A stretch of 64,000 nt of DNA from Acidovorax sp. Root219. GTDB taxonomy: Bacteria > Pseudomonadota > Gammaproteobacteria > Burkholderiales > Burkholderiaceae_C. Position numbers and translations under genes: made by a program. How positions within the stretch are numbered: position 1 is the first letter of the stretch; every line of letters starts with the position of its first letter. The notes below the pieces were generated by a model. That model was not told the origin of the DNA. It did no database searches and saw nothing but the letters and a program-made list of their open reading frames with translations. The stretch lies in assembly GCF_001428665.1 (NCBI RefSeq), contig NZ_LMIJ01000010.1:349731-413730 (forward strand). Direction: 5' to 3'. This document shows, piece by piece, positions 1 to 64,000 of the stretch.

Positions 1-1380
<1,380 letters not shown>

Positions 1381-1399
1381 GGCTGGTGGCAGGCCCGCC

Positions 1400-1426
1400 A
1401 CTGTGTCGACAATTTGTCGACACAGT
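1400..1426. promoter_or_regulatory. Perfect palindrome, probable enhancer site for the sigma-54 activator
   Basis: Inverted repeat with 13-base arms (ACTGTGTCGACAA and its exact complement) around a single T. Each arm contains TGTCGACA, itself a palindrome. Its centre is about 140 bases upstream of the -24 element, the usual distance for an upstream activator sequence. No T-run follows, so it does not look like a terminator. Binding by the adjacent Fis-type activator is inference. Confidence 0.75.
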
Positions 1427-1551
1427 GTTCAGGGCAGTCGCCAACAGTCCCTGCAATCGAGGCCATGAAGCCCATTTTTGCTATCCATTGAGTAGCACCC
1501 GAAATAGCATGGGAAACGATTTCATGGGATTTCACGCTGAATCGGCCGCGC

Positions 1552-1567
1552 TGGCACACCTGTTGCA
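1552..1567 (+). promoter_or_regulatory. Sigma-54 (-24/-12) promoter
   Basis: TGGCACACCTGTTGCA matches the RpoN consensus TGGCAC-N5-TTGCA exactly, with the GG and GC dinucleotides at the required spacing. It lies 48 bases before the sulfurtransferase start codon and downstream of the palindromic enhancer. Confidence 0.88.
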
Positions 1568-1615
1568 GTAAGGGAAGCAGGCCATCCTGCCCACCACCGC
1601 ATCGAAAGGTTTCCC

Positions 1616-2515
1616 ATGAGCACCGATTCCGACGCCGTCCTGATCTCGCCCACCCAATTGCAGGCCCTGCAGGCCGCAGAGCCCGTCGTCCTGATCGACA
1701 CCCGCGACGCCGACACCTATGCCCTGGGCCACATCCCGGGTGCGGTGAACCTGCGCGAGACCTTCACCTTCCTGGCCACCTCCAGCCCCGAAGGCCTGCA
1801 GGAACTCAAGGACACCTTTGCCGCGCACCTGGGGGCCATCGGCCTGTCGGGCGCCGAGACTGCGGTGTTCTACGAAGACGCCCTGAACAGCGGCTACGGC
1901 CAGTCCTGCCGCGGCTACTACCTGCTGACCTGGCTGGGCTACCCCAAGGTCAAGGTGCTCAATGGCGGCTACTCGGCCTGGAAGGCGGCCGAGCTGCCCG
2001 TCTCCACCGAAACCGTGGTACCCACGCCCGCGATCTTCCCGACCAGCCTGGCCACCGCCGATGTGATGCTGACCAAGGACGACGTCGCCGAGGCCCTGGG
2101 CACCGACACCGTGCTGCTGGACGTGCGCGACGTGGACGAGTGGATCGGCGAAAGCTCCAGCCCCTACGGCAAGGACTTCGCGCCGCGCAAGGGCCGCCTG
2201 CCGGGCGCCAAGTGGGTGGAGTGGTACCGCTTCACGAAGCCCTCAGCGCAAGGCCCGGTCTTCAAATCGCCGGACGAGGTGCGCGCCGAGTGCGCCACCG
2301 CAGGCATTGCCCCGAGCGACACGGTGTACCTGTACTGCTTCAAGGGCGCGCGTGCGTCCAACACCTTCCTGGCCCTGAAGCAGGCCGGCTTTGCCGACGT
2401 GCGCATGTACTTCGGCTCGTGGAACGAATGGTCGCGTGACGACAAGCTGCCCATCGAGAGCGGCTTGCCCGTGCTGCGCACGGCGCGTAAACCCGCGCTG
2501 GCCCTGGCGGCCTGA
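1616..2515 (+). CDS. Two-domain sulfurtransferase (rhodanese / mercaptopyruvate sulfurtransferase family)
   Basis: 299 residues with two rhodanese domains. The N-terminal one has the structural signature IDTRDADTYALGHIPGA. The C-terminal one carries the active-site loop CFKGAR, with catalytic Cys at about residue 241 and the loop-closing Arg. Such enzymes move a sulfane sulfur from thiosulfate or 3-mercaptopyruvate to an acceptor such as cyanide or a thiol. The CFKGAR loop is not one of the diagnostic loops of classical TST or MST, so the donor is uncertain. It is the first gene behind the sigma-54 promoter. A small hairpin (arms TGGGGCA / TGCCCCA, 2524-2540) lies between it and the OsmC gene. 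Confidence 0.9.
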   Translation: MSTDSDAVLISPTQLQALQAAEPVVLIDTRDADTYALGHIPGAVNLRETFTFLATSSPEGLQELKDTFAAHLGAIGLSGAETAVFYEDALNSGYGQSCRGYYLLTWLGYPKVKVLNGGYSAWKAAELPVSTETVVPTPAIFPTSLATADVMLTKDDVAEALGTDTVLLDVRDVDEWIGESSSPYGKDFAPRKGRLPGAKWVEWYRFTKPSAQGPVFKSPDEVRAECATAGIAPSDTVYLYCFKGARASNTFLALKQAGFADVRMYFGSWNEWSRDDKLPIESGLPVLRTARKPALALAA

Positions 2516-2588
2516 CCACGGGCTGGGGCAGGCTGCCCCACCCATCCCTTTCTGCTTCTTTCATTCATCACTGCCTCCAAGGAAACCC

Positions 2589-3158
2589 ATGTCCACCGAC
2601 CTGCTGGAACCCACCGCCCCCGTCACCACCGTCCACACCGCGTTGCGTCCCATCGACCGCGATGGCCTGATGGCCTTTGCCGAAAAAGGCCGCAACAACC
2701 CCGCCAGCCGCGGCACCAACAAGGTCCACACGGTGATGGAGGGGCAGTACCGCTCGCTGAGCACCGTGGGCCAGCACACGCCGGTGGTGGTGGACGAGCC
2801 ACTGCACCTGTTCGGCCAGGACACGGCACCCGCCCCGGGCGAGATCGTGCTCTCGGGCCTGGGCGGCTGCCTGGCCGTGGGCATCACCGCCGTGGCCACC
2901 TGGAAGCAGGTCCAACTCAGCAAGATCGAGATCTTCATGGAAGGCGACATCGGCAACCCCGCTGCCTGGGGCGCCGGGGGCGCGCTGCAGAAGCTGCCCC
3001 CTGAGATGGGCTTCCAGGCCATCCGCGTGAAGGTGCTGATCGAGGGCGACGCACCGCGCGAAGTGCTCGACGAGATCGTGCAGCACGCCAATTTCTACTC
3101 GCCCGTGGCCAACAGCATGCGCAACCCGATCCCGTTCGAGATCAGCCTGGCCGACTGA
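2589..3158 (+). CDS. OsmC-family protein with one of the two usual cysteines
   Basis: 189 residues, OsmC/Ohr fold. The first conserved cysteine is present in [10 protein letters not shown] (about C94), but the position of the second, normally in a CPVxN motif, reads SPVANSM, so Ser replaces Cys (about S171). Classical OsmC/Ohr peroxidases need both cysteines, so peroxidase activity is doubtful. Single-Cys members may act as thiol or persulfide carriers (inference). It lies 73 bases behind the sulfurtransferase in the same direction, and a sulfur acceptor role would fit that neighbour. The ATG follows a weak AAGGAAA ribosome binding site. Confidence 0.88.
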
Positions 3159-3214
3159 GCTACCCTCCCGTCCCCGTCTTTGCCCTGCCGCGCACACCCA
3201 AGGACCCTGCCCCC

Positions 3215-4369
3215 ATGAAACCCGCCGACCTCCCTCCCCAACTCCACCTGGACGGCGCCCTGCAGGGCGACGCACTGATCGCCGCCGTGCGCGCCATCGC
3301 CCAGGGCCCGCTGGCCGCGCAGGCCGAGGCCATCGACCGCGTGGGCTACTACCCGCGCGCCGAGCTGCAGCAACTGGGCGCCGTGGGCGCGATGGGGGTG
3401 CACCTGGACAGCACGGCCGGCCCAGCAGACTACGGCCTGGCCATCCGCGCCATGGCCGAGGTCTCGCGCGTGTGCGGCGCCACTGGCTTCATGCTGTGGT
3501 GCCAGGCAGTGTGCGGGCTGTACCTGCAGCAGTCGGGCAACCCCGCGCTGATGGGCGAGGTGCTGCAGCGCCATGCCAGCGGGGTCGGCCTGGGCGGCAC
3601 GGCCCTGTCCAACCCCATGAAGAGCTATGCCCAGATCGAGGCCCTGCTGCTCAAGGCCACGCCGGTGGACGGCGGCTACCTGGTGAATGGCACCCTGCCC
3701 TGGGTCAGCAACCTGGGGCCCGACCACTACTGCGGGGCCGTGGCCGCCATCGCCCAGCCCGAAGGAAGCGCGCCGCGCGAGCTGATGTTTTTGCTGCGCT
3801 GCGGTGCGCCGGGCGTGGAGATGCGCGAGTGCCCGAGCTTTTCGGGCATGGAGGGCACGGGCACCTACGCGCTGCGCCTCAAGGACCATTTCGTCGGCGC
3901 CGACAACACCATTGCCGACCCTACACGGCCAACCATCGCGCGCATCCGCGCCGCCTTCGTCATGCTGCAATGCGGCATGGCCGTGGGCATCACGCAGGGG
4001 GCCATCGACTCGATGTGGGCGGTGGAGGCCCAGCTCGGCCACGTCAACCAGTTCCTCGAAGACCGGCCCGACGCCCTGCAGGCCGAACTCGACGCGCTGA
4101 CCGCGCGCGTGATGCGGCTGGCCGAGACGCCCTTCGACACCCGCACCGATTTCTTCATCGACGTGCTGGACGCCCGCGCCCATGGCGCCGAGCTGTGCCT
4201 GCGCGCAGCCCAGTCGGCCCTGATGCACCAGGGCGCGCGCGGCTATCTCATGGGCTCGGACGTGCAGCGCCGGGTGCGCGAATCGCACTTCGTGGCCATC
4301 GTCACCCCGGCCATCAAGCACTTGCGCAAGGAGATCGCGCGCCTGTCCACCGAGGAGATGCCGGCATGA
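3215..4369 (+). CDS. Acyl-CoA dehydrogenase-like flavoprotein
   Basis: 384 residues, acyl-CoA dehydrogenase superfamily: helical N-terminal domain, central beta domain ([16 protein letters not shown] region) and C-terminal helical bundle. The typical C-terminal active-site region of beta-oxidation dehydrogenases is not evident; instead there is [20 protein letters not shown]. The same fold serves flavin monooxygenases acting on sulfur compounds (DszC, SfnB-like). With a rubredoxin and its reductase fused and overlapping directly downstream (ATGA), a redox or oxygenation step on an organosulfur substrate is possible, but this is inference. An ordinary dehydrogenase is the alternative. Confidence 0.85.
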
Positions 4370-5646
4370 GCGCTGCCGCCATCACCCACTCCACGCTGGC
4401 CGACGACCCCTGGCTGCAGTACATCTGCCACGCCTGCGGCTACATCTACGATGAGGCACAGGGCGACCCCGACGGCGGCCTGCCGCCCGGTACACGGTTT
4501 GCCGACATCCCCGAGGACTGGGCCTGCCCGCTGTGCGGCGTGACCAAGGGCAATTTCGAGCCCTACCTGGCACCCAGCCTGGAGGCGCTCCAGGCCCAGG
4601 CCCGCAGCCGCACGGCCAGCGCCCCCGCGGTCAGCCGCCATGCGGCCCCTGGCGTGGTCATAGTTGGCGCGGGCCGGGCCGGCTGGCTGGTCGCCGAAGC
4701 CCTGCGCGCCCTGAACGCGCAGCGCCCCATCACCCTGGTGACGGACTGCAGCGGCGATCTGTACGACAAGCCGCAGCTGTCCATCGCCATGGCCAAGCAC
4801 CTGCCCGCCGAGCGCCTGGTGCGCGAAACCGGCACCGCCGCGGCGGCGCGTCTGAACCTGCGGCTGCTGGCACACACGCATGCCGTGCGCATCGACACAT
4901 CTGCGAACGGCGGCACGTTGCGCACCACGCGCGGCCCGCTGCGCTACCAGCACCTGGTGCTGGCCCATGGCGCGCGCGCTGCCCTGCCCCCGGGGCTGCC
5001 GGCAGCGCTGTGCTGGCGCATCAACCACCTGCAGGCCTACCAGCGCCTGCGCGCGGCCCTGGGCCACACGCCACGCCGGGTGCTCATCGTGGGCGCCGGT
5101 CTGATCGGCTGCGAACTGGCCAACGACCTGGCGCTGGGCGGCCACAGCATCACCCTGCTCGATACCGAGCCCCTGCCGCTGGCGCGCTGCGCTGGCGAAG
5201 CCCGCGCCAGTGAACTGCTGGCGGCATGGGGGCAGCTGCCCATCGCGTTCGTGGGTAGCGTGCGCGTGGCTTCGCTTGATCCCCTCGCAGTGCCCAGTCC
5301 GGATGGAGCCCTGCAGCTGACCACCACCGACGGCCGGCAGTTCACGGCCGACCAGGTGATCGTGGCCGCCGGCCTGCAGACCCCGCCGCGCCTGGCCCAG
5401 AGTGCCGGCCTGGCCTGGGATGGCGGCATTGCCGTGACACCCGCGCAATTGCAGACCAGCGTCCAGGGCATCCACGCCCTGGGCGACTGCATCACCATCG
5501 GCGGGCAGGCCAGCCGCTTCATCGAGCCCATCGCCCGGCAGGCGCGCACCATCGCGGCGGCGATTGCCGGGGCGGGCGATGTGCCGTATGAGCCCCGGCC
5601 CGCCTCCATCCGGGTCAAGACCAGCTCCTGGCCCATGAGCCTCTGA
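4366..5646 (+). CDS. Rubredoxin fused to NAD(P)H-dependent rubredoxin reductase
   Basis: 426 residues. Residues about 18-68 are a complete rubredoxin: CxxCGY (C21, C24) and CPLCG (C54, C57) bind one iron. After a linker, a pyridine nucleotide-disulfide oxidoreductase follows, with an FAD-binding [10 protein letters not shown] (from about 97), an NAD-binding [12 protein letters not shown], and a second FAD motif HALGDC. The fused protein would carry electrons from NAD(P)H through FAD to the rubredoxin iron. The start overlaps the previous stop (ATGA), so it is translationally coupled to the acyl-CoA-dehydrogenase-like gene, its likely electron acceptor (inference). The two proteins are more often separate, as in alkane hydroxylase systems. 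Confidence 0.92.
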
Positions 5647-5787
5647 TCGGTGAAGCCCGGGCACGCAAAAAATATTTCAACTATTTTTCTGCGGGCCTGC
5701 ATCCAAACGGCGTCCTCGTGGGTAGTACCTGCAGCAGCCCATTTTTTTGCTGCTGTCCATTCAACCCATTTGAAGAAGAGGAACGCC

Positions 5788-6366
5788 ATGACGACCACCC
5801 AGCCAACGATCTCCCGCATCATCCCCCTGGCCGGCGCCATCGCCGCCGCAGCCCTGCTGACGGCCTGCGGCTCGATGATGGGCTCCGGCAGCGGGCCCAT
5901 GTTCTCGCAGGACAGCCTGCCCGACACCGTGAAAGTGCCCGGCGGCAACAAGGTTGCCATGGAAACCGTGGGCGTGGGCGAGATCACCTACGAATGCCGC
6001 GACAAGGCCAACGCGCCCGGCCAGACCGAATGGTTCTTCGTGGGCCCCAAGGCCGTGCTCAACGACCGCGCCGGCAAGCAAGTGGGCACCTACTACGGCC
6101 CACCCGCCACCTGGGAGTCGAAGGACGGCTCCAAGCTGACCGCCACGCAGGTGGCAGTGGCCCCGGCCGGTGCCGGCAACATCCCCTACCAGCTGGTCAA
6201 GGCCAACCCGGCCATGGGTTCGGGCGCCATGACGGGCGTGACCTACATCCAGCGCGTGGCCTTGAAGGGTGGCGCGGCCCCCGCTGCCGCCTGCAGCGCA
6301 GCCAACAAGGGCGAGCGCCAGATCGTGAAGTACCAGGCCGACTACATCTTCTGGAAGGCAGCGTAA
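5788..6366 (+). CDS. Lipoprotein, DUF3455 family
   Basis: 192 residues with a lipoprotein signal peptide (lipobox LLTAC, Cys at about residue 27), so probably anchored in the envelope. The rest matches the DUF3455 pattern, with TYECRDK and a Trp-Glu-Ser-Lys-Asp-Gly segment. No function is known for the family. ECF sigma and anti-sigma genes follow in the same direction but are separated by two hairpins, so this may be a target of that system rather than part of its operon. The 141 bases upstream contain an AT-rich patch near 5670-5690, probably the promoter. Confidence 0.82.
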   Translation: MTTTQPTISRIIPLAGAIAAAALLTACGSMMGSGSGPMFSQDSLPDTVKVPGGNKVAMETVGVGEITYECRDKANAPGQTEWFFVGPKAVLNDRAGKQVGTYYGPPATWESKDGSKLTATQVAVAPAGAGNIPYQLVKANPAMGSGAMTGVTYIQRVALKGGAAPAAACSAANKGERQIVKYQADYIFWKAA

Positions 6367-6371
6367 GACGC

Positions 6372-6421
6372 CGCCTGCCATTGCAGGCGTGTACGCAATC
6401 CCCCGGGACACAGGGGATTGC
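6372..6421 (+). terminator. Two consecutive hairpins after the DUF3455 gene
   Basis: First hairpin: CGCCTGC / GCAGGCG (6372-6389). Second: GCAATCCCC / GGGGATTGC (6395-6421). Neither is followed by a T-run, so termination may be weak or factor-dependent. They separate the lipoprotein gene from the sigma factor gene. Confidence 0.45.
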
Positions 6422-6504
6422 GCGTGGATTCAGCAGCTTCTCGGCTACGATGCATCCACGCTCTGGGCCCGCGCGCTGCGCGGTGCCCAGCCACCGAACC
6501 GACC

Positions 6505-7092
6505 GTGCCAAGCCCCTCGCAACCCGTGCCTGACACCCCTGGCGATTTTGACTACGAAGCGGCCCTGGCCGGCTGCGCTGCCGGCGACCGCCAGGCCATG
6601 CGCCGGCTGTACGAGCACGAGGGCCCACGCATGCTGGGCGTGGCGCTGCGCATCGTGCGCCAGCGGGCACTGGCCGAGGACATCGTGCACGACGCCTGCG
6701 TGAACATTTGGAGCCGGGCCACGGGCTACGACGCGGCGCGCGGCAGTGCGCGCGGCTGGATCTACAGCGTGGTGCGCCACCTGGCGCTGAACGCCGTACG
6801 CAACGCGCGTCGCCATGTCGATATCGACGAAGAAACCACCCACACCCTGGAGGCCGACATGTCCGTGCAGGCCTTCCATGACGCCGCTAGCAGCTTCGAG
6901 CTGAACACCAGCCTGGGCCGCCTGCAGCACTGCCTGGAGGCACTGGACCCCGCTCGCCGCAACTGCGTGCTGCACGCCTATGTCGAAGGCTGCTCGCACG
7001 GCGAAATCGCCGAGCGCCTGGGCGCGCCGCTGGGCACCGTGAAGGCCTGGATACGGCGCAGCCTGACCTCGCTGCGGGAGTGCATGGCATGA
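6505..7092 (+). CDS. ECF-family RNA polymerase sigma factor
   Basis: About 195 residues. Region 2 is visible from LYEHEGPRMLGVALRIV through DIVHDACVNIW, and region 4 as a helix-turn-helix (ALDPARRNCVLHAYVEGCSHGEIAERLGAPLGTVKAWIRR). This is a sigma-70 of the extracytoplasmic-function type, held by the anti-sigma factor encoded next, whose start overlaps this stop (ATGA). The chosen GTG start gives the usual family length; an in-frame TTG at 6418 would add 29 residues and no clear ribosome binding site decides between them. The inducing signal is unknown. Confidence 0.85.
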   Translation: MPSPSQPVPDTPGDFDYEAALAGCAAGDRQAMRRLYEHEGPRMLGVALRIVRQRALAEDIVHDACVNIWSRATGYDAARGSARGWIYSVVRHLALNAVRNARRHVDIDEETTHTLEADMSVQAFHDAASSFELNTSLGRLQHCLEALDPARRNCVLHAYVEGCSHGEIAERLGAPLGTVKAWIRRSLTSLRECMA

Positions 7093-7841
7093 GCACGCCC
7101 ACACCCGGACTGGACCCCGACGACCTGCAGCTGCTGGCCGGTGAATACGTGCTGGGCACCTTGCCGGCCGCGGAGCGCCTGGCCGTGTCGCAGCGCCTGG
7201 CCACCGAGCCTGCGCTGCAGCAGGCCGTGAACGACTGGGAAGAGCGGCTGCTGCCGCTGACCCATCTGGCCGAACCCGTGCCACTGCCCACGCACTTGGC
7301 TTCGCGCATCGAGGCATCGCTGCGAGGCCTGCGCCAGCAGGCCAGGGCGCAGAGCGCACCTGCGGCAATGCCCCCGCGCAGCACCTCCGGCAGATGGTGG
7401 AACCACCTGGGCCTGTGGCGCGCGCTCGCGGGGTCGGGCTTTGCCATGGCGGCCGTGATGGCTGCGGTGCTGGTCACCCGCACGGCACCGGTGGCAGCAC
7501 CACCGAAATTCATGGTCGTGCTGGTGGCGCCGCAGGACAAGGCGCCCGGCTGGGTGGTGCAGGCCAACTCGACCCGGCAGATCAGCCTGATACCGCTGGG
7601 CGTGGCCGAAGTGCCGGCCGACAAGGCGCTCGAGTTCTGGACCAAGGCCGATGGCTGGAACGGCCCCGTCTCGCTGGGCCTGGTCAAGCCCGGCCAGCCG
7701 CTGCAACTGGCCCTCGACAAGCTGCCGCCACTGCAGCCCAACCAGCTCTTCGAGCTGACGCTGGAGCCACCCACGGGCTCGCCCATTGGCAAGCCCACAG
7801 GGCCTATCCAGTTCATCGGCCGGGCCGTCCAGGTACTCTGA
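7089..7841 (+). CDS. Membrane anti-sigma factor (RskA-like)
   Basis: 250 residues. The N-terminal part (about 1-75, LAGEYVLGTLPAAERLAVSQRL) resembles the sigma-binding domain of RskA-type anti-sigma factors. It lacks the Cys/His zinc site of ZAS-type proteins. One transmembrane helix lies near residues 115-135, followed by an extracytoplasmic RskA-like domain (PPKFMVVLVAPQ to the end). It would hold the ECF sigma factor at the membrane until released. Its start overlaps the sigma stop by four bases. Confidence 0.87.
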   Translation: MSTPTPGLDPDDLQLLAGEYVLGTLPAAERLAVSQRLATEPALQQAVNDWEERLLPLTHLAEPVPLPTHLASRIEASLRGLRQQARAQSAPAAMPPRSTSGRWWNHLGLWRALAGSGFAMAAVMAAVLVTRTAPVAAPPKFMVVLVAPQDKAPGWVVQANSTRQISLIPLGVAEVPADKALEFWTKADGWNGPVSLGLVKPGQPLQLALDKLPPLQPNQLFELTLEPPTGSPIGKPTGPIQFIGRAVQVL

Positions 7842-7868
7842 GCGCTGCTGCCGGCGAAGCGAGCAGAC

Positions 7869-8312
7869 TCAGTACTGCTTATAGGGAAGGAACTTGCCCG
7901 AGAGAACCACATTGACGCGGTCGCCCTTGGGGTCGGCTTCACGCGTGATGTCCATACTGAAGTCAATGGCGCTCATGATGCCGTCACCGAACTCCTCGTG
8001 GATCAGCTCCTTGATGGTCGTGCCGTAGACGCTCACGATCTCGTACCAGCGGTAGATCAGCGGGTCGGTGGGCACGGGTGTAGGCAGCGAACCCTTGTAG
8101 GGCACGACCTGCAGCCACTTCTGCTCTTCGGCCGTGAGGCCGAAGATCTTGCCCAGCACCTTGGCCTGCTCGGGCGATGCGGTCATCTGCCCCAGGCACA
8201 GGGCGGTGGTCCACTCCTTGGACTGGCCGACCTTCTTGGCAATGGCATCCCATTGCAGGCCCTTCGAGACTTTGGTGCTGATGATCTTTTCGGTGACGTC
8301 GTTGCGGTTCAT
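7869..8312 (-). CDS. cynS: Cyanate hydratase (cyanase)
   Basis: 147 residues. Cyanase decomposes cyanate with bicarbonate to ammonia and carbon dioxide, via carbamate. The catalytic Arg, Glu and Ser are present at residues 88, 91 and 114, each offset by exactly 8 from E. coli R96, E99 and S122. The signature stretch VYGTTIKELIHEEFGDGI is also kept. The ATG follows an AAAGGAG ribosome binding site; a longer frame upstream is not needed. It is the last gene of the minus-strand transporter cluster, 105 bases behind the ATPase gene, which suggests the imported substrate is cyanate, giving ammonium as a nitrogen source. Confidence 0.96.
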   Translation of the reverse strand: MNRNDVTEKIISTKVSKGLQWDAIAKKVGQSKEWTTALCLGQMTASPEQAKVLGKIFGLTAEEQKWLQVVPYKGSLPTPVPTDPLIYRWYEIVSVYGTTIKELIHEEFGDGIMSAIDFSMDITREADPKGDRVNVVLSGKFLPYKQY

Positions 8313-8417
8313 GTTGGCTCCTTTGGGTTTGGACGTTGGAACAGGGGGCAAAAATTCAGGGTGCAGATCTCCCCGGCCACCCATGCAGGCGACCCGGCGG
8401 GGTGGTCTCTGGCGAGG

Positions 8418-9293
8418 TCAGTGGGCCTTGGCCCGGGTCACGAGAAAGTCCACGATGTGGTTGCGCAGCGCGTAGTAGCCGTCCAGGTGGTGCAGGCTGC
8501 TGCGCGTGCGTTCGCGCGGCAGCGGGTTCACCACCACCTCGGCGATGCCGCCCGGGTGGTAGCCCGCGGGTGACTCGTTGCCGTTGCTCATGAGCAGAAT
8601 GCGGTCGGCCAGCAGGATGGCCTCGTCCACGTCGTGGGTGATCATGAACACCGTCTGCTGCGTCTGGCGCACGATGGCCATCAGCTCGTCCTGGATGGTG
8701 CCGCGCGTGAGCGCATCGAGCGCGCCGAAGGGCTCGTCGAGCAGCAGCATCTTGGGCTGGATGGAGAAGGCGCGCGCAATGCCCACGCGCTGCTTCATGC
8801 CGCCCGACAGCTGCGAGGGCTTCTTGTCGATGGCGGGCGACAGGCCCACCAGCGCGACAAACTTCTCCACATGCGCGTCGACTTGGGGCCTCTTCCAGTC
8901 GGGCCAGCGCGATTTGACGGCAAAGGCGATGTTTTGGCGCACCGTGAGCCAGGGCATCAGCGCGTGGCTCTGGAACACCACGCCCCGGTCCAGGCTGGGG
9001 CCGGCGACTTCGCGGCCGTCCATGATGACGGTGCCCGAGGTGGCGGTGTCCAGGCCCGCCAGCACGTTGAGGATGGTGGTCTTGCCACAGCCCGAGTGAC
9101 CGATGATGCAGACGAACTCGCCCTTGTCGAGCACGAACGACACGTCGGCGAACACCGGCTTGGCGGCCACATAGGCCTTGCTGAGCTGGTCGATCTGGAG
9201 GAAGCCGGAGGTCACGGGGGAGGCCTTTCGTTGCGGGGTATCGGTGGCGATGGTCTGGGTAGCGGCGGGGCGCTGGGCGACATCACTCCACAT
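8418..9293 (-). CDS. ABC transporter ATPase, nitrate/cyanate/taurine type
   Basis: 291 residues. Walker A GHSGCGKTT, signature LSGGMKQR, Walker B MLLLDEPFGALD and the His switch (THDVDEA) are all present. The family is NrtD/CynD/SsuB/TauB. The protein energises the permease encoded just upstream. Its start overlaps the permease stop by 11 bases. The first 30 or so residues are a variable extension; an internal start is possible. The neighbouring cyanase favours cyanate as substrate, but sequence alone does not separate cyanate from nitrate transporters. Confidence 0.93.
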   Translation of the reverse strand: MWSDVAQRPAATQTIATDTPQRKASPVTSGFLQIDQLSKAYVAAKPVFADVSFVLDKGEFVCIIGHSGCGKTTILNVLAGLDTATSGTVIMDGREVAGPSLDRGVVFQSHALMPWLTVRQNIAFAVKSRWPDWKRPQVDAHVEKFVALVGLSPAIDKKPSQLSGGMKQRVGIARAFSIQPKMLLLDEPFGALDALTRGTIQDELMAIVRQTQQTVFMITHDVDEAILLADRILLMSNGNESPAGYHPGGIAEVVVNPLPRERTRSSLHHLDGYYALRNHIVDFLVTRAKAH

Positions 9294-10152
9294 AGGTCAC
9301 CACCTTCTGCAGTTGGCCGAAGGCCAGGTCAAGCAGCATGCCGACCACGCCGATCACCAGGATGGCGAAGATCACGTTGGTGAGCGACAGGTTGTTCCAC
9401 TCGTTCCACACGAAGTAGCCGATGCCCGTGCCGCCCACCAGCATCTCGGCGGCCACGATCACCAGCCAGGCGATGCCCATGCTGATGCGCATGCCCGTGA
9501 GGATGGTGGGCGCCGCCGCTGGCAGGATCACCAGGAAGGCCTTGCGCAGCGGGTTGACCTGCAGCGTGGCCGAGACGTTGAGCCACTCCCGCTTGACCGA
9601 GGCCACGCCGAAGGCCGTGTTCACCAGCATCGGCCAGACCGAGCAGATGAAGATCACGAAGATGCCCGAGATCGACGAATCCTTGATGGTGTAGAGCGCC
9701 AGCGGCATCCACGCCAGCGGGCTGATGGGCTTGAGCACCTGAATGAACGGATCGAACGCACGGCGCAGCAATGGCGACATGCCGATGATGAAGCCCAGCG
9801 GTATCGCCACCAGGCAGGCCAGGCCAAAACCCAGCGCCACGCGGCCCAGCGAATGCGCCAGCTGGATGGCGATGCCCTTGTCGTTGGGCCCGTTGTCGTA
9901 GAACGGGTTGGACACATGGCTCCACACCGTGGCGCCCATTTCGCCCAGCGAGGGGAAACCGCTGCTCTTGGTGCTGGCACCCGGGTCCTTGCCCATCATC
10001 TTGGCGTATTCGATCTGCTCCGCCGTCATGCCCGCCGTGCTGTTGGCGGGGCCCGACGACGCCGTGGCCGCATACCAGATGCCCAGAATGGCCAGGAAGA
10101 TCAGCACGGACAACAGGCCCGCGCGCAGGTTCAGACTCTTGGAACTTGTCAT
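9283..10152 (-). CDS. ABC transporter permease, nitrate/cyanate type
   Basis: 289 residues. An N-terminal signal-anchor helix (about 11-30) and a periplasmic loop precede the BPD_transp_1 permease core, whose EAA-like loop is near NVSATLQVNPLRKAFLVILPAAAP. The family is NrtB/CynB/SsuC. Overlap with the ATPase gene downstream (11 bases) indicates coupled translation. The 191-base gap from the binding-protein gene holds a dispersed repeat. Confidence 0.92.
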   Translation of the reverse strand: MTSSKSLNLRAGLLSVLIFLAILGIWYAATASSGPANSTAGMTAEQIEYAKMMGKDPGASTKSSGFPSLGEMGATVWSHVSNPFYDNGPNDKGIAIQLAHSLGRVALGFGLACLVAIPLGFIIGMSPLLRRAFDPFIQVLKPISPLAWMPLALYTIKDSSISGIFVIFICSVWPMLVNTAFGVASVKREWLNVSATLQVNPLRKAFLVILPAAAPTILTGMRISMGIAWLVIVAAEMLVGGTGIGYFVWNEWNNLSLTNVIFAILVIGVVGMLLDLAFGQLQKVVTYVE

Positions 10153-10199
10153 GTCAAATCTCCGTGCTTCACAAATCCACCAGCCGCGAAACGGGCAGG

Positions 10200-10335
10200 G
10201 CCGAAGCCAGCGCCCCCGTGCAAGGGCCGCCACCCCGCGTAGGCGGCGCTTCGCTGGCGTGCGCTGGGGGCGTCCCCCTCCCGCACTGCGCAGCAATGCG
10301 AGAGAGGGGTGAAGGCGCGAAGCGACTCAGGGGGT
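10200..10335. repeat. Comamonadaceae-type dispersed intergenic repeat
   Basis: GC-rich spacer between the binding-protein and permease genes. It contains the blocks GCGCTGGGGGCGTCCCC, GCGCAGCAATGCGAGAG and GGCGCGAAGCGACTCAGGGG. I recognise these as recurring between genes in Acidovorax-like genomes. No open reading frame or hairpin with a T-run is seen. Boundaries are approximate and only one copy lies in this window. Confidence 0.5.
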
Positions 10336-10343
10336 GCTTCATT

Positions 10344-11747
10344 TCATGTCACCTTGCGGATCGGGAAACTTTTCGCGTACTCGGCGGCCTTGGCGGCATC
10401 GAACTCGCGGCCCATGATCTTGAACTTGGGGTAGGCGCCCTCGGGCACCTTCTGGTCCAGCGCTTTCATCTGCTTCTTGGCGTCGGTGATCAGGAAGACC
10501 TTCTCGGCGATCTGCTTGTAGTCCACGTCGCCCTTGACATAGCCCCAGCGCTGCATCTGCGTGAGCATCCACACGGCCATGCTCTGCCAGGGCATGGGGT
10601 CGAAGTCGGCGCGGTCGGGCACGTTCTGGATCTTGCCCAGGCCGTCGGCGAACTTGCCGGTGAGCACCTGGTTGATCACGGCTTCGGGCTGGTTCAGGTA
10701 GGCCTGGGGCGCGATCACCTTGGCGATGAGCTCGCGGTTGGCCGGGTCGCGCGCCATGGCGGCCGAGGTGAGCACGGCGCGGTACAGCGCGGCGAAGGTG
10801 TTGGGGTTCTTCTGGATGAACTCGGTGCTGGTGCCGAAGGCGCAGCAGGGGTGGCCGTTCCACAGGTCCTTGGTGAGCAGGTGGATGAAGCCCACTTCCT
10901 CGAACACGGCACGCTGGTTGAACGGGTCGGGGCCCAGGAAGCCGTCGATATTGCCGGCGCGCAGGTTGGCCACCATCTCGGCCGGCGGGACCACGCGCAG
11001 CTGCACGTCGGTGTCGGGGTTCAGCCCTGCCTCGGCCAGGTAGTAGCGCAGCAGGAAGTTGTGCATGCTGTACTCGAAGGGGATCGCGAACTTGAATCCC
11101 TTCCAGTTCTTCGGGTCGCGGTTGTCCTTGTGCTTCAGGGCCAGCGTGATGGCCTGGCCGTTCACGTTCTGGATGGTGGCCACATTCATCGGCGTGGCGT
11201 TGGAGCCGAGGCCCATCGAGATCGCCAGCGGCATGGGCGACAGGAAGTGCGTGGCGTCGTACTCCTTGTTGATCATCTTGTCGCGGATCAGCGCCCAGCC
11301 GGCCGTCTTGGTGACCTCCACGGTCAGGCCCTGCTTGCTGTAGAAGCCCAGCGGGTGGGCCATGATCAGCGGTGTGGCGCAGGTGATCGGAATGAAGCCG
11401 ATCTTGAGATTGGTCTTCTCCAGCGCGCCTTTCTCCTGTGCCATGGCCTGCATGCTGGCCACTGGCAGCACACTGGCAATGGCCGCCATGGCCGTCCCCT
11501 TGCCCACCGCCTTGATGAAGCGCCGGCGCACCGCGTCCTGCGGGAACAGCGCCTTGACCAGGGTGGCTTCGATGAATTCGTTGCTGTAGGCCTCGAACTC
11601 GCTGGTGAGGCTGCGCTGGCGCAGGGTGGCGGCGGCAGCGTCGGCCGACACCTCGGCATGGTGGTCTGCGGCCGTATGGTCGCGGCCGCAGCTGCACTTG
11701 AGCATCAACGGGCGGTCGGCATCGAAAGGCGAGAAGAATTCGGACAT
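10344..11747 (-). CDS. Substrate-binding protein of nitrate/cyanate ABC transporter (NrtA/CmpA family), Tat signal
   Basis: 467 residues. The C-terminal about 365 residues are the periplasmic NrtA/CmpA-type domain. A twin-arginine signal (RRRFIKAVGKG, from about residue 74) precedes the hydrophobic segment and an AMA cleavage site. Before the Tat signal there is an unusually long, about 73-residue cytoplasmic-side extension with CSCGRDH (C18, C20, H24) and more histidines, which could bind metal. The ATG at 11747 is preceded by GAGGTG, supporting this start over the upstream one. It is the first transporter gene behind the response regulator. Confidence 0.92.
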   Translation of the reverse strand: MSEFFSPFDADRPLMLKCSCGRDHTAADHHAEVSADAAAATLRQRSLTSEFEAYSNEFIEATLVKALFPQDAVRRRFIKAVGKGTAMAAIASVLPVASMQAMAQEKGALEKTNLKIGFIPITCATPLIMAHPLGFYSKQGLTVEVTKTAGWALIRDKMINKEYDATHFLSPMPLAISMGLGSNATPMNVATIQNVNGQAITLALKHKDNRDPKNWKGFKFAIPFEYSMHNFLLRYYLAEAGLNPDTDVQLRVVPPAEMVANLRAGNIDGFLGPDPFNQRAVFEEVGFIHLLTKDLWNGHPCCAFGTSTEFIQKNPNTFAALYRAVLTSAAMARDPANRELIAKVIAPQAYLNQPEAVINQVLTGKFADGLGKIQNVPDRADFDPMPWQSMAVWMLTQMQRWGYVKGDVDYKQIAEKVFLITDAKKQMKALDQKVPEGAYPKFKIMGREFDAAKAAEYAKSFPIRKVT

Positions 11748-11843
11748 GGCACACCTCGGAGAAGTTGATGCCATGCACTACGCAAAGCGCGGGCCAGTTG
11801 CACCCTCACCCGCCCCGCCGCCATGAATTCGTGGGGGCGATGT

Positions 11844-11886
11844 CTACAGCATGTAGGGGCAGCACTACAAATCCGGGCGGTAGTGC
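11844..11886. promoter_or_regulatory. Inverted repeats, candidate response-regulator site
   Basis: Between the response regulator gene and the binding-protein gene lie CTACA-GCA-TGTAG (11844-11856) and GCACTAC / GTAGTGC (11862-11886). Paired TAC-rich heptamers are typical of NarL-family targets, and the adjacent regulator is of that family. Assignment is inference. Confidence 0.45.
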
Positions 11887-11893
11887 CCGGAAA

Positions 11894-12580
11894 TCACTCC
11901 GCCGGCGTGCCGCGTGCCAGCAGCGCCAGCTCCACGTCGTTGCGCGCGCCGGTTTTTTCGAGGATGCGCGCGCGGTAGGTACTCACCGTATTGGGCGCAA
12001 GCTTGAGCTGCGCACCAATTTCGCCCACGCTCTGCCCCGCCGTGAGCAATCGGAACACCTGGTGCTCCCGGTACGATAGCGCGTCCACCCCGGCTGGCAT
12101 GCCCTGCTGGGTCACCCGCACCACCCCGGTGCGCTCTACCGCGCCCGCCAGCGCCTGGGCCGTGGCCTCCGTGAGGTAGCGGCCACCGGCAGCCACCTTG
12201 CGCACGGCAGCCACCATGTCGTCGGGGTCGGCGCTCTTGTGCAGGTAGCCGGCCGCGCCCATCTGGATGCAGCGCACCGCGTACTGCCGCTCGGGGTAGG
12301 TGCTGAGCATCAGCACCGGCAGCACCGGCCAGGCCTTGCGCAGGGCCTGCAGCACCTCCAGGCCATCCATGCCCGGCATGGCGATATCGAGCAGCACCAG
12401 GTCGATGCCGGCCGGACCGGAGAGCGCCGCCACCTGGTCGAGCACCTCCTGACCATGGGTGGCCTCGCCTGCCACCACGATGTCGGGCAGGCCGTTGGCC
12501 GGGTCGCCCAGCACCTGTTTGAGGCCCTCGCGCACGATGCGGTGGTCGTCGCCAATGAGCACGCGCACCGGAGCGCTCAT
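11894..12580 (-). CDS. Response regulator, NarL/FixJ family
   Basis: 228 residues. Receiver domain (1-120): acidic pair in LIGDDH, phospho-accepting Asp in LVLLDIAMPGMDG, Thr/Ser in MLSTYPE and Lys in LHKSADP. A LuxR-type helix-turn-helix closes the protein (SYREHQVFRLLTAGQSVGEI...NTVSTYRARI). Its start codon overlaps the kinase stop (ATGA), so the two form a two-component pair. The transporter and cyanase genes behind it in the same direction are the probable targets (inference). Confidence 0.93.
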   Translation of the reverse strand: MSAPVRVLIGDDHRIVREGLKQVLGDPANGLPDIVVAGEATHGQEVLDQVAALSGPAGIDLVLLDIAMPGMDGLEVLQALRKAWPVLPVLMLSTYPERQYAVRCIQMGAAGYLHKSADPDDMVAAVRKVAAGGRYLTEATAQALAGAVERTGVVRVTQQGMPAGVDALSYREHQVFRLLTAGQSVGEIGAQLKLAPNTVSTYRARILEKTGARNDVELALLARGTPAE

Positions 12581-13788
12581 GGCGCAGCCTCCAGCGGGAT
12601 GCGCAACTTCAGGCACGAGCCATCGCCGGGCTCGCTGCTGATGTGCAGGTGGCCACCCAGTTGCCGCGCACGCTCGCGCATGCCCATGACGCCATAGGCC
12701 GTGGGCGCCTCAAGCGCCTGGCGGGTGGCGCCCACCCCGTTGTCCTGCACACGCAACTGCAAGTGATCGTCCTCGATGTCGATGTGGATGCGAATAGCGC
12801 TGGCCTGTGCATGCCGCCCGACGTTGCTCAGCATCTCCTGGAAGATGCGGAACACCGCGATGGCGGCTGGCTCGGGCAGGTGCAGCGCCTCGGTCACCTC
12901 CATCTGCCAGTGGAGCTGCAATTCTGCCGACTGCACGAACTCCTGCGCCTGCCACTCCAGCGCCGCCCACAGGCCCTGGTGGTCCAGGATGCTCGGGCGC
13001 AGGTCGGTGATGATGCGGCCCACATTGTCCACCGCATTCTCGATCAGGCGGCTCATGTTCTGGCACTTGCAGCGCATCTGCTGGCGCATGTCTATGGCCG
13101 CCTCGGGGGCGCGCTCGCCCTGCTCGCCCAGGCGCTTGTGCAGCCAGTTGACGTCCATCTTCAAAGCCACGAGCAGGCTGCCCAGCTCGTCGTGCACCTC
13201 GCGCGCGATGCGCGTGCGCTCGTCCTCGCGCACCTGCTCGGAATACGCCGAGAGTTCGCGCAACTGGCCCAGCGCCTGTGAAAGCTCCTGTGTGCGCGCG
13301 GCCACCCGGCGCTCCAGTTCGTCGTTGGCGCGGGCCAGTTCGTCGTGCGCGCGCTGCAGTTCGCCGGCCGCGCGCCGGCGCTCGGTGATGTCCACGAAGG
13401 TGACCACCGCGCCCTGCACCTGGCCGGCCTCGACGATGGGGTGGCTCGAATACTCCACGGCAAAGGCCGTGCCGTCCGCGCGCCAGAAGACCTCGCTGTC
13501 CACTCGGCAAGGCAGGCCCGAGCGGAAGGCATTGAAGATCGGGCAGTCGCTGTCGGCATAGGGGCTGCCGTCGGGGTGGGAGTGGTGGGTCAGCGCATGC
13601 ATGTTGCGCCCCATCACCTCCCCGGTGGCCAGCCCCAGCATGCGCGCGCCGGCCCGGTTGATGAAGACGCAATCGCCCGCCAGATCGATGCCGAACACGC
13701 CCTCGCCCGTGGATTCGAGCAACAGGCCCAGCCGCTCGCGCCAGAGGGCGGAGGCGTTGGGGGGCAGGTGCAGTGCGCTGGCGGACAT
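12577..13788 (-). CDS. Cytosolic PAS sensor histidine kinase (HisKA_3, NarX/DegS type)
   Basis: 403 residues, no transmembrane helices. A PAS domain (about 18-135) contains His, Cys and acidic residues in HHSHPDGSPYADSDCPI. A coiled-coil linker follows, then a HisKA_3 dimerisation domain with the phospho-accepting His in IAREVHDELG. The HATPase domain has an N-box (EMLSNVGRHAQA), DNGVGA and a terminal YGVMGMRERA / GDGSCLKL block. Start at 13788 gives an intact PAS domain; the open frame further upstream runs over the divergent permease gene and is not used. A cytosolic PAS kinase suggests an internal signal. Confidence 0.9.
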   Translation of the reverse strand: MSASALHLPPNASALWRERLGLLLESTGEGVFGIDLAGDCVFINRAGARMLGLATGEVMGRNMHALTHHSHPDGSPYADSDCPIFNAFRSGLPCRVDSEVFWRADGTAFAVEYSSHPIVEAGQVQGAVVTFVDITERRRAAGELQRAHDELARANDELERRVAARTQELSQALGQLRELSAYSEQVREDERTRIAREVHDELGSLLVALKMDVNWLHKRLGEQGERAPEAAIDMRQQMRCKCQNMSRLIENAVDNVGRIITDLRPSILDHQGLWAALEWQAQEFVQSAELQLHWQMEVTEALHLPEPAAIAVFRIFQEMLSNVGRHAQASAIRIHIDIEDDHLQLRVQDNGVGATRQALEAPTAYGVMGMRERARQLGGHLHISSEPGDGSCLKLRIPLEAAP

Positions 13789-13842
13789 GCGCCAGGGCGC
13801 AAGCAATGGCCATGCCCGGGCAAGCCGCAGCACAATAGGGCC

Positions 13843-14688
13843 ATGCAAACCGCTCCCCCTTCGCTCCAGGCGCCGCCACCCACCCCGTCCGTATGGATGC
13901 CGCCTTCGCTGTCCTCGCGCTGGTGGCCCGTGTTCCTGCGCAACCTGCTGGTCTGGCGCAAGCTGGCCATCCCCAGCCTGGTGGGCAACATCGCCGAACC
14001 GCTGATGTGGCTGGTGGCCTTCGGCTACGGCATGGGCGCGCTGGTGGGCCAGGTGAACGTGGCCGCAGAGGGTGGCATGACCAAGGTGCCCTACATCCTG
14101 TTCCTGGCCAGCGGATCGATCTGCATGAGCGCCATGAATGCGGCGAGTTTCGAGGCGTTGTACTCGGCCTTCTCGCGCATGCACGTGCAAAAGACCTGGG
14201 ACGGCATCATGAACGCGCCCGTGCGCCTGGACGACGTGGTGCTGGCCGAGATGCTCTGGGCCGCCTTCAAAGCCCTGTTCACCGTGACGGCCATCCTCGG
14301 GGTGATGCTGGCATTGGGCATCAGCCACAGCCCCAAGCTGCTCGTGGCCTGGCCCGTGCTGCTGGGCGTGGGCATCATGTTCTCGAGCATCGCGCTGATC
14401 TTCAACGCGCTGGCCAAGGGCTACGACTTCTTCACCTACTATTTCACACTGGTGCTCACGCCGATGATGTTCCTGTCGGGCGTGTTCTTCCCGCGCGAGC
14501 AGTTGCCGCCCATCGTGCGCGCCATCTCCGACTGGTTGCCGCTGACGAACGCCGTCGAGCTGGTGCGCCCACTGTTCATGGACCAGTGGCCCGCCCACCC
14601 CTGGCGCCATGGCCTGGTGCTGGTGGTGACCACGGTGGCGGCCTTCTGGGTGGCATTGGCGCTGACGCGGCGGCGCTTTCGCAGCTAA
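13843..14688 (+). CDS. ABC-2 type permease, NodJ-like, without adjacent ATPase
   Basis: 281 residues with about six membrane helices, ABC-2 permease family. Recognisable stretches include LLVWRKLAIPSLVGNIAEPLMWL and, near the C-terminus, MMFLSGVFFPREQLPPIVRAISDWLPLTNAVELVRP. NodJ-type permeases export polysaccharide or lipo-oligosaccharide-like molecules with a NodI-type ATPase, usually encoded directly upstream. Here the upstream neighbour is the divergent histidine kinase (54-base gap), and no ATPase gene follows. The partner must lie elsewhere. Confidence 0.87.
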   Translation: MQTAPPSLQAPPPTPSVWMPPSLSSRWWPVFLRNLLVWRKLAIPSLVGNIAEPLMWLVAFGYGMGALVGQVNVAAEGGMTKVPYILFLASGSICMSAMNAASFEALYSAFSRMHVQKTWDGIMNAPVRLDDVVLAEMLWAAFKALFTVTAILGVMLALGISHSPKLLVAWPVLLGVGIMFSSIALIFNALAKGYDFFTYYFTLVLTPMMFLSGVFFPREQLPPIVRAISDWLPLTNAVELVRPLFMDQWPAHPWRHGLVLVVTTVAAFWVALALTRRRFRS

Positions 14689-14707
14689 ACCCAGGGCGGT
14701 GGACCAC

Positions 14708-15040
14708 TCAGACTTTGGCCAGTCCTTCGTCCAGGGTATGGGTCACAGCGAACAGGGTCAGGAAGCCGCTCATGTCAAACACCTCGCGCACCATGTCGCT
14801 CAGGCCGACCAGCACCAGCTTGCCCTTGCTGGCACGCAGCTTCTTGCCCGCGAGCAGCACCACGCGCAGGCCGGCGGAACTGATGTAGTCCAGAGCAGAG
14901 AGGTCAAACACCACTCGCTGCGTGCCCGCTTCGAGCTGCTCGGCGACCACGCGCTCGAGTTCGGGCGAGCTGTTGCTGTCGAGGCGGCCGCGTGGGCGCA
15001 GGATCAAGATGTCGTCGCGGCGCTCCTGTTCGAGGTTCAT
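14708..15040 (-). CDS. STAS-domain anti-anti-sigma factor (SpoIIAA/RsbV-like)
   Basis: 110 residues, single STAS domain. The conserved loop reads DLSALDYISSAGLRVVLL; the phospho-accepting serine should be S54 or S55. In partner switching, the kinase phosphorylates this protein and the PP2C phosphatase removes the phosphate; only the unphosphorylated form binds the kinase. Both other parts occur nearby (phosphatase at 19696-21780, kinase at 24624-25070). It is the last gene of the minus-strand series and may have its own promoter in the 95-base gap before it. Confidence 0.92.
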   Translation of the reverse strand: MNLEQERRDDILILRPRGRLDSNSSPELERVVAEQLEAGTQRVVFDLSALDYISSAGLRVVLLAGKKLRASKGKLVLVGLSDMVREVFDMSGFLTLFAVTHTLDEGLAKV

Positions 15041-15135
15041 GGGCGCAATCCTTGGAATCGTGGCTGTAGAAAAGGAGTCCTGGAACTCCGGTTCGGCCCA
15101 TTGTAGGGGCCGCACCGCAGTTCGCGGCCGGCGCT

Positions 15136-16203
15136 TCAGTTGGCGGCGGCCTGCTTGGGCACGTTGATCACTTCGGCCACGTTCAGCAGCAGCATGGGCG
15201 GATACAGGTCCAGCGCCTGCACCGTGCGCATGTTGACCAGCAGCGAGAAGCGCTGAAGGGTAGAGGCCGCGATGGCCTGGGGCGGTTTTTTCTCGACCAG
15301 GATCTGGCGCGCCATGGAGCCGGCATAGCGGCCGATGTTGGCGCCATTGGAGAACAGCCCGAACAGGCAGCCTGACTGGCGCACGATGCTTTCGGTTGCG
15401 CAGAAGGTCGGCAGCTTGTTCTGGAGCGCGGCGGTGGTGACGGCATCCCGGTGCGTGAAGGCCAGGAAGGTGATGGGGCCGACATAGAGGAAGTCGACCT
15501 TGCGCTCGGCCAGGGTCTGGATCTGCGGGGCGATCTGCGTGGGGTCGGGTCCGCCTTGTGGCAGCAGGGGCAGGCTGGCCTCGACCACCTCGAAATTCTG
15601 CGTGCGCGCCAGCTCCTTGAGCCGGTCGCGGATCAGGCCGGAGTTGGGCTCGGCCGGGTTGTGCAGGTAGCCCAGGCGCGTGAAAGGGCGGTAGGCACGG
15701 ATGGCGTTGAGTTGCACCGGCAGCGGTGCCACGTGGCTCACGCCCGTGACGTTGCGGCCGTGGCCCTCCAGCGTGCGCAGCAGACCGGCGCCCACCGGGT
15801 CGGTCACTTCGGTGAAGACGATGGGCAGGTCGCGAATCGCATCGTCCTTGCCTGCCTGGTCATCCCGGCCCGCCAGGGCGAGGGTGGTGGGTGTGCCCCA
15901 GGCATAGATCAGGTCCGGGCGTGCCGCGCGCACCTTGGCGCGCAGCTCGGGAATGTCCTCACTGCGGCCCGAGAAGCGGATGCTCACGTACTGCACGGGC
16001 ACGTCCTGGCGCTGCAGGTAGCCGGTGAAGCCCGCCTCGATGTTCTGGTCGTCGCGCGGTAGCACCATGGCGATGGTGAAGCGCTTGGTGGCGGCCGCCA
16101 CGCCAGAGGCCGCCGCGTTGGCGGCGCTCTGGGCCATGGCAGCCGAGCTGCCCAGCAGGGCGCAGGCGGCCCCGGCGGCGATGAGGATGCGGCGCAGGTT
16201 CAT
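15136..16203 (-). CDS. Periplasmic binding protein, ABC_sub_bind family, without transporter genes
   Basis: 355 residues with a Sec signal peptide (cleavage after AMA, about residue 24), then a two-lobed periplasmic binding fold of the ABC_sub_bind (PF04392) type: FTIAMVLPRDDQNIEAGF, LIYAWGTPTTLALAG, IVFTEVTDPVGAGLL, GLFSNGANIGRYAG. No ABC permease or ATPase is adjacent. It lies 20 bases behind the sensor-MFS gene, so it may present a ligand to the neighbouring membrane sensors rather than to a transporter (inference). Confidence 0.88.
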   Translation of the reverse strand: MNLRRILIAAGAACALLGSSAAMAQSAANAAASGVAAATKRFTIAMVLPRDDQNIEAGFTGYLQRQDVPVQYVSIRFSGRSEDIPELRAKVRAARPDLIYAWGTPTTLALAGRDDQAGKDDAIRDLPIVFTEVTDPVGAGLLRTLEGHGRNVTGVSHVAPLPVQLNAIRAYRPFTRLGYLHNPAEPNSGLIRDRLKELARTQNFEVVEASLPLLPQGGPDPTQIAPQIQTLAERKVDFLYVGPITFLAFTHRDAVTTAALQNKLPTFCATESIVRQSGCLFGLFSNGANIGRYAGSMARQILVEKKPPQAIAASTLQRFSLLVNMRTVQALDLYPPMLLLNVAEVINVPKQAAAN

Positions 16204-16223
16204 CGTAATTCTCCAGAGGGTCA

Positions 16224-18842
16224 TCAGGCCGCCGCAGCGGCCTGGGTGCGGGGGTTGCGCAGGCCGGCGGCCAGGCTCAAGGTCGACACCGACAGCAGCA
16301 GGCCCACGGCCACCACTGCGCCGGCATAGCCGAAGGCGGTCACGGCGACCGCCGTGACAAAGGGCGCAACGATGCTGCCGCCACGCTCGATCAGCCGGAA
16401 CGCGGCCAGCGCCTGCTCGGGTGTGGCGCTCGCGCGGCTCGCATCCACGCCCTCGAAGGCCTCGGTCGTCAGCGCGATCTGCGGTGACGACTGCATCGCC
16501 TGGCCAAAGCCCAGCAGGGCGCAGCAGGCGGCCATGCCCCAGACGCCGCCCAGGGCCGGCAGCGACAGGCAGGCCAGCACGCTGAGCACGCCGCCCGCCA
16601 CGATGAAGGGCTTGCGCTGCCCGAGCAGGTCCGACCAGTGCGCCGCCAGCGAGGCGGTGAGCGCAAAGCACAGGAAGTACAGCAGCAGCACCCGGCCCGC
16701 GACCGCAGGCGGCTGCTGCAGCTCGTTCATGTACAGGGGCACCACCACCGAGAGAATGGTCACGGCCACCAGGCGGCCCGGCAGGGCCGCACCCAGGATC
16801 ACCCAGATGGCGCGTGGCTCGCGCAGCACCGCCATGTAGCCGCGCCAGCCGCCGGAGGTGGCTAGGCCGCGCTGGGCTGCGGCGCTGCCCTCGGGCACCG
16901 GCAGCGACAGGCGCAGGGCGGCCAGCAGGGCGCCGACCATGCACAGCGCGCAGGCCAGGAAACCGATGCCGTCGCCAGCGCGGGCGGCGATCATGCCGCC
17001 GAAGGGCGGGCCGACGATGCCTGCCGCCACAATGGCCGCAGCCACTTCGGCCAGACCTCGCGCGCGCTGTTGCGGCGGCGTGATGCGCACGATGGCCGTC
17101 TGCACCAGGATCAGCGCCAGGCCGTAGGCCGCACCACCCAGGGCGCGCAGGCCGATCAGGGTCCACGCGTCGGTCGCCCAGGCGGTGGCGGTCAGCGCGA
17201 GGGTGCCGACCAGGGCCGCCAGCATCAGGCTCCAGCGCAGGTCGAAGCGCCGCGCCAGTGCCGGGCCGGCGGGCTGGGCCAGGGCCAGCGTGGCCATGAA
17301 GGCGGCGACGGGCAATCCGGCCACCATGGTGGGCGACAGGGCGGCATCAATGGGCCGCACCTCGCTGGCGAACACGGTAAAGAAGGGGCGCAGCAGCTCT
17401 TCGGACAGGGCCACCAGGAACACGGTCAGGCGCAGCAAGGTGAGCTGGGCGCCGACCTGGGGCGTTTCGGCCGTGGCGCTGCCACTGCGCGCAGCGCGAA
17501 TCAGCTGTGCCCGGCATTCGGCGGCGTCGCGCTCATGGGCCTGGGCGCTTTCCTGGTCGATGGTGTGGTTTTTTTGCCAGCGCCGCTGCAGCCCTTGCCA
17601 CAACCGGGCCTGCACATAGGCGGCCAGCGGGAACAGCAGCGAGCGGCGCCACAGGCCGCGCGCGAGTTCGCGCACCAGCACGGCGGCGATCACCAGGGCC
17701 AGCACCAGGTCGATCAACATGCCCGCGAGCTGGCGGTCCACGAAGTCGGCCGGGTAGCCGACGACCACAGCGCCATCGCCGGCCGTGAGCTTGCGCCGCG
17801 GGAAGTCGGACGCATCTTCGCGTGCCTGCGCAGGCGCGTCGCCGCTCCAGGTGGCATTTTGCGCCGGGCCGCTGGGGGGCTGCAGTGCCAGGTAGTTCAG
17901 CTCGGGCGCTTCGACAAGCTGCTGCCGAAACAGTTCGTCCACCCCATTCATCGCGCTCCAGGGCACGCCGAGCGACAGCGCGCGCGCGACCTGGCCCGAC
18001 AGCGCGCGGCCCACAGCGTCGGCGTTTTCCTGGATCTGCGCCGTGACGGCAGGACGTGCTGCCTCGCGCGCGATCCACAGCATCGCGGCGGGCGCCACCA
18101 CCGCGCTGAAGACCACGGCCAGCCAGAGTTGTTTGGCGGAGCCCTGGATGGCCCGTGCGCCGACGCCACTGCCGATGCCGCGCATGGAGGTGATGACGCG
18201 GCTGCTCCAGCGCAGCAGCAGCCACCAGGTGATCAACAGGGCCAGCAGCATCAGCGGCAGGGCGCGCAGCACCATGTCCAGCGCGACGCCCCGCGCCTGG
18301 GCGCGCACCTCGGCCAGGTCGAGCGCCCCCCACAGGGTGGCCGCTGGGACGCCGGTGGAATCGAAAATGGCCGCGCCAACCCACGCATAGCGGCCCGTGT
18401 TGCGTACCGCCGGGGCATGGCCCGGCCCGGCGTCGATCACCGCCTGCCTCCAGCGCGGCGCGATGGTGGCATGCAGCTCAGGGTCGCCCGAGCGCAAAAC
18501 GGCCTCGCCCCTATCGGTGTCGATGAACACCCCGCGCAGCGGGCTGCCCGCTGCGCCCAGGCGCGCGACCCGCTCGGACAGCACGGTCTGGTCGGCCACG
18601 GAAACGCCGAAGCGCAGCCCGGACTCGGTCTCGTCGGCCACCTGGCGCAGCAGGCGCACGGTACGGTCCTGCGTGAGCTGGGTCAGCAACTGCTCGGTCC
18701 GCCAGGCGATCAGCACCAGGGACAGGCCAAACAGCACCAGCGCAAAGATCGCAGCGAATACCAGGGATTCGCGCCGCAGGCGTCGCTGCAGTGCGGCCAC
18801 ATCGATTTCGGTGCCGGGCGTGGGGTTGGTCGTGTCGGTCAT
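16224..18842 (-). CDS. Membrane protein: two tandem extracytoplasmic sensor segments fused to an MFS transporter
   Basis: 872 residues, about twice a normal MFS protein. The first half holds two units of helix - extracytoplasmic segment - helix: helices near 27-47 and 190-210 flank the first, and helices near 240-257 and 375-392 flank the second. After a cytoplasmic linker with an acidic/basic helix (about 415-450), a 12-helix MFS domain follows (465-872), including GLRALGGAAYGLALILVQTAIV. The second sensor unit aligns without gaps to the one in the gene at 21770-23737. The MFS domain may transport or act as a membrane sensor output; its substrate is unknown. Confidence 0.82.
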   Translation of the reverse strand: MTDTTNPTPGTEIDVAALQRRLRRESLVFAAIFALVLFGLSLVLIAWRTEQLLTQLTQDRTVRLLRQVADETESGLRFGVSVADQTVLSERVARLGAAGSPLRGVFIDTDRGEAVLRSGDPELHATIAPRWRQAVIDAGPGHAPAVRNTGRYAWVGAAIFDSTGVPAATLWGALDLAEVRAQARGVALDMVLRALPLMLLALLITWWLLLRWSSRVITSMRGIGSGVGARAIQGSAKQLWLAVVFSAVVAPAAMLWIAREAARPAVTAQIQENADAVGRALSGQVARALSLGVPWSAMNGVDELFRQQLVEAPELNYLALQPPSGPAQNATWSGDAPAQAREDASDFPRRKLTAGDGAVVVGYPADFVDRQLAGMLIDLVLALVIAAVLVRELARGLWRRSLLFPLAAYVQARLWQGLQRRWQKNHTIDQESAQAHERDAAECRAQLIRAARSGSATAETPQVGAQLTLLRLTVFLVALSEELLRPFFTVFASEVRPIDAALSPTMVAGLPVAAFMATLALAQPAGPALARRFDLRWSLMLAALVGTLALTATAWATDAWTLIGLRALGGAAYGLALILVQTAIVRITPPQQRARGLAEVAAAIVAAGIVGPPFGGMIAARAGDGIGFLACALCMVGALLAALRLSLPVPEGSAAAQRGLATSGGWRGYMAVLREPRAIWVILGAALPGRLVAVTILSVVVPLYMNELQQPPAVAGRVLLLYFLCFALTASLAAHWSDLLGQRKPFIVAGGVLSVLACLSLPALGGVWGMAACCALLGFGQAMQSSPQIALTTEAFEGVDASRASATPEQALAAFRLIERGGSIVAPFVTAVAVTAFGYAGAVVAVGLLLSVSTLSLAAGLRNPRTQAAAAA

Positions 18843-18880
18843 GGAAGTGCTTCCTTGGTATGCCGGTTTCGTCGAATGTC

Positions 18881-19717
18881 ATGGAGCTGTTCTATAGTCG
18901 GGGCGTCGTTACGAACCCTTTCAACCCTTTCGACCCGTTGCGCGCTGTTTGCGCCACCCCGTCCACCGTGCTCAGCTCCCTGTCCCCCATACCGCGCGTC
19001 CTGCTGCCTGAAGTGGGACTGGGCCAACTGCCCCAGGCGCACACCCGCTTGTTGGAGTCGCAAGATTTCGAGGCGTGGGTGGCCTTGCGCAACACCGTGC
19101 TGGCCACGCTGCCCGACCCTGACCTCTATGTGCGCGAGGACCACGAGGAGAACTTCTTCCAGGCCCACCTGTCTCCGAGCGGCGAAGTCATCGGGGTGTT
19201 TGTGGACGACGCCCTGATCGCCTACGCCATGATCGAACTGCCGGGCGAACAGGAGGCCCATAACCTGGGCCACGTGATCGGCCTGGAGCCGGCACAGCAG
19301 GGCATGGTGGCGCATCTGTCGAGCTGCATGGTGCTGCCGCAGTGGCGTGGTCGCCAGTTGCAGCGCACGCTGCTGTCGGCGCGCCTGGGCCTGGCACAGG
19401 CCTGCGGACGTCCCTTGTGCATGGCCCTGGTCTCCCTGCTCAACCACCGCAGCCGCCACAACATGCTGCGCCAGGGCCTGCGTGTCGTCTGGACCGGCAT
19501 GATCGACGGCCTGCACCGCCACGTGGCCATGATCGATCTTGAGCAGGGCATGGACTTTGCGGCCGAGGGGGAGTTGCTGCTGCCCAGCCTGGACTACGAG
19601 GCCCTGCGCGCGGCGGCGCTGGCCGGCTACGCCTGCGTGGGCGAGGTGCGCACACCCGACGGTGCGGTGTCGTTGCGCTACGCGCGCCATCTCGGTCACA
19701 ACCGCCGCCCCCGGTAG
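18881..19717 (+). CDS. GNAT-family acetyltransferase
   Basis: 278 residues if the ATG at 18881 is used. A GNAT fold is suggested by LLESQDFEAWVALRNTVLATLPDPDLY, IGVFVDDALIAYAMIELPG and the acetyl-CoA loop SSCMVLPQWRGRQLQRTLL. The substrate is unknown. The start is uncertain: TATAGT at 18892 resembles a -10 element, and an in-frame GTG at 18968 would start just before the conserved part. It diverges from the sensor-MFS gene (38 bases) and its 3' end overlaps the phosphatase gene end-to-end by 22 bases. Confidence 0.75.
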   Translation: MELFYSRGVVTNPFNPFDPLRAVCATPSTVLSSLSPIPRVLLPEVGLGQLPQAHTRLLESQDFEAWVALRNTVLATLPDPDLYVREDHEENFFQAHLSPSGEVIGVFVDDALIAYAMIELPGEQEAHNLGHVIGLEPAQQGMVAHLSSCMVLPQWRGRQLQRTLLSARLGLAQACGRPLCMALVSLLNHRSRHNMLRQGLRVVWTGMIDGLHRHVAMIDLEQGMDFAAEGELLLPSLDYEALRAAALAGYACVGEVRTPDGAVSLRYARHLGHNRRPR

Positions 19718-21780
19718 GTCATTGCCACCACCGTGATGTCGTCGGCTTGCGCGGCGCCGTTCTCGAAGCCGCGCACGGCACTCACGAGCTGCTCGGGAAT
19801 GCGCGCCGTGACCACCTCTCGGGGGTCGCTGACAATGGCTTTCATGGCCGCAAGCAGGGCGGCGTCCCCAAAAAGCGCATTGTCCGCATTGGTCGCTTCG
19901 GTCACGCCGTCGGTATAGAGCACGACGGTTTCGCCGGGGGCCAGCGTGACCTCGCCCTCGGTGTATTCCTGCTCTTCCATCACGGCCAGCGCCATGTTCC
20001 TGCCGCGCGGGAACAGCGCGGCGCTGGTGCCGGTCAGGCGCACCGGCGGGTTGTGGCCCGCATTCACGTAAACCAGCCGCCCGGTAGGCAAGTGCAGCAC
20101 GCCGTAGAACACGGTGACGAACATCATCTGGTCGTTCTCGGCGCACAGCTGGTCGTTGAGGGCCCGGATGGTGGCACCGGGTTCGCGCAGGAACAGTGCG
20201 TTGCTCTTGAGCAGGGTGCGCGAGATCGCCATGAAGAATGCGGCCGGCACGCCCTTGCCCGATACGTCGGCCACGACCACGGCCAGGTGCTCGTCGTCGA
20301 TCGGGAAATAGTCGTAGAAGTCGCCCCCTACTTCCTTGGCCGGGATCATGGTGGCCGCGATGTCGACCTCCCCCACGTCGGGCGCCGAGCGCGGCAGGAT
20401 GGACAGCTGCATCTGGCGGGCGATCTCCAGCTCCTGTTGCAGGCTGGCCAGGGTGGCCTGGGTCACCACCGCCGCCTGCAGCTCGCGCAGCAGCTTGAGC
20501 AGGCGGCTTTGCTGGTTGGTGACCAGCCCGGACATGCGGCCCAGGATCCCCGCGAGTTCGGCCAAATGGTTGGTCGGCGCGGCGCTGGCGTCGGCCGGGG
20601 CGTGGCTGACCGGCGTTTCGGCGCTCGAACCGAGCGCCGCGAGGATCTCCTCGCGCGAGGCCAGGTCCAGGCTGTCGGCCAGGGTGCGCAGTTGGTCGCG
20701 GATCAGGCGTTCCTGTTGCTGGCGGGTGCGGATGCGCTCCTGGCGCAGGGTTTCGAGGTTCAGCAGTTCCGAGCGGATGGCCACCACGCCGCGCGCGATC
20801 TCTCCGGACTCGTCCTCGGCGTCTTCCTCGCCCTGGTCCAGCGAGGCATCGGTGGCGCCGCGCGCCAGCGCGTTGAGCACGCCGACCGAGCGCGCCAGCG
20901 GCTCCATCGCGTGGCGCAGGTAGACCACGAGGCCTGCCGCCAGCATCGCGGCGAAGGCCAGCGCCGCCGCCAGCGCGGTGCGCGAGAACAGCTGGTCGGC
21001 GTAGTGCCTGTCGCTCACGTCCTGCATCCAGACCAGAGCGCCAACGATGCGCGCATCGGGGTTGCGCACGGGCTGGCTGACGATGCGCAGGGCGCGTGGT
21101 TCACGGTTGTGGTCTTCCAGCTGCACGGTGACGGCCTGGTTGGAGCGCACGGGGATCGGCGTTTCGGTGGCAGCCAGCACGCCCGCGCGGGTGCCCACGG
21201 ATTCCGCGCCGCGCATGTTGGCCAGGAAGATGTCACCTCCCAGGTAGGTGGCCAGCTCGGACAGCTTGGGGGCGACGTCCTGGCCTACGGCCAGCGCGCC
21301 GCCGTCGAAGCCGCGCACCACCACCCACTGGTACTGGCGCACCGCCACCTGGCTGAGCCCGCGCACGGCGCCGCTCTGACCACTGGCCGTGGCCACCCAA
21401 CGGACTTCGGCCATCGCCTGCGGATCGATCCCGGGCTCGGTGGTGGCCACCAGCGTGCCCTGGCGGTCGAAGACATCGATGCGCAAGCCCGGTGCGCGCC
21501 GAGTCGCGGCCGCCAGCAGCGCGTCGATGCGGGCCCCGGCACCGTGCGCTGCAAGGTCGCGGATAGCCGCATCCTCCAGCAGCTGCTGGGCCAGCACGTC
21601 CTGGCGGTCAAGGTTTTCGTTCTGCAGCTTGTCCCAGGCGATGCGCTGGTTCTGCAGCAGCACTTCGTCGTAACGCTGCGACCAGCGCTGGTCGCTGAGC
21701 CAGCCCATCGTGGCGAAGGCTGCGACCAACAGGGCCATGGCGGCCAGCAGGATGGCGATAAGCCGGTGCTTAAGGTGCAT
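19696..21780 (-). CDS. Membrane-bound PP2C (SpoIIE/RsbU-type) serine phosphatase
   Basis: 694 residues. Helix near 7-27, an extracytoplasmic sensor segment to about 270, a second helix near 275-295, a HAMP-like stretch, a coiled coil, and a SpoIIE-type PP2C domain from about 470. The phosphatase has the metal-binding acidic residues in EVGGDFYDYF, VVADVSGKGVPAAFFMA and ADDITVV, plus YVNAGHNPP and VLYTDGVTEA. It should dephosphorylate the STAS protein in response to an external signal. Its start overlaps the end of the upstream membrane gene by 11 bases. Confidence 0.93.
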   Translation of the reverse strand: MHLKHRLIAILLAAMALLVAAFATMGWLSDQRWSQRYDEVLLQNQRIAWDKLQNENLDRQDVLAQQLLEDAAIRDLAAHGAGARIDALLAAATRRAPGLRIDVFDRQGTLVATTEPGIDPQAMAEVRWVATASGQSGAVRGLSQVAVRQYQWVVVRGFDGGALAVGQDVAPKLSELATYLGGDIFLANMRGAESVGTRAGVLAATETPIPVRSNQAVTVQLEDHNREPRALRIVSQPVRNPDARIVGALVWMQDVSDRHYADQLFSRTALAAALAFAAMLAAGLVVYLRHAMEPLARSVGVLNALARGATDASLDQGEEDAEDESGEIARGVVAIRSELLNLETLRQERIRTRQQQERLIRDQLRTLADSLDLASREEILAALGSSAETPVSHAPADASAAPTNHLAELAGILGRMSGLVTNQQSRLLKLLRELQAAVVTQATLASLQQELEIARQMQLSILPRSAPDVGEVDIAATMIPAKEVGGDFYDYFPIDDEHLAVVVADVSGKGVPAAFFMAISRTLLKSNALFLREPGATIRALNDQLCAENDQMMFVTVFYGVLHLPTGRLVYVNAGHNPPVRLTGTSAALFPRGRNMALAVMEEQEYTEGEVTLAPGETVVLYTDGVTEATNADNALFGDAALLAAMKAIVSDPREVVTARIPEQLVSAVRGFENGAAQADDITVVAMTYRGRRL

Positions 21781-23737
21781 GGTGCCCCCCGGCGCGGACC
21801 GCACTCCCAGCGGCGCGCTGAGCGTGCCTGCTGCAAACCAGCAGCAGCAACGCGGCCGCTAGCAAGGGCCAGCCGCCGTGCAGGTGGGCGCCCAGAGCGC
21901 CACTGGCAACCACGGCGCCGAGGCCCATCGCGGCCCATTGGGCCGCCGACAGCTCGGGCAGCCGGCCCTGGCCCTCGGCTGTGCGCGCCAGCCGGCCCAG
22001 CGCGACGCCGGTCAGCAGGGCGGCCAGCACCAGCGCCGCATCCTGCAGATACCAGCCCGTGGGCAGCCAACCCGAGGCGATGGCCAAGGCCAGCAGGGTG
22101 GCTACGGCGGCCACGGCGGTCAGGATGCTCGGGGACGGCATGCGCCCGCGCAGGAACAGCCCGGCCGCCACGCCCAGCCCCAGCAGGGGTGCCCAAATGG
22201 GGGGCTGCCCCAGCGCATGTGCGGCCAGCGCCAGGCCCAGCAGCAAGCCGGCGGCACCGGACTGGCCCAATGCCCTGGTGCGGTCGGCCGCGGGCCGGGC
22301 CGCTGCGGGCAGGGCGTTGCCGTGCACCCCCGTGCGGCTGCGCCAGGGGCTGCGCGGTCCGTTCCAGCGCACCACAAAAAAGCCCGCGCACACGGCGGGC
22401 AGCAGCAACGCATAGGCTCCCTGCAGCATGCCCAAGGCGTCCAGCGCCAGGCTGCCCAGCGCCGGGCCCAGCCAGACGGCAGCGACGGTCCAGGCGCTCC
22501 AGGTCGCGGCGCGCCAGCGGGGTCGGGCGTGCGCGTATTCGGGCCGGGTGCGTGGCACGTGTTCGACGGCCTGGCAGGCGGCCAGCACGGCGCCCACCAC
22601 CAGGCCATGCCAGGCACCCGCCGCCATGGCGAAGGTCCAGGGCAGGCTCGCTGGCAGGCCGCTGGCGCAGGCCATGGCTGTGGCCAACAGGGCGATGCAG
22701 GCGGGCAGCACCACGGTGGGCGCTGGCCAGCGGCGCCAGCGTGTCACGGACCAGGCCGCCGTGCCCGCCACGAAGAAGGCGGCCAGGCTGGCGGCAGTGG
22801 CCGGTGCCAGGCCCTGCCACTGCCAGGGTGTTTCGCCTTGCAGGTGCAGGCTGCGCAGCCACAGGGTCTGCAGCGCCAGCGCGCTCAAGGCCACGAGCAG
22901 GGCGATCCAGAACGCCTGCGCTTCTGCTGCGACCACCCGCACCTGGGCAATACCGTGTTCGGCGAAGCGGTCATGGGCCTCGGCCTTGGCCAGCAACTGG
23001 TCCAGGCGTTCGCGCCGCGCGTGCTGGGGTTCGGTCTGGCGCAGCGAGGCGATGAGGCGGCGCACGCGCACCAGCCCTTCGTGCACCTCGCGCACCGCAT
23101 GGCCCAATTGCTGCACCCGCAGGTCGAACCCGCGCCGTTGCGGCAGCACCACGGTGTTGTCGTAGCGACCCTGGGCGATGGCGCGGCGCGCGCGCCAGGC
23201 GGCATGGTTGCGCAACTCGATGCCCTGGGCCTGCGAAAAGCGCGCGGCCAGATAGGCCAGCAGTGCCAGCACCCCGATGGCAGGCAGCAGCAGGGCGGCC
23301 GTGGCACGGGCGAAGGCGGCGGCACCGCTGTCGCGCAAAGCCAGGCGCAGGGTGGCCACGGAAGCGCCACGGACCTGCACAGGCGCCTCGGCCGTGGCAC
23401 CTGCCGCGGCTGCGTCGCGCGTGACCTCCCAGAGTACCTTGCCGTCGGGCAGCACCAGTGCCACGGCATGGATGTCGGGCTGCGACGCCATGCGCTGCTG
23501 GAACAGCGCCTCTACGCCCACCAGGCCGCGCAGCGGGATGCCGGATTCGACGGCGTGGCTGATGCGCACGCTCAGCGACTGGGCCATCAGCTGCGAACGC
23601 GTTCGGTCGCTTGCGGCCCGCAGGTCGCGCAACTGGTCATAGGTGTAGATGGACAGGACGCAGGCAGCCAGCAGCAGCAGCACCAAGGCCGCGATGCCCA
23701 GGCGGGTCGCGGGGTCGAAAGCGCGGCGCGCGGTCAT
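21770..23737 (-). CDS. Polytopic membrane protein with N-terminal extracytoplasmic sensor segment
   Basis: 655 residues. A helix (about 15-32), an extracytoplasmic segment (33-140) and a second helix (145-165) are followed by a cytoplasmic linker (166-260) and about 12 hydrophobic helices. Residues 44-99 align gap-free with residues 270-325 of the sensor-MFS protein; about 15 of 56 are identical by hand count, including SGIP, GVEALF and PDG-like positions. The C-terminal helices are MFS-like in number, but no MFS signature is clear. Its ATG overlaps the previous stop (ATGA) and its end overlaps the phosphatase start. Confidence 0.78.
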   Translation of the reverse strand: MTARRAFDPATRLGIAALVLLLLAACVLSIYTYDQLRDLRAASDRTRSQLMAQSLSVRISHAVESGIPLRGLVGVEALFQQRMASQPDIHAVALVLPDGKVLWEVTRDAAAAGATAEAPVQVRGASVATLRLALRDSGAAAFARATAALLLPAIGVLALLAYLAARFSQAQGIELRNHAAWRARRAIAQGRYDNTVVLPQRRGFDLRVQQLGHAVREVHEGLVRVRRLIASLRQTEPQHARRERLDQLLAKAEAHDRFAEHGIAQVRVVAAEAQAFWIALLVALSALALQTLWLRSLHLQGETPWQWQGLAPATAASLAAFFVAGTAAWSVTRWRRWPAPTVVLPACIALLATAMACASGLPASLPWTFAMAAGAWHGLVVGAVLAACQAVEHVPRTRPEYAHARPRWRAATWSAWTVAAVWLGPALGSLALDALGMLQGAYALLLPAVCAGFFVVRWNGPRSPWRSRTGVHGNALPAAARPAADRTRALGQSGAAGLLLGLALAAHALGQPPIWAPLLGLGVAAGLFLRGRMPSPSILTAVAAVATLLALAIASGWLPTGWYLQDAALVLAALLTGVALGRLARTAEGQGRLPELSAAQWAAMGLGAVVASGALGAHLHGGWPLLAAALLLLVCSRHAQRAAGSAVRAGGHHAP

Positions 23738-24540
23738 TCGGAGCGCTCGCTTTCGTCCAGGCGCACCAGGCATTCGTCCATGCGCTGGCGAACCTGGGCA
23801 CTGCGCCCCAGTGCCCGCGTCTGCGAGCGCTGGCATTCGATGCGCAACCGGGCCGACTGCGGTTGCAGGGCCCAGAGCGTGGCCAGCCAGCCCAGCAGGC
23901 CGGCGATGGCCAGCACCAGCACCGCCATGGCGCCCAGCGTGAGGGTTTGTCCATCAGGCTGCCACACCGCGAGCCGAAAGCGCACGGGCTGGGTCGCATA
24001 CGTGGCGCTGATGTGGCCCACAACCTCGCCGAAGGCGTTGTGCAGGGGAAGGCCCATGATGGCCTCTCCCGGGAGCGCTGCGCTCCAGATCCGGTCCTGG
24101 CGCGCGCCGGCCTCGGCCGCGCGTGCCGCACGGGGCTGCAGCGCCTCGCCGATGGCGCCCCGGTCGGTGCTGAAGAGGGCGATGCCCACGCGGTCCACCA
24201 CATCGATGGCGTAAAGCTGGGTGTCACTGGCCAAGGCACGCTCCAGCCGGGGCTGGATGCCGCGGTGGTCGGGCAGATCAAAGCCCAGCCCGAGGTCGCC
24301 CTCGATGGCCTCCTGCAGTTCCACCAGCGTCAGCGACAGGCGCGAGCGCTCTATCTGCGCTTCTTCTTGCGCGCGCACGTCCAGCAGCAGGCTGGTGATC
24401 AGTGCGATGCCGGCCAGCACGATGAGCAGCCACAGTCCGGCGAGTTCCCACAGCGCAGCGAGTGTGGGCCTTGCCGCGACGGCGGTGCTGGCGACCTGGG
24501 GTGCTGAGGGCGACGAAAGCGTTTGCATGGTCCGGCTCAT
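23734..24540 (-). CDS. Two-helix membrane sensor protein
   Basis: 268 residues (264 if the ATG at 24528 is used). Helix near 34-53, extracytoplasmic segment to about 198, second helix near 203-225, and a short cytoplasmic tail. The segment AIDVVDRVGIALFSTDRG is typical of Cache/PDC-type ligand-binding folds. No output domain is present, so it may work with the polytopic protein encoded next, to which it is coupled by an ATGA overlap. Together the two genes mirror the domain order of the sensor-MFS fusion at 16224-18842. Confidence 0.75.
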   Translation of the reverse strand: MSRTMQTLSSPSAPQVASTAVAARPTLAALWELAGLWLLIVLAGIALITSLLLDVRAQEEAQIERSRLSLTLVELQEAIEGDLGLGFDLPDHRGIQPRLERALASDTQLYAIDVVDRVGIALFSTDRGAIGEALQPRAARAAEAGARQDRIWSAALPGEAIMGLPLHNAFGEVVGHISATYATQPVRFRLAVWQPDGQTLTLGAMAVLVLAIAGLLGWLATLWALQPQSARLRIECQRSQTRALGRSAQVRQRMDECLVRLDESERSE

Positions 24541-24623
24541 GCCACAATGCTTCGGCGACCCACCGGACTGCGGCGCAGACAGCGCCCGCAGGAGCAGCCC
24601 AAGGTTTCAGCGCGCAGACATCT

Positions 24624-25070
24624 ATGAATCCACCGCTCGAATGGCAGCAGACCCTGCACGGCACCGTTGCCGAGCTTCCCTTTTTCTTCGAGCGGCTGGA
24701 GGCCTGGGCGGATGACAATGGGGTGCCGATGCCCCTGGCTTCGTCCTTTGGACTGATGCTCGACGAATTGCTGACCAATGTGGCCATGCATGGCTATGCG
24801 GGACAGGGCGGCCTGGTGGAGGTGCATGTGCGCTTTGATGCGCCGGCCCGGCTGCAGGCCGTGTTGCGCGACCATGGGCGGGCATTCGATCCCACCACCT
24901 TGGCGGCGCCCGACGTGGGGGCCTCGCTCGATGATCGGGACATAGGTGGCCTGGGCGTGCATTTCGTGCAGAGGTTGGCAGATCGTTTCGAGTATCGGCG
25001 CGACGGTGAGGTCAACGAGATCACGGTATCGCGTTGCCTGCCGGCCGCTGGGGCGGCGCAGTCACGGTAG
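24624..25070 (+). CDS. RsbW-like serine kinase / anti-sigma-type HATPase
   Basis: 148 residues, single HATPase_c_2 domain: N-box LMLDELLTNVAMHGY (Asn at about 52), DHGRAFDP and GGLGVHFV for ATP binding. Such proteins phosphorylate a STAS antagonist and bind a sigma factor or other target. No sigma factor gene of the usual SigB/SigF type adjoins it; the gene behind it is a diguanylate cyclase. It diverges from the sensor gene with an 83-base gap, probably holding both promoters. Confidence 0.9.
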   Translation: MNPPLEWQQTLHGTVAELPFFFERLEAWADDNGVPMPLASSFGLMLDELLTNVAMHGYAGQGGLVEVHVRFDAPARLQAVLRDHGRAFDPTTLAAPDVGASLDDRDIGGLGVHFVQRLADRFEYRRDGEVNEITVSRCLPAAGAAQSR

Positions 25071-25265
25071 GGCCTGCTGACAGGCCCTAGATTGTTAACA
25101 AGTGTACGAGCGTATCATCGTGTCCGTCGCGGGGCTGTCGTTTGTGCGCCTCGCTTTGCGCTTTTTGTAACACCCAAACATGCCGTTGTTGCTGTGATTT
25201 TTTGCGCTGGCACGCGCCTGCAGCAGCCACGCACATGCTGCCTGCCGCCACGAGGAGAACACCCT

Positions 25266-26021
25266 GTGACCCCTGCCGAGACCGACGACGCCTTCCTGCA
25301 ACGCCTGTGCGACATCATGCAGCGCATCGCCCAGCAGGGGGACCTGCGCGCCATCGGGCCGCTCATGGACATGACCGGCGAGCGCCCCGAGGAAAGCGTT
25401 CAGGCCCGACTGACCGAGGCCTTCGCCCATATGGTGGTCAAGCTGGAGGCGCGCGAGTTCGAACTTGAATGCCGCATCTCCGACCTGGACGAGACCCGCC
25501 GCGAGTTGGAGGCCGCCAATCTGGACCCGCTGACCGGCCTGCCCAACCGCATGATTGCGCGCGACCGGCTGCGCCAGGCGCTGACCGATGCCAACACGCG
25601 CCAGGGGCTGCTCACGGTGCTGTTCCTTGACCTGGACAAGTTCAAGCATGTCAACGACACCATGGGCCATGCAGCGGGCGACGAACTGCTGTGCCTGGTG
25701 ACGCAGCGCCTGCGCGGCTGCCTGCGCGAAGGCGACACCCTGGCACGCCTGGGCGGCGACGAGTTCCTGTGCGTCTTGCCCGGCGCCAGCGCCGAAGACG
25801 CACAGAGCGTGGCAAACCGCATGGTGGCGGCGCTGACCGACCGCTTTCAGCTCGCCGTCGGCGGCGCGGACATCGGCACCAGCATCGGCCTGTCGCATTT
25901 CCCTGACCACGGGCGCGGCGTGGATGAGCTGATCGCCCACGCCGACGCCGGCCTGTACGAGGCCAAGCGCAACGGCCGCAACCGCTGGTGCTACGCGCCG
26001 ACCGAAGCCGCAGCGGACTGA
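25266..26021 (+). CDS. Diguanylate cyclase (GGDEF)
   Basis: 251 residues. An N-terminal helical region (1-85) with a coiled coil is followed by a GGDEF domain: DPLTGLPNR, LDLDKFKHVND, and an intact GGDEF at 163-167. The product-inhibition site RxxD (REGD, 154-157) is present five residues upstream. It should make cyclic di-GMP and be feedback-inhibited. The GTG start is supported by AGGAG upstream. The short N-terminal helices carry no recognised sensor, so activity may be set by a protein partner, possibly the STAS or kinase proteins (inference). Confidence 0.93.
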   Translation: MTPAETDDAFLQRLCDIMQRIAQQGDLRAIGPLMDMTGERPEESVQARLTEAFAHMVVKLEAREFELECRISDLDETRRELEAANLDPLTGLPNRMIARDRLRQALTDANTRQGLLTVLFLDLDKFKHVNDTMGHAAGDELLCLVTQRLRGCLREGDTLARLGGDEFLCVLPGASAEDAQSVANRMVAALTDRFQLAVGGADIGTSIGLSHFPDHGRGVDELIAHADAGLYEAKRNGRNRWCYAPTEAAAD

Positions 26022-26040
26022 CCGCCCCGCACCGCAGGGC

Positions 26041-26796
26041 TCAGTACGGCGGCGCGATCTCGCAGGACATGCCCAGGCTGCGCATCAGCTTGATCCATTC
26101 GTAGGGCGTGAGATGGGGCTTCACGCTGTGGAGCACGCCGGTGAACACAGGGGCCGGAGCATGGGCACGCATATCGGCCAGCAAGGCCGTGCGCTCGGGC
26201 GGCGACATGAAGGGCACCAGCCAGCGCAGGATGGCCATCATCTCCTCGGGCGGGATGGAGGCGACCAGGGCGTTGTGCACCTCCACCAGTTCCGCGTCGC
26301 TGTAGTGCGCCCAGAGCACGCTGTTGTGGGTGGTTTCCTCGGCATGCATGTGCTCGAAGTTGTGGGCGATGAACAGCGCCAGCTGCCGGTACAGCGCCTG
26401 GGTGGCCACGGGCCGCGCGGCAGGCGCACAGCCCAGCAGCTGCGTGATGCCAGCAGCCAATGCGGCGATGGCGGCCTCGTGCTCAACATGCTCGCTTTCG
26501 AGCACGCGGGCCGCGCCCGGTGCACGGGCTTCGATGGCCGTGTGCACGAAGGTGTTTTCGTGCTGCAGGTGCGAGCGGCACAGGTCCAGCAGGTCCATCA
26601 CACGTTCGCAGTGGCTGGCGAATTCCTCCTCATCGGTCACGTCCATGCGGCCCAGGGCCAGCAGGGTGTGGGCCATCACGGCGCGCAGGGCCTTGTGGAT
26701 GCCGGCATACATGTCCATGCGCGGCGCGCCGGGTTGTGCCGAAGGGTCGGTATGGGCCGAGATCATGGCCGAGATTTCGCGGGGGTCGATGTTCAT
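26041..26796 (-). CDS. Hemerythrin-like (HHE) domain protein
   Basis: 251 residues. The helical core has the spacing of metal ligands seen in hemerythrin-like proteins: IHKALR, HLQHENTFVH, EHVEHEAAI and FEHMHAEETTHN, enough His and Glu for a di-iron site. Possible roles are oxygen, nitric oxide or iron sensing or handling. The C-terminal about 80 residues (from PPEEMMAILRWLVPFM) have no recognised domain. It converges on the diguanylate cyclase gene (19-base gap) and seems monocistronic. Confidence 0.75.
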   Translation of the reverse strand: MNIDPREISAMISAHTDPSAQPGAPRMDMYAGIHKALRAVMAHTLLALGRMDVTDEEEFASHCERVMDLLDLCRSHLQHENTFVHTAIEARAPGAARVLESEHVEHEAAIAALAAGITQLLGCAPAARPVATQALYRQLALFIAHNFEHMHAEETTHNSVLWAHYSDAELVEVHNALVASIPPEEMMAILRWLVPFMSPPERTALLADMRAHAPAPVFTGVLHSVKPHLTPYEWIKLMRSLGMSCEIAPPY

Positions 26797-26985
26797 CGCT
26801 TTGCTCTTCTTTCATGCTGCCCTTGCGGGGCGTTGCCACACCGCCTGCAGGAGAGTTCTGGCGGTGTCCGGCCGGATGCACCATGCATCCGCAGCCGATG
26901 AAAGAAGTCTAGGAAAGCACTGCGATTTCGCCTGTGAAGAATTTCCGCTTTCAGCGCCCTGCGCCAATCCAGGGCGTGACATCCA

Positions 26986-28578
26986 TCACGCCGCAGCGCG
27001 CAGCATGTCCACGGCCTTCTCGGCGATCATCACCGTGGGCGCGTTGGTGTTGCCGCTCACGATGCGCGGCATGATGGAGGCGTCCACCACGCGCAGGCCC
27101 TGCAGTCCGTGCACGCGCAGCTGCGCATCCACCACATCGAGCGGCCCTGGCCCCATGCGGCAGGTGCCCACCGGGTGGTAGATGGTGTCGGCGTACTGGC
27201 GGATGAACTGCTCGATCTGCGCGGGGGTCTGCGCACCGGCCGATGCCGGCAGCTCGCGCGCGCCGAAGCGTGCCAGCGCCGGCTGCGCCAGGATGTCGCG
27301 CAGGCGCTGAAAGCCGCGCACCATGCGCTGCATGTCGTCCGCGTCCTCCAGGAAGCGCGGGTCCACCAGCGGCAGGGCCATCGGGTCCTTGGTCGCCAGC
27401 GCCACCGTGCCCCGGCTGCGCGGCTGCAGCAGGCACACGTGGGCCGAGTAACCATGGCCCAGCACCGTCTTGCGGCCATGGTCCACGAGCTTGCCGATCA
27501 CGAAGTGCAGCTGCAGGTCGGGCGCCGCCTCGGCAGGGTCGCTTTTGATAAAGCCCCCGGCCTCGGCGAAGTTGGTGGTCAGCATACCGGTGCGGCTGCG
27601 GCGCCATTCGAGCACGCCGAGCAACTGGCTCCACATGCCCGCAGGTGAAATGCCGAACAGGTCCTTGAGCTCTGGCGCATTGAACACCTGCACCACATCC
27701 GGGTGGTCGTGCAGGTGCTGGCCCACGCCCGGCAGGTCGTGCAGCACCGGGATGCCATGGCGCTGCAGGTGCGCGCCCGGCCCCACGCCCGAGAGCATGA
27801 GCAACTGCGGCGAGAGCAGCGCGCCGGCGCTCAGCAGTACCTCGCGGCTGGCGCGCACCTTGTGCAGCGCCCCGGCCTGACGGTACTCCACACCCACGGC
27901 ACGCTGGCCCTCGAACAGAATGCGCGTGGCGTGCGCGCCGGTGACCACCTGCAGGTTGCTGCGCGCCAGGTGGGGCGTGAGGTAGCCCTTGGCCGCACTG
28001 TGGCGCTCGCCGTTCCTGTGCGTCACCTGGTACATGCCCACGCCTTCCTGCGTGGCGCCGTTGAAGTCGGTGTTGTGCGGGTGGCCGGCCTGCACGCCGG
28101 CCTCGTTGAACAGGTGACTGAAGCGGTTGGGCGAGCGCAGGTCGGCCACGTTCAGGGGGCCACCCTGGCCGTGCCAGGCATCGGCGCCGCGCTCGTTGTG
28201 CTCTGCCTTGAGGAAGTAGGGCTTCACATCCTCCCAGCCCCAGCCGGGGTTGCCCTGGGCCGCCCAGTGGTCGTAGTCGGCATGCTGGCCGCGGACGTAG
28301 ACCATGGCGTTGATGGAACTCGATCCGCCCAGCACCTTGCCACGTGGCTGGTATCCCTGGCGGCCATTGAGCGCGGCCTGTGGGGTGGTGTTCTGGCCCC
28401 AGCCGTTGAGCTCGAACTTGGCCATCACCGCCAGGCCCGCCGGGCAATGGATGAGCACGCTCTTGTCGGCGGGGCCGGCTTCGAGCAGGCATACGCGCAC
28501 GGCGGGGTCTTCGGTGAGCCGGCCGGCCAGCACGGAGCCGGCGGAGCCGCCCCCGATCACGATGTAGTCGAACAACAT
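26986..28578 (-). CDS. GMC-family FAD-dependent oxidoreductase (alcohol/choline dehydrogenase type)
   Basis: 530 residues. FAD-binding GGGSAGSVLA at the N-terminus, GMC signature 1 near GKVLGGSSSINAMVYVRG, signature 2 near GALLSPQLLMLSGVGP, and the C-terminal active-site block YHPVGTCRMG with catalytic His, followed by the GNTNAPTVMIAEKA block. The family oxidises alcohols (AlkJ, BetA, polyethylene glycol dehydrogenases); the substrate cannot be fixed here. The ATG follows GGAGA. It diverges from the hydroxyacyl-CoA dehydrogenase gene over 126 bases. Confidence 0.93.
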   Translation of the reverse strand: MLFDYIVIGGGSAGSVLAGRLTEDPAVRVCLLEAGPADKSVLIHCPAGLAVMAKFELNGWGQNTTPQAALNGRQGYQPRGKVLGGSSSINAMVYVRGQHADYDHWAAQGNPGWGWEDVKPYFLKAEHNERGADAWHGQGGPLNVADLRSPNRFSHLFNEAGVQAGHPHNTDFNGATQEGVGMYQVTHRNGERHSAAKGYLTPHLARSNLQVVTGAHATRILFEGQRAVGVEYRQAGALHKVRASREVLLSAGALLSPQLLMLSGVGPGAHLQRHGIPVLHDLPGVGQHLHDHPDVVQVFNAPELKDLFGISPAGMWSQLLGVLEWRRSRTGMLTTNFAEAGGFIKSDPAEAAPDLQLHFVIGKLVDHGRKTVLGHGYSAHVCLLQPRSRGTVALATKDPMALPLVDPRFLEDADDMQRMVRGFQRLRDILAQPALARFGARELPASAGAQTPAQIEQFIRQYADTIYHPVGTCRMGPGPLDVVDAQLRVHGLQGLRVVDASIMPRIVSGNTNAPTVMIAEKAVDMLRAAA

Positions 28579-28704
28579 GTTTTTTGTCTCCAGGCCCTGC
28601 GCAAAGCCTTTGCCGCGCCGGGACCCGACAGACCATAACCGAACGGGCGTGCGATTCGGCTTACCATGCTGCCCGTCTGTTTCACTTTGAAGAGAGCTCT
28701 CTAT

Positions 28705-29553
28705 ATGACGATTCAAACGGTTGGCATCATCGGCGCGGGCACCATGGGCAACGGCATTGCACAGGCCTGCGCGGTCTCGGGCATCGACGTGGTGATGGTG
28801 GACATCTCCGATGCTGCAGTGCAAAAAGGCCTGGCCACCGTGGCCGGCAGCCTTGACCGCCTGATCAAGAAGGACAAGATCACGGCAGCCGACAAGGCTG
28901 CGGCGCTGGCGCGCATCAAGGTCTCCACCAGCTACGAGGACCTCAAGGCAGCGCAACTGGTGATCGAGGCCGCCACCGAGAACTACGAGCTCAAGCTCAA
29001 GATCTTGAAGCAGGTGGATGCGCTGGTGGCGCCCGAGGTGCTGATCGCGTCGAACACCTCATCGATCTCCATCACCAAGCTGGCCGCCGCCACCTCGCGT
29101 GCGGACCGCTTCATCGGCATGCACTTCTTCAACCCGGTGCCCATGATGGCGCTGGTGGAGATCATCCGCGGCCTGCAGACCAGCGACGCCACGCACGACG
29201 CCGTGAAGGCGCTGGCCGAGGCCCTGGGCAAGAGCCCCATCACCGTGAAGAACGCCCCTGGCTTCGTGGTCAACCGCATCTTGGTGCCCATGATCAACGA
29301 AGCCTTCTTCGTGCTGGCTGAAGGCCTGGCCACACCCGAGGACATCGACGCCGGCATGAAGCTCGGCTGCAACCAGCCCATCGGCCCGCTGGCGCTGGCG
29401 GACATGATCGGCCTGGACGTGTGCCTGGCCGTGATGGACGTCTACCTCACCGAATTCGGCGACAGCAAGTACCGCCCCTGCCCGCTGCTCAAGGAAATGG
29501 TGGCCGCCGGCCGCCTGGGCCGCAAGACGGGCCAGGGCGTCTATACCTACTGA
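28705..29553 (+). CDS. 3-hydroxybutyryl-CoA (3-hydroxyacyl-CoA) dehydrogenase
   Basis: 282 residues, the size of the single-function short-chain enzyme. NAD-binding VGIIGAGTMGNGIAQ at the start; catalytic His in GMHFFNPVPMM; signature FVVNRILVPMINEA; and a C-terminal domain ending GRKTGQGVYTY. It oxidises (S)-3-hydroxybutyryl-CoA to acetoacetyl-CoA with NAD(P), or the reverse. The enoyl-CoA hydratase gene follows after 83 bases in the same direction, giving consecutive beta-oxidation steps. Confidence 0.95.
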   Translation: MTIQTVGIIGAGTMGNGIAQACAVSGIDVVMVDISDAAVQKGLATVAGSLDRLIKKDKITAADKAAALARIKVSTSYEDLKAAQLVIEAATENYELKLKILKQVDALVAPEVLIASNTSSISITKLAAATSRADRFIGMHFFNPVPMMALVEIIRGLQTSDATHDAVKALAEALGKSPITVKNAPGFVVNRILVPMINEAFFVLAEGLATPEDIDAGMKLGCNQPIGPLALADMIGLDVCLAVMDVYLTEFGDSKYRPCPLLKEMVAAGRLGRKTGQGVYTY

Positions 29554-29636
29554 CGGTCCCGGGCGCGCTGTCCCCGCGGCGACGGCGCAACAATTCCATC
29601 GGGTTTTCAATCAGGGGCAAGGAGACATTCGCGCCC

Positions 29637-30455
29637 ATGACCAGCATCACCCCCACCACGCCCCCAGCCGAAGGCTGCATTGATACCCAGGTGCTCGGCC
29701 ATGTCCTGCTGATCGGCATCAACCGGCCGGCCAAGCGCAATGGCTGGACACCGCCCATGTTCCGCCAGCTGGCCGAGGCCTATACCCGGCTGGACGACGA
29801 CCCGGCACTGCGCGTGGGTGTGCTGCATGCCTTTGGCGACCACTTCACGGCGGGGCTGGACCTGCCGGCCGTGAGCGCCTACATGCAGCGCGGCGAAAAG
29901 GCCATTCCCGAAGGCATGGTGGAGCCCCACGACTACGGCCTGCCAGGCTACCGGCGCCGCACCAAGCCCATGGTGGTGGCGGTCAAGGGCATCTGCTTCA
30001 CGGTGGGCATCGAGCTCATGCTGGGCGCCGACATCGTGGTTGCGGCGGATGACTGCCGCTTTGCGCAGATGGAGGTGCAGCGCGGCATCATGGCCACGGG
30101 CGGCGCCACGCTGCGCATGGCCGAGCGCGCCGGCACCGGCAATGCCCTGCTGCACCTGCTGACCGCCGACGAATTCGGCAGCGCCGAGGCGCTGCGCCTG
30201 AACTTCGTACAGAAAGTGGTGCCAGCAGCCCAGGTGCTTGACGAAGCCCTGGCCATCGCCCGGCGCATCGAGGCCCAGGCCCCGATGGCGGTGGTGGCCA
30301 CCCGGCTCAACGTGCTCAAGGCCATCGAGCAGGGCCAGGCGGCCGCGGTGGCCGATTTCATCCCGGTGCAGAAGCAGTTGGCCAACAGCGAGGATGCGGC
30401 GGAGGGCGTGCGCGCCTTCGTCGAGAAGCGCCCTGCCCGCTTCTCGGGTCGCTGA
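29637..30455 (+). CDS. Enoyl-CoA hydratase/isomerase (crotonase) family protein
   Basis: 272 residues, crotonase fold. Oxyanion-hole stretches GDHFTAGLDLPAVSA and VKGICFTVGIELMLGADIVVAA are visible. The second catalytic Glu of classical hydratases, expected near FAQMEVQRGIMATGGAT, is replaced in context: Glu is in MEVQRG but the usual PE(x)GLxP pattern is absent, so the exact reaction is uncertain. The ATG follows AAGGAG. It is probably co-transcribed with the dehydrogenase upstream. Confidence 0.88.
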   Translation: MTSITPTTPPAEGCIDTQVLGHVLLIGINRPAKRNGWTPPMFRQLAEAYTRLDDDPALRVGVLHAFGDHFTAGLDLPAVSAYMQRGEKAIPEGMVEPHDYGLPGYRRRTKPMVVAVKGICFTVGIELMLGADIVVAADDCRFAQMEVQRGIMATGGATLRMAERAGTGNALLHLLTADEFGSAEALRLNFVQKVVPAAQVLDEALAIARRIEAQAPMAVVATRLNVLKAIEQGQAAAVADFIPVQKQLANSEDAAEGVRAFVEKRPARFSGR

Positions 30456-30594
30456 AGGCCAATCCGGCAATGGGCCTGTCACGGATGGTTGCCACCATGG
30501 CCTTGCGCGCGCACCTGCGCCGTGCGTGAATAACAGCTTCAACTGAAACGGGCTGCACCCCGCGACAAGACCGACCCAGCAACAAAAGATTACA

Positions 30595-30619
30595 CAATTC
30601 AATTGCGCGCAATTCAATT
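30595..30619. promoter_or_regulatory. Probable OhrR operator
   Basis: A perfect 14-base palindrome, AATTGCGCGCAATT (30601-30614), lies inside a direct repeat of CAATTCAATT (30595-30604 and 30610-30619). It is 20 bases before the ohrR start and has the AATT-rich character of known OhrR operators. Autoregulation of the ohrR-ohr pair from this site is inference. Confidence 0.7.
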
Positions 30620-30638
30620 CCGCGGCACAATTCATCCC

Positions 30639-31106
30639 ATGGCACGCAGCAACCCCTCCACCCACACCCCCAGCCCGGCCCTGCTGCGCCTGGACAACCA
30701 GGTGTGCTTCGCGCTGTATTCCGCCTCGCTGGCAATGACCAAGCTGTACAAGCCTCTGCTCGAAACCGTGGGCCTGACCTACCCCCAGTACCTGGTGATG
30801 CTGGTGCTGTGGGAGGAGGACGGCGTGACCGTCTCCGAACTGGGCGAGCGCCTGTTCCTCGACTCGGGCACGCTCACCCCTTTGCTCAAGCGCCTGGAAA
30901 CCTCGGGCCTGATCGCCCGCATCCGTGATGCTCAGGACGAGCGCCGCGTGCGCATCAGCCTCACGGCCCCGGGCCGGGCGCTGCGCGACAAGGCCGAGGC
31001 CATTCCGCCCTGCGTGCTCGAAAGCAGCCAGTGCACCCTGCCCGAGCTGACCGCCCTGACCGGGCAGCTCAAGACCTTCCGCGACCGGATCCAGCCGCCG
31101 CGCTGA
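30639..31106 (+). CDS. ohrR: MarR-family organic peroxide sensor OhrR
   Basis: 155 residues. MarR winged-helix fold ([40 protein letters not shown]). The reactive cysteine typical of OhrR is present near the N-terminus in [13 protein letters not shown], and a second Cys pair ([10 protein letters not shown]) near the C-terminus could give 2-Cys sensing. Organic hydroperoxides oxidise the sensor Cys and release it from DNA. The ohr gene lies 61 bases downstream, and a palindromic operator precedes this gene. Confidence 0.93.
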
Positions 31107-31167
31107 CTTTTTTTCTTTCCCACCCCGTCCGCATTCAGGACATTCATCCACTGCAAAGGAAGACACC

Positions 31168-31584
31168 ATGACTCAACTCGAAAAAGTCCTCTACACCGCC
31201 AAGGCCCACGTGACCGGTGGCCGTGACGGCGCCGCCAAGACCGACGATGGCCGGCTGGATGTCAAGCTGTCCTCGCCTGGCACGTCCGGCACCGGCACCA
31301 ACCCCGAGCAGCTGTTCGCCTCGGGCTACGCAGCCTGCTTCATCGGCGCCATGAAGGCTGTCGGCGGCAAGATCGGCATCCCCGTGCCCCAGGACGTGTC
31401 CATCGACGCCGAAGTCGACCTGGGCCCGATCCCGAACGCCTATGGCATCGCTGCCCGCCTGAAAATCAGCCTGCCTGGCCTGGACCCCGCCACGGCCCAG
31501 AAGCTGGTGGACGCAGCCCACCAGGTCTGCCCTTACTCCAACGCCACGCGCGGCAACATCGACGTGACCATCACGCTGGTGTAA
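31168..31584 (+). CDS. ohr: Organic hydroperoxide resistance protein Ohr
   Basis: 138 residues. Both redox cysteines of Ohr are present, in SGYAACFIGAM and HQVCPYSNATRGN, and the N-terminal motif YTAKAHVTGGRDG is typical. It is a thiol peroxidase that reduces organic and lipid hydroperoxides using lipoylated protein partners. The gene sits in the classic ohrR-ohr arrangement, with AAAGGA before the ATG. Confidence 0.96.
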   Translation: MTQLEKVLYTAKAHVTGGRDGAAKTDDGRLDVKLSSPGTSGTGTNPEQLFASGYAACFIGAMKAVGGKIGIPVPQDVSIDAEVDLGPIPNAYGIAARLKISLPGLDPATAQKLVDAAHQVCPYSNATRGNIDVTITLV

Positions 31585-31587
31585 TCG

Positions 31588-31968
31588 GTGGCCCGGCTGC
31601 TGATTCCCCGCATCGCGGTGGCCCTGGTGGCCATCGAGCATGTGTACATCCTGGTGCTGGAGATGTTCTTCTGGAACAAGCCGCTGGGGCTGAAGACCTT
31701 CAACCTGACCCAGGAGCTGGCCGACGCCACCGTGACGCTGGCCGCCAACCAGGGCCTGTACAACGGGTTTCTGGCGGCGGGCCTCATCTTCGGCCTCGCC
31801 ACCAACAACCGGGTGTTCAAGATCTTCTTTCTGGCCTGCGTGATCGTGGCCGGGGTTTACGGCGGTGCCACCGCCGTGCCCAAGATCTTCTTCACCCAGG
31901 CCCTGCCCGCGCTGATCGCCCTGGCGCTGGTGCTGACACTGGACAAACCCAAGGCCGCCAACGCCTGA
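31588..31968 (+). CDS. DUF1304 membrane protein
   Basis: 126 residues with four hydrophobic helices, matching the DUF1304 pattern (EHVYILVLEMFFWNKP; NQGLYNGFLAAGLIFGL). Function is unknown. It starts with GTG three bases behind the ohr stop, so it is translated from the same message and may serve the peroxide response. A strong terminator follows. Confidence 0.87.
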   Translation: MARLLIPRIAVALVAIEHVYILVLEMFFWNKPLGLKTFNLTQELADATVTLAANQGLYNGFLAAGLIFGLATNNRVFKIFFLACVIVAGVYGGATAVPKIFFTQALPALIALALVLTLDKPKAANA

Positions 31969-32003
31969 GACGCACCACCGCTACCAGGGCCGCGGCCCTG
32001 AAC

Positions 32004-32035
32004 AAAGGCCCGCCGGCCTTGCTGGCGGGCCTTTT
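32004..32035 (+). terminator. Rho-independent terminator of the ohrR-ohr-DUF1304 operon
   Basis: Stem AAAGGCCCGCC / GGCGGGCCTTT around a short loop, followed by a run of five T residues. Confidence 0.9.
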
Positions 32036-32116
32036 TCCATGGGGCGGTGCACCCGTGTGTCGCGCATGCGCCGACGCCTGCTTGAACGCATTGGCAGATT
32101 CGTTTAGCGTGCGGCC

Positions 32117-33211
32117 ATGAGCACCACCACCCTCCTCGTGCGCCAGGATGCCCTGGCCCACACCGCCCTGCGCACCACCCAGGAAGTTCCTTTGGCCGAT
32201 GGCCAGGTGCGCGTGCGCGTCGAGCGCTTTGCGCTCACGGCCAACAACATCACCTATGCCGCACTGGGCGGCATGCTCAATTACTGGCAGTTCTTTCCAT
32301 CGGACGAGACGGGCTGGGGCATCGTGCCTGTGTGGGGCTTCGGCGACGTGGTCCAGTCCCTGCACCCTGGCGTGGCTATGGGCGAGCGGCTCTACGGCTA
32401 CTGGCCCATGTCCACCCACGCCGTGCTCACGCCCGCACGGCTGACCCCGGCAGGCTTTTACGACGGCGCAGCCCACCGTGCCAGCCTGCACGCGGTGTAC
32501 AACCAGTACGTACGCAACCGCACCGATCCGTTTTACACGCCCGACTCCGAGGAGATCCAGGCACTGCTGCGCCCGCTGTTCATCACCTCCTGGCTGATCG
32601 ACGACTTCATGGCCGACCAGCAGTTCTTCGGTGCCAAGCGCCTGCTGCTGTCCAGCGCATCGAGCAAGACGGCCTACGGCACTGCCTTCCAGCTCGCGCA
32701 GCGGGGCGGCCTGGAGGTGATTGGCCTGACCTCGCCCGGCAATGTGGCCTTCTGCGCAAGCCTGGGCTGCTACGACCGGGTGGTGGCCTACGACGCGCTG
32801 GAGCAGATCGAGGCTGCCACGCCCTGCATCTACATCGACTTTGCCGGCAGCGTGGCCGTGCGCGAGGCCATCCACCAGCGCTTTTCCGCGCTGGCCTACA
32901 GCTGCGCCGTGGGCGCCAGCCATGTGAACGACCTGGGCGGCGCCGGCCAGTTGCCCGGCCCGCGCCCGACCATGTTCTTTGCCCCCGCACAGATCAAAAA
33001 GCGCCGCGACGACTGGGGCGCGCAGGTGCTCAACGAGCGGCTCGTGGCTGCCTGGCAGGCCTTTGCCGCAGCCGTGCAGGCGCCGCCCACCCCCTGGCTG
33101 CAGGTGCAGCAGCACCAGGGCCCCGATGCCGCACAGGCGCTGTTTGCCACCGTTCTGGCGGGCGGGGGCGACCCCCGCCGCGGCCACATGGCCAGCCTTC
33201 AGCCCTCCTGA
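32117..33211 (+). CDS. DUF2855 family protein
   Basis: 364 residues, matching the DUF2855 family along its length: ALTANNITYAALGGMLNYWQFFP, VPVWGFGDVV, YGYWPMSTHAVL, LLSSASSKTAYGTAF. The middle part resembles the nucleotide-binding half of medium-chain (quinone-type) reductases, without a clear catalytic motif. No function is established. It is followed by the srkA-like gene after 34 bases. Confidence 0.85.
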   Translation: MSTTTLLVRQDALAHTALRTTQEVPLADGQVRVRVERFALTANNITYAALGGMLNYWQFFPSDETGWGIVPVWGFGDVVQSLHPGVAMGERLYGYWPMSTHAVLTPARLTPAGFYDGAAHRASLHAVYNQYVRNRTDPFYTPDSEEIQALLRPLFITSWLIDDFMADQQFFGAKRLLLSSASSKTAYGTAFQLAQRGGLEVIGLTSPGNVAFCASLGCYDRVVAYDALEQIEAATPCIYIDFAGSVAVREAIHQRFSALAYSCAVGASHVNDLGGAGQLPGPRPTMFFAPAQIKKRRDDWGAQVLNERLVAAWQAFAAAVQAPPTPWLQVQQHQGPDAAQALFATVLAGGGDPRRGHMASLQPS

Positions 33212-33245
33212 TCGGCGGGGGCTCCAGCGCGGGGGACAATGGGGC

Positions 33246-34277
33246 ATGAACCGACTGCCCCCGACCGACCCCACCGCCGCCCCCAGCGCCTCTGACCTGC
33301 ACCCCTACGCGCGCCTGACGCCGGACCAGGTGCTCGACGCACTGGCCAGCGTGGGCCTGTACGGAGACGGCCGGCTCATGGCCCTGTCGTCCTATGAGAA
33401 CCGTGTCTACCAGGTTTCGCTCGAAGACGGCCAGCGCGTGGTGGCCAAGTTCTACCGCCCCAGTCGCTGGACGGACGCCCAGATCCTCGAAGAGCATGCC
33501 TTTGCCGCCGAACTGATGGCGGCCGAGGTGCCGGCCGTGGGCCCGATGGCACTGAACGGCAGCACCCTGCACACCCACGGCGGCTTTGCCTTTTCCGTGA
33601 GCCCCTGGCGCGGCGGGCGCGGGCCCGAGCTCGACGACTTCGAGGTGCTCGAGTGGATCGGCCGCTTTCTGGCCCGCATCCACACCGTGGGCTCGGCCCG
33701 GCCCTTCACGCACCGCCCTGCGCTGGACCTGCAGGGCTTTGGCACGGCATCGCGCGACTGGCTGCTGGGCCACGACATGATTCCGCTGGACATGCAATCG
33801 GCCTGGCGCGAGCAGTGCGAGAAGGCGCTTGCGCTGGTGGCGGCCAGCAGCCTGCAGAATGCCAAGGCCATCCGCCTGCATGGTGACTGCCACCCCGGCA
33901 ACATCCTCTGGACGCCGACCGACCTGCCCGGCGGCGGTCCGCACTTCGTGGACCTGGACGACGCGCGCATGGGCCCGGCCGTGCAGGATCTTTGGATGCT
34001 GCTGTCCGGCGACCGGCGCCAGCGCACGCAGCAGCTCAGTGCCCTGATCGAAGGCTACGAGCAGTTCCGCAGCTTCGACCGGCGCGAGCTGGCCCTGGTC
34101 GAGCCGCTGCGCACACTGCGCCTGATCCACTACAGCGCCTGGCTGGCGCGGCGCTGGGAGGACCCGATCTTCCCGGCCACCTTCCCCTGGTTCGGCAGCA
34201 GCGACTACTGGCGCGGCCAGGTGGACATGCTGATCGAGCAATGCGAAGCCATGGGCGAAGAGCCACTGAGCGCCTGA
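33246..34277 (+). CDS. srkA: Stress response kinase A (SrkA/YihE)
   Basis: 343 residues. Aminoglycoside-phosphotransferase-like kinase fold, with SYENRVYQV (glycine-poor ATP loop), catalytic loop LHGDCHPGNILW and the metal-binding VDLDDARMGP. SrkA in E. coli is a Ser/Thr kinase that limits stress-induced cell death. The N-terminus carries a short Pro/Ala-rich extension. The ATG at 33246 preserves the family's first helix (LTPDQVLDALASVGL). Confidence 0.92.
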   Translation: MNRLPPTDPTAAPSASDLHPYARLTPDQVLDALASVGLYGDGRLMALSSYENRVYQVSLEDGQRVVAKFYRPSRWTDAQILEEHAFAAELMAAEVPAVGPMALNGSTLHTHGGFAFSVSPWRGGRGPELDDFEVLEWIGRFLARIHTVGSARPFTHRPALDLQGFGTASRDWLLGHDMIPLDMQSAWREQCEKALALVAASSLQNAKAIRLHGDCHPGNILWTPTDLPGGGPHFVDLDDARMGPAVQDLWMLLSGDRRQRTQQLSALIEGYEQFRSFDRRELALVEPLRTLRLIHYSAWLARRWEDPIFPATFPWFGSSDYWRGQVDMLIEQCEAMGEEPLSA

Positions 34278-34437
34278 AGAAGGCGCATCGCGCAGGGCGA
34301 TGCAGGGCCAGATCCGTGCGCAAGCGCTGGGAATGCAGCCAGTCTTGCGGCCGGGGAAAGGACCATTGGCGCTTGGGGCCCGAGCGGGCCTCGTATATGC
34401 TTGAAGCCATCTTTGCTATTGCACACTGGCCAGTCCC

Positions 34438-34743
34438 ATGAAAGACCTGTTCCGCAACCTTCTCTCGATCCGCCAGCAACGCAAGCCGGCCCCCGTGGGC
34501 AGCGTGCCTGCAGTGGGGATCGCCATCATCCGTGGCGACGTCAAGATGACCGTCACCGAGCCCATCTCGCGCGACCTGTGGAGCTGGATGGTGCTGTCGG
34601 GCTGGCGCAATGTGCCGGTCAAGAACGACCGCCGCCAGTACACCGAGCTGCCCGACGGTCTGCTCAAGCAGTTGATCGATGCGGCGCCGACCGAGCGCGA
34701 CGCCGTCCACGCCCGCATCATGGCCAAAGCAAAGGAAGAGTGA
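34438..34743 (+). CDS. Small conserved-looking hypothetical protein
   Basis: 101 residues, not recognised. It is basic at the N-terminus (MKDLFRNLLSIRQQRKPAP), then has a compact region with two tryptophans (SRDLWSWMVLSGWRNVPVKNDRR) and a helical C-terminus. No signal peptide, membrane helix or cysteine. Codon use matches its neighbours. It converges on htpG and has a 160-base upstream gap that could hold its own promoter. Confidence 0.65.
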   Translation: MKDLFRNLLSIRQQRKPAPVGSVPAVGIAIIRGDVKMTVTEPISRDLWSWMVLSGWRNVPVKNDRRQYTELPDGLLKQLIDAAPTERDAVHARIMAKAKEE

Positions 34744-34782
34744 CGACGACGCCACTCTCCAAGGCGCCCCGGACTCCTGTCG

Positions 34783-34807
34783 GTGCAGCCGCCCGGGGCA
34801 GCTGCAC
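34783..34807. terminator. Hairpin between convergent genes
   Basis: Arms GTGCAGC / GCTGCAC with a GC-rich loop, between the small hypothetical gene and the 3' end of htpG. No T-run on either strand, so a terminator role is only possible. Confidence 0.3.
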
Positions 34808-34816
34808 GAGCAGGCA

Positions 34817-36796
34817 TCACACCAGCAAGGCGTTCACGCGCTTGACGTAGGCCGCTGGGTCGGCAGGCAGGCCGCCCTCGGCCAGCAGGGCCTGGTCGAA
34901 CAGGATGTGCGCCAGGTCATGGAAATGCACGCTGCCTTCGAGCTTCTTGACCAGGGCATGCTCGGCATTCACCTCCAGCACGGGCTTGGACTCGGGTGCC
35001 TGCTGGCCGGCCTGCTTGAGCATGCGGGCCAGCTGGGTGCTCATGCCATCGTCCTGGACCACCAGGCAGGCCGGTGAGTCGACCAGGCGCGTGGTCACGC
35101 GCACGTCCTCGGCCTTGTCCTTCAGGGCCTCCTTGAGCTTGGCCAGCAGCGGCTTGAAGGCCTCGGCGGCCTCTTCGGCGGCCTTCTTCTCGGCCTCGTC
35201 CTGCAGCGAACCCAGGTCCACCGCGCCCTTGGCCACGCTTTGCAGCGGGGTGCCATCGAACTCGTTGAGGTAGTTCAGCGCCCACTCGTCCACGCGGTCG
35301 GTCATCAGCAGCACTTCGATGCCCTTCTTCTTGAAGACTTCGAGCTGCGGGCTGTTCTTGGCTGCGGCCAGGGTGTCGGCAGTGATGTAGTAGATGGCCT
35401 CCTGGCCGTCCTTCATGCGTGCCTTGTAGTCGGCGAAGCTGACGCTGGCGGTGTCGCTGGTGGTGCTGGCAAAGCGCAGCAGCTTGGCCAGGCGCTCGCG
35501 GTTGCCAAAATCCTCGCCCAGGCCTTCCTTGAGCACCGAGCCGAATTCGGCGTAGAACGCGCTGTACTTGCCTTCCTTGGCCTGGTCGTCGGCATCGACC
35601 ACGTCGGTCACACCGTCGACACCGGCGGCGGCGGCTTCATGCTTGTCGTGCTTGGCCAGGTCTTCGAGCATGGACAGCACGCGCTTGGTCGAGCCTTCGC
35701 GGATGGCGCGCACGTCGCGGCTTTCCTGCAGCAGCTCGCGGCTCACGTTCAGGGGCAGGTCGGCCGAGTCGATCACGCCCTTGACGAAGCGCAGGTAGGT
35801 GGGCATCAGCGCTTCGGCGTCGTCCATGATGAACACGCGCTTGACGTACAGCTTCACGCCGGCCTTCTTGTCGCGGTTCCACAGGTCGAACGGCGCCTTG
35901 GCGGGGATGTACAGCAGCTGCGTGTACTCGGTGTTGCCTTCCACGCGGTTGTGCGCCCAGGTCAGCGGGGCCTCGTGGTCGTGGCTGATGGCCTTGTAGA
36001 ACTCCTGGTACTGCTCTTCGGAGATGTCCTTCTTGGGGCGCGTCCACAGGGCACTGGCCTTGTTGATGGTTTCCCACTCGCCGGTCTTGGCCATGCCGCC
36101 GGGCTGGCGCCCGCCGCTCTCGTCCGCAGGGTTGATCAGCTCGCCGTCCTTCCACTCTTCCTTTTCCATCAGGATGGGCAGGCTGATGTGGTCCGAATAT
36201 TTGGCGATGACGGACTTGAGCTTCCAGGCGTTGAGGTATTCCTCGGCATCGTCGCGCAGGTGCAGGATGATGCTGGTGCCGCGCTCGGCACGGGTGATGG
36301 CCTCCACCTCGAAGTCCCCGGTGCCGCCGCTGGTCCAGCGCACACCCTCTTCGGCCGGCACGCCGGCACGGCGCGACTCCACAGTGATCTTGTCGGCGAC
36401 GATGAAGCCGGAGTAAAAGCCCACGCCGAACTGGCCGATGAGCTGCGCATCGGCCTTCTGGTCGCCCGAGAGCTTGCCCATGAAGTCCTTGGTGCCGCTC
36501 TTGGCGATGGTGCCCAGGTGGTCGATGGCTTCCTGCGCCGTCATGCCGATGCCGTTGTCGGTGATGGTCAGCGTCTTGGCGGCCTGGTCGAAGGACACCC
36601 GCACTTCGAGGTTGGGCGCGTCTTCGTACAAGGCATTGTTGTTCAGGGCCTCGAAGCGCAGCTTGTCGCAGGCGTCCGAGGCGTTGGAGATCAGCTCGCG
36701 CAGGAAGATTTCCTGGTTGGAGTACAGCGAGTGGGTGACCAGGTGCAGAAGCTGGGCCACTTCGGCCTGGAACGACAGGGTTTGTTTGTTGCTCAT
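34817..36796 (-). CDS. htpG: Hsp90 chaperone HtpG
   Basis: 659 residues. N-terminal ATPase of the GHKL type: [44 protein letters not shown]; then the middle domain ([18 protein letters not shown]) and the C-terminal dimerisation domain. It is a cytosolic ATP-dependent chaperone for client proteins under stress. The ATG at 36796 begins the typical [13 protein letters not shown]. It diverges from aqpZ over 278 bases, which contain no other gene. Confidence 0.97.
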
Positions 36797-37074
36797 GGTG
36801 TCTTGGAGTTGCTTTCGAACGGTCTCGGGGAGCGCCGTCGGCACGCCAGAGGCCAGCGTGCAAAGGACGTTCGCGGGTGCTCAGCTCGGGGCGTATCCGC
36901 CGATTTCAAGGCTGGCGCTGCGCGGATGGCCGCCGGCCAGCGCAGCCCGGCGGCGAGCTTACCGCGCATTGTTGACAATTGGCGGGCCATTGGCGCCGGT
37001 ATTGCCTATTTTGCCGCCATAAGATGCACCCGTGCTGCGGCGGGGTGCCGCCAGCCGTGCCTTTGGAATCCCCC

Positions 37075-37770
37075 ATGCCCACCTCCCTGCAAAAATGGTC
37101 TGCCGAGTTCCTCGGTACTTTCTGGCTCACGTTCGGCGGCTGCGGCAGCGCCGTGCTGGCCGCCGCGTTCCCCCAGCTGGGCATCGGCTTCCTGGGCGTT
37201 TCCCTGGCGTTCGGCCTCACGGTGCTCACGGGCGCCTATGCACTGGGGCCCATCTCCGGCGGGCATTTCAACCCGGCGGTGTCGGTCGGTCTGGTCATCG
37301 GGGGCCGGTTCAAGGCGGCCGAGCTGCCAAGCTACATCGCCGCCCAGGTGCTGGGCGCCATCGTGGCGGCAGGCGCGCTCTACCTGATCGCGACCGGCAA
37401 GCCCGGGGCCGACATTGGCGGATTTGCCACCAACGGCTATGGCGAGCACTCCCCAGGCGGCTATGGCCTGATGGCCGCCGTGGTGACCGAAGTGGTGCTC
37501 ACGGCCGTGTTCCTCATCGTGATCCTGGGCGCCACCTCGCGCCGGGCGGCCGAAGGCGTGGGCGGGCTGGCGATTGGCCTGTGCCTGACGCTGATCCACC
37601 TGATCTCGATCCCGGTGACCAACACCTCGGTCAATCCGGCGCGCAGCACCGGCCCGGCCCTGTTCGGCCCGGGTTATGCGCTGTCGGAGCTGTGGGTCTT
37701 CTGGGCCGCCCCCCTGGTCGGCGCCCTGTTGGGCGCAGCCCTGTACCGGGTTCTCTTCGGCGAAGATTGA
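37075..37770 (+). CDS. aqpZ: Aquaporin Z
   Basis: 231 residues with six membrane helices and the two pore NPA boxes: [11 protein letters not shown] and [13 protein letters not shown]. The selectivity-filter Arg follows the second NPA, and the Thr/Cys positions match water-selective AqpZ rather than glycerol channels. It mediates rapid water flow across the inner membrane. Confidence 0.95.
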
Positions 37771-37781
37771 CCGAAGGGCGC

Positions 37782-37810
37782 AGGGGAGGGCAGCACTCAG
37801 CCCCTCCCCT
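37782..37810. terminator. Bidirectional terminator candidate between aqpZ and the DHH gene
   Basis: Nine-base stem AGGGGAGGG / CCCTCCCCT with an 11-base loop in the 52-base gap between convergent genes. There is no T-run. Confidence 0.5.
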
Positions 37811-37822
37811 CGCCAAGCCACC

Positions 37823-38758
37823 TTAGCGGTCGAGCGTGATGCGCTGAATCAGCGCTTGCAGGATATTGTCGGCCTTGTCATTGGCCACTTGGCAGGTGCC
37901 TGCGGCGGCATGGCCGCCACCGCCGAACTCCAGCATGAGGTTGCCCACATGGGTCTGGCTGCTGCGGTCCAGGATGGATTTGCCGGTGGCCAGCACGGTG
38001 TTCTGCTTTTGCAGCCCCCACATCATGTGGATGGAGATGTTGGCCGTGGGGAACAGCGCGTAGATCATGAAGCGGTTGGTCGCCCAGATGGTCTCCTCGT
38101 CGCGCAGGTCCAGCACCACCAGGTTGCTGATCTTGATGGCGCAGCGCAGCAGTTGATCCTTGGCCTTGGGCGCGTGCTCGCGGTAGAGCGCCACGCGCTC
38201 CTGCACGTCGGGCAGCGCCAGGATCTCTTCGATGGTGTGGTCGCGGCAGTACTTGATGAGGTCCATCATCAGCGCGTAGTTGCTGATGCGGAACTCGCGG
38301 AAGCGCCCCAGGCCGGTGCGCGAATCCATGAGGTAATTGAGCAGCACCCAGCCCTCGGGGTTCAGGATGTCCTCGCGCGAGTACTGGGCCGAGTCTGCCT
38401 GGTCCACCGCCGCCATCATCTCGTCGGTGATGCGTGGGAACGCCGCCTTGCCACCATAGTGGTTGTAGACCACGCGTGCCGCCGAGGGCGCATGCGCCTC
38501 GATGATGTGGTTGCTGTCGCGCCGCCCCGAGTTGCGGACGGTTTCAGATTCATGGTGGTCGAACACCAGATGCGCGCCAGGCACATAGGGCAGGTTGGTG
38601 GTGATGTCCCGTTCGGTGATCGGTACCTTGCCGTCCTGCATGTCCTTGGGGTGCACGAAGGTGATGTCATCGATCAGGTCCAGCTCATTGAGCAGCACGG
38701 CACACACCAGGCCGTCAAAGTCGCTGCGGGTCACGAGGCGGTATTTTTTGTCGCTCAC
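37823..38758 (-). CDS. DHH-family phosphoesterase
   Basis: 311 residues. DHH motif set: TRSDFDGLVCAVLL, LVFDHHES, DQADSAQYS, and the DHHA1-type glycine block EFGGGGHAAAGTC at the C-terminus. Manganese-dependent phosphoesterases of this group cleave short RNA, cyclic dinucleotides or polyphosphate; which one applies here is not decided by sequence. The GTG start (MSDKKY) is set by AAGGAG seven bases upstream. Confidence 0.88.
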   Translation of the reverse strand: MSDKKYRLVTRSDFDGLVCAVLLNELDLIDDITFVHPKDMQDGKVPITERDITTNLPYVPGAHLVFDHHESETVRNSGRRDSNHIIEAHAPSAARVVYNHYGGKAAFPRITDEMMAAVDQADSAQYSREDILNPEGWVLLNYLMDSRTGLGRFREFRISNYALMMDLIKYCRDHTIEEILALPDVQERVALYREHAPKAKDQLLRCAIKISNLVVLDLRDEETIWATNRFMIYALFPTANISIHMMWGLQKQNTVLATGKSILDRSSQTHVGNLMLEFGGGGHAAAGTCQVANDKADNILQALIQRITLDR

Positions 38759-38862
38759 TGCGTTTCTCCTTGTTACATGCGGCGCGAATGGCACGATGGT
38801 AGCAATGCCCGCGCCCCAGTTGGCGCGCGAGCACAAATAAAGGCGACAGCCGGCACTGGTGT

Positions 38863-40107
38863 TCAGCCTGCCGGTGCGAGCCAAAGCGCCAGTTGCCGCG
38901 CCACACGGACATTGCCCAGCAATTGCAGGTGGCCCACCCGGTGTACCACGCACTGCTGCGCTGCGGCAAACGCCAGGCGCCTCGCAGGGTCATCATGCCA
39001 GCCCAGGGCGCTGTGCAGCGGCACCAGGCCGTCGCCCACCAGCCGCTCGGCCACGGGGCTGCGCTGGGCAGCCAGGGTGGCTGCCACGGTACAGCACAGC
39101 ACGCCCTCAGGCAATGGCAGGTGGGTGCGCACATCCGGGCTCTTGCGGAAACGATCGCGCCCCTGCCAGTCGGCATCCAGCACATGGCCATAGCGAAGGT
39201 CGGTGATGCCGCCGCTGCGCAGCTGGGCCAGGCGGGCGAAGGGGCGCGAGTACGGGGTGCTGCCCAGCAGCGCATCCACCCAGTGGCCGGCACGCTCCAG
39301 CGGCGCGCCATGGTGCGGCGTGCCCAGGCACACCAGGTGGCGCAACAGGTCGCGCCAGGGCAGGCCCGCCTGCTCGGCCTGCTGGCAGGCGCTGCGCGCC
39401 ACCAGCCCACCCATGCTGTGGCCCACGATGCTGAGGTGCGTGACCGGCACCGGCCAGGCCGCCACCAGGGTCTGCAACTGGCGCGCCAGCTCGGCACCAT
39501 TGGTGGAGGTGTGCAGCCCGGTGTTGTAGCGCAGGTACACAGGCCTGCAGCCCAGCTCCTGCGCCAGGTGCGCGCCATGGTCATGGCCCTCGTGCTCCCA
39601 CTGCAGGTCGTTCATGCACAGGCCATGCACCAGCACCAGCAGGTGGCCCGATGCCGTGCCCGCCGCCCCCAGGGCCACCGGATCCAGCGGCCGGCCCTGC
39701 TGGTAGAAGCCCATGGAGGTGGCCAGCGGGTTGCAATCCTCCGCCAGGCGGTCACCCATCACGCCATTGAGCGCGGCCAGCACGGCCTGGCGCTCGCGCG
39801 GCACCGCCTGCGCCTCTTCGGGCACGCCCATGATGAACGGCTCCAGCCGCACCAAGGCTGCCTGCAGGCCGGCATCCACCAGGCTGGTGATGCCCCGCAC
39901 GCTGCCATAGACCACGCCGGTCAGGCCGCGCGTGCGGCCCGGCGTGGGGCCTCCCGGCAGGCCCATCGTGCCCAGCACCGATTGGTGCACCCCTTCAGCC
40001 ACGCGGCTGATGCTGGCCGTGGCCTGGGTGGCCAGGCGGGCCACCCCCCGCAGGTCGGAGGGACGCAGCTGGCGCAGGGCACGCGCGAGGGAGGGTTTGG
40101 ATGGCAT
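38863..40107 (-). CDS. Alpha/beta hydrolase, lipase-like
   Basis: 414 residues. The nucleophile elbow GHSMGG, oxyanion-side LVLVHGLCMND and a late His (VVHRVGHLQLLG) give a plausible Ser-Asp-His triad. The order and CLGTPHHGAPLERAGH resemble PGAP1/lipase-like esterases. The first about 120 residues are an extra helical region without signal peptide (RLATQATASISRVAEGVHQSVLGTMG). The substrate is unknown. A 204-base gap upstream carries a small inverted-repeat element. Confidence 0.8.
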   Translation of the reverse strand: MPSKPSLARALRQLRPSDLRGVARLATQATASISRVAEGVHQSVLGTMGLPGGPTPGRTRGLTGVVYGSVRGITSLVDAGLQAALVRLEPFIMGVPEEAQAVPRERQAVLAALNGVMGDRLAEDCNPLATSMGFYQQGRPLDPVALGAAGTASGHLLVLVHGLCMNDLQWEHEGHDHGAHLAQELGCRPVYLRYNTGLHTSTNGAELARQLQTLVAAWPVPVTHLSIVGHSMGGLVARSACQQAEQAGLPWRDLLRHLVCLGTPHHGAPLERAGHWVDALLGSTPYSRPFARLAQLRSGGITDLRYGHVLDADWQGRDRFRKSPDVRTHLPLPEGVLCCTVAATLAAQRSPVAERLVGDGLVPLHSALGWHDDPARRLAFAAAQQCVVHRVGHLQLLGNVRVARQLALWLAPAG

Positions 40108-40148
40108 GGCTGGCTCCGGTGAATGAAAAGTGGCGGAGCCGCGCGGGA

Positions 40149-40315
40149 CTCAGAGGCTGAGAATTTTTTAGCCGTGTCCGAAGGGCGCGTCAAAACGCAC
40201 TGGATCTAGGCGCAAAGCACAGCCATAGCTCGGGCTATGGCGAGCATTTGCAACGACGAACAAGGGTGTTTTGGCGTGCACAGCGGGCATGGATGAAAGA
40301 CTCTCAGCCTCTCAG
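40149..40315. repeat. Small element with terminal inverted repeats and internal hairpin
   Basis: 167 bases bounded by CTCAGAGGCTGAGA (40149-40162) and its near-complement TCTCAGCCTCTCAG (40302-40315), matching in 13 of 14 positions. Inside is a perfect hairpin GCCATAGC-TCGG-GCTATGGC (40222-40241), flanked by further loose symmetry (GCAAAGCA/GAGCATTTGC; CAAAACGC/GTGTTTTGG). No coding capacity. The right end contains the stop codon of the pseudouridine synthase gene. It resembles palindromic intergenic elements dispersed in Comamonadaceae genomes (recollection, not searched). Confidence 0.6.
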
Positions 40316-41415
40316 AATTGCTCGTGCGGCAACAGGTAGCGCCATTGCCCCACGGGCAGGTTGCCCAGCGTCACCCGCCCGATGCGGATGCGCTTGAGCC
40401 CCACCACCTTGAGGCCCACCTGCTCGCACATGCGGCGGATCTGGCGCTTCTTGCCCTCGGTGAGCACGAAGCGCAGCTGCTCGGGGTTCTGCCACTCCAC
40501 CCGGGCCTGCTTGAGCGGCTGGCCGTCGAGCTCCAGCCCATGGCACAGGCGCGCCAGCTGTGCAGGCGGAAACGCCGCCTGCACGTCGAGCGCCACATCC
40601 CCGTACTGCACGCGCACCAGGTACTCCTTGTCCACGGTGGAGTCCTCGCCGATCAGCTGGCGCGCTACGCGCCCATCCTGCGTGAGCACCAGCAGCCCCA
40701 CGGAGTCGATGTCCAGCCGGCCGGCCGGCGCCAGGCCGCGCAACTGCGGCGGCGAAAAACGCATGCGCCCCGGGTCGTCGCGCCAGTGGGTGCGGGGGTT
40801 GATCAGCGCCACGGCAGGCGTGTGGCCGTCCTCGGCCTGCCCGCTCACGTAGCCCATGGGCTTGTGCAGCAGGATGGTGACCTGCTGCTCCTGCTGGCCC
40901 TGGGCCCGCTTGTCGACCTCGATGCGGTCGGCCGGCAGCACCTGCAGGCCCATAGGCGCCACCTCGCCGTTGACCTTGACCCAGCCCTGGGCAATCCAGT
41001 CGTCGGCTTCGCGGCGCGAGCACAGGCCCAGCTCGGCCATGCGTTTGTTCAGGCGCGAGGTGCCTGCAGCGGCTGCGGTGACCTTGACCGGCACCGCTGG
41101 GCGCACGGGAGCAGCAGGGGCGGACGGCCGGACACCCTTGGCAGAAGCGGCTCCACGCGGGGCGGCCGGCGGCGCGGGTTCTGCTCGCCACACGTTGCCG
41201 CGTGCCGAGGGCGCTGCAGCGGCAGGGCGGGACGGCGGGCGCGCATCGGGCCGCGCATTGCCACGGACAGCACCAGGCGCAGGGGCGCGGGACGTGGCCG
41301 CAGCGGGTGACGAAGAAGCAACAGGCGGCGCGGCGGGTCGGCGCAACACGGCGCGCCGGGGCAGCGGGTCACCAGGCTCGGCGGCTGGGGCGGCAGGAGG
41401 ACGGGAAGAAGGCAT
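40312..41415 (-). CDS. rluF: 23S rRNA pseudouridine synthase, RluF type
   Basis: 367 residues. The catalytic part begins near residue 118: S4 RNA-binding domain (RLNKRMAELGLCSRREADDWIAQGWVKVNG), then the RsuA-family core with catalytic Asp in PAGRLDIDSVGLLVLT, and the closing motif KKRQIRRMCEQVG that matches RluF (targets the large-subunit rRNA). The first about 115 residues are a low-complexity Ala/Pro/Arg extension not found in E. coli RluF. The stop codon lies within the terminal inverted repeat of the adjacent element. Confidence 0.88.
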   Translation of the reverse strand: MPSSRPPAAPAAEPGDPLPRRAVLRRPAAPPVASSSPAAATSRAPAPGAVRGNARPDARPPSRPAAAAPSARGNVWRAEPAPPAAPRGAASAKGVRPSAPAAPVRPAVPVKVTAAAAGTSRLNKRMAELGLCSRREADDWIAQGWVKVNGEVAPMGLQVLPADRIEVDKRAQGQQEQQVTILLHKPMGYVSGQAEDGHTPAVALINPRTHWRDDPGRMRFSPPQLRGLAPAGRLDIDSVGLLVLTQDGRVARQLIGEDSTVDKEYLVRVQYGDVALDVQAAFPPAQLARLCHGLELDGQPLKQARVEWQNPEQLRFVLTEGKKRQIRRMCEQVGLKVVGLKRIRIGRVTLGNLPVGQWRYLLPHEQF

Positions 41416-41494
41416 TGCCCGTATTTTCACCTCTGCGCAGGCATTTGGGCGGCCAAGCTTGCAAAGCGGGCACCAAATGGCGGCCCCGTAGCCG

Positions 41495-43846
41495 TTATGG
41501 CGTGGCGGCGTTGGCGATCTGGCGGGACTGCCAGGCCAGGAAGTCTTCGGCCCCCAGCGGGCGGCTGATGTGGTAGCCCTGCGCCTCATCGCAGGACAGG
41601 GCGCGCAACCGGTCCAGGATGGCCAGGGTCTCCACCCCCTCGGCCACCACCGTGAGGCCCAGGTTGTGGGCCAGGTCAATGGTGGAGCGCACGATCATCG
41701 CATCGTCCTCGCCGGACTCCATGCCCATCACGAAGGATTTGTCGATCTTGAGCTCGTCCACCGGCAGGCGCTTGAGGTAGGCCAGCGACGAATACCCCGT
41801 GCCGAAATCGTCGATGGACAGCTTGAAGCCCTGCTCGGACAGCCGGTTGAGCATGGCCTCGGCGCGCTGGGGGTCGTCCATGATCGCGCTTTCGGTGATC
41901 TCCAGGCAGAAGGCGCTGGCCTGCACGCCATGGCGCGCAAGGATGGTGGCCAGGCGCGCGCTGAGCTCCGGGTCCAGCAGGTCGCGCGTGGAGAGGTTGA
42001 CCGATATGCGCAGCGGCATCTCCGCCGTGCGCGGGTCGGCCAACAGGCGCGCCACCTCCTCGAACATCCACAGCGTGAGCTGGCGCACAAAGCCCGTCTG
42101 CTCGGCAAACGGGATGAAGTCCATCGGCGGCACCAGGCCGCGCTGCGGGTGCTGCCAGCGCACCAGCGCTTCGGCCGCCAGGCCCGCCTGGCCATGCAGG
42201 GGCACCTTGGGCTGCAGGTACAGGCGCAGCTCGTTATGCTCCACGGCGTGGCGCAGCTCGGTCAGCAGCGACAGGGTCTGCGTGCTGGCCGAGTCGAAGG
42301 AGGCGTCGTAGCGCAGCGCGCCGGTGAGCTTGCGCTTGGCGGCGTACATGGCGATCTCGGAGCGGCTGAGCAGGGTGTCGGCATCACCAGCGTCGGCCGG
42401 CCAGCAGGCGAAGCCCATGCCGGCACTCAGGTCCACCGTCTGGTCCTCGAAGGCCAGGGGCTCCTCGAACGACTGGTTGATGCCCTGGGCCAGCGCGTAC
42501 GCCTCCTGGGCACCCGTGCGCAGCAGCAGCGCGAACTCGTTGCCGCCGAGCCGGGCCACCATGTCGCTGTCACCCGGCAACTGCTTTTGCAGGCGCTCGG
42601 CCACGGCCTGCAGCAGGCGGTCGCCGAAGGCATAGCCGAGCACGTCGTTCACGTGCTTGAAACGGTCCAGGTCGAGCGTCAGCACCGTCAAGGGCTGCAC
42701 GGAGCCTTCCTCCTGTGCGGCGATGGCGTGCACCACCGCCTCGCGAAAGCGCTCGCGGTTGGGCAGGCCCGTGAGCCGGTCCCAATAAGCCAGGCGGCGG
42801 ATTTCGGCCTGCTGGCTGCCGATGTCCAGGCGCATGCGGTCGAAGGAGCGGGCCAGGTTGCCGATCTCGTCCTGGCGCCCGGTATGCGAGAGCGGCACCC
42901 CGTATTCGCCGCGCGACAGGCGCTGCGTGGCGGCCAGCAGGGAGCGCAGGGGCGTGGCCAGGCGCTGCGCCACCAGGCCGGTGCCCGCCGCAAACAGCAG
43001 CACGCCGGCCACGGTGATGATGGCCAGCAGCACCTGCAATTGCTGGTAGGGGGCCACCACCTCGTCCACCGAGCGCAGCAGCAGTGTTTTCACTTCACTG
43101 CCCGCGTTGCCCAGCGGGGCCTCGCGCACCAACAGCGTGCCCTCATCGGTCTTGAGCTCCGCAATCGGCAGGCCCTGGCGATGAAGGCCGGCCAGCGCCG
43201 GGCCCGACAGCGTGGTCACGGGCACCGACACACGGCCATCCGCCGCCCTGACCACCACGGCCACTTGCACCGACAGCAGTTGCCGCATTTCCTCGGCCAG
43301 TGGCTGGCCGATGGGAAAACCCATCAGCACCCACCCGATGACCACCGGCGCGCGCATGGGCACCATCACGAACTGGTAGGGCACGCCGGCCATCACCGCC
43401 ACCTGGCTGCCCTGCGGCTGGGCCGCCAGCGGTGGCACGACCTGGCGCAGCGTGGCGGGAAAATCCAGCATGTCGTCCGACAGGCTGGCGGCGCGCAGCT
43501 CCAGGTTGGTGCCCAGCAGCGCCGTCACGGCCGCGCCGATGCGGTTGCCATGGTTCTCCAGCACCGACTGGATAGTCTCCTCGTCATCGGAATTGATGGC
43601 CGAGCGAAAGCCATAGTCGGCCGCCAGCAGGGCCGAGCCCTGGCGCAGCTTGTCCGCGTTCTGGTCCAGCAGGCGCCGCCAGACGTTCTCGTCGGTATCG
43701 AGGGCGCGGGCGATCTGGCTGCGCGCATTGCGCTCGATGCTGGCACGCACCACGGCAAAGCCCGCCGCCTGCACGATGAGCAGCAGCAGCAGCGAGATGC
43801 CCACCAGCTTCAGGATGAGGCTGCGCCGCAACAGGGACAGGTTCAA
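41495..43846 (-). CDS. Membrane GGDEF-EAL protein with degenerate GGDEF, likely c-di-GMP phosphodiesterase
   Basis: 783 residues. Helix 13-33, extracytoplasmic region to about 268, helix 271-290, HAMP to about 345. The GGDEF domain has GGNEF (434-438) in place of GGDEF and lacks the RxxD site. The EAL domain keeps AEALVRW, ITESAIMDD, DDFGTGYSS, KIDKSFV and the final EGVET, all needed for hydrolysis. The likely activity is c-di-GMP breakdown, with GGNEF regulatory (inference). Its start is a TTG overlapping the cupredoxin stop (TTGA), so translation is coupled to that gene. Confidence 0.9.
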   Translation of the reverse strand: MNLSLLRRSLILKLVGISLLLLLIVQAAGFAVVRASIERNARSQIARALDTDENVWRRLLDQNADKLRQGSALLAADYGFRSAINSDDEETIQSVLENHGNRIGAAVTALLGTNLELRAASLSDDMLDFPATLRQVVPPLAAQPQGSQVAVMAGVPYQFVMVPMRAPVVIGWVLMGFPIGQPLAEEMRQLLSVQVAVVVRAADGRVSVPVTTLSGPALAGLHRQGLPIAELKTDEGTLLVREAPLGNAGSEVKTLLLRSVDEVVAPYQQLQVLLAIITVAGVLLFAAGTGLVAQRLATPLRSLLAATQRLSRGEYGVPLSHTGRQDEIGNLARSFDRMRLDIGSQQAEIRRLAYWDRLTGLPNRERFREAVVHAIAAQEEGSVQPLTVLTLDLDRFKHVNDVLGYAFGDRLLQAVAERLQKQLPGDSDMVARLGGNEFALLLRTGAQEAYALAQGINQSFEEPLAFEDQTVDLSAGMGFACWPADAGDADTLLSRSEIAMYAAKRKLTGALRYDASFDSASTQTLSLLTELRHAVEHNELRLYLQPKVPLHGQAGLAAEALVRWQHPQRGLVPPMDFIPFAEQTGFVRQLTLWMFEEVARLLADPRTAEMPLRISVNLSTRDLLDPELSARLATILARHGVQASAFCLEITESAIMDDPQRAEAMLNRLSEQGFKLSIDDFGTGYSSLAYLKRLPVDELKIDKSFVMGMESGEDDAMIVRSTIDLAHNLGLTVVAEGVETLAILDRLRALSCDEAQGYHISRPLGAEDFLAWQSRQIANAATP

Positions 43847-44481
43847 GGCTGCAGTCCCGCCATGCGCACCGAGGCGCTGGCATTGCCGGTGGCCGCAACG
43901 GTCAGTGCCTGCTCCAGCGCCGGCGCCCCCACCGGCAACCGGTGGTGCCAGGCCCGGAGCTTGTAGGTGCCCGGGGCCACGTTGTCGATCTGGGCCTTGC
44001 CCGTCGCGGGCGAGCTGGCGTAGTAGGGGGTGTCCACCACCAGGATCCAGCCGGTCATCTGGTCATGGATGTTGCAGCCCAGCACCACCACCCCTGCCTG
44101 GTCGAAAAGAACCGGCTTGGCGGGCGTTCCGGCGTAGAGCTTGAGCTCGAACTTCTTCGTGGGCGAGAAGGAATAGACGTGGTGGCGCACCGTGTCGCGG
44201 TTGGGGAACAGCACCTCCGTGCCCACCGGCACCACCATCATCACGGGTACGAACTGGCGCTTTTCCTGCGCCATCTCCACACCGGGCTGGGGTTTGACCA
44301 GGCGCCTGGCCTCGGCCGATTCGAGGAACACCACGGCATCGGCCAGCGGCTTGCCCGCAGCATCGGTCAGCTCCACCTGCACCGAGGCCGCATGCGCCAC
44401 GCCCGCCATGGCCGACACACAGCCGGCCAACACACACCCGTGCGCCAGCAGCCGTTGCGCCAGGACGGGCCGCGCACTCAT
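43843..44481 (-). CDS. Periplasmic cupredoxin-like copper protein
   Basis: 212 residues, signal peptide cleaved near AHA (about residue 31). The type-1 copper ligands are visible: His at 100/101 in RHHVYSF, then Cys136, His139 and Met142 in GCNIHDQM. The fold is the plastocyanin-like type found in methylamine-utilisation relatives. The C-terminal part (PPGTYKLRAWHHR-like) is a carboxypeptidase-regulatory-type beta segment. It probably moves electrons or senses copper or redox state in the periplasm. It overlaps both neighbours (ATGA upstream, TTGA downstream). Confidence 0.85.
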   Translation of the reverse strand: MSARPVLAQRLLAHGCVLAGCVSAMAGVAHAASVQVELTDAAGKPLADAVVFLESAEARRLVKPQPGVEMAQEKRQFVPVMMVVPVGTEVLFPNRDTVRHHVYSFSPTKKFELKLYAGTPAKPVLFDQAGVVVLGCNIHDQMTGWILVVDTPYYASSPATGKAQIDNVAPGTYKLRAWHHRLPVGAPALEQALTVAATGNASASVRMAGLQP

Positions 44482-45377
44482 GGCTCTATCGCCATGCCCG
44501 CCAGAGGGGCCCCACTGCCGATCACGCCCAGCGAGACGGCGCGGCCGGTCTCCAGATCTACCTTGTACAGGCGCGAGCGCGGATCGCCGGAAGTGCGCGC
44601 CGCCAGCAGGGCCACGTTGCCCACGTCGGAGATGTCAAAGGAGGCATCGGACAGCGGCCCCAGGCCCAACGGGCCCACAGTGCGCAGTTGGCCCGTGTTG
44701 GGCGAGACCACGGGCGTGGTGCCCTCGCGCGAGCCTTGCATCACCAGCGCGCCCCGGGCACGGTCGATGGCGTAGTTGGTGGTGATCTTGCTGTCCTGCG
44801 GGTTGTAGGTGTAGCCGGCGGCCACCACGTCGGGCACACGGCCAACGTTCACATCACCAGGCGCGTAGTGCAGCACGGGGTCGGGCTGCACGCCCGGCTG
44901 GGCGGGGTCGCCATCGACCACGGCGCCGGTGTCCGGGTGCAGCCGCAGGTTCAGCCCGGAGGACGACACCACGCGGATGCGGTCCGCCGCCGGATTGAAA
45001 TCGACACCGAAAGACCCACCCGTGAGCGGCAGCGCGGCCGGCGCGGAGCCCACAGCCGTCAGTGCCCCGGAAGAAATATCCAGCGTGTACAGGCGCCCCG
45101 CTTGGGACAGGGCGTACAGCACGCCCTTGGCCACGCGGAAATCCACACCGACCAGGCGCTCGCCCGAGGCCAGGCCCGTCACGCGCCGGCGCTCCAGCAC
45201 GGTATCGGGTCGGCGCGCATCGAACACGATGAGTTCGTGGTCTGCCGTCACGGCCACGAGGCGCTCTCGTCGCTCCGATGCATCAGGCATCGGGCCGCCG
45301 GTGCATGCGGCCAGACCCATCAGCACCATCGTGGCCAGGACACCATGCAGAGGGCGGAAAGTGTGGAAGCGGCTCAT
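44478..45377 (-). CDS. Lipoprotein with DUF4394 domain
   Basis: 299 residues, lipobox LAAC (Cys at about residue 25). The rest is a DUF4394 beta-propeller-like domain with repeated strands such as LVAVTADHELIVFDARRPD, LYTLDISSGALTAVG and LYKVDLETGRAVSLG. No catalytic residues are evident. It is the first gene of the operon with the cupredoxin and GGDEF-EAL genes and may be an envelope sensor or scaffold (inference). The start is supported by AGGTCC-like sequence only weakly. Confidence 0.82.
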   Translation of the reverse strand: MSRFHTFRPLHGVLATMVLMGLAACTGGPMPDASERRERLVAVTADHELIVFDARRPDTVLERRRVTGLASGERLVGVDFRVAKGVLYALSQAGRLYTLDISSGALTAVGSAPAALPLTGGSFGVDFNPAADRIRVVSSSGLNLRLHPDTGAVVDGDPAQPGVQPDPVLHYAPGDVNVGRVPDVVAAGYTYNPQDSKITTNYAIDRARGALVMQGSREGTTPVVSPNTGQLRTVGPLGLGPLSDASFDISDVGNVALLAARTSGDPRSRLYKVDLETGRAVSLGVIGSGAPLAGMAIEP

Positions 45378-45770
45378 GGAGGACCTTTGCTGAAACTGTA
45401 ACGGGTTTATACCCGATAGGGCTTCGGCATGCTGCACTAGAGTGAACATCCTGCGCTAGCGCTCCCGTCAAAAACGATAGCACCCACTCCATGCGGAATA
45501 TGTAACAAGAGACGTTTGATGGCCTGCGAATCGGCAAGCACCCAAGGGTTCCCCCTGGCCCGCACCCATGCGCCGGGCATGGCACCCCATTTGTAACAGC
45601 GGCCATGCGCGCTGCGCATGGGGCCATCCTGAAGCGTCATAACACTTTGTGACATTTGTCCCTACACTGTGTACGCCCACCCTGCGCCACGATAGTGACA
45701 GGCCACCCGCCTGCCTGGGCACCGTTATTGCTTCGTGTTACCCCATTGCATTCAACAGCCAAGGACCTCC
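45378..45770. other. Gene-free divergent region
   Basis: 393 bases between the DUF4394 operon and the chemoreceptor gene. I see no supported gene. It contains GCGCTAGCGC (45453-45462) followed by TCAAAAACGATAGC, similar to a degenerate motif common between Comamonadaceae genes, and two TGTAAC repeats (near 45500 and 45593). AT-richer sequence at 45640-45670 may hold the chemoreceptor promoter. Confidence 0.5.
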
Positions 45771-47459
45771 ATGCCGGCCGCCTCGCCTATCAAATCCCTG
45801 TCGATCTCCAGCCGCCTGGGCCTGGGCTTCGGTTGCCTGCTGGTCCTGCTGATGGCAGTGGCCGCCGTGGGCCAGCTCTCGGTGGGAAAACTGCACGAGC
45901 ATCTGCAGCAGGTCACCGGCACCGGGGCCACCAAGACCCGGCTGGTCAACGAAATGCTGGACAGCGTGAGCGCCATCGGCATCCAGAGCCGCTCTGCCGC
46001 CATGCTCAACGAGATCGATCCCAAGCAGGCCCGCGACCAGATCAAGAACGCCGAAAAATCCGTGCAGGGCTATGCGCGCCAGGAGGCCAGCCTGTCGGAC
46101 CTGTTCAAGGCCGACGGCACCACCGATGCCGAGCGTAAGCTGCTGGCCGAGGTGCAGGAATTCGGCCGCAAGAGCCGCCCCGAGCTGGACTCCGCGATGA
46201 AGGCCGCCGACGATGGCGACACCGTGAGCGCCACGCTGAACCTCATGACCAAAGTCGCGCCGCTGGAAACCGCCTGGCGCGGCAAGCTGGCCGAGCTGAT
46301 CGAACTGCAGAACACCTTGAACAGCCAGGCCACGGCCTCGGCCGAGGTGACACAGAGCCGGGCGCGCTGGACGGGTGGTGCGCTGGTGCTGCTGGCCATT
46401 GGCCTGGGCGCCCTCATCGCCTGGCGCATCACGAGCAGCATCACCGCCCCCATCGGCCGTGCGGTGGTGGTGGCCGAGCGCATTGCACGCGGCGACCTGA
46501 CCTCGCAGGTGGAAGTGCGCATCCACGATGAGACCGGCCGCCTGCTCGAAGCCATTGCCGCCATGCAGGACCGGCTGCGCAGCCTGGTGGGTGACATCGG
46601 CGGCACGGCGGAATCCATCCTCGTGGCCAGCTCCGAAGTCGCCTCGGGCAACCTCGACCTGAGCCAGCGCACCGAGCAGACTTCGCACAACCTGCAGGGC
46701 GCCGCCAATGCCCTGGCCGATCTGACGGGCACCGTGTCGCAAAGCGCCGACGCCGCGCGCCAGGCCAACCAGCTCGCCTCCTCGGCGTCGGACGCGGCCA
46801 CGCGTGGCGGTGAAGTGGTCTCGCAGGTGGTACGCACCATGGACACCATCAGTGGCAGCTCGCGCAAGATCGCCGACATCACCAGCGTGATCGACGGCAT
46901 TGCCTTCCAGACCAACATCCTGGCGCTCAATGCGGCGGTGGAAGCCGCCCGTGCGGGCGAGCAAGGCCGCGGCTTTGCCGTGGTGGCCAGCGAGGTACGC
47001 AGCCTGGCCGGGCGCGCAGCCCAGGCCGCCAAGGAAATCAAGACGCTGATCGGCGCCAGCGTCGAGCATGTGCAGGAGGGCAGCGCCCTGGTGAACCACG
47101 CGGGCAAGACCATCGAGGAACTGGTGATGTCCGTGCGCCGCGTGTCCGACATCATGGGCGAGATCACCGCCGCCACGCAGGAGCAGAGCCAGCGCATCGG
47201 CGAGGTCAGCCATTCGGTGGGCGCGCTCGAAGAGATGACGCAGCAGAACGCCGCGCTGGTGGAGGAAGGTGCTGCCGCCGCCGACAGCCTCAAGGAACAG
47301 GCCAGCCGCCTGACGCAGATGGTGCACACCTTCCGCCTGAGCCGCGACCGCACCGACGACCGCGAATGGAGTGGCTCCCCAGACGCCGCGGCCTCCGTGC
47401 CAGCCCCCACTCCACTGGGCCAGCGCACGGCTGCCATGCCCGCGCTGCCGCGCGCCTGA
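45771..47459 (+). CDS. Methyl-accepting chemotaxis protein
   Basis: 562 residues. Helix 15-35, periplasmic four-helix-bundle ligand domain (to about 208), helix 210-230, HAMP, and a long cytoplasmic coiled coil with the conserved hairpin tip [28 protein letters not shown]. Methylation-region glutamine and glutamate residues occur on both flanks. No C-terminal CheR-binding pentapeptide is seen. The ligand is unknown. Start ATG follows AAGGA. Confidence 0.93.
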
Positions 47460-47463
47460 GCAT

Positions 47464-48192
47464 TTAGCGCGGCTCAGCCAGGCGCTGAAAGATGCTGGAC
47501 TGCAGCGCCGCCAGGTCCAGCACCCGCAGGCCGCCGTATTCCACGCGGATGGCGCCCTCCACTTCCAGCGCCGCCAGCGCCTCGTTCACGCGCTGGCGCG
47601 ACAAGCCCACCAGATAGGCCAGTTCCTGCTGCGTGATGCGCAGCACCTCGCCCACCCCGGGGTAAAGCACCGGGTTGAACAGCGAGGCCAGGCTGCGCGC
47701 CACGCGCACATCAGGGTTGTTCAGCCGGTCGATCTCACGCGCCGCGATGAACTGGCCCAGCCGCTCGTTGAGCTGGTTCATCACGAAGCGGTTGAAGCCG
47801 ATGGAATGGTCCAGCAGCCAGTGGAAGGTGTCGATCGGCAGACCGGCCACGATGCTCTTGCGCAGCGCCTGGATGTTGTAGCGGTAGGGCTCGCGCTTCA
47901 TGGCCGTGCCCTCGCCGAACCAGCCGCCGGGCGGCACGCCGGTGTAGGTCATGGTCTGGCCCTGTGCGTTGTCGCTGCTCATCTTCAGCAGCCCCTCCAC
48001 CACACCGAACCAGTAGGTCACGGGCCGGCCCACGCGGCACACGTAATCCCCCGGCGCGGCATCGCCCACCAACAGGGCTGCCTCGGCGCGTTCGCGCTCG
48101 GCGGGCTGCAGCGGCCTCAGCCACGGGATGTTGGCCAGCTCGGCCTCGGTGGGCAGGCGCCGGCGCTGGTGCAGTGACAGATCCTGGTTCAT
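47464..48192 (-). CDS. Crp/Fnr-family transcriptional regulator
   Basis: 242 residues. cNMP-binding-like beta roll (14-135) and a Crp-type helix-turn-helix (ITQQELAYLVGLSRQRVNEALAALE). The N-terminal cysteine cluster of FNR is absent, so it is not an oxygen-sensing FNR. The GE...R cAMP-binding pattern is not clear (GGWFGEGTAMKREPYRYN), so the effector is unknown. It diverges from the binding-protein gene at 48350 and could regulate it (inference). Confidence 0.88.
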   Translation of the reverse strand: MNQDLSLHQRRRLPTEAELANIPWLRPLQPAERERAEAALLVGDAAPGDYVCRVGRPVTYWFGVVEGLLKMSSDNAQGQTMTYTGVPPGGWFGEGTAMKREPYRYNIQALRKSIVAGLPIDTFHWLLDHSIGFNRFVMNQLNERLGQFIAAREIDRLNNPDVRVARSLASLFNPVLYPGVGEVLRITQQELAYLVGLSRQRVNEALAALEVEGAIRVEYGGLRVLDLAALQSSIFQRLAEPR

Positions 48193-48349
48193 GGAGCGCG
48201 ATGGAGGGGCGAAGCGGGCGGAGTGCGTGCGGGAATACCACGATGCGAATTGTCGCCGCAACGATAGATCTGCGCCAATCGCCTGCGGATGATGGCCGCC
48301 TGCCAGGCATTTTCGCGCGCGGCCACGACCCCAAGGAGACACCACCACC

Positions 48350-49513
48350 ATGACCACAGGCAGCACCCACACCCCGAGCCCGCACTTGCAGCGGCGCACT
48401 TTGCTGGCCAGCGCCATCGCCCTGCCACTGGCGCACTGGGGCAAGGCCACGGCACAGGAGGGGGCGATCCGGATCGGCCAATCCACCGCCCTCACCGGAC
48501 CGCTCGGAGACCTGGGCTCGGCCATGCACCAGGGCGCCAAGGCGGCCTTTGCGGGCATCAACGCCAAGGGCGGCGTGCACGGCCGCGCCATCGAGCTGAC
48601 CACGCTGGACGACGCCTACGAGGTGCCCAAGGCCCTGGCCAATGTGGACAAGTTCCTGGCCGACCCGGGCAACTTCGCCCTCTTCAACTGCATGGGCACG
48701 CCCATGATCGAGGCCATGCTGCCCAAGGTGGTGGACAGCGGCGTGCCCTTCTTCGCCCCGTTCACCGGCGCCCAGCTCACGCGCACGAAGAACGCGCGCA
48801 GCGTGTTCAACATCCGCGCCAGCTATGCCGACGAGGCCGAGAAGCTGGTGCAGCACCTGTCCACCATCGGCATCCAGCGCATCGGCATGGTCTACCAGAA
48901 CAACGCCTTCGGCAAAGAGGTGTTCACGGCGGCCCAGCAGTCCATGGGCCGGCTCAAGCTGCCCGCCGCCGTCACCGTGACGGTGGAGAACAATGCCTCG
49001 GACGCCGGCGCTGCGGCCGCAAAACTGGCAGGCTCGGACCTCGAAGCCATCGTCATCGGCCTGGCGGGCAAGCCCACGCTGGAGTTCGTGAAGGCCTTTC
49101 GCGCACTCAAGCGCGGAGTGACACTGTATGCGCTGTCGGTCATGGGCACGCCCGCCACGGTGAAAGCCCTCGGCGCCGACGCCACCGGCATGGCCATCTC
49201 GCAGGTGGTGCCCCTGCCCTCCAACGTGGTGATGCCCGTGGTGCGCGAATTCCAGGCGGCCTGGAAGGCCTCGGGTGCCACGGCCGAACCCTCGCACCTG
49301 GCGCTGGAGGGCTACCTCAACGCCCGGGTGTTCGCCGAGGCCCTGCAACGCGCCGGCCGCAACCCGACGCGTACGGCCTTCATCGACGCCACCTGGAACC
49401 TCAAGAAATGGGACCTGGGCGGCTTCGAGGTCAATGCCAGCACGCCGGACCGCAATGCCTCGCGCTTCGTCGAACTCACGCTGATCGGGCGGGACGGGCG
49501 CTTCTTGCGCTAA
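48350..49513 (+). CDS. LivK-type substrate-binding protein with Tat signal, no adjacent transporter
   Basis: 387 residues. Twin-arginine signal QRRTLLASAIALPL with cleavage near TAQ, then a Leu/Ile/Val-binding type periplasmic fold (IRIGQSTALTGPLGDLGSAM; GIQRIGMVYQNNAFGKEV). No permease or ATPase genes follow, so it may share another transporter or act as a sensor. The ATG follows AAGGAG. Confidence 0.9.
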   Translation: MTTGSTHTPSPHLQRRTLLASAIALPLAHWGKATAQEGAIRIGQSTALTGPLGDLGSAMHQGAKAAFAGINAKGGVHGRAIELTTLDDAYEVPKALANVDKFLADPGNFALFNCMGTPMIEAMLPKVVDSGVPFFAPFTGAQLTRTKNARSVFNIRASYADEAEKLVQHLSTIGIQRIGMVYQNNAFGKEVFTAAQQSMGRLKLPAAVTVTVENNASDAGAAAAKLAGSDLEAIVIGLAGKPTLEFVKAFRALKRGVTLYALSVMGTPATVKALGADATGMAISQVVPLPSNVVMPVVREFQAAWKASGATAEPSHLALEGYLNARVFAEALQRAGRNPTRTAFIDATWNLKKWDLGGFEVNASTPDRNASRFVELTLIGRDGRFLR

Positions 49514-49532
49514 GTTCTGTCAACCCCATAGA

Positions 49533-50345
49533 CTACTGCGGCGCCACGGCGTAGCGGTAGCCGCGGAACGACCAGACGGTGCGGCCCTGCTCGATGCGTT
49601 CGAGCTTGAGCCCCGGCGCGGCCTGGTCGCCCTCCTGCAGCACCTGGCCGTTGACGATGGCCATGCGGTGCGCCGGATTGCTGGAATAGGTGGCGCCCGT
49701 GACCTGCAGCGCGGGCAACTGCTCGCGCACCGAGGGCGGCAGGTCGTTCTGGGCGAATACCGGGCCGTTGGGCGGTGCGGCAGTGGGCGCACCCGCCACG
49801 GCGGGTGCCGGGGCCACGGGCGGCTGCGCGCGCGCGGCAGGCGCCGGCTCGCGCTGCACCTCGGCGTCGCGGGTGCGTGCAGGCGCAGCCACCACGGCAG
49901 GCTTCTCACGCACCGGCTCTGCCAGGCGCAGTGGAGCCACCGGCCGCGGCTCCACCCTGGCGGGCGTGATGGGCGGGCTGGCCACAGGCGCTGGCAGGGG
50001 CGCCAGGGGAGCGGCGGCAGGCGCTGTGGGCGCGGACACGGCGGGCGGTGCCGCTCCGGCAACCGGTGGTGCAACGGGCGCTGCGGGCACAGGGGCCTGC
50101 GGCGCCGAAGCAACCACTGCCCCACTGGCAGTATCACTGCGCTGCATGGCCCACCAGGTGCCCCCCGCGGCCAGGGCGGCCACGGCCACCACGGCCGACC
50201 CGATCACCAGCAGGTTGGCAGAACCGGCCCGGTCAGCCCCCGGGGAGGCGCTCGTCGCGGGCATGGCCTGCGTATGGATACCCGGCACGGCGCCCCGGCC
50301 CCGCTCGGCTTCTGCGCGCCGCAGCGCATCAAGGATGTAGGACAT
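49533..50345 (-). CDS. gspB: General secretion pathway protein B (GspB)-like
   Basis: 270 residues. N-terminus MSYILDALRRAEAERG is characteristic of GspB/ExeB-type proteins. A membrane helix lies near residues 45-67, a long Pro/Ala-rich linker crosses the periplasm, and a small C-terminal domain (LPPSVREQLPALQVTGATYS...GYRYAV) ends the protein. With ExeA it helps place the secretin of a type II system through the peptidoglycan. The ExeA gene ends six bases upstream. Confidence 0.9.
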   Translation of the reverse strand: MSYILDALRRAEAERGRGAVPGIHTQAMPATSASPGADRAGSANLLVIGSAVVAVAALAAGGTWWAMQRSDTASGAVVASAPQAPVPAAPVAPPVAGAAPPAVSAPTAPAAAPLAPLPAPVASPPITPARVEPRPVAPLRLAEPVREKPAVVAAPARTRDAEVQREPAPAARAQPPVAPAPAVAGAPTAAPPNGPVFAQNDLPPSVREQLPALQVTGATYSSNPAHRMAIVNGQVLQEGDQAAPGLKLERIEQGRTVWSFRGYRYAVAPQ

Positions 50346-50350
50346 GGGGA

Positions 50351-52108
50351 TCAGGCTCCGGTGCGCAGGCGCGGTTCTTTCACGCCGGTGGCGCGGTTGA
50401 GCAGTATGAGGGTCAGGGGGCCCGCACGGCCGTCGGGCGTCACGCCCTGGGCCATCTGGAATCGGTGGATGCGCGACTGGCGAAGCGCCGGCGTCATGGG
50501 CCGGCTGCTGGGGCCCAGGCCCCCGGCCGCCTTGGAAGCCAGGCGCGCGTCGAGCCAGACTGCCCCCGCCGAACTTTCGGTGATTTCGCCCTTGTCGGGC
50601 ATGCCGGGCGGGGCGCGCCACAGCGTGACCATGTCGCCGCGCCAGACCTGCGCCAGGTCGGCCAGCGGCACGTGCAGCGTGCGGCCACCGCTCTCCAGTG
50701 TGGCCAGCTCCGCATCCAGGCTGCGCAGCACGGCCGATACGGCATTGTCACCCTCCTCCGAGGGGAACAGCGTGAGCAACACGGGCCGGTCGATCTGGCG
50801 TATCAGGTTCAGCCCCGCACGGCGGTTGCGGTAGCAGCGCAGCCCGTCGCGCGCCAGCGTGGCGCAGGCGTCCGCGCCATCGGGCAGCGTCGCGCCCCAG
50901 GCCGACGCCAGGGCCTGCCAGGCCGACACATCGTTGGACGGCTGCGCCAGCAGGAACTGCTGCAGCCCGGACAGGGGGGCGGGAGCCGCTGCGACCGATG
51001 CCGCAGAGGCCGCTGGCGTCGGCACGGCAGCAGATGGCAAAGCGGGGGCAGAGGCCGCTGCTGCGGGCGGCGTCGACGCGGTGCTGGACGCACTGCGCTG
51101 CGGTGCCGCCGCGGGCGTGGCCACTCGCCCCGCCGCACCTGGTGGGCCCTGCAAGGGACGCACGCCCAGGGCCCAGCCGGCGGCAGCCACGATGGCAGCC
51201 CCGGCCACCACGCCCACCCCGGCCAACGCCCAGCGGGGCAGCCCCCCCTTGGCGTTGGTGGCTGCGGCGGCCCCCGAGGCAGCCACCGGTGCACCGAAGA
51301 CCTCGCGCGCGGCCCGCTCGACGATGGCCGTGCTGACTTCACGCGTGCCGGCCGCATAGGCCCCCAGCAGCGCCCGGTCGCACAGCAGGTTGATGCGCCG
51401 CGGTATGCCGCGCGACAGCGCGTGCACGCGCCTGAGGGCGCGCCGGCTGAACGGCACCGGTCCGTGCAGACCGGCCACGGCCAGGCGGTGCGCGATGTAC
51501 TGCTGTGTCTCCTGCGGGCTCAGGGCGTCGAGGTGGAAGCGCGCAATCACGCGCTGGGCCAGTTGCTCCAGCGACGGGCGCGCCACCATGTTGCGCAGCT
51601 CCGGCTGGCCGATGAGGATGATCTGCAGCAGCTTGCGCTCGCTGGTCTCCAGATTGGTCAGGAGGCGCAGTTGCTCCAGCACGTCGGCCTCCAGGTTCTG
51701 CGCCTCGTCGATGATGAGCACGTTGTTGCGCCCGGCGGCGTGCGCGGCCAGCAGGGAGGCGTTGAGCGGGTCGATGCAGTCCTTTACCGTCTCGTGGCCC
51801 GGCACCGCCGCCTTGTGCGGCACGCCGAACTCGTCGCAGATCGAGCGCAGCAACTCACCCACCGTGAGCTTGGGGTTGAAGATGTAGGCCACATTGCAGT
51901 GCTCGGGGATCTGCTCCAGGAAGCAGCGGCACACCGTGGTCTTGCCCGCGCCCACTTCGCCCGTGAGCAATACGAAGCCGCCCCCGGCATCCAGCCCGTA
52001 CAGCAGGTGGGCCAGGGCCTCCCGGTGCCGCTCGCTCATGAAAAGATAGCGCGGGTCGGGGGCGATGGAGAACGGAGGGTGCTGGAGACCGAAGAACGGG
52101 GCGTACAT
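50351..52108 (-). CDS. ExeA/GspA-like ATPase with peptidoglycan-binding C-terminus
   Basis: 585 residues. Cytoplasmic AAA-type ATPase first: MYAPFFGLQHPPFSIAPDP, Walker A GEVGAGKTT, Walker B VLIIDEAQN and a sensor-like region IPRRINLLCDRALLG. A membrane helix follows near 295-315, then a Pro/Ala linker and a C-terminal region ending in a peptidoglycan-binding-like segment (RFQMAQGVTPDGRAGPLTLILLN). The family energises secretin assembly with GspB. No other type II secretion genes lie in the window. Confidence 0.92.
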   Translation of the reverse strand: MYAPFFGLQHPPFSIAPDPRYLFMSERHREALAHLLYGLDAGGGFVLLTGEVGAGKTTVCRCFLEQIPEHCNVAYIFNPKLTVGELLRSICDEFGVPHKAAVPGHETVKDCIDPLNASLLAAHAAGRNNVLIIDEAQNLEADVLEQLRLLTNLETSERKLLQIILIGQPELRNMVARPSLEQLAQRVIARFHLDALSPQETQQYIAHRLAVAGLHGPVPFSRRALRRVHALSRGIPRRINLLCDRALLGAYAAGTREVSTAIVERAAREVFGAPVAASGAAAATNAKGGLPRWALAGVGVVAGAAIVAAAGWALGVRPLQGPPGAAGRVATPAAAPQRSASSTASTPPAAAASAPALPSAAVPTPAASAASVAAAPAPLSGLQQFLLAQPSNDVSAWQALASAWGATLPDGADACATLARDGLRCYRNRRAGLNLIRQIDRPVLLTLFPSEEGDNAVSAVLRSLDAELATLESGGRTLHVPLADLAQVWRGDMVTLWRAPPGMPDKGEITESSAGAVWLDARLASKAAGGLGPSSRPMTPALRQSRIHRFQMAQGVTPDGRAGPLTLILLNRATGVKEPRLRTGA

Positions 52109-52343
52109 GCCCGTGAGGATACCGCCCCATCGTGAGGTGCCCGGAGATACCCCGCCTGCTGCCGCCGCCAAACCACGGCACCAAGGGGGCAGGGTTTCAC
52201 CCAAGGGGTAGTTTCCCGTAAATTGTCGTCGGCAAGACAAGACGGCGTCAAAGTCGGCCCTAGCATCCCTTCCATCACGCAGCCACAAGGCCGCGCTCCC
52301 GGCTGTCACCGGGCGGACACCCCCTCATTTTTTAGGAACCGGA

Positions 52344-54290
52344 ATGAAGACCACGTTTCCGCAATTGCTGCTCAAGCATGCCGCCGAGCGCCCCACGGCT
52401 GCGGCCCTGCGCGAAAAAGAATATGGCATCTGGCAGGCCCACAGCTGGGCCGACCTGGCGACGCTGGTGGAGCATGTGGCGGCCGGCCTGCACCAGGCGG
52501 GTCTGAAGCGCCATGAGCACATGGTGGTGATCGGTGCCAACCGCCCGCGCCTGTACGCCACCATGCTGGCCGCTCAGTCGCTGGGCGCCATTCCGGTGCC
52601 GCTGTACCAGGACGCCGTGGGCGCCGAATGCATCTTCCCGCTGAACAACGCCGAGGTGCGCTTTTGCCTGGTGGAAGACCAGGAGCAGGTCGACAAGCTG
52701 CTCGAAATCCGTGAGCAGTGCCCGCAGATCGCCCGCATCTTCTTTGACGACCCGCGGGGCCTGCGCAACTACCAGGAAGAAGGCCTGTCGTCGCTGGATG
52801 CGCTGATCGAATCCGGCAAGGCCTTTGCCACCCAGCACCCGAAGTGGTTCCGTGACGAGGTCGCCAAGGTACAGCCCGAGGACGTGGCCGCGATGTTCTT
52901 CACCTCGGGCACCACGGGCAACCCCAAGGGCGTGGTGCACACCCACAGCACCCTGCTCGACCGCGCCTCGGCCGGTGCCGAGTTCGACAAGCTCACCGGC
53001 AGCGAAGAGGTGCTGGCCTACCTGCCCCCGGCCTGGATCGGCCAGAACATCTTCAGCTACGCGCAGTGGCTGGCCTGCGGCTACGTGGTCAACTGCCCCG
53101 AGTCGGCCAGCACCGTCACCATCGATTTGAAGGAAGTGGGCCCCACCTACTACTTCGCGCCGCCGCGCATCTTCGAAGGTCTGCTCACCAGCGTGATGAT
53201 CCGCATGGAAGACGCCGGCACCTTGAAGCGCAAGATGTTCCAGGCCTGCATGGCTGTGGCCCAGCGCGTGGGCCCGGCCCTCATGGACGGCGCGCCCGTG
53301 GGCGGCCTCGACCGCATCAAGTACGCCCTGGGCAACCTGCTGGTCTATGGCCCGCTGCGCAACAACCTGGGTTTCTCGCGCGTGCGGGTGGCCTACACGG
53401 CGGGCGAGGCCATCGGGCCCGACCTGTTCACCTTCTACCGCTCCATCGGCATTAACTTGAAGCAGCTCTACGGCTCCACCGAGACCGCAGTGTTCGTCTG
53501 CCTGCAGCCCGACAACCAGGCCCGCGCCGATACCGTGGGCGTGCCCATCCGCGGCGTGGAGATCAAGGTGGCCGAGAACGGCGAAATCCTCGTCAAGTCC
53601 GCCGGCCTGCTCAAGGAGTACTACAAGAACCCCACGGCCACGGCCGAGGTGCTCACGGCCGATGGCTGGTACCACACCAGCGACGCGGGCTTCCTCGACG
53701 CGCATGGCCACCTGAAGATCATTGACCGCGTGAAGGACGTGGGCCGCATCAAGGGCGGCGCCAACGACGGCGCCATGTTCGCGCCCAAGTATGTGGAGAA
53801 CAAGCTCAAGTTCTTCCCGCACATCAAGGAAGTCGTGGCCCTGGGCGACGGCCGCGAGAAGGTGTGCGTGATGGTCAACATCGACTTCGACGCCGTGGGC
53901 AACTGGGCCGAGCGCCGCAACATCCCCTACGCCGGCTACACCGATCTGGCGCAAAAGCCCGAGGTGTACGAACTGATCCGCGAGTGCGTGGAGAAGGTCA
54001 ACGCCGACCTGGCAACCGACGCCCTGCTGGCGGGCAGCCAGGTCAGCCGTTTTCTGGTGCTGCACAAGGAGCTCGATGCCGACGACGGCGAGCTCACACG
54101 CACCAACAAGGTCCGCCGCGGCTTCATCGCCGACAAATACGGCGTGCTGGTCGAGGCGCTGTACGCCGGGCGCACCGAGCAGTTCATCGAAACCCAGGTC
54201 AAGTTCGAGGACGGCCGCACGGGAAGCGTGAGCGCCACGCTCAAGCTGTCGGACACCAAAACGTATCCCAGCGTGCGGAGAGCCGCATGA
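52344..54290 (+). CDS. AMP-binding long-chain acyl-CoA ligase-like protein
   Basis: 648 residues. ANL-superfamily motifs: P-loop FTSGTTGNPKGVVHTH, core LYGSTETAVF, hinge DGWYHTSDAG and RVKDVGRIKGG. The usual C-terminal catalytic Lys region is present but the acyl specificity cannot be read. It would activate a carboxylic acid as an acyl-AMP and then CoA thioester. It heads the Liv transporter operon, so it likely acts on the imported acid. A 235-base divergent gap separates it from the ExeA gene. Confidence 0.92.
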   Translation: MKTTFPQLLLKHAAERPTAAALREKEYGIWQAHSWADLATLVEHVAAGLHQAGLKRHEHMVVIGANRPRLYATMLAAQSLGAIPVPLYQDAVGAECIFPLNNAEVRFCLVEDQEQVDKLLEIREQCPQIARIFFDDPRGLRNYQEEGLSSLDALIESGKAFATQHPKWFRDEVAKVQPEDVAAMFFTSGTTGNPKGVVHTHSTLLDRASAGAEFDKLTGSEEVLAYLPPAWIGQNIFSYAQWLACGYVVNCPESASTVTIDLKEVGPTYYFAPPRIFEGLLTSVMIRMEDAGTLKRKMFQACMAVAQRVGPALMDGAPVGGLDRIKYALGNLLVYGPLRNNLGFSRVRVAYTAGEAIGPDLFTFYRSIGINLKQLYGSTETAVFVCLQPDNQARADTVGVPIRGVEIKVAENGEILVKSAGLLKEYYKNPTATAEVLTADGWYHTSDAGFLDAHGHLKIIDRVKDVGRIKGGANDGAMFAPKYVENKLKFFPHIKEVVALGDGREKVCVMVNIDFDAVGNWAERRNIPYAGYTDLAQKPEVYELIRECVEKVNADLATDALLAGSQVSRFLVLHKELDADDGELTRTNKVRRGFIADKYGVLVEALYAGRTEQFIETQVKFEDGRTGSVSATLKLSDTKTYPSVRRAA

Positions 54291-54369
54291 TGGGATCGTT
54301 TCAGAGAAGGCTCACTTGCGAAGCAAGTTATGCCGTAACTAAGACCTTCGCATCCGTCAAGGCCGCCGC

Positions 54370-55197
54370 ATGAAACCCGCTCTCTACCCGCCCGAGCAGC
54401 AACACCCCACCATGAACCAAAAGAAGATCGGCGACGTCATCCTCGACGTCAAGAACATCAGCCTGCGGTTTGGCGGCGTGAAGGCGCTCACCGACATCTC
54501 GTTCAACGTCCGGGAGCACGAGATTCGCGCCATCATCGGGCCCAACGGCGCAGGCAAGAGCTCCATGCTCAACTGCATCAACGGCGTGTACACGCCGCAG
54601 GATGGCTCCATCACCTTCCGCGGCAAGACGTTTTCGCACATGAACTCGCGCCAGGTGGCCGAGATGGGCGTGGCCCGCACCTTCCAGAACCTGGCGTTGT
54701 TCAAGGGCATGAGCGTGATCGACAACATCATGACCGGGCGCAACCTGAAGATCAAAAGCAACCTGCTCTTGCAGGCGCTGCGCATCGGCCCGGCCGAGCG
54801 CGAGGAGATCCGCCACCGCGAGTTCGTCGAGCACATCATCGACTTCCTGGAAATCCAGGCCTACCGCAAGACCCCCGTGGGCCAGTTGCCCTATGGCCTG
54901 CAAAAGCGCGTGGACCTGGGCCGCGCCCTGGCCATGGAACCGCAGGTGCTGCTGCTCGACGAGCCCATGGCGGGCATGAACGTCGAGGAAAAGCAGGACA
55001 TGTGCCGCTTCATCCTCGACGTGAACGACGAGTTCGGCACCACCATCGTGCTCATCGAACACGACATGGGCGTGGTGATGGACATCTCCGACCGCGTGGT
55101 GGTGCTCGACTACGGCAAGAAGATCGGCGACGGCACCCCCGACGAAGTGCGCAACAACGAAGACGTGATCAGTGCCTACCTGGGCACGTCGCACTGA
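54370..55197 (+). CDS. livG: Branched-chain-type ABC transporter ATPase (LivG)
   Basis: 275 residues. Walker A GPNGAGKSS, LivG-specific TFQNLALFKGMSV, signature-like LPYGLQKRVDLGRAL and Walker B VLLLDEPMAGMN. It works with LivF as the ATPase pair. The chosen ATG has AAGG upstream; an internal ATG at 54412 is possible. A small hairpin (ACTTGC / GCAAGT, 54314-54328) lies in the gap behind the ligase gene. Confidence 0.93.
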   Translation: MKPALYPPEQQHPTMNQKKIGDVILDVKNISLRFGGVKALTDISFNVREHEIRAIIGPNGAGKSSMLNCINGVYTPQDGSITFRGKTFSHMNSRQVAEMGVARTFQNLALFKGMSVIDNIMTGRNLKIKSNLLLQALRIGPAEREEIRHREFVEHIIDFLEIQAYRKTPVGQLPYGLQKRVDLGRALAMEPQVLLLDEPMAGMNVEEKQDMCRFILDVNDEFGTTIVLIEHDMGVVMDISDRVVVLDYGKKIGDGTPDEVRNNEDVISAYLGTSH

Positions 55198-55217
55198 ACG
55201 CGCAGGAGAACAAAACC

Positions 55218-56147
55218 ATGGCATTCTTTCTTGAAACACTCATCGGCGGCCTCATGGCGGGCATGCTGTATTCGCTGGTGGCGCTGGGCTTCGTGCTGAT
55301 CTACAAAGCATCGGGCGTCTTCAACTTCGCGCAGGGCGCGATGGTGCTGTTCGCCGCCCTGGCCATGGCACGCTTTGCCGAGTGGATCCCCAAGTGGACG
55401 GGCATCACCAGCCCCGTGGTCGCCACCGTGTCGGCCTTCATCATCGCGGGCGCCATCATGTTCGTGGTGGCCTGGCTGATCGAGAAGCTGGTGCTGCGCC
55501 ACCTCGTGAACCAGGAGGGCGCCACGCTGCTCATGGCCACGCTGGGCATCACCTACTTCCTGGAAGGCCTGGGCCAGACGATGTTCGGCAGCGACATCTA
55601 CAAGATCGACATCGGCATGCCCAAGGAACCGATCTTCGCGCTCGAATCCCTGTTCCAGGGTGGCATCCTGATCAACAAGGAAGACGTGATCGCCGCCGGC
55701 ATTGCCGCCGCGCTGGTGGTGCTGCTCAGCGTCTTCTTCCAGAAGACCTCCACCGGCCGCGCCCTGCGTGCCGTGGCCGACGACCACCAGGCCGCCCAGT
55801 CCATCGGCATCCCGCTCAACCGCATCTGGGTGATCGTGTGGTGTGTGGCCGGCGTCGTGGCCCTGGTGGCCGGAATGATCTGGGGCTCCAAGCTCGGCGT
55901 GCAGTTCTCGCTGACCACCGTGGCCCTGCGCGCCCTGCCCGTGGTGATCCTGGGCGGCCTCACCTCGGTGCCCGGAGCCATCATCGGCGGGCTGATCATC
56001 GGCGTGGGCGAGAAGCTCTCCGAGGTCTACCTGGGCCCCTACGTGGGCGGGGGTATCGAGATCTGGTTTGCGTATGTGCTGGCGCTGGTGTTCCTTCTCT
56101 TCAGGCCGCAAGGCTTGTTTGGAGAGAAGATCATCGACCGCGTCTGA
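55218..56147 (+). CDS. livH: Branched-chain-type ABC transporter permease (LivH)
   Basis: 309 residues with about eight helices, LivH family. Typical stretches: YSLVALGFVLIYKASGVFNFAQG at the N-terminus and TTVALRALPVVILGGL near the C-terminus. It forms the membrane channel with LivM. The gap to LivG is 20 bases, and AGGAGA precedes the ATG. Confidence 0.95.
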   Translation: MAFFLETLIGGLMAGMLYSLVALGFVLIYKASGVFNFAQGAMVLFAALAMARFAEWIPKWTGITSPVVATVSAFIIAGAIMFVVAWLIEKLVLRHLVNQEGATLLMATLGITYFLEGLGQTMFGSDIYKIDIGMPKEPIFALESLFQGGILINKEDVIAAGIAAALVVLLSVFFQKTSTGRALRAVADDHQAAQSIGIPLNRIWVIVWCVAGVVALVAGMIWGSKLGVQFSLTTVALRALPVVILGGLTSVPGAIIGGLIIGVGEKLSEVYLGPYVGGGIEIWFAYVLALVFLLFRPQGLFGEKIIDRV

Positions 56148-56176
56148 ACCCACAAGAACAAGAAAAGGAGACTTCC

Positions 56177-57253
56177 ATGTTCTACCGCGAAAACGGCCAG
56201 TTCAAGACCAGCTACCGCTCGGACCAGCAGATCTTCCCGATCGCGCAGGACCGCATCGCCATCGGCCTCATCCTGGCCGTGGCCTTCATCGCCGTGCCCA
56301 TGCTGGCCAGCGATTACATCTTCCGCGCCATCCTGATCCCCTTCGTCATCATGGCGCTGGCGGCCCTGGGGGTGAACATCCTGGTGGGCTACTGCGGGCA
56401 GATCTCGCTGGGCTCGGGTGCCTTCATGGCCGTGGGGGCCTACGGTGCCTACAACTTCTTCGTGCGCATTCCGGGCATGCCGCTCATCCCGGCGCTGATC
56501 CTGGGCGGCCTGTGCGCCACCTTCTTCGGCATCCTGTTCGGGCTGCCCAGCCTGCGCGTCAAGGGCCTGTACCTGGCCGTGGCGACCCTGGCCGCGCAGT
56601 TCTTCAGCGACTGGATGTTCCTGCGCATCAAGTGGTTTACCAACAACTCCGATTCGGGCTCGGTGTCGGTGAACAGCCTGCAGGTCTTCGGCATGCCCAT
56701 CGAGAGCGCCACCAGCAAGTACCTCTTTTGCCTGGCCGTGCTGGTGGTGGTCGCGCTACTGGCCAAGAACCTGGTGCGCGGCGCCATCGGCCGCGAGTGG
56801 ATGGCCATCCGCGACATGGACGTGGCAGCCGCCGTGATCGGCATCCGCCCCATGTACGCCAAGCTCAGCGCGTTTGCCGTCAGCTCCTTCATCATCGGCA
56901 TGGCCGGTGCGCTGTGGGCCTTCGTGCACCTGGGCGCCTGGGAGCCGGCGGCCTTCTCGGTCGAGATCTCGTTTCGCCTGCTGTTCATGGTGATCATCGG
57001 CGGCCTGGGCTCCATCATGGGTGGCTTCTTCGGTGCGGCCTTCATCGTCGTGCTGCCCATCGTGCTCAACCAGTTCCTGCCGGCACTGCTGGGCGCCTTC
57101 GGCATCCAGATATCCACGGCCGGCGTGTCGCACGCCGAGCTGATGATCTTCGGCGCGCTCATCGTCTGGTTCCTGATCGTCGAGCCCCACGGGCTGGCCA
57201 AGCTGTGGTCCACGGGCAAGCAGAAGCTCAGGCTGTGGCCCTTCCCGCACTGA
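56177..57253 (+). CDS. livM: Branched-chain-type ABC transporter permease (LivM)
   Basis: 358 residues with about nine helices. LivM markers: LVGYCGQISLGSGAFMAVGAY, REWMAIRDMDVAAAVIGI (cytoplasmic coupling loop) and IIGGLGSIMGGFFGAAF. AAAGGAG precedes the ATG, 29 bases behind livH. Confidence 0.95.
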   Translation: MFYRENGQFKTSYRSDQQIFPIAQDRIAIGLILAVAFIAVPMLASDYIFRAILIPFVIMALAALGVNILVGYCGQISLGSGAFMAVGAYGAYNFFVRIPGMPLIPALILGGLCATFFGILFGLPSLRVKGLYLAVATLAAQFFSDWMFLRIKWFTNNSDSGSVSVNSLQVFGMPIESATSKYLFCLAVLVVVALLAKNLVRGAIGREWMAIRDMDVAAAVIGIRPMYAKLSAFAVSSFIIGMAGALWAFVHLGAWEPAAFSVEISFRLLFMVIIGGLGSIMGGFFGAAFIVVLPIVLNQFLPALLGAFGIQISTAGVSHAELMIFGALIVWFLIVEPHGLAKLWSTGKQKLRLWPFPH

Positions 57254-57398
57254 GCAGGTTCGCTCATGCCCATGCAGCCCCAAGGAAAGTCCCTACTCGC
57301 AATTCCCGATGTGGCGGTCCCGCTGGCCGCGTCCACTCGGTAGCTCACCCCGACTGTTTTCCCCCGTGCTTCAACACATTCATTCAAAGGAGACATCC

Positions 57399-58727
57399 AT
57401 GAAGCTTTCGAAACTCGTGATCGCCGCTGCGGTGGTTGCTGCAGGTGCTTCGTCCATTGCGACGAGCGCCTTCGCGCAAGCCAAGGAGCAGTTCTTCCCG
57501 CTGCTGTCCTACCGCACCGGCCCCTACGCACCCAACGGCGTGCCATGGGCCAACGGCAAGCAGGACTACATCAAGATGATCAACGCCCGTGACGGCGGCA
57601 TCAACGGTGTGAAGCTGACCTTTGAAGAATGCGAAACTGGCTACGCCACCGACCGCGGCGTGGAATGCTATGAGCGCCTGAAAGGCAAGCCCGGCGTGGC
57701 GCTATTCGACCCGCAGGCCACGGGCATCACCTTCGCGCTGACCGAGAAGGCGCCCGTGGACAAGATCCCGCTGATGACGCTGGGCTACGGCCTGTCGGTT
57801 GCGCAGGACGGACAGGCCTTCAAGTGGAACTTCCCCTTCATGGGCAGCTACTGGACCGGCGCCGACATCCTGATCCAGCACATCGGCAAGTCCGCCGGCG
57901 GCCTGGACAAGCTCAAGGGCAAGAAGATCGCCCTGGTCTACCACGACAGCCCGTTCGGCAAGGAACCCATCCCGCTGCTGCAAGAACGCGCCAAGATGCA
58001 TGGCTTCGAGCTGCAGATGCTGCCCGTGACCGCACCCGGTGTGGAGCAGAAGGCCACCTGGCTGCAGGTGCGCCAGAGCCGCCCCGACTACGTGCTGCTG
58101 TGGGGCTGGGGCGTGATGAACTCCACCGCCTTGAAGGAAGCGCAGGCCACGGGCTTCCCGCGCGACAAGCTCTATGGCGTGTGGTGGGCCGGTGCCGAGC
58201 CTGACGTGCGCGACGTGGGCGAAGGCGCCAAGGGCTACCACGCCCTGGCGCTGAACGGCTACGGCACGCAGAGCAAGGTCATCCAGGACATCCTCAAGCA
58301 CGTGCACGACAAGAGCCAGGGCACGGGTCCCAAGGACGAAGTGGGCTCGGTGCTGTACACGCGCGGCGTGATCATCCAGATGCTGGCCGTGGAATCGGTG
58401 CGCCGCGCGCAGGAGCGCTTCGGCAAGGGCAAGGTCATGACCGGCGAGCAGGTGCGCTGGGGCATGGAAAACCTCGCACTGGACCAGAAGAAGCTTGATG
58501 CCATGGGCTTTGGCGGCGTGATGCGCCCCCTGTCCACGAGCTGCGCCGACCACATGGGCTCCACCTGGGCCCGCGTGCACACCTGGGACGGCAGCAAGTG
58601 GAACTTCTCCTCTGACTGGTACCAGGCCGATGAGCAGATTCTCAAGCCCATGGTCAAGGCCGGTGCCGACAAGTACCTGGCAGACAAGAAGATGAGCCGC
58701 CGCGAAGCCGCAGATTGCCAGTCTTGA
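57399..58727 (+). CDS. livK: Branched-chain-type ABC transporter substrate-binding protein (LivK)
   Basis: 442 residues with a Sec signal peptide (cleavage after AFAQ, about residue 26). Periplasmic binding fold with Cys in FEECETGYATDRGVECYERL and a late Cys near STSCADHMG. At 442 residues it is longer than amino-acid-binding LivK (about 370), as in relatives that bind aromatic or other organic acids. AAAGGAGA lies upstream. Liv-type transporters of this kind sit beside CoA ligases in the same operon here. Confidence 0.93.
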   Translation: MKLSKLVIAAAVVAAGASSIATSAFAQAKEQFFPLLSYRTGPYAPNGVPWANGKQDYIKMINARDGGINGVKLTFEECETGYATDRGVECYERLKGKPGVALFDPQATGITFALTEKAPVDKIPLMTLGYGLSVAQDGQAFKWNFPFMGSYWTGADILIQHIGKSAGGLDKLKGKKIALVYHDSPFGKEPIPLLQERAKMHGFELQMLPVTAPGVEQKATWLQVRQSRPDYVLLWGWGVMNSTALKEAQATGFPRDKLYGVWWAGAEPDVRDVGEGAKGYHALALNGYGTQSKVIQDILKHVHDKSQGTGPKDEVGSVLYTRGVIIQMLAVESVRRAQERFGKGKVMTGEQVRWGMENLALDQKKLDAMGFGGVMRPLSTSCADHMGSTWARVHTWDGSKWNFSSDWYQADEQILKPMVKAGADKYLADKKMSRREAADCQS

Positions 58728-58864
58728 TGTGAATGGCGCGCAGGGCACGACGTCCTGCCGCCCTCGCCACGGTGCGGCTCCCCAAGGAGCCGCCAACCGA
58801 CAGGCTTGCAGCGCACGCCACGCGTGCGCACCAGGCCTGCCGATTGGTCAACCGGTAACGACAT

Positions 58865-59677
58865 ATGGAACAAGCTACAAACATCGTTCTCAACGTCAAT
58901 GGCATCGAAGTCATCTACAACCACGTGATCCTGGTCCTCAAGGGCGTCTCGCTGCAGGTGCGCGAGGGCAGCATCGTCGCCATCCTGGGGGGCAACGGCG
59001 CGGGCAAGACGACCACGCTGCGGGCCGTCTCCAACCTGCTGCAGGGCGAGCGCGGCGCGGTCACCAAGGGGAGCATCGAGCTGCGCGGCGAGCGCATCGA
59101 GAACCTCTCGCCGGCGGACCTTGTCAAGCGCGGGGTGGTGCAGGTGATGGAGGGCCGCCACTGCTTCGCCCACCTGACCATTGAAGAGAACCTGATGACG
59201 GGCTCCTACACCCGCACCAGCAAGGCCGAGATCGCGGCCAACCTGGAGAAGGTCTACAACTACTTCCCGCGCCTGAAGACGCGGCGCACCTCGCAGGCGG
59301 CCTACACCTCGGGTGGCGAGCAGCAGATGTGCGCCATCGGCCGTGCGCTGATGGCCAACCCCAGCATGGTGCTGCTCGACGAGCCTTCCATGGGCCTGGC
59401 GCCGCAGATCGTGGAAGAGGTGTTCAACATCGTCAAGGACCTGAACACCAAGGAAAAGGTCACCTTCCTGCTGGCCGAGCAGAACACCAACATGGCCCTG
59501 AAGTACGCCGACTACGGCTACATCATGGAAAGCGGCCGCGTGGTGATGGATGGCGCGGCCAGCGACCTGGCCAGCAACGAGGACGTCAAGGAGTTCTACC
59601 TGGGCGTGGGCGGCGGCGAGCGCAAGAGCTTCAAGGACGTCAAGAGCTACAAGCGCCGCAAGCGCTGGCTGGCCTGA
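58865..59677 (+). CDS. livF: Branched-chain-type ABC transporter ATPase (LivF)
   Basis: 270 residues. Walker A GGNGAGKTT, LivF-specific VMEGRHCFAHLTIEENL, signature TSGGEQQMCAIGRAL and Walker B MVLLDEPSMGLAP. The C-terminal tail is extended (GGGERKSFKDVKSYKRRKRW), as in many LivF proteins linked with aromatic-acid systems. The preceding 137-base gap holds no gene. Confidence 0.95.
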   Translation: MEQATNIVLNVNGIEVIYNHVILVLKGVSLQVREGSIVAILGGNGAGKTTTLRAVSNLLQGERGAVTKGSIELRGERIENLSPADLVKRGVVQVMEGRHCFAHLTIEENLMTGSYTRTSKAEIAANLEKVYNYFPRLKTRRTSQAAYTSGGEQQMCAIGRALMANPSMVLLDEPSMGLAPQIVEEVFNIVKDLNTKEKVTFLLAEQNTNMALKYADYGYIMESGRVVMDGAASDLASNEDVKEFYLGVGGGERKSFKDVKSYKRRKRWLA

Positions 59678-59714
59678 AGCCTGTCTTTGCATTGTTCGCA
59701 CCCGAAAGCATTCC

Positions 59715-60965
59715 ATGACCGCTGCCCACTACGACGATCTTGAAACCCGCGACCCGAGGGCGCGCGAAGCGGCCCTGCTTGCCGCCCTGCCCGGCCAGGT
59801 GGCCCACGCCCAGACAGCATCGACCGCCTTTGCCGGCATCCTGGCAGGCGTTGACGCATCGGCGATCACCAGCCGCGCAGCCCTCGCGCAATTGCCCGTG
59901 ACACGCAAGCACGAGCTGCTGGAGCGCCAGCAGGCTGGCCGCGCCACCAGTGTCTTCGGCGGCTTCAGCGCCCTCAACTTCGGTGCCGCCATGCCGCGTG
60001 TGTTCGCCAGCCCCGGCACCATCTACGAGCCCGAGGGCACGCGGCGCGACTACTGGCGCATGGCGCGCGCGATGTACGGCGCGGGTTTTCGCGCGGGCGA
60101 GCTGATCCACAACAGCTTCAGCTACCACTTCGTGCCCGCCGGCTCCATGATGGAGACGGGCGCCCATGCGCTGGGCTGCACCGTGTTTGCCGGCGGCACC
60201 GGCCAGACCGAGCAGCAGGTGCAGGCCATGGCCGAGCTGCGGCCGGCCGGCTACATCGGCACGCCCAGCTTCCTCAAGCTCATCGTCGAGAAGGCCGCAG
60301 AGATGGGTGTGGCCCTGCCCACCGTGACCAAGGCCCTGGTCTCGGGCGAGGCGTTTCCGCCCTCGCTGCGCGACTGGTTCACCGAGCGCGGCATTGCAGG
60401 ATACCAGTGCTATGCCACGGCCGACCTCGGACTGATCGCCTACGAGACCAGCGCGCGCGAAGGCCTGGTGCTCGACGAAGGCGTGATCGTGGAAATTGTG
60501 CGCCCCGGCACCGGCGACCCCGTGCCCGAGGGTGAGGTGGGCGAGCTGGTGGTAACCACGCTGAACCCCGACTACCCGCTGGTGCGCTTTGGCACCGGCG
60601 ACCTCTCGGCGGTACTGCCTGGCACCTGCCCCACGGGCCGCACCAACAGCCGCATCAAGGGCTGGATGGGGCGGGCCGACCAGACCACCAAAGTGCGCGG
60701 CATGTTTGTGCACCCCGGCCAGGTGGCCGCCATCGCAAGGCGCTTTCCGCAGGTGCTGCGTGCACGCCTGGTGGTCAGCGGCGAGATGGCCAACGACCAG
60801 ATGCTGCTGCAGGTGGAAACCACCGAGACCGCCGAAGGCCTGGCCCGCCAACTGGGTGATGCCATCCGCGAAGTGACCAAGCTGCGTGGCGAGGTGCAGA
60901 TGGTGCCGCCGGGCAGCCTGCCCAACGATGGCCGCGTGATCGAGGACGCGCGCAGCTATCGGTGA
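59715..60965 (+). CDS. PaaK-like phenylacetate-CoA ligase family protein with altered P-loop
   Basis: 416 residues. PaaK-type adenylate-forming fold: AGYIGTPSFLKLIVEKA, YQCYATADLGLIAYE, FGTGDLS, KGWMGRADQTTKVRGMFVHP and the C-terminal LRGEVQMVPPGSLPNDGRVIED with catalytic Lys position. However, the Ser/Thr/Gly-rich P-loop SSGTTG of PaaK is missing; the corresponding place reads FASPGTIYEPEG (about 98-108). It may still activate an aromatic acid with CoA or have a related role. It is 37 bases behind livF. Confidence 0.85.
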   Translation: MTAAHYDDLETRDPRAREAALLAALPGQVAHAQTASTAFAGILAGVDASAITSRAALAQLPVTRKHELLERQQAGRATSVFGGFSALNFGAAMPRVFASPGTIYEPEGTRRDYWRMARAMYGAGFRAGELIHNSFSYHFVPAGSMMETGAHALGCTVFAGGTGQTEQQVQAMAELRPAGYIGTPSFLKLIVEKAAEMGVALPTVTKALVSGEAFPPSLRDWFTERGIAGYQCYATADLGLIAYETSAREGLVLDEGVIVEIVRPGTGDPVPEGEVGELVVTTLNPDYPLVRFGTGDLSAVLPGTCPTGRTNSRIKGWMGRADQTTKVRGMFVHPGQVAAIARRFPQVLRARLVVSGEMANDQMLLQVETTETAEGLARQLGDAIREVTKLRGEVQMVPPGSLPNDGRVIEDARSYR

Positions 60966-61314
60966 AACCCGTGGATTCGCGCGAATCCGTTGGACCCATG
61001 GGGGATTAATGGAGCAGACCCATATTCCCTATATATAGGCATATTCTGTGCATATGGAACCGGGCTGCTGACCCATTTTGCCAAGCACCTCCAAAATCCT
61101 TGGCAAAGGTCAAACCAAGGGAAAACTCTGCCCCGTTTGGGCGCCAGTGTTTACCCTTAATTTGCTACGCTATCAGTAGCAACAAACTCTTTAGCATCGG
61201 GCCATTGAAGCCTCTTTTGCTTAAAGTCACTACCCCCCGCATGGTACGTAATTCCCGCAATACTGGCGAAAGGGTCGCTGGATATCATGGCCCGTCTTTT
61301 ACAGAGGAGCACTC
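60966..61314. other. AT-richer gene-free stretch before the Bug protein gene
   Basis: 349 bases with no supported gene; a 72-codon open frame here has no homologue I recognise and poor coding character. Contains a 12-base palindrome CCTATATATAGG (61028-61039) between two CATATTC copies, and a small hairpin GCTAC / GTAGC near 61160. It most likely carries the promoter of the binding-protein gene. Confidence 0.5.
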
Positions 61315-62301
61315 ATGAAAAAACTGATCCAACTCGCCCTTGTCGCCGCAGCGGCAGCCGCCGCATTCGGCGCCACCGCGCAGGAATATCCATCCAAGGA
61401 CAAGACGGTCACCATCGTGGTGCCCTTCGCTGCCGGCGGCCCCACCGACCGCGTGGCGCGTGACCTGGCCGAAGCCCTGCGCAAGCCGCTGGGCGCCAAC
61501 GTGGTGGTGGACAACACCGCCGGCGCCGGCAGCTCCATCGGCGCCGCCCGCGTCGCCCGCGCTGCACCGGACGGCTACACCCTGCTGCTCAACCACATCG
61601 GCATGTCCACCATGCCTGCGCTGTACCGCAAGCTGGCCTTCAGCGTGCCGAACGACTTCGAATACCTGGGCATGGTCAACGACGTGCCCATGACGCTGAT
61701 TGCACGCCCCACCATGGCGGCGAACAACTACAAGGAGCTGTCGGCCTGGCTCGCACAGAACAAGGGCAAGATCAACCTGGGCAACGCCGGGCTGGGTTCT
61801 GCCTCGCACCTGTGCGGCCTGATGTTCCAGAGCGCCGTGCAGATCGACATGACGCCCGTTCCCTACAAGGGCACGGCGCCTGCCATCACCGACCTGATCG
61901 GCGGCCAGATCGACCTGCTGTGCGACCAGACCACCAACACCTCGGGCCAGATCGAATCGAAGAAGGTCAAGGCCTATGCCGTGACCACGCCCAAGCGCCT
62001 GACCACCCCTCTGCTCAAGGACCTGCCCACGCTGGCCGAGTCGGGCCTGAAGAACTTCGAAGTGACCATCTGGCACGGCCTGTACGGCCCCAAGGGCACG
62101 CCACCTGACGTCGTCAAGAAGATCAACGACGCACTCAAGGTGGCACTGAAGGACCCTGAATTCATCAAGAAGCAGGAAGGCCTGGGCGCCGTGGTCGTGA
62201 CCGACAAGCGCGTGGAACCTGCCGAGCACAAGAAGTTCGTGGTGTCCGAAATCGACAAGTGGACTGCCGTCATCAAGGCGGCTGGCACCTACGCCGACTG
62301 A
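61315..62301 (+). CDS. Bug/TctC-family periplasmic binding protein
   Basis: 328 residues, Sec signal (cleavage near ATAQ). Bug family markers: VTIVVPFAAGGPTDRVARDLA, NVVVDNTAGAGSSIGAARVA, and DGYTLLL. Such proteins bind carboxylic acids for tripartite tricarboxylate transporters, but no TctA/TctB genes are adjacent. The ATG follows GAGGAG. A strong terminator follows. Confidence 0.95.
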   Translation: MKKLIQLALVAAAAAAAFGATAQEYPSKDKTVTIVVPFAAGGPTDRVARDLAEALRKPLGANVVVDNTAGAGSSIGAARVARAAPDGYTLLLNHIGMSTMPALYRKLAFSVPNDFEYLGMVNDVPMTLIARPTMAANNYKELSAWLAQNKGKINLGNAGLGSASHLCGLMFQSAVQIDMTPVPYKGTAPAITDLIGGQIDLLCDQTTNTSGQIESKKVKAYAVTTPKRLTTPLLKDLPTLAESGLKNFEVTIWHGLYGPKGTPPDVVKKINDALKVALKDPEFIKKQEGLGAVVVTDKRVEPAEHKKFVVSEIDKWTAVIKAAGTYAD

Positions 62302-62345
62302 TCGACAGCCTGGCCACGCAAGACCGCGTACACAACACTGCGACG

Positions 62346-62380
62346 AAGCCACCACGCCCCCGGGCCTGGTGGCTTTTTTG
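62346..62380 (+). terminator. Rho-independent terminator after the first Bug gene
   Basis: Stem AAGCCACCA / TGGTGGCTT around a CG-rich loop, then six T residues. Confidence 0.9.
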
Positions 62381-62528
62381 CGCCTTCGGGCGCCTGACAG
62401 GGTGTGGCGCCGGGTCCATCGGGTGTCGCATTGGAGCGTCGATCTGCGGGTAATCCATCTGCCCCCAATGCAGACGCGCGCGTAGAACAGGGGCATACCA
62501 TTCGACACGACAGACAAGGACGCACCCC

Positions 62529-63632
62529 ATGGCCCAGCAAGCCCCTCGCCCCCTGCCACGCAACACCGCCATAGCCACCAAGGTCCAGGCCCGCAACCGC
62601 CGCAAGGCCATCGCCATGGCCTTCACGCTGAGCGCGCTCGGCGCCCTGGCCGTCGCCACCGCCAGCGCCCTGCTGCTGCCCCGCGCTGCCCACGCCCAGG
62701 CCACCGCCAGCGGCTGGCCCAACAAGCCCGTGCGCATCGTCGTGCCCTTTGCGCCCGGCGGCACCACCGACATCCTGGCCCGTGCGCTGACCCCCGACCT
62801 GTCCCGCGCGTTCGGCCAGCAGTTCGTGGTGGACAACCGGGCCGGGGCCGGCGGCAACGTGGGCGCCGAGATCGTGGCCAAGGCCCCGGCCGACGGCTAC
62901 ACCCTGCTCATGGGCACCGTGGGCACGCACGGCATCAACCGCGCGCTGTACGCCAAGCTGCCCTACGACCCCATCAAGGACTTCGTGCCCATCACCCTGG
63001 TCGCCGCCGTGCCCAACGTGATGGTGATGAACGTCGACAAGGCCAAGTCCCTGGGCATCGCCAACGTGCAGGATTTCATCCGCGTCGCCAAGGCCAGCCC
63101 GGGCAAGTTCAACATGGCATCGAGCGGCAACGGCACCTCCATCCACCTCGCGGGCGAGCTGTTCAAGAGCATGACTGGCACCTTTATGCTGCACCTGCCC
63201 TACCGCGGCTCTGGCCCCGCGCTGATGGACCTGGTGGGCGGCAATGCCGACGTGATGTTCGACAACCTGCCGTCGTCCATGGCACAGATCAAGGGCGGCA
63301 AGCTCACCGCTCTGGCCGTGACCAGCAGCCAGCGCTCCAGCGCCCTGCCCGACGTGCCCACGGTGGAGCAGGCCGGCGGCCCCACGCTCAAGGGCTTCGA
63401 GGCCAGTTCCTGGTTCGGACTGCTCGCCCCTGCCGGCACCCCGCCCGAGATCGTGAACCGCATCCAGCAGGAAGTCGCCAAGTCTCTGGCCTCGCCTGCG
63501 ATGAAGGAACGGCTGGTGGCGCAGGGCGCAATCCCCGGAGGCAACACACCCGCCGAATTCGCCAAACACATCGACGCCGAACACAAGAAGTGGGCGCAGG
63601 TGGTGAAGGCGTCGGGGGCGAAGGTGGACTGA
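62529..63632 (+). CDS. Second Bug/TctC-family periplasmic binding protein
   Basis: 367 residues. A long signal region: about 28 polar/basic residues precede the hydrophobic stretch [23 protein letters not shown] and cleavage at AHAQ. The mature part has the Bug signatures [18 protein letters not shown] and [19 protein letters not shown]. An internal start could shorten the N-terminus. Ligand unknown. It has its own terminator, so the two Bug genes are separate units. Confidence 0.93.
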
Positions 63633-63702
63633 ACCTGACCACCGCAGCCATCAAGGGGCGGCTACCAGCAGGCCTGGCGGCATAACGGCCTGCGAAAGGC
63701 AC

Positions 63703-63731
63703 AAGGCCCGCGCAAGCGGGCCTTCTTCTTG
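63703..63731 (+). terminator. Rho-independent terminator after the second Bug gene
   Basis: Stem AAGGCCCGC / GCGGGCCTT with a GCAA loop, then a T-rich TCTTCTT tail. It may serve both convergent genes. Confidence 0.85.
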
Positions 63732-63760
63732 TGGTCGTGGCATCCTGCTGCCCAGACGGG

Positions 63761-64000
63761 TCACACCCCCCAGACCACGTCCGCCTTCTCCGCCGCGCTC
63801 TTGCGCAGCATCTCGATGAACGGCGCTGCGCGCTGGCGCAGCTTCACCGTATCGGCGCGGGCGCCTTGCTCGTCCTCATCCTCCGCGTCCTGGCCTTCTG
63901 GGGCCGGCGGCTGGGCTTCGCTGGAGGCCACCGCAGCCTCCAGTGCCGAGATCGCACCGGGGATCTGCGCGGCGGTCACGATGCCGCTGCTGCCAGGGGC
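63761..64000 (-). CDS. DUF1840 protein (5' end outside window)
   Basis: The C-terminal 79 residues of a DUF1840 protein. The frame is open to the window edge, so the start lies beyond it. Family markers: IPGAISALEAAV, VKLRQRAAPFIEML and the terminal VVWGV, with a charged linker between (EGQDAEDEDEQG). Function is unknown; the family is common in betaproteobacteria. Confidence 0.85.
   Translation of the reverse strand, partial: APGSSGIVTAAQIPGAISALEAAVASSEAQPPAPEGQDAEDEDEQGARADTVKLRQRAAPFIEMLRKSAAEKADVVWGV

Follow-up and report, generated by a model that had tools for sequence, protein, structure and literature searches.

UhpC, of the UhpC-UhpB system, is an MFS protein, and we know of no cache-like units or binding protein in that system. 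According to passages of its description, the SiaABCD system of Pseudomonas aeruginosa is composed of a PP2C-type phosphatase, SiaA (two predicted membrane spans, HAMP), a kinase, SiaB, the protein SiaC and a diguanylate cyclase, SiaD, SiaC being a phospho-target that resembles anti-sigma-factor antagonists (PMC7647112). Solute-binding proteins are described, in excerpts of a further source, as serving receptors as well as ABC, TRAP and TTT transporters (PMC9602780). No description of the combination of modules reported here was found among the titles, abstract openings and passages of the open-licence PMC papers searched.

The window, i.e. the whole stretch of 64,000 nucleotides that was analysed, lies on a 6.82-Mb genome, and the close protein relatives that carry a source name are labelled Acidovorax. 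Two gene groups on the minus strand are considered here. The first (24540 to 19696) is composed of a 268-aa unit-1-type sensor, identified by profile match and a weak sCache_3_2 match (TM, cache-like segment, TM and cytoplasmic tail; 23734–24540), a 655-aa polytopic protein (21770–23737) and a SpoIIE-type (PP2C) phosphatase that sits in the membrane and, as its translation shows, has a periplasmic segment of its own (19696–21780; SpoIIE E-value 8.6e-47). The 655-aa protein combines a unit-2-type sensor, delimited by the predicted model and a profile match (residues 9–188; 23174–23713), with a twelve-helix MFS-shaped tail (residues 262–636; 21830–22954), and the start of its gene shares four bases (23734–23737) with the stop of the 268-aa gene. 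The second group (18842 to 14708) contains a sensor-sensor-MFS fusion protein of 872 aa (16224–18842), a periplasmic solute-binding protein just downstream (ABC_sub_bind, PF04392; 15136–16203) and a STAS-domain anti-sigma-factor antagonist (14708–15040, start uncertain; STAS E-value 4.3e-22, NCBIfam ant_ant_sig above cut-off). In the fusion, unit 1 (residues 15–222; 18177–18800) and unit 2 (residues 230–398; 17649–18155) each consist, by secondary structure, of a TM helix, an alpha/beta sensor segment and a second TM helix, and are followed by the MFS domain (residues 460–865; 16248–17465). The start MNLRR of the binding protein was picked for the GGAGA upstream of it; the PF04392 match (E-value 9.8e-27) was obtained on a slightly longer frame.

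Between both groups lies, on the plus strand, a GNAT acetyltransferase gene (18881–19717, start uncertain; Acetyltransf_1, 24 bits against 20.7), with a relative in 34 of 76 related loci. Upstream of the sensor operon, and divergent from it on the plus strand, are the genes of an RsbW-like HATPase_c_2 kinase/anti-sigma factor (24627–25070; E-value 1.5e-20) and, adjoining it, of a GGDEF diguanylate cyclase (25092–26021; E-value 5.9e-47), whose start and membership of the module are uncertain; a GGDEF gene adjoins the module in locus L030 too. A PP2C phosphatase, a STAS protein and a HATPase_c_2 protein, all above the Pfam cut-off, are thus gathered in one cluster, which by gene content would be a SpoIIE/STAS/RsbW partner switch.

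The original prediction held that a tandem sensor design is present once fused, in a single gene, and once split, in two genes, and all three open reading frames are indeed found at the positions given above. It had also aligned residues 270–325 of the fusion, without gaps, with residues 44–99 of the 655-aa protein, where we count exactly 15 identities in 56 positions, a number reached in one of 20,000 shuffles in this register, the BLOSUM62 score being reached in none. Over all registers this segment is the best ungapped 56-mer (score 83, the next being 37), and BLASTP of the fusion against the 655-aa protein recovers it unaided (35.4 bits; E-value 9e-6 for the single comparison). The resemblance proposed for the first units was not significant in pairwise comparison (BLASTP E-value 1.2; 6/38 identities, counted with residues paired as in the profile alignment) and is clear between profiles (probability 95.7, E-value 8.7e-9, reversed 0.5); the motif put forward for it would not by itself be sufficient to carry the claim. 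As proof for the first unit, as for the 655-aa against the 268-aa protein, pairwise BLASTP was unconvincing and profiles were required. Profile-profile alignment, which had been suggested as a check, was run by unit and gave unit-specific matches in conserved order: the profile of the 268-aa protein matches fusion unit 1 with a probability of 95.7 and unit 2 with 58.7, and that of the 655-aa sensor matches unit 2 with 98.4 (E-value 4.5e-15) and unit 1 with 44.5. Fusion units 1 and 2 match each other with 82.2, the 268-aa protein and the 655-aa sensor with 92.7, and the reversed controls for these pairs do not exceed 2.7. Given this unit-specific matrix and the low reversed controls, the four units look related and their order conserved. 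The cytoplasmic linkers of the two proteins gave no match with each other (profile probability 0.2).

The 268-aa protein scores 17.4 bits against Pfam sCache_3_2, under the cut-off of 28.4, and the same family is matched, weakly, by 27 of the 35 rows of its alignment at E-values up to 1 (best 7.5e-05). In the predicted models, the order of elements in the sensor segments fits Cache; the fold-search matches shown cover the MFS parts and not these segments. A PDB sequence search with the 268-aa family gave no match at E-value 0.1.

Residues 460–865 of the fusion match Pfam MFS_1 above the gathering score and have the 12-helix MFS fold, which places them in the MFS. First copies have R566, R816 and G615 without exception (76/76), and E819 and R820 in 75/76; an NCBIfam H+ antiporter model is matched with 36.7 bits, far under its cut-off of 319.6. 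The claim that a 12-helix part is common to both forms stood as to shape, as the tail of the 655-aa protein has twelve predicted helices (262–636) and an MFS fold in the AlphaFold model (shallow alignment of 35 rows, mean pLDDT 73), and failed as to sequence, the tail having no match to the MFS domain of the fusion (probability 2.0). The window protein has no Pfam MFS match, and MFS_1 is found in one of the 35 rows of its alignment (E-value 0.35). Sequence homology of this tail to MFS was not supported, the probabilities (2.0, 4.3 and 5.7, and 3.7 for pooled tails) being non-significant in every setting, and the tail is kept as fold evidence only.

Among the matches listed there are at least 70 homologues of the fusion; for the 655-aa protein they number at least 37, counting the protein of the window itself. 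The 655-aa family profile matches 11/299 genomes of the family, weak matches included, and also finds unit 2 of the fusion unaided in six; the sensor-only fusion profile matches 27/399 genomes of the order and 10/398 of the phylum, the weakest being doubtful. These genome counts include weak matches (E-value about 1e-4), such as the 499-aa open reading frames of G342, G525, G554 and G663, which we do not regard as members, and the G210 match in the family scan with the 655-aa profile is a split unit 2-MFS gene. Scanning genomes with a name turned up 54 loci, including ones in Rubrivivax, Sulfuritalea, Azospirillum, Chitinimonas, Andreprevotia, Massilia, Amorphus and Chelatococcus. From 94 loci, 85 have a complete unit 2-MFS (excluded were L026, with no first-copy gene on the contig, L078 and L151, with a broken MFS frame, the non-members L091, L098 and L099, and the cut loci L143, L146 and L153), and 76 were retained after deduplication at 97%, which removed L085, L100, L113, L117, L121, L122, L128, L147 and L152.

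The search for homologues in both forms was successful, with 52 split, 23 fused and one cut off among these 76 loci, and the two forms are mixed in a supported group, in line with the proposed duplication with fusion or fission. At least nine changes of state are needed on the quick unit 2-MFS tree, and branches with SH-aLRT of at least 95 force seven (unrooted). The supported group of nine contains the window fusion, six further fused forms and the split G210 and G570, its inner branching order being tentative. In G210 (L030) the unit genes overlap as ATGA and a ribosome-binding site precedes the second gene, so the split there is natural. One genus label is carried by both G781 (fused, L096) and G993 (split, L094). 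Since the split form is commoner and wider-spread, we infer that it is the older state and the fusion derived, on a tree that is unrooted.

In 69/76 loci the PF04392 gene is the immediate downstream neighbour on the same strand; it is elsewhere on that strand in four, on the opposite one in two, and unseen in one, at a contig end. By sequence comparison, the core module is shown to comprise unit 1, unit 2-MFS and a PF04392 solute-binding protein, in both split and fused forms with many changes between them. The binding protein has 6hni, 3lkv and 3lft as PDB relatives and resembles TrpX, under the NCBI cut-off; the likeness to TrpX, together with 6hni, is a weak hint of aromatic amino acids as the ligand class.

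The split pair of the window is a second copy, a paralogue. Such a second pair is present in 25 of the 28 loci with SpoIIE, the exceptions being L027, where the remaining genes stand on another contig of the same genome (L026), L090 and L097, where a single pair with a real MFS, the only pair seen, directly precedes SpoIIE; in L118 and L144 a second pair is present with no SpoIIE seen. The second-copy sensor is fused to SpoIIE in G210 (L030) and G640 (L083). In one tree, a branch with support 76/82 has 14 second-copy sensor rows together to one side; on a larger quick tree, 27 second-copy rows need three changes, and a tree holding them together scores a higher likelihood (p-AU 0.565). A single clade of second copies is neither established nor rejected by these trees. 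Four second-copy tails match MFS, with probabilities of 90 (L116), 82 (L129), 68 (L093) and, weakly, 37 (L131), against 0.4 to 1.1 when reversed; the other 23 of the 27, the window's included, have no significant profile match to MFS. By a simple hydropathy rule, the predicted helices number two to six in Azospirillum (L118, with two, is cut), four in L020 and three in L021, and none is predicted in L023, L028, L029 and L072. The R-x-x-E-R set of TM11 (R816/E819/R820) has no aligned counterpart in any of the five second copies examined, there being a gap in L093, L116 and L131, while in L129 and the window copy the alignment ends before the set. Four of the five retain R566, the one without it being the window copy, whose alignment is non-significant. 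These comparisons, made on sequences, show a second-pair MFS part that is degenerate, shortened or absent in many lineages. The idea that MFS-like domains are used in signalling was borne out for the first half, such tails being MFS-like by predicted fold and by the MFS-matching tails of relatives in the same position; for signalling, gene neighbourhood and two SpoIIE fusions are what point to it.

Output genes were surveyed in pieces of up to about 9 kb on each side of the 76 loci, kinases and cyclases being counted by catalytic-domain queries, as both share a dCache-HAMP part. Twenty-eight loci contain SpoIIE, five of them together with T6SS genes; 12 have a dCache-HAMP Ser/Thr kinase, three a dCache-HAMP cyclase and eight T6SS genes alone. 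None of these four outputs was seen within up to about 9 kb on each side in 25 loci, of which eight pieces are shorter than 12 kb and 17 longer; among the 25, L088 and L101 have a kinase domain with the dCache part unseen, and several of the longer loci adjoin purine or hydrolase genes. Pfam scans of selected neighbours agree with this tally, the remaining scanned neighbours being housekeeping or unrelated. T6SS genes are near 13/76 loci, seven of them in Azospirillum, and, coming from few lineages, these cases are not independent; in Azospirillum oryzae (L135), a Pfam scan found Hcp and VgrG beside the module. The sheath protein VipB (PF05943) gave no match in the window's own genome, the one genome searched, so a T6SS output is unlikely there.

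We favour, with a little better than an even chance for the proposal as a whole, a reading in which the region encodes one membrane receptor module in two paralogous copies, with both feeding into a SpoIIE/STAS/RsbW partner switch. A duplicated, repeatedly fused and split module that goes with a periplasmic binding protein and is often next to phosphorylation switches suggests a transporter-shaped signal receptor; that unit 1 is found fused to unit 2-MFS, and the second sensor to SpoIIE, is a hint of the classical kind that these partners touch. The binding protein would capture a periplasmic ligand and dock on the cache-like segments where units 1 and 2 form a heterodimer, and the MFS part of the first copy would move the ligand or, in the manner of a transceptor, read it out. 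The second pair would lie against SpoIIE and hand the signal on via its membrane and HAMP-like region; the STAS protein, once dephosphorylated, would titrate the RsbW-like partner and free the target, which may be a sigma factor or else the diguanylate cyclase encoded nearby. Counting against this proposal are the 25/76 loci without outputs, the lack of an MFS match in most second-copy tails and the cache score under the Pfam cut-off, as well as L090 and L097, with SpoIIE and no second pair, and L118 and L144, which show the reverse.

The core trio might instead be chiefly a binding-protein-dependent MFS transporter, in which the binding protein, docked on the cache-like segments, would pass a ligand to the MFS, and the phospho-signalling genes would do no more than regulate it or be regulated by it. 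The trio stands without any of the four outputs in the 25 loci just mentioned, the binding protein is directly downstream in 69/76, the first-copy MFS helices keep nearly invariant charges and there is the H+ antiporter match, far below cut-off as it is (36.7 bits against 319.6). We nevertheless find this rather unlikely, as cache-like segments are typical of receptors, 51/76 loci hold a SpoIIE phosphatase, a dCache-HAMP kinase or cyclase, or T6SS genes, and second copies keep their sensor units while the MFS core is degenerate or lost.

A further reading takes the 655-aa 12-helix tail as a separate polytopic sensor, unrelated to the MFS, to which AlphaFold gives an MFS shape: the lack of a Pfam MFS match in the window protein, the single matching row of 35 (E-value 0.35), the non-significant profile match and the shallow alignment (35 rows) behind a model of mean pLDDT 73 are all in its favour, and we regard it as improbable. 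Least credible of all would be that the fused and split forms have nothing to do with each other and arose by convergence from widespread sensor and transmembrane parts, an idea for which the weak pairwise similarity of unit 1 could be cited; this is strongly disfavoured by unit-specific profile matches in order with reversed controls of at most 2.7, by the intermixing of both forms in one unit 2-MFS tree and by the same binding-protein gene adjoining both.

Beyond the receptor module favoured above, we tentatively put forward, as a proposal that has less than an even chance, a new class of binding-protein-dependent MFS transceptor, in which binding protein, two cache-like units and MFS would be parts of a single complex, with Ser/Thr phospho-signalling driven by its state of transport or occupancy, the second MFS having lost its transport core after duplication and become a pure receptor scaffold. 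If true, the MFS would be added to the kinds of transporter that work with solute-binding proteins, and one operon place would hold a natural transporter-to-receptor series, from true MFS through degenerate 12-helix, 3–6-helix and helix-free to SpoIIE-fused forms, which would make transporter-to-sensor evolution testable from existing sequences. Partner switches would also gain an input in this module, as would type VI secretion clusters in some lineages.

Compared with described systems, the locus is nearest in output to SiaABCD, likewise a membrane-driven partner switch, in whose available passages neither a solute-binding protein nor a separate sensor pair nor an MFS part is mentioned (PMC7647112); the target and kinase of the window are, unlike those of SiaABCD, ordinary STAS and HATPase_c_2 proteins. 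HsbR-HsbA is also a partner switch and has an anti-sigma-factor antagonist with a link to sigma factors; HsbR is described as a response regulator, and a membrane sensor pair or transporter fold is unmentioned in the portions of the source concerned (PMC6482189). In contrast to ABC, TRAP and TTT transporters that depend on solute-binding proteins, the neighbour of the binding protein in the window is an MFS with cache-like units, and the term 'MFS' has no occurrence in the main text of PMC9602780. The nearest membrane ligand sensor is UhpC-UhpB, in which, according to parts of its description, an integral membrane component likewise senses a ligand outside the cell and switches on a signalling partner, the output there being, unlike in the window, a histidine kinase (PMC4790336).

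Within the window, the minus-strand genes at 8418-14610, which comprise an ABC ATPase (8418-9293), an NMT1-type binding protein (10344-11774), a LuxR-type response regulator (11894-12616) and a PAS-histidine kinase (inside 12577-14610), look like an uptake and two-component set. We also identified an additional c-di-GMP enzyme, a dCache_3-HAMP-GGDEF-EAL protein (41495-43846), for which no link to the sensor-MFS module was seen.

Among the related loci that hold homologues of this module in other genomes, the trio of unit 1, unit 2-MFS (fused or split) and PF04392 solute-binding protein is adjoined in L075, L081 and L087 by a divergent Ser/Thr kinase bearing its own dCache and HAMP. L075 also contains a LAGLIDADG intein within the ribonucleotide reductase large subunit (13918-18660), and in L073 a single ORF combining caspase-like and FGE-sulfatase domains (10708-12603) is divergent from a fused sensor-MFS gene. 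The MFS reading frame is broken in L078 and L151, where several ORFs stand in place of one.

In Azospirillum locus L135 (1-17868) and similar loci of this genus, type VI secretion system (T6SS) genes (ClpV-like, Hcp, VgrG and DUF6931) are followed by the module in a single run, and this arrangement suggests that the module is a T6SS regulator in such loci.
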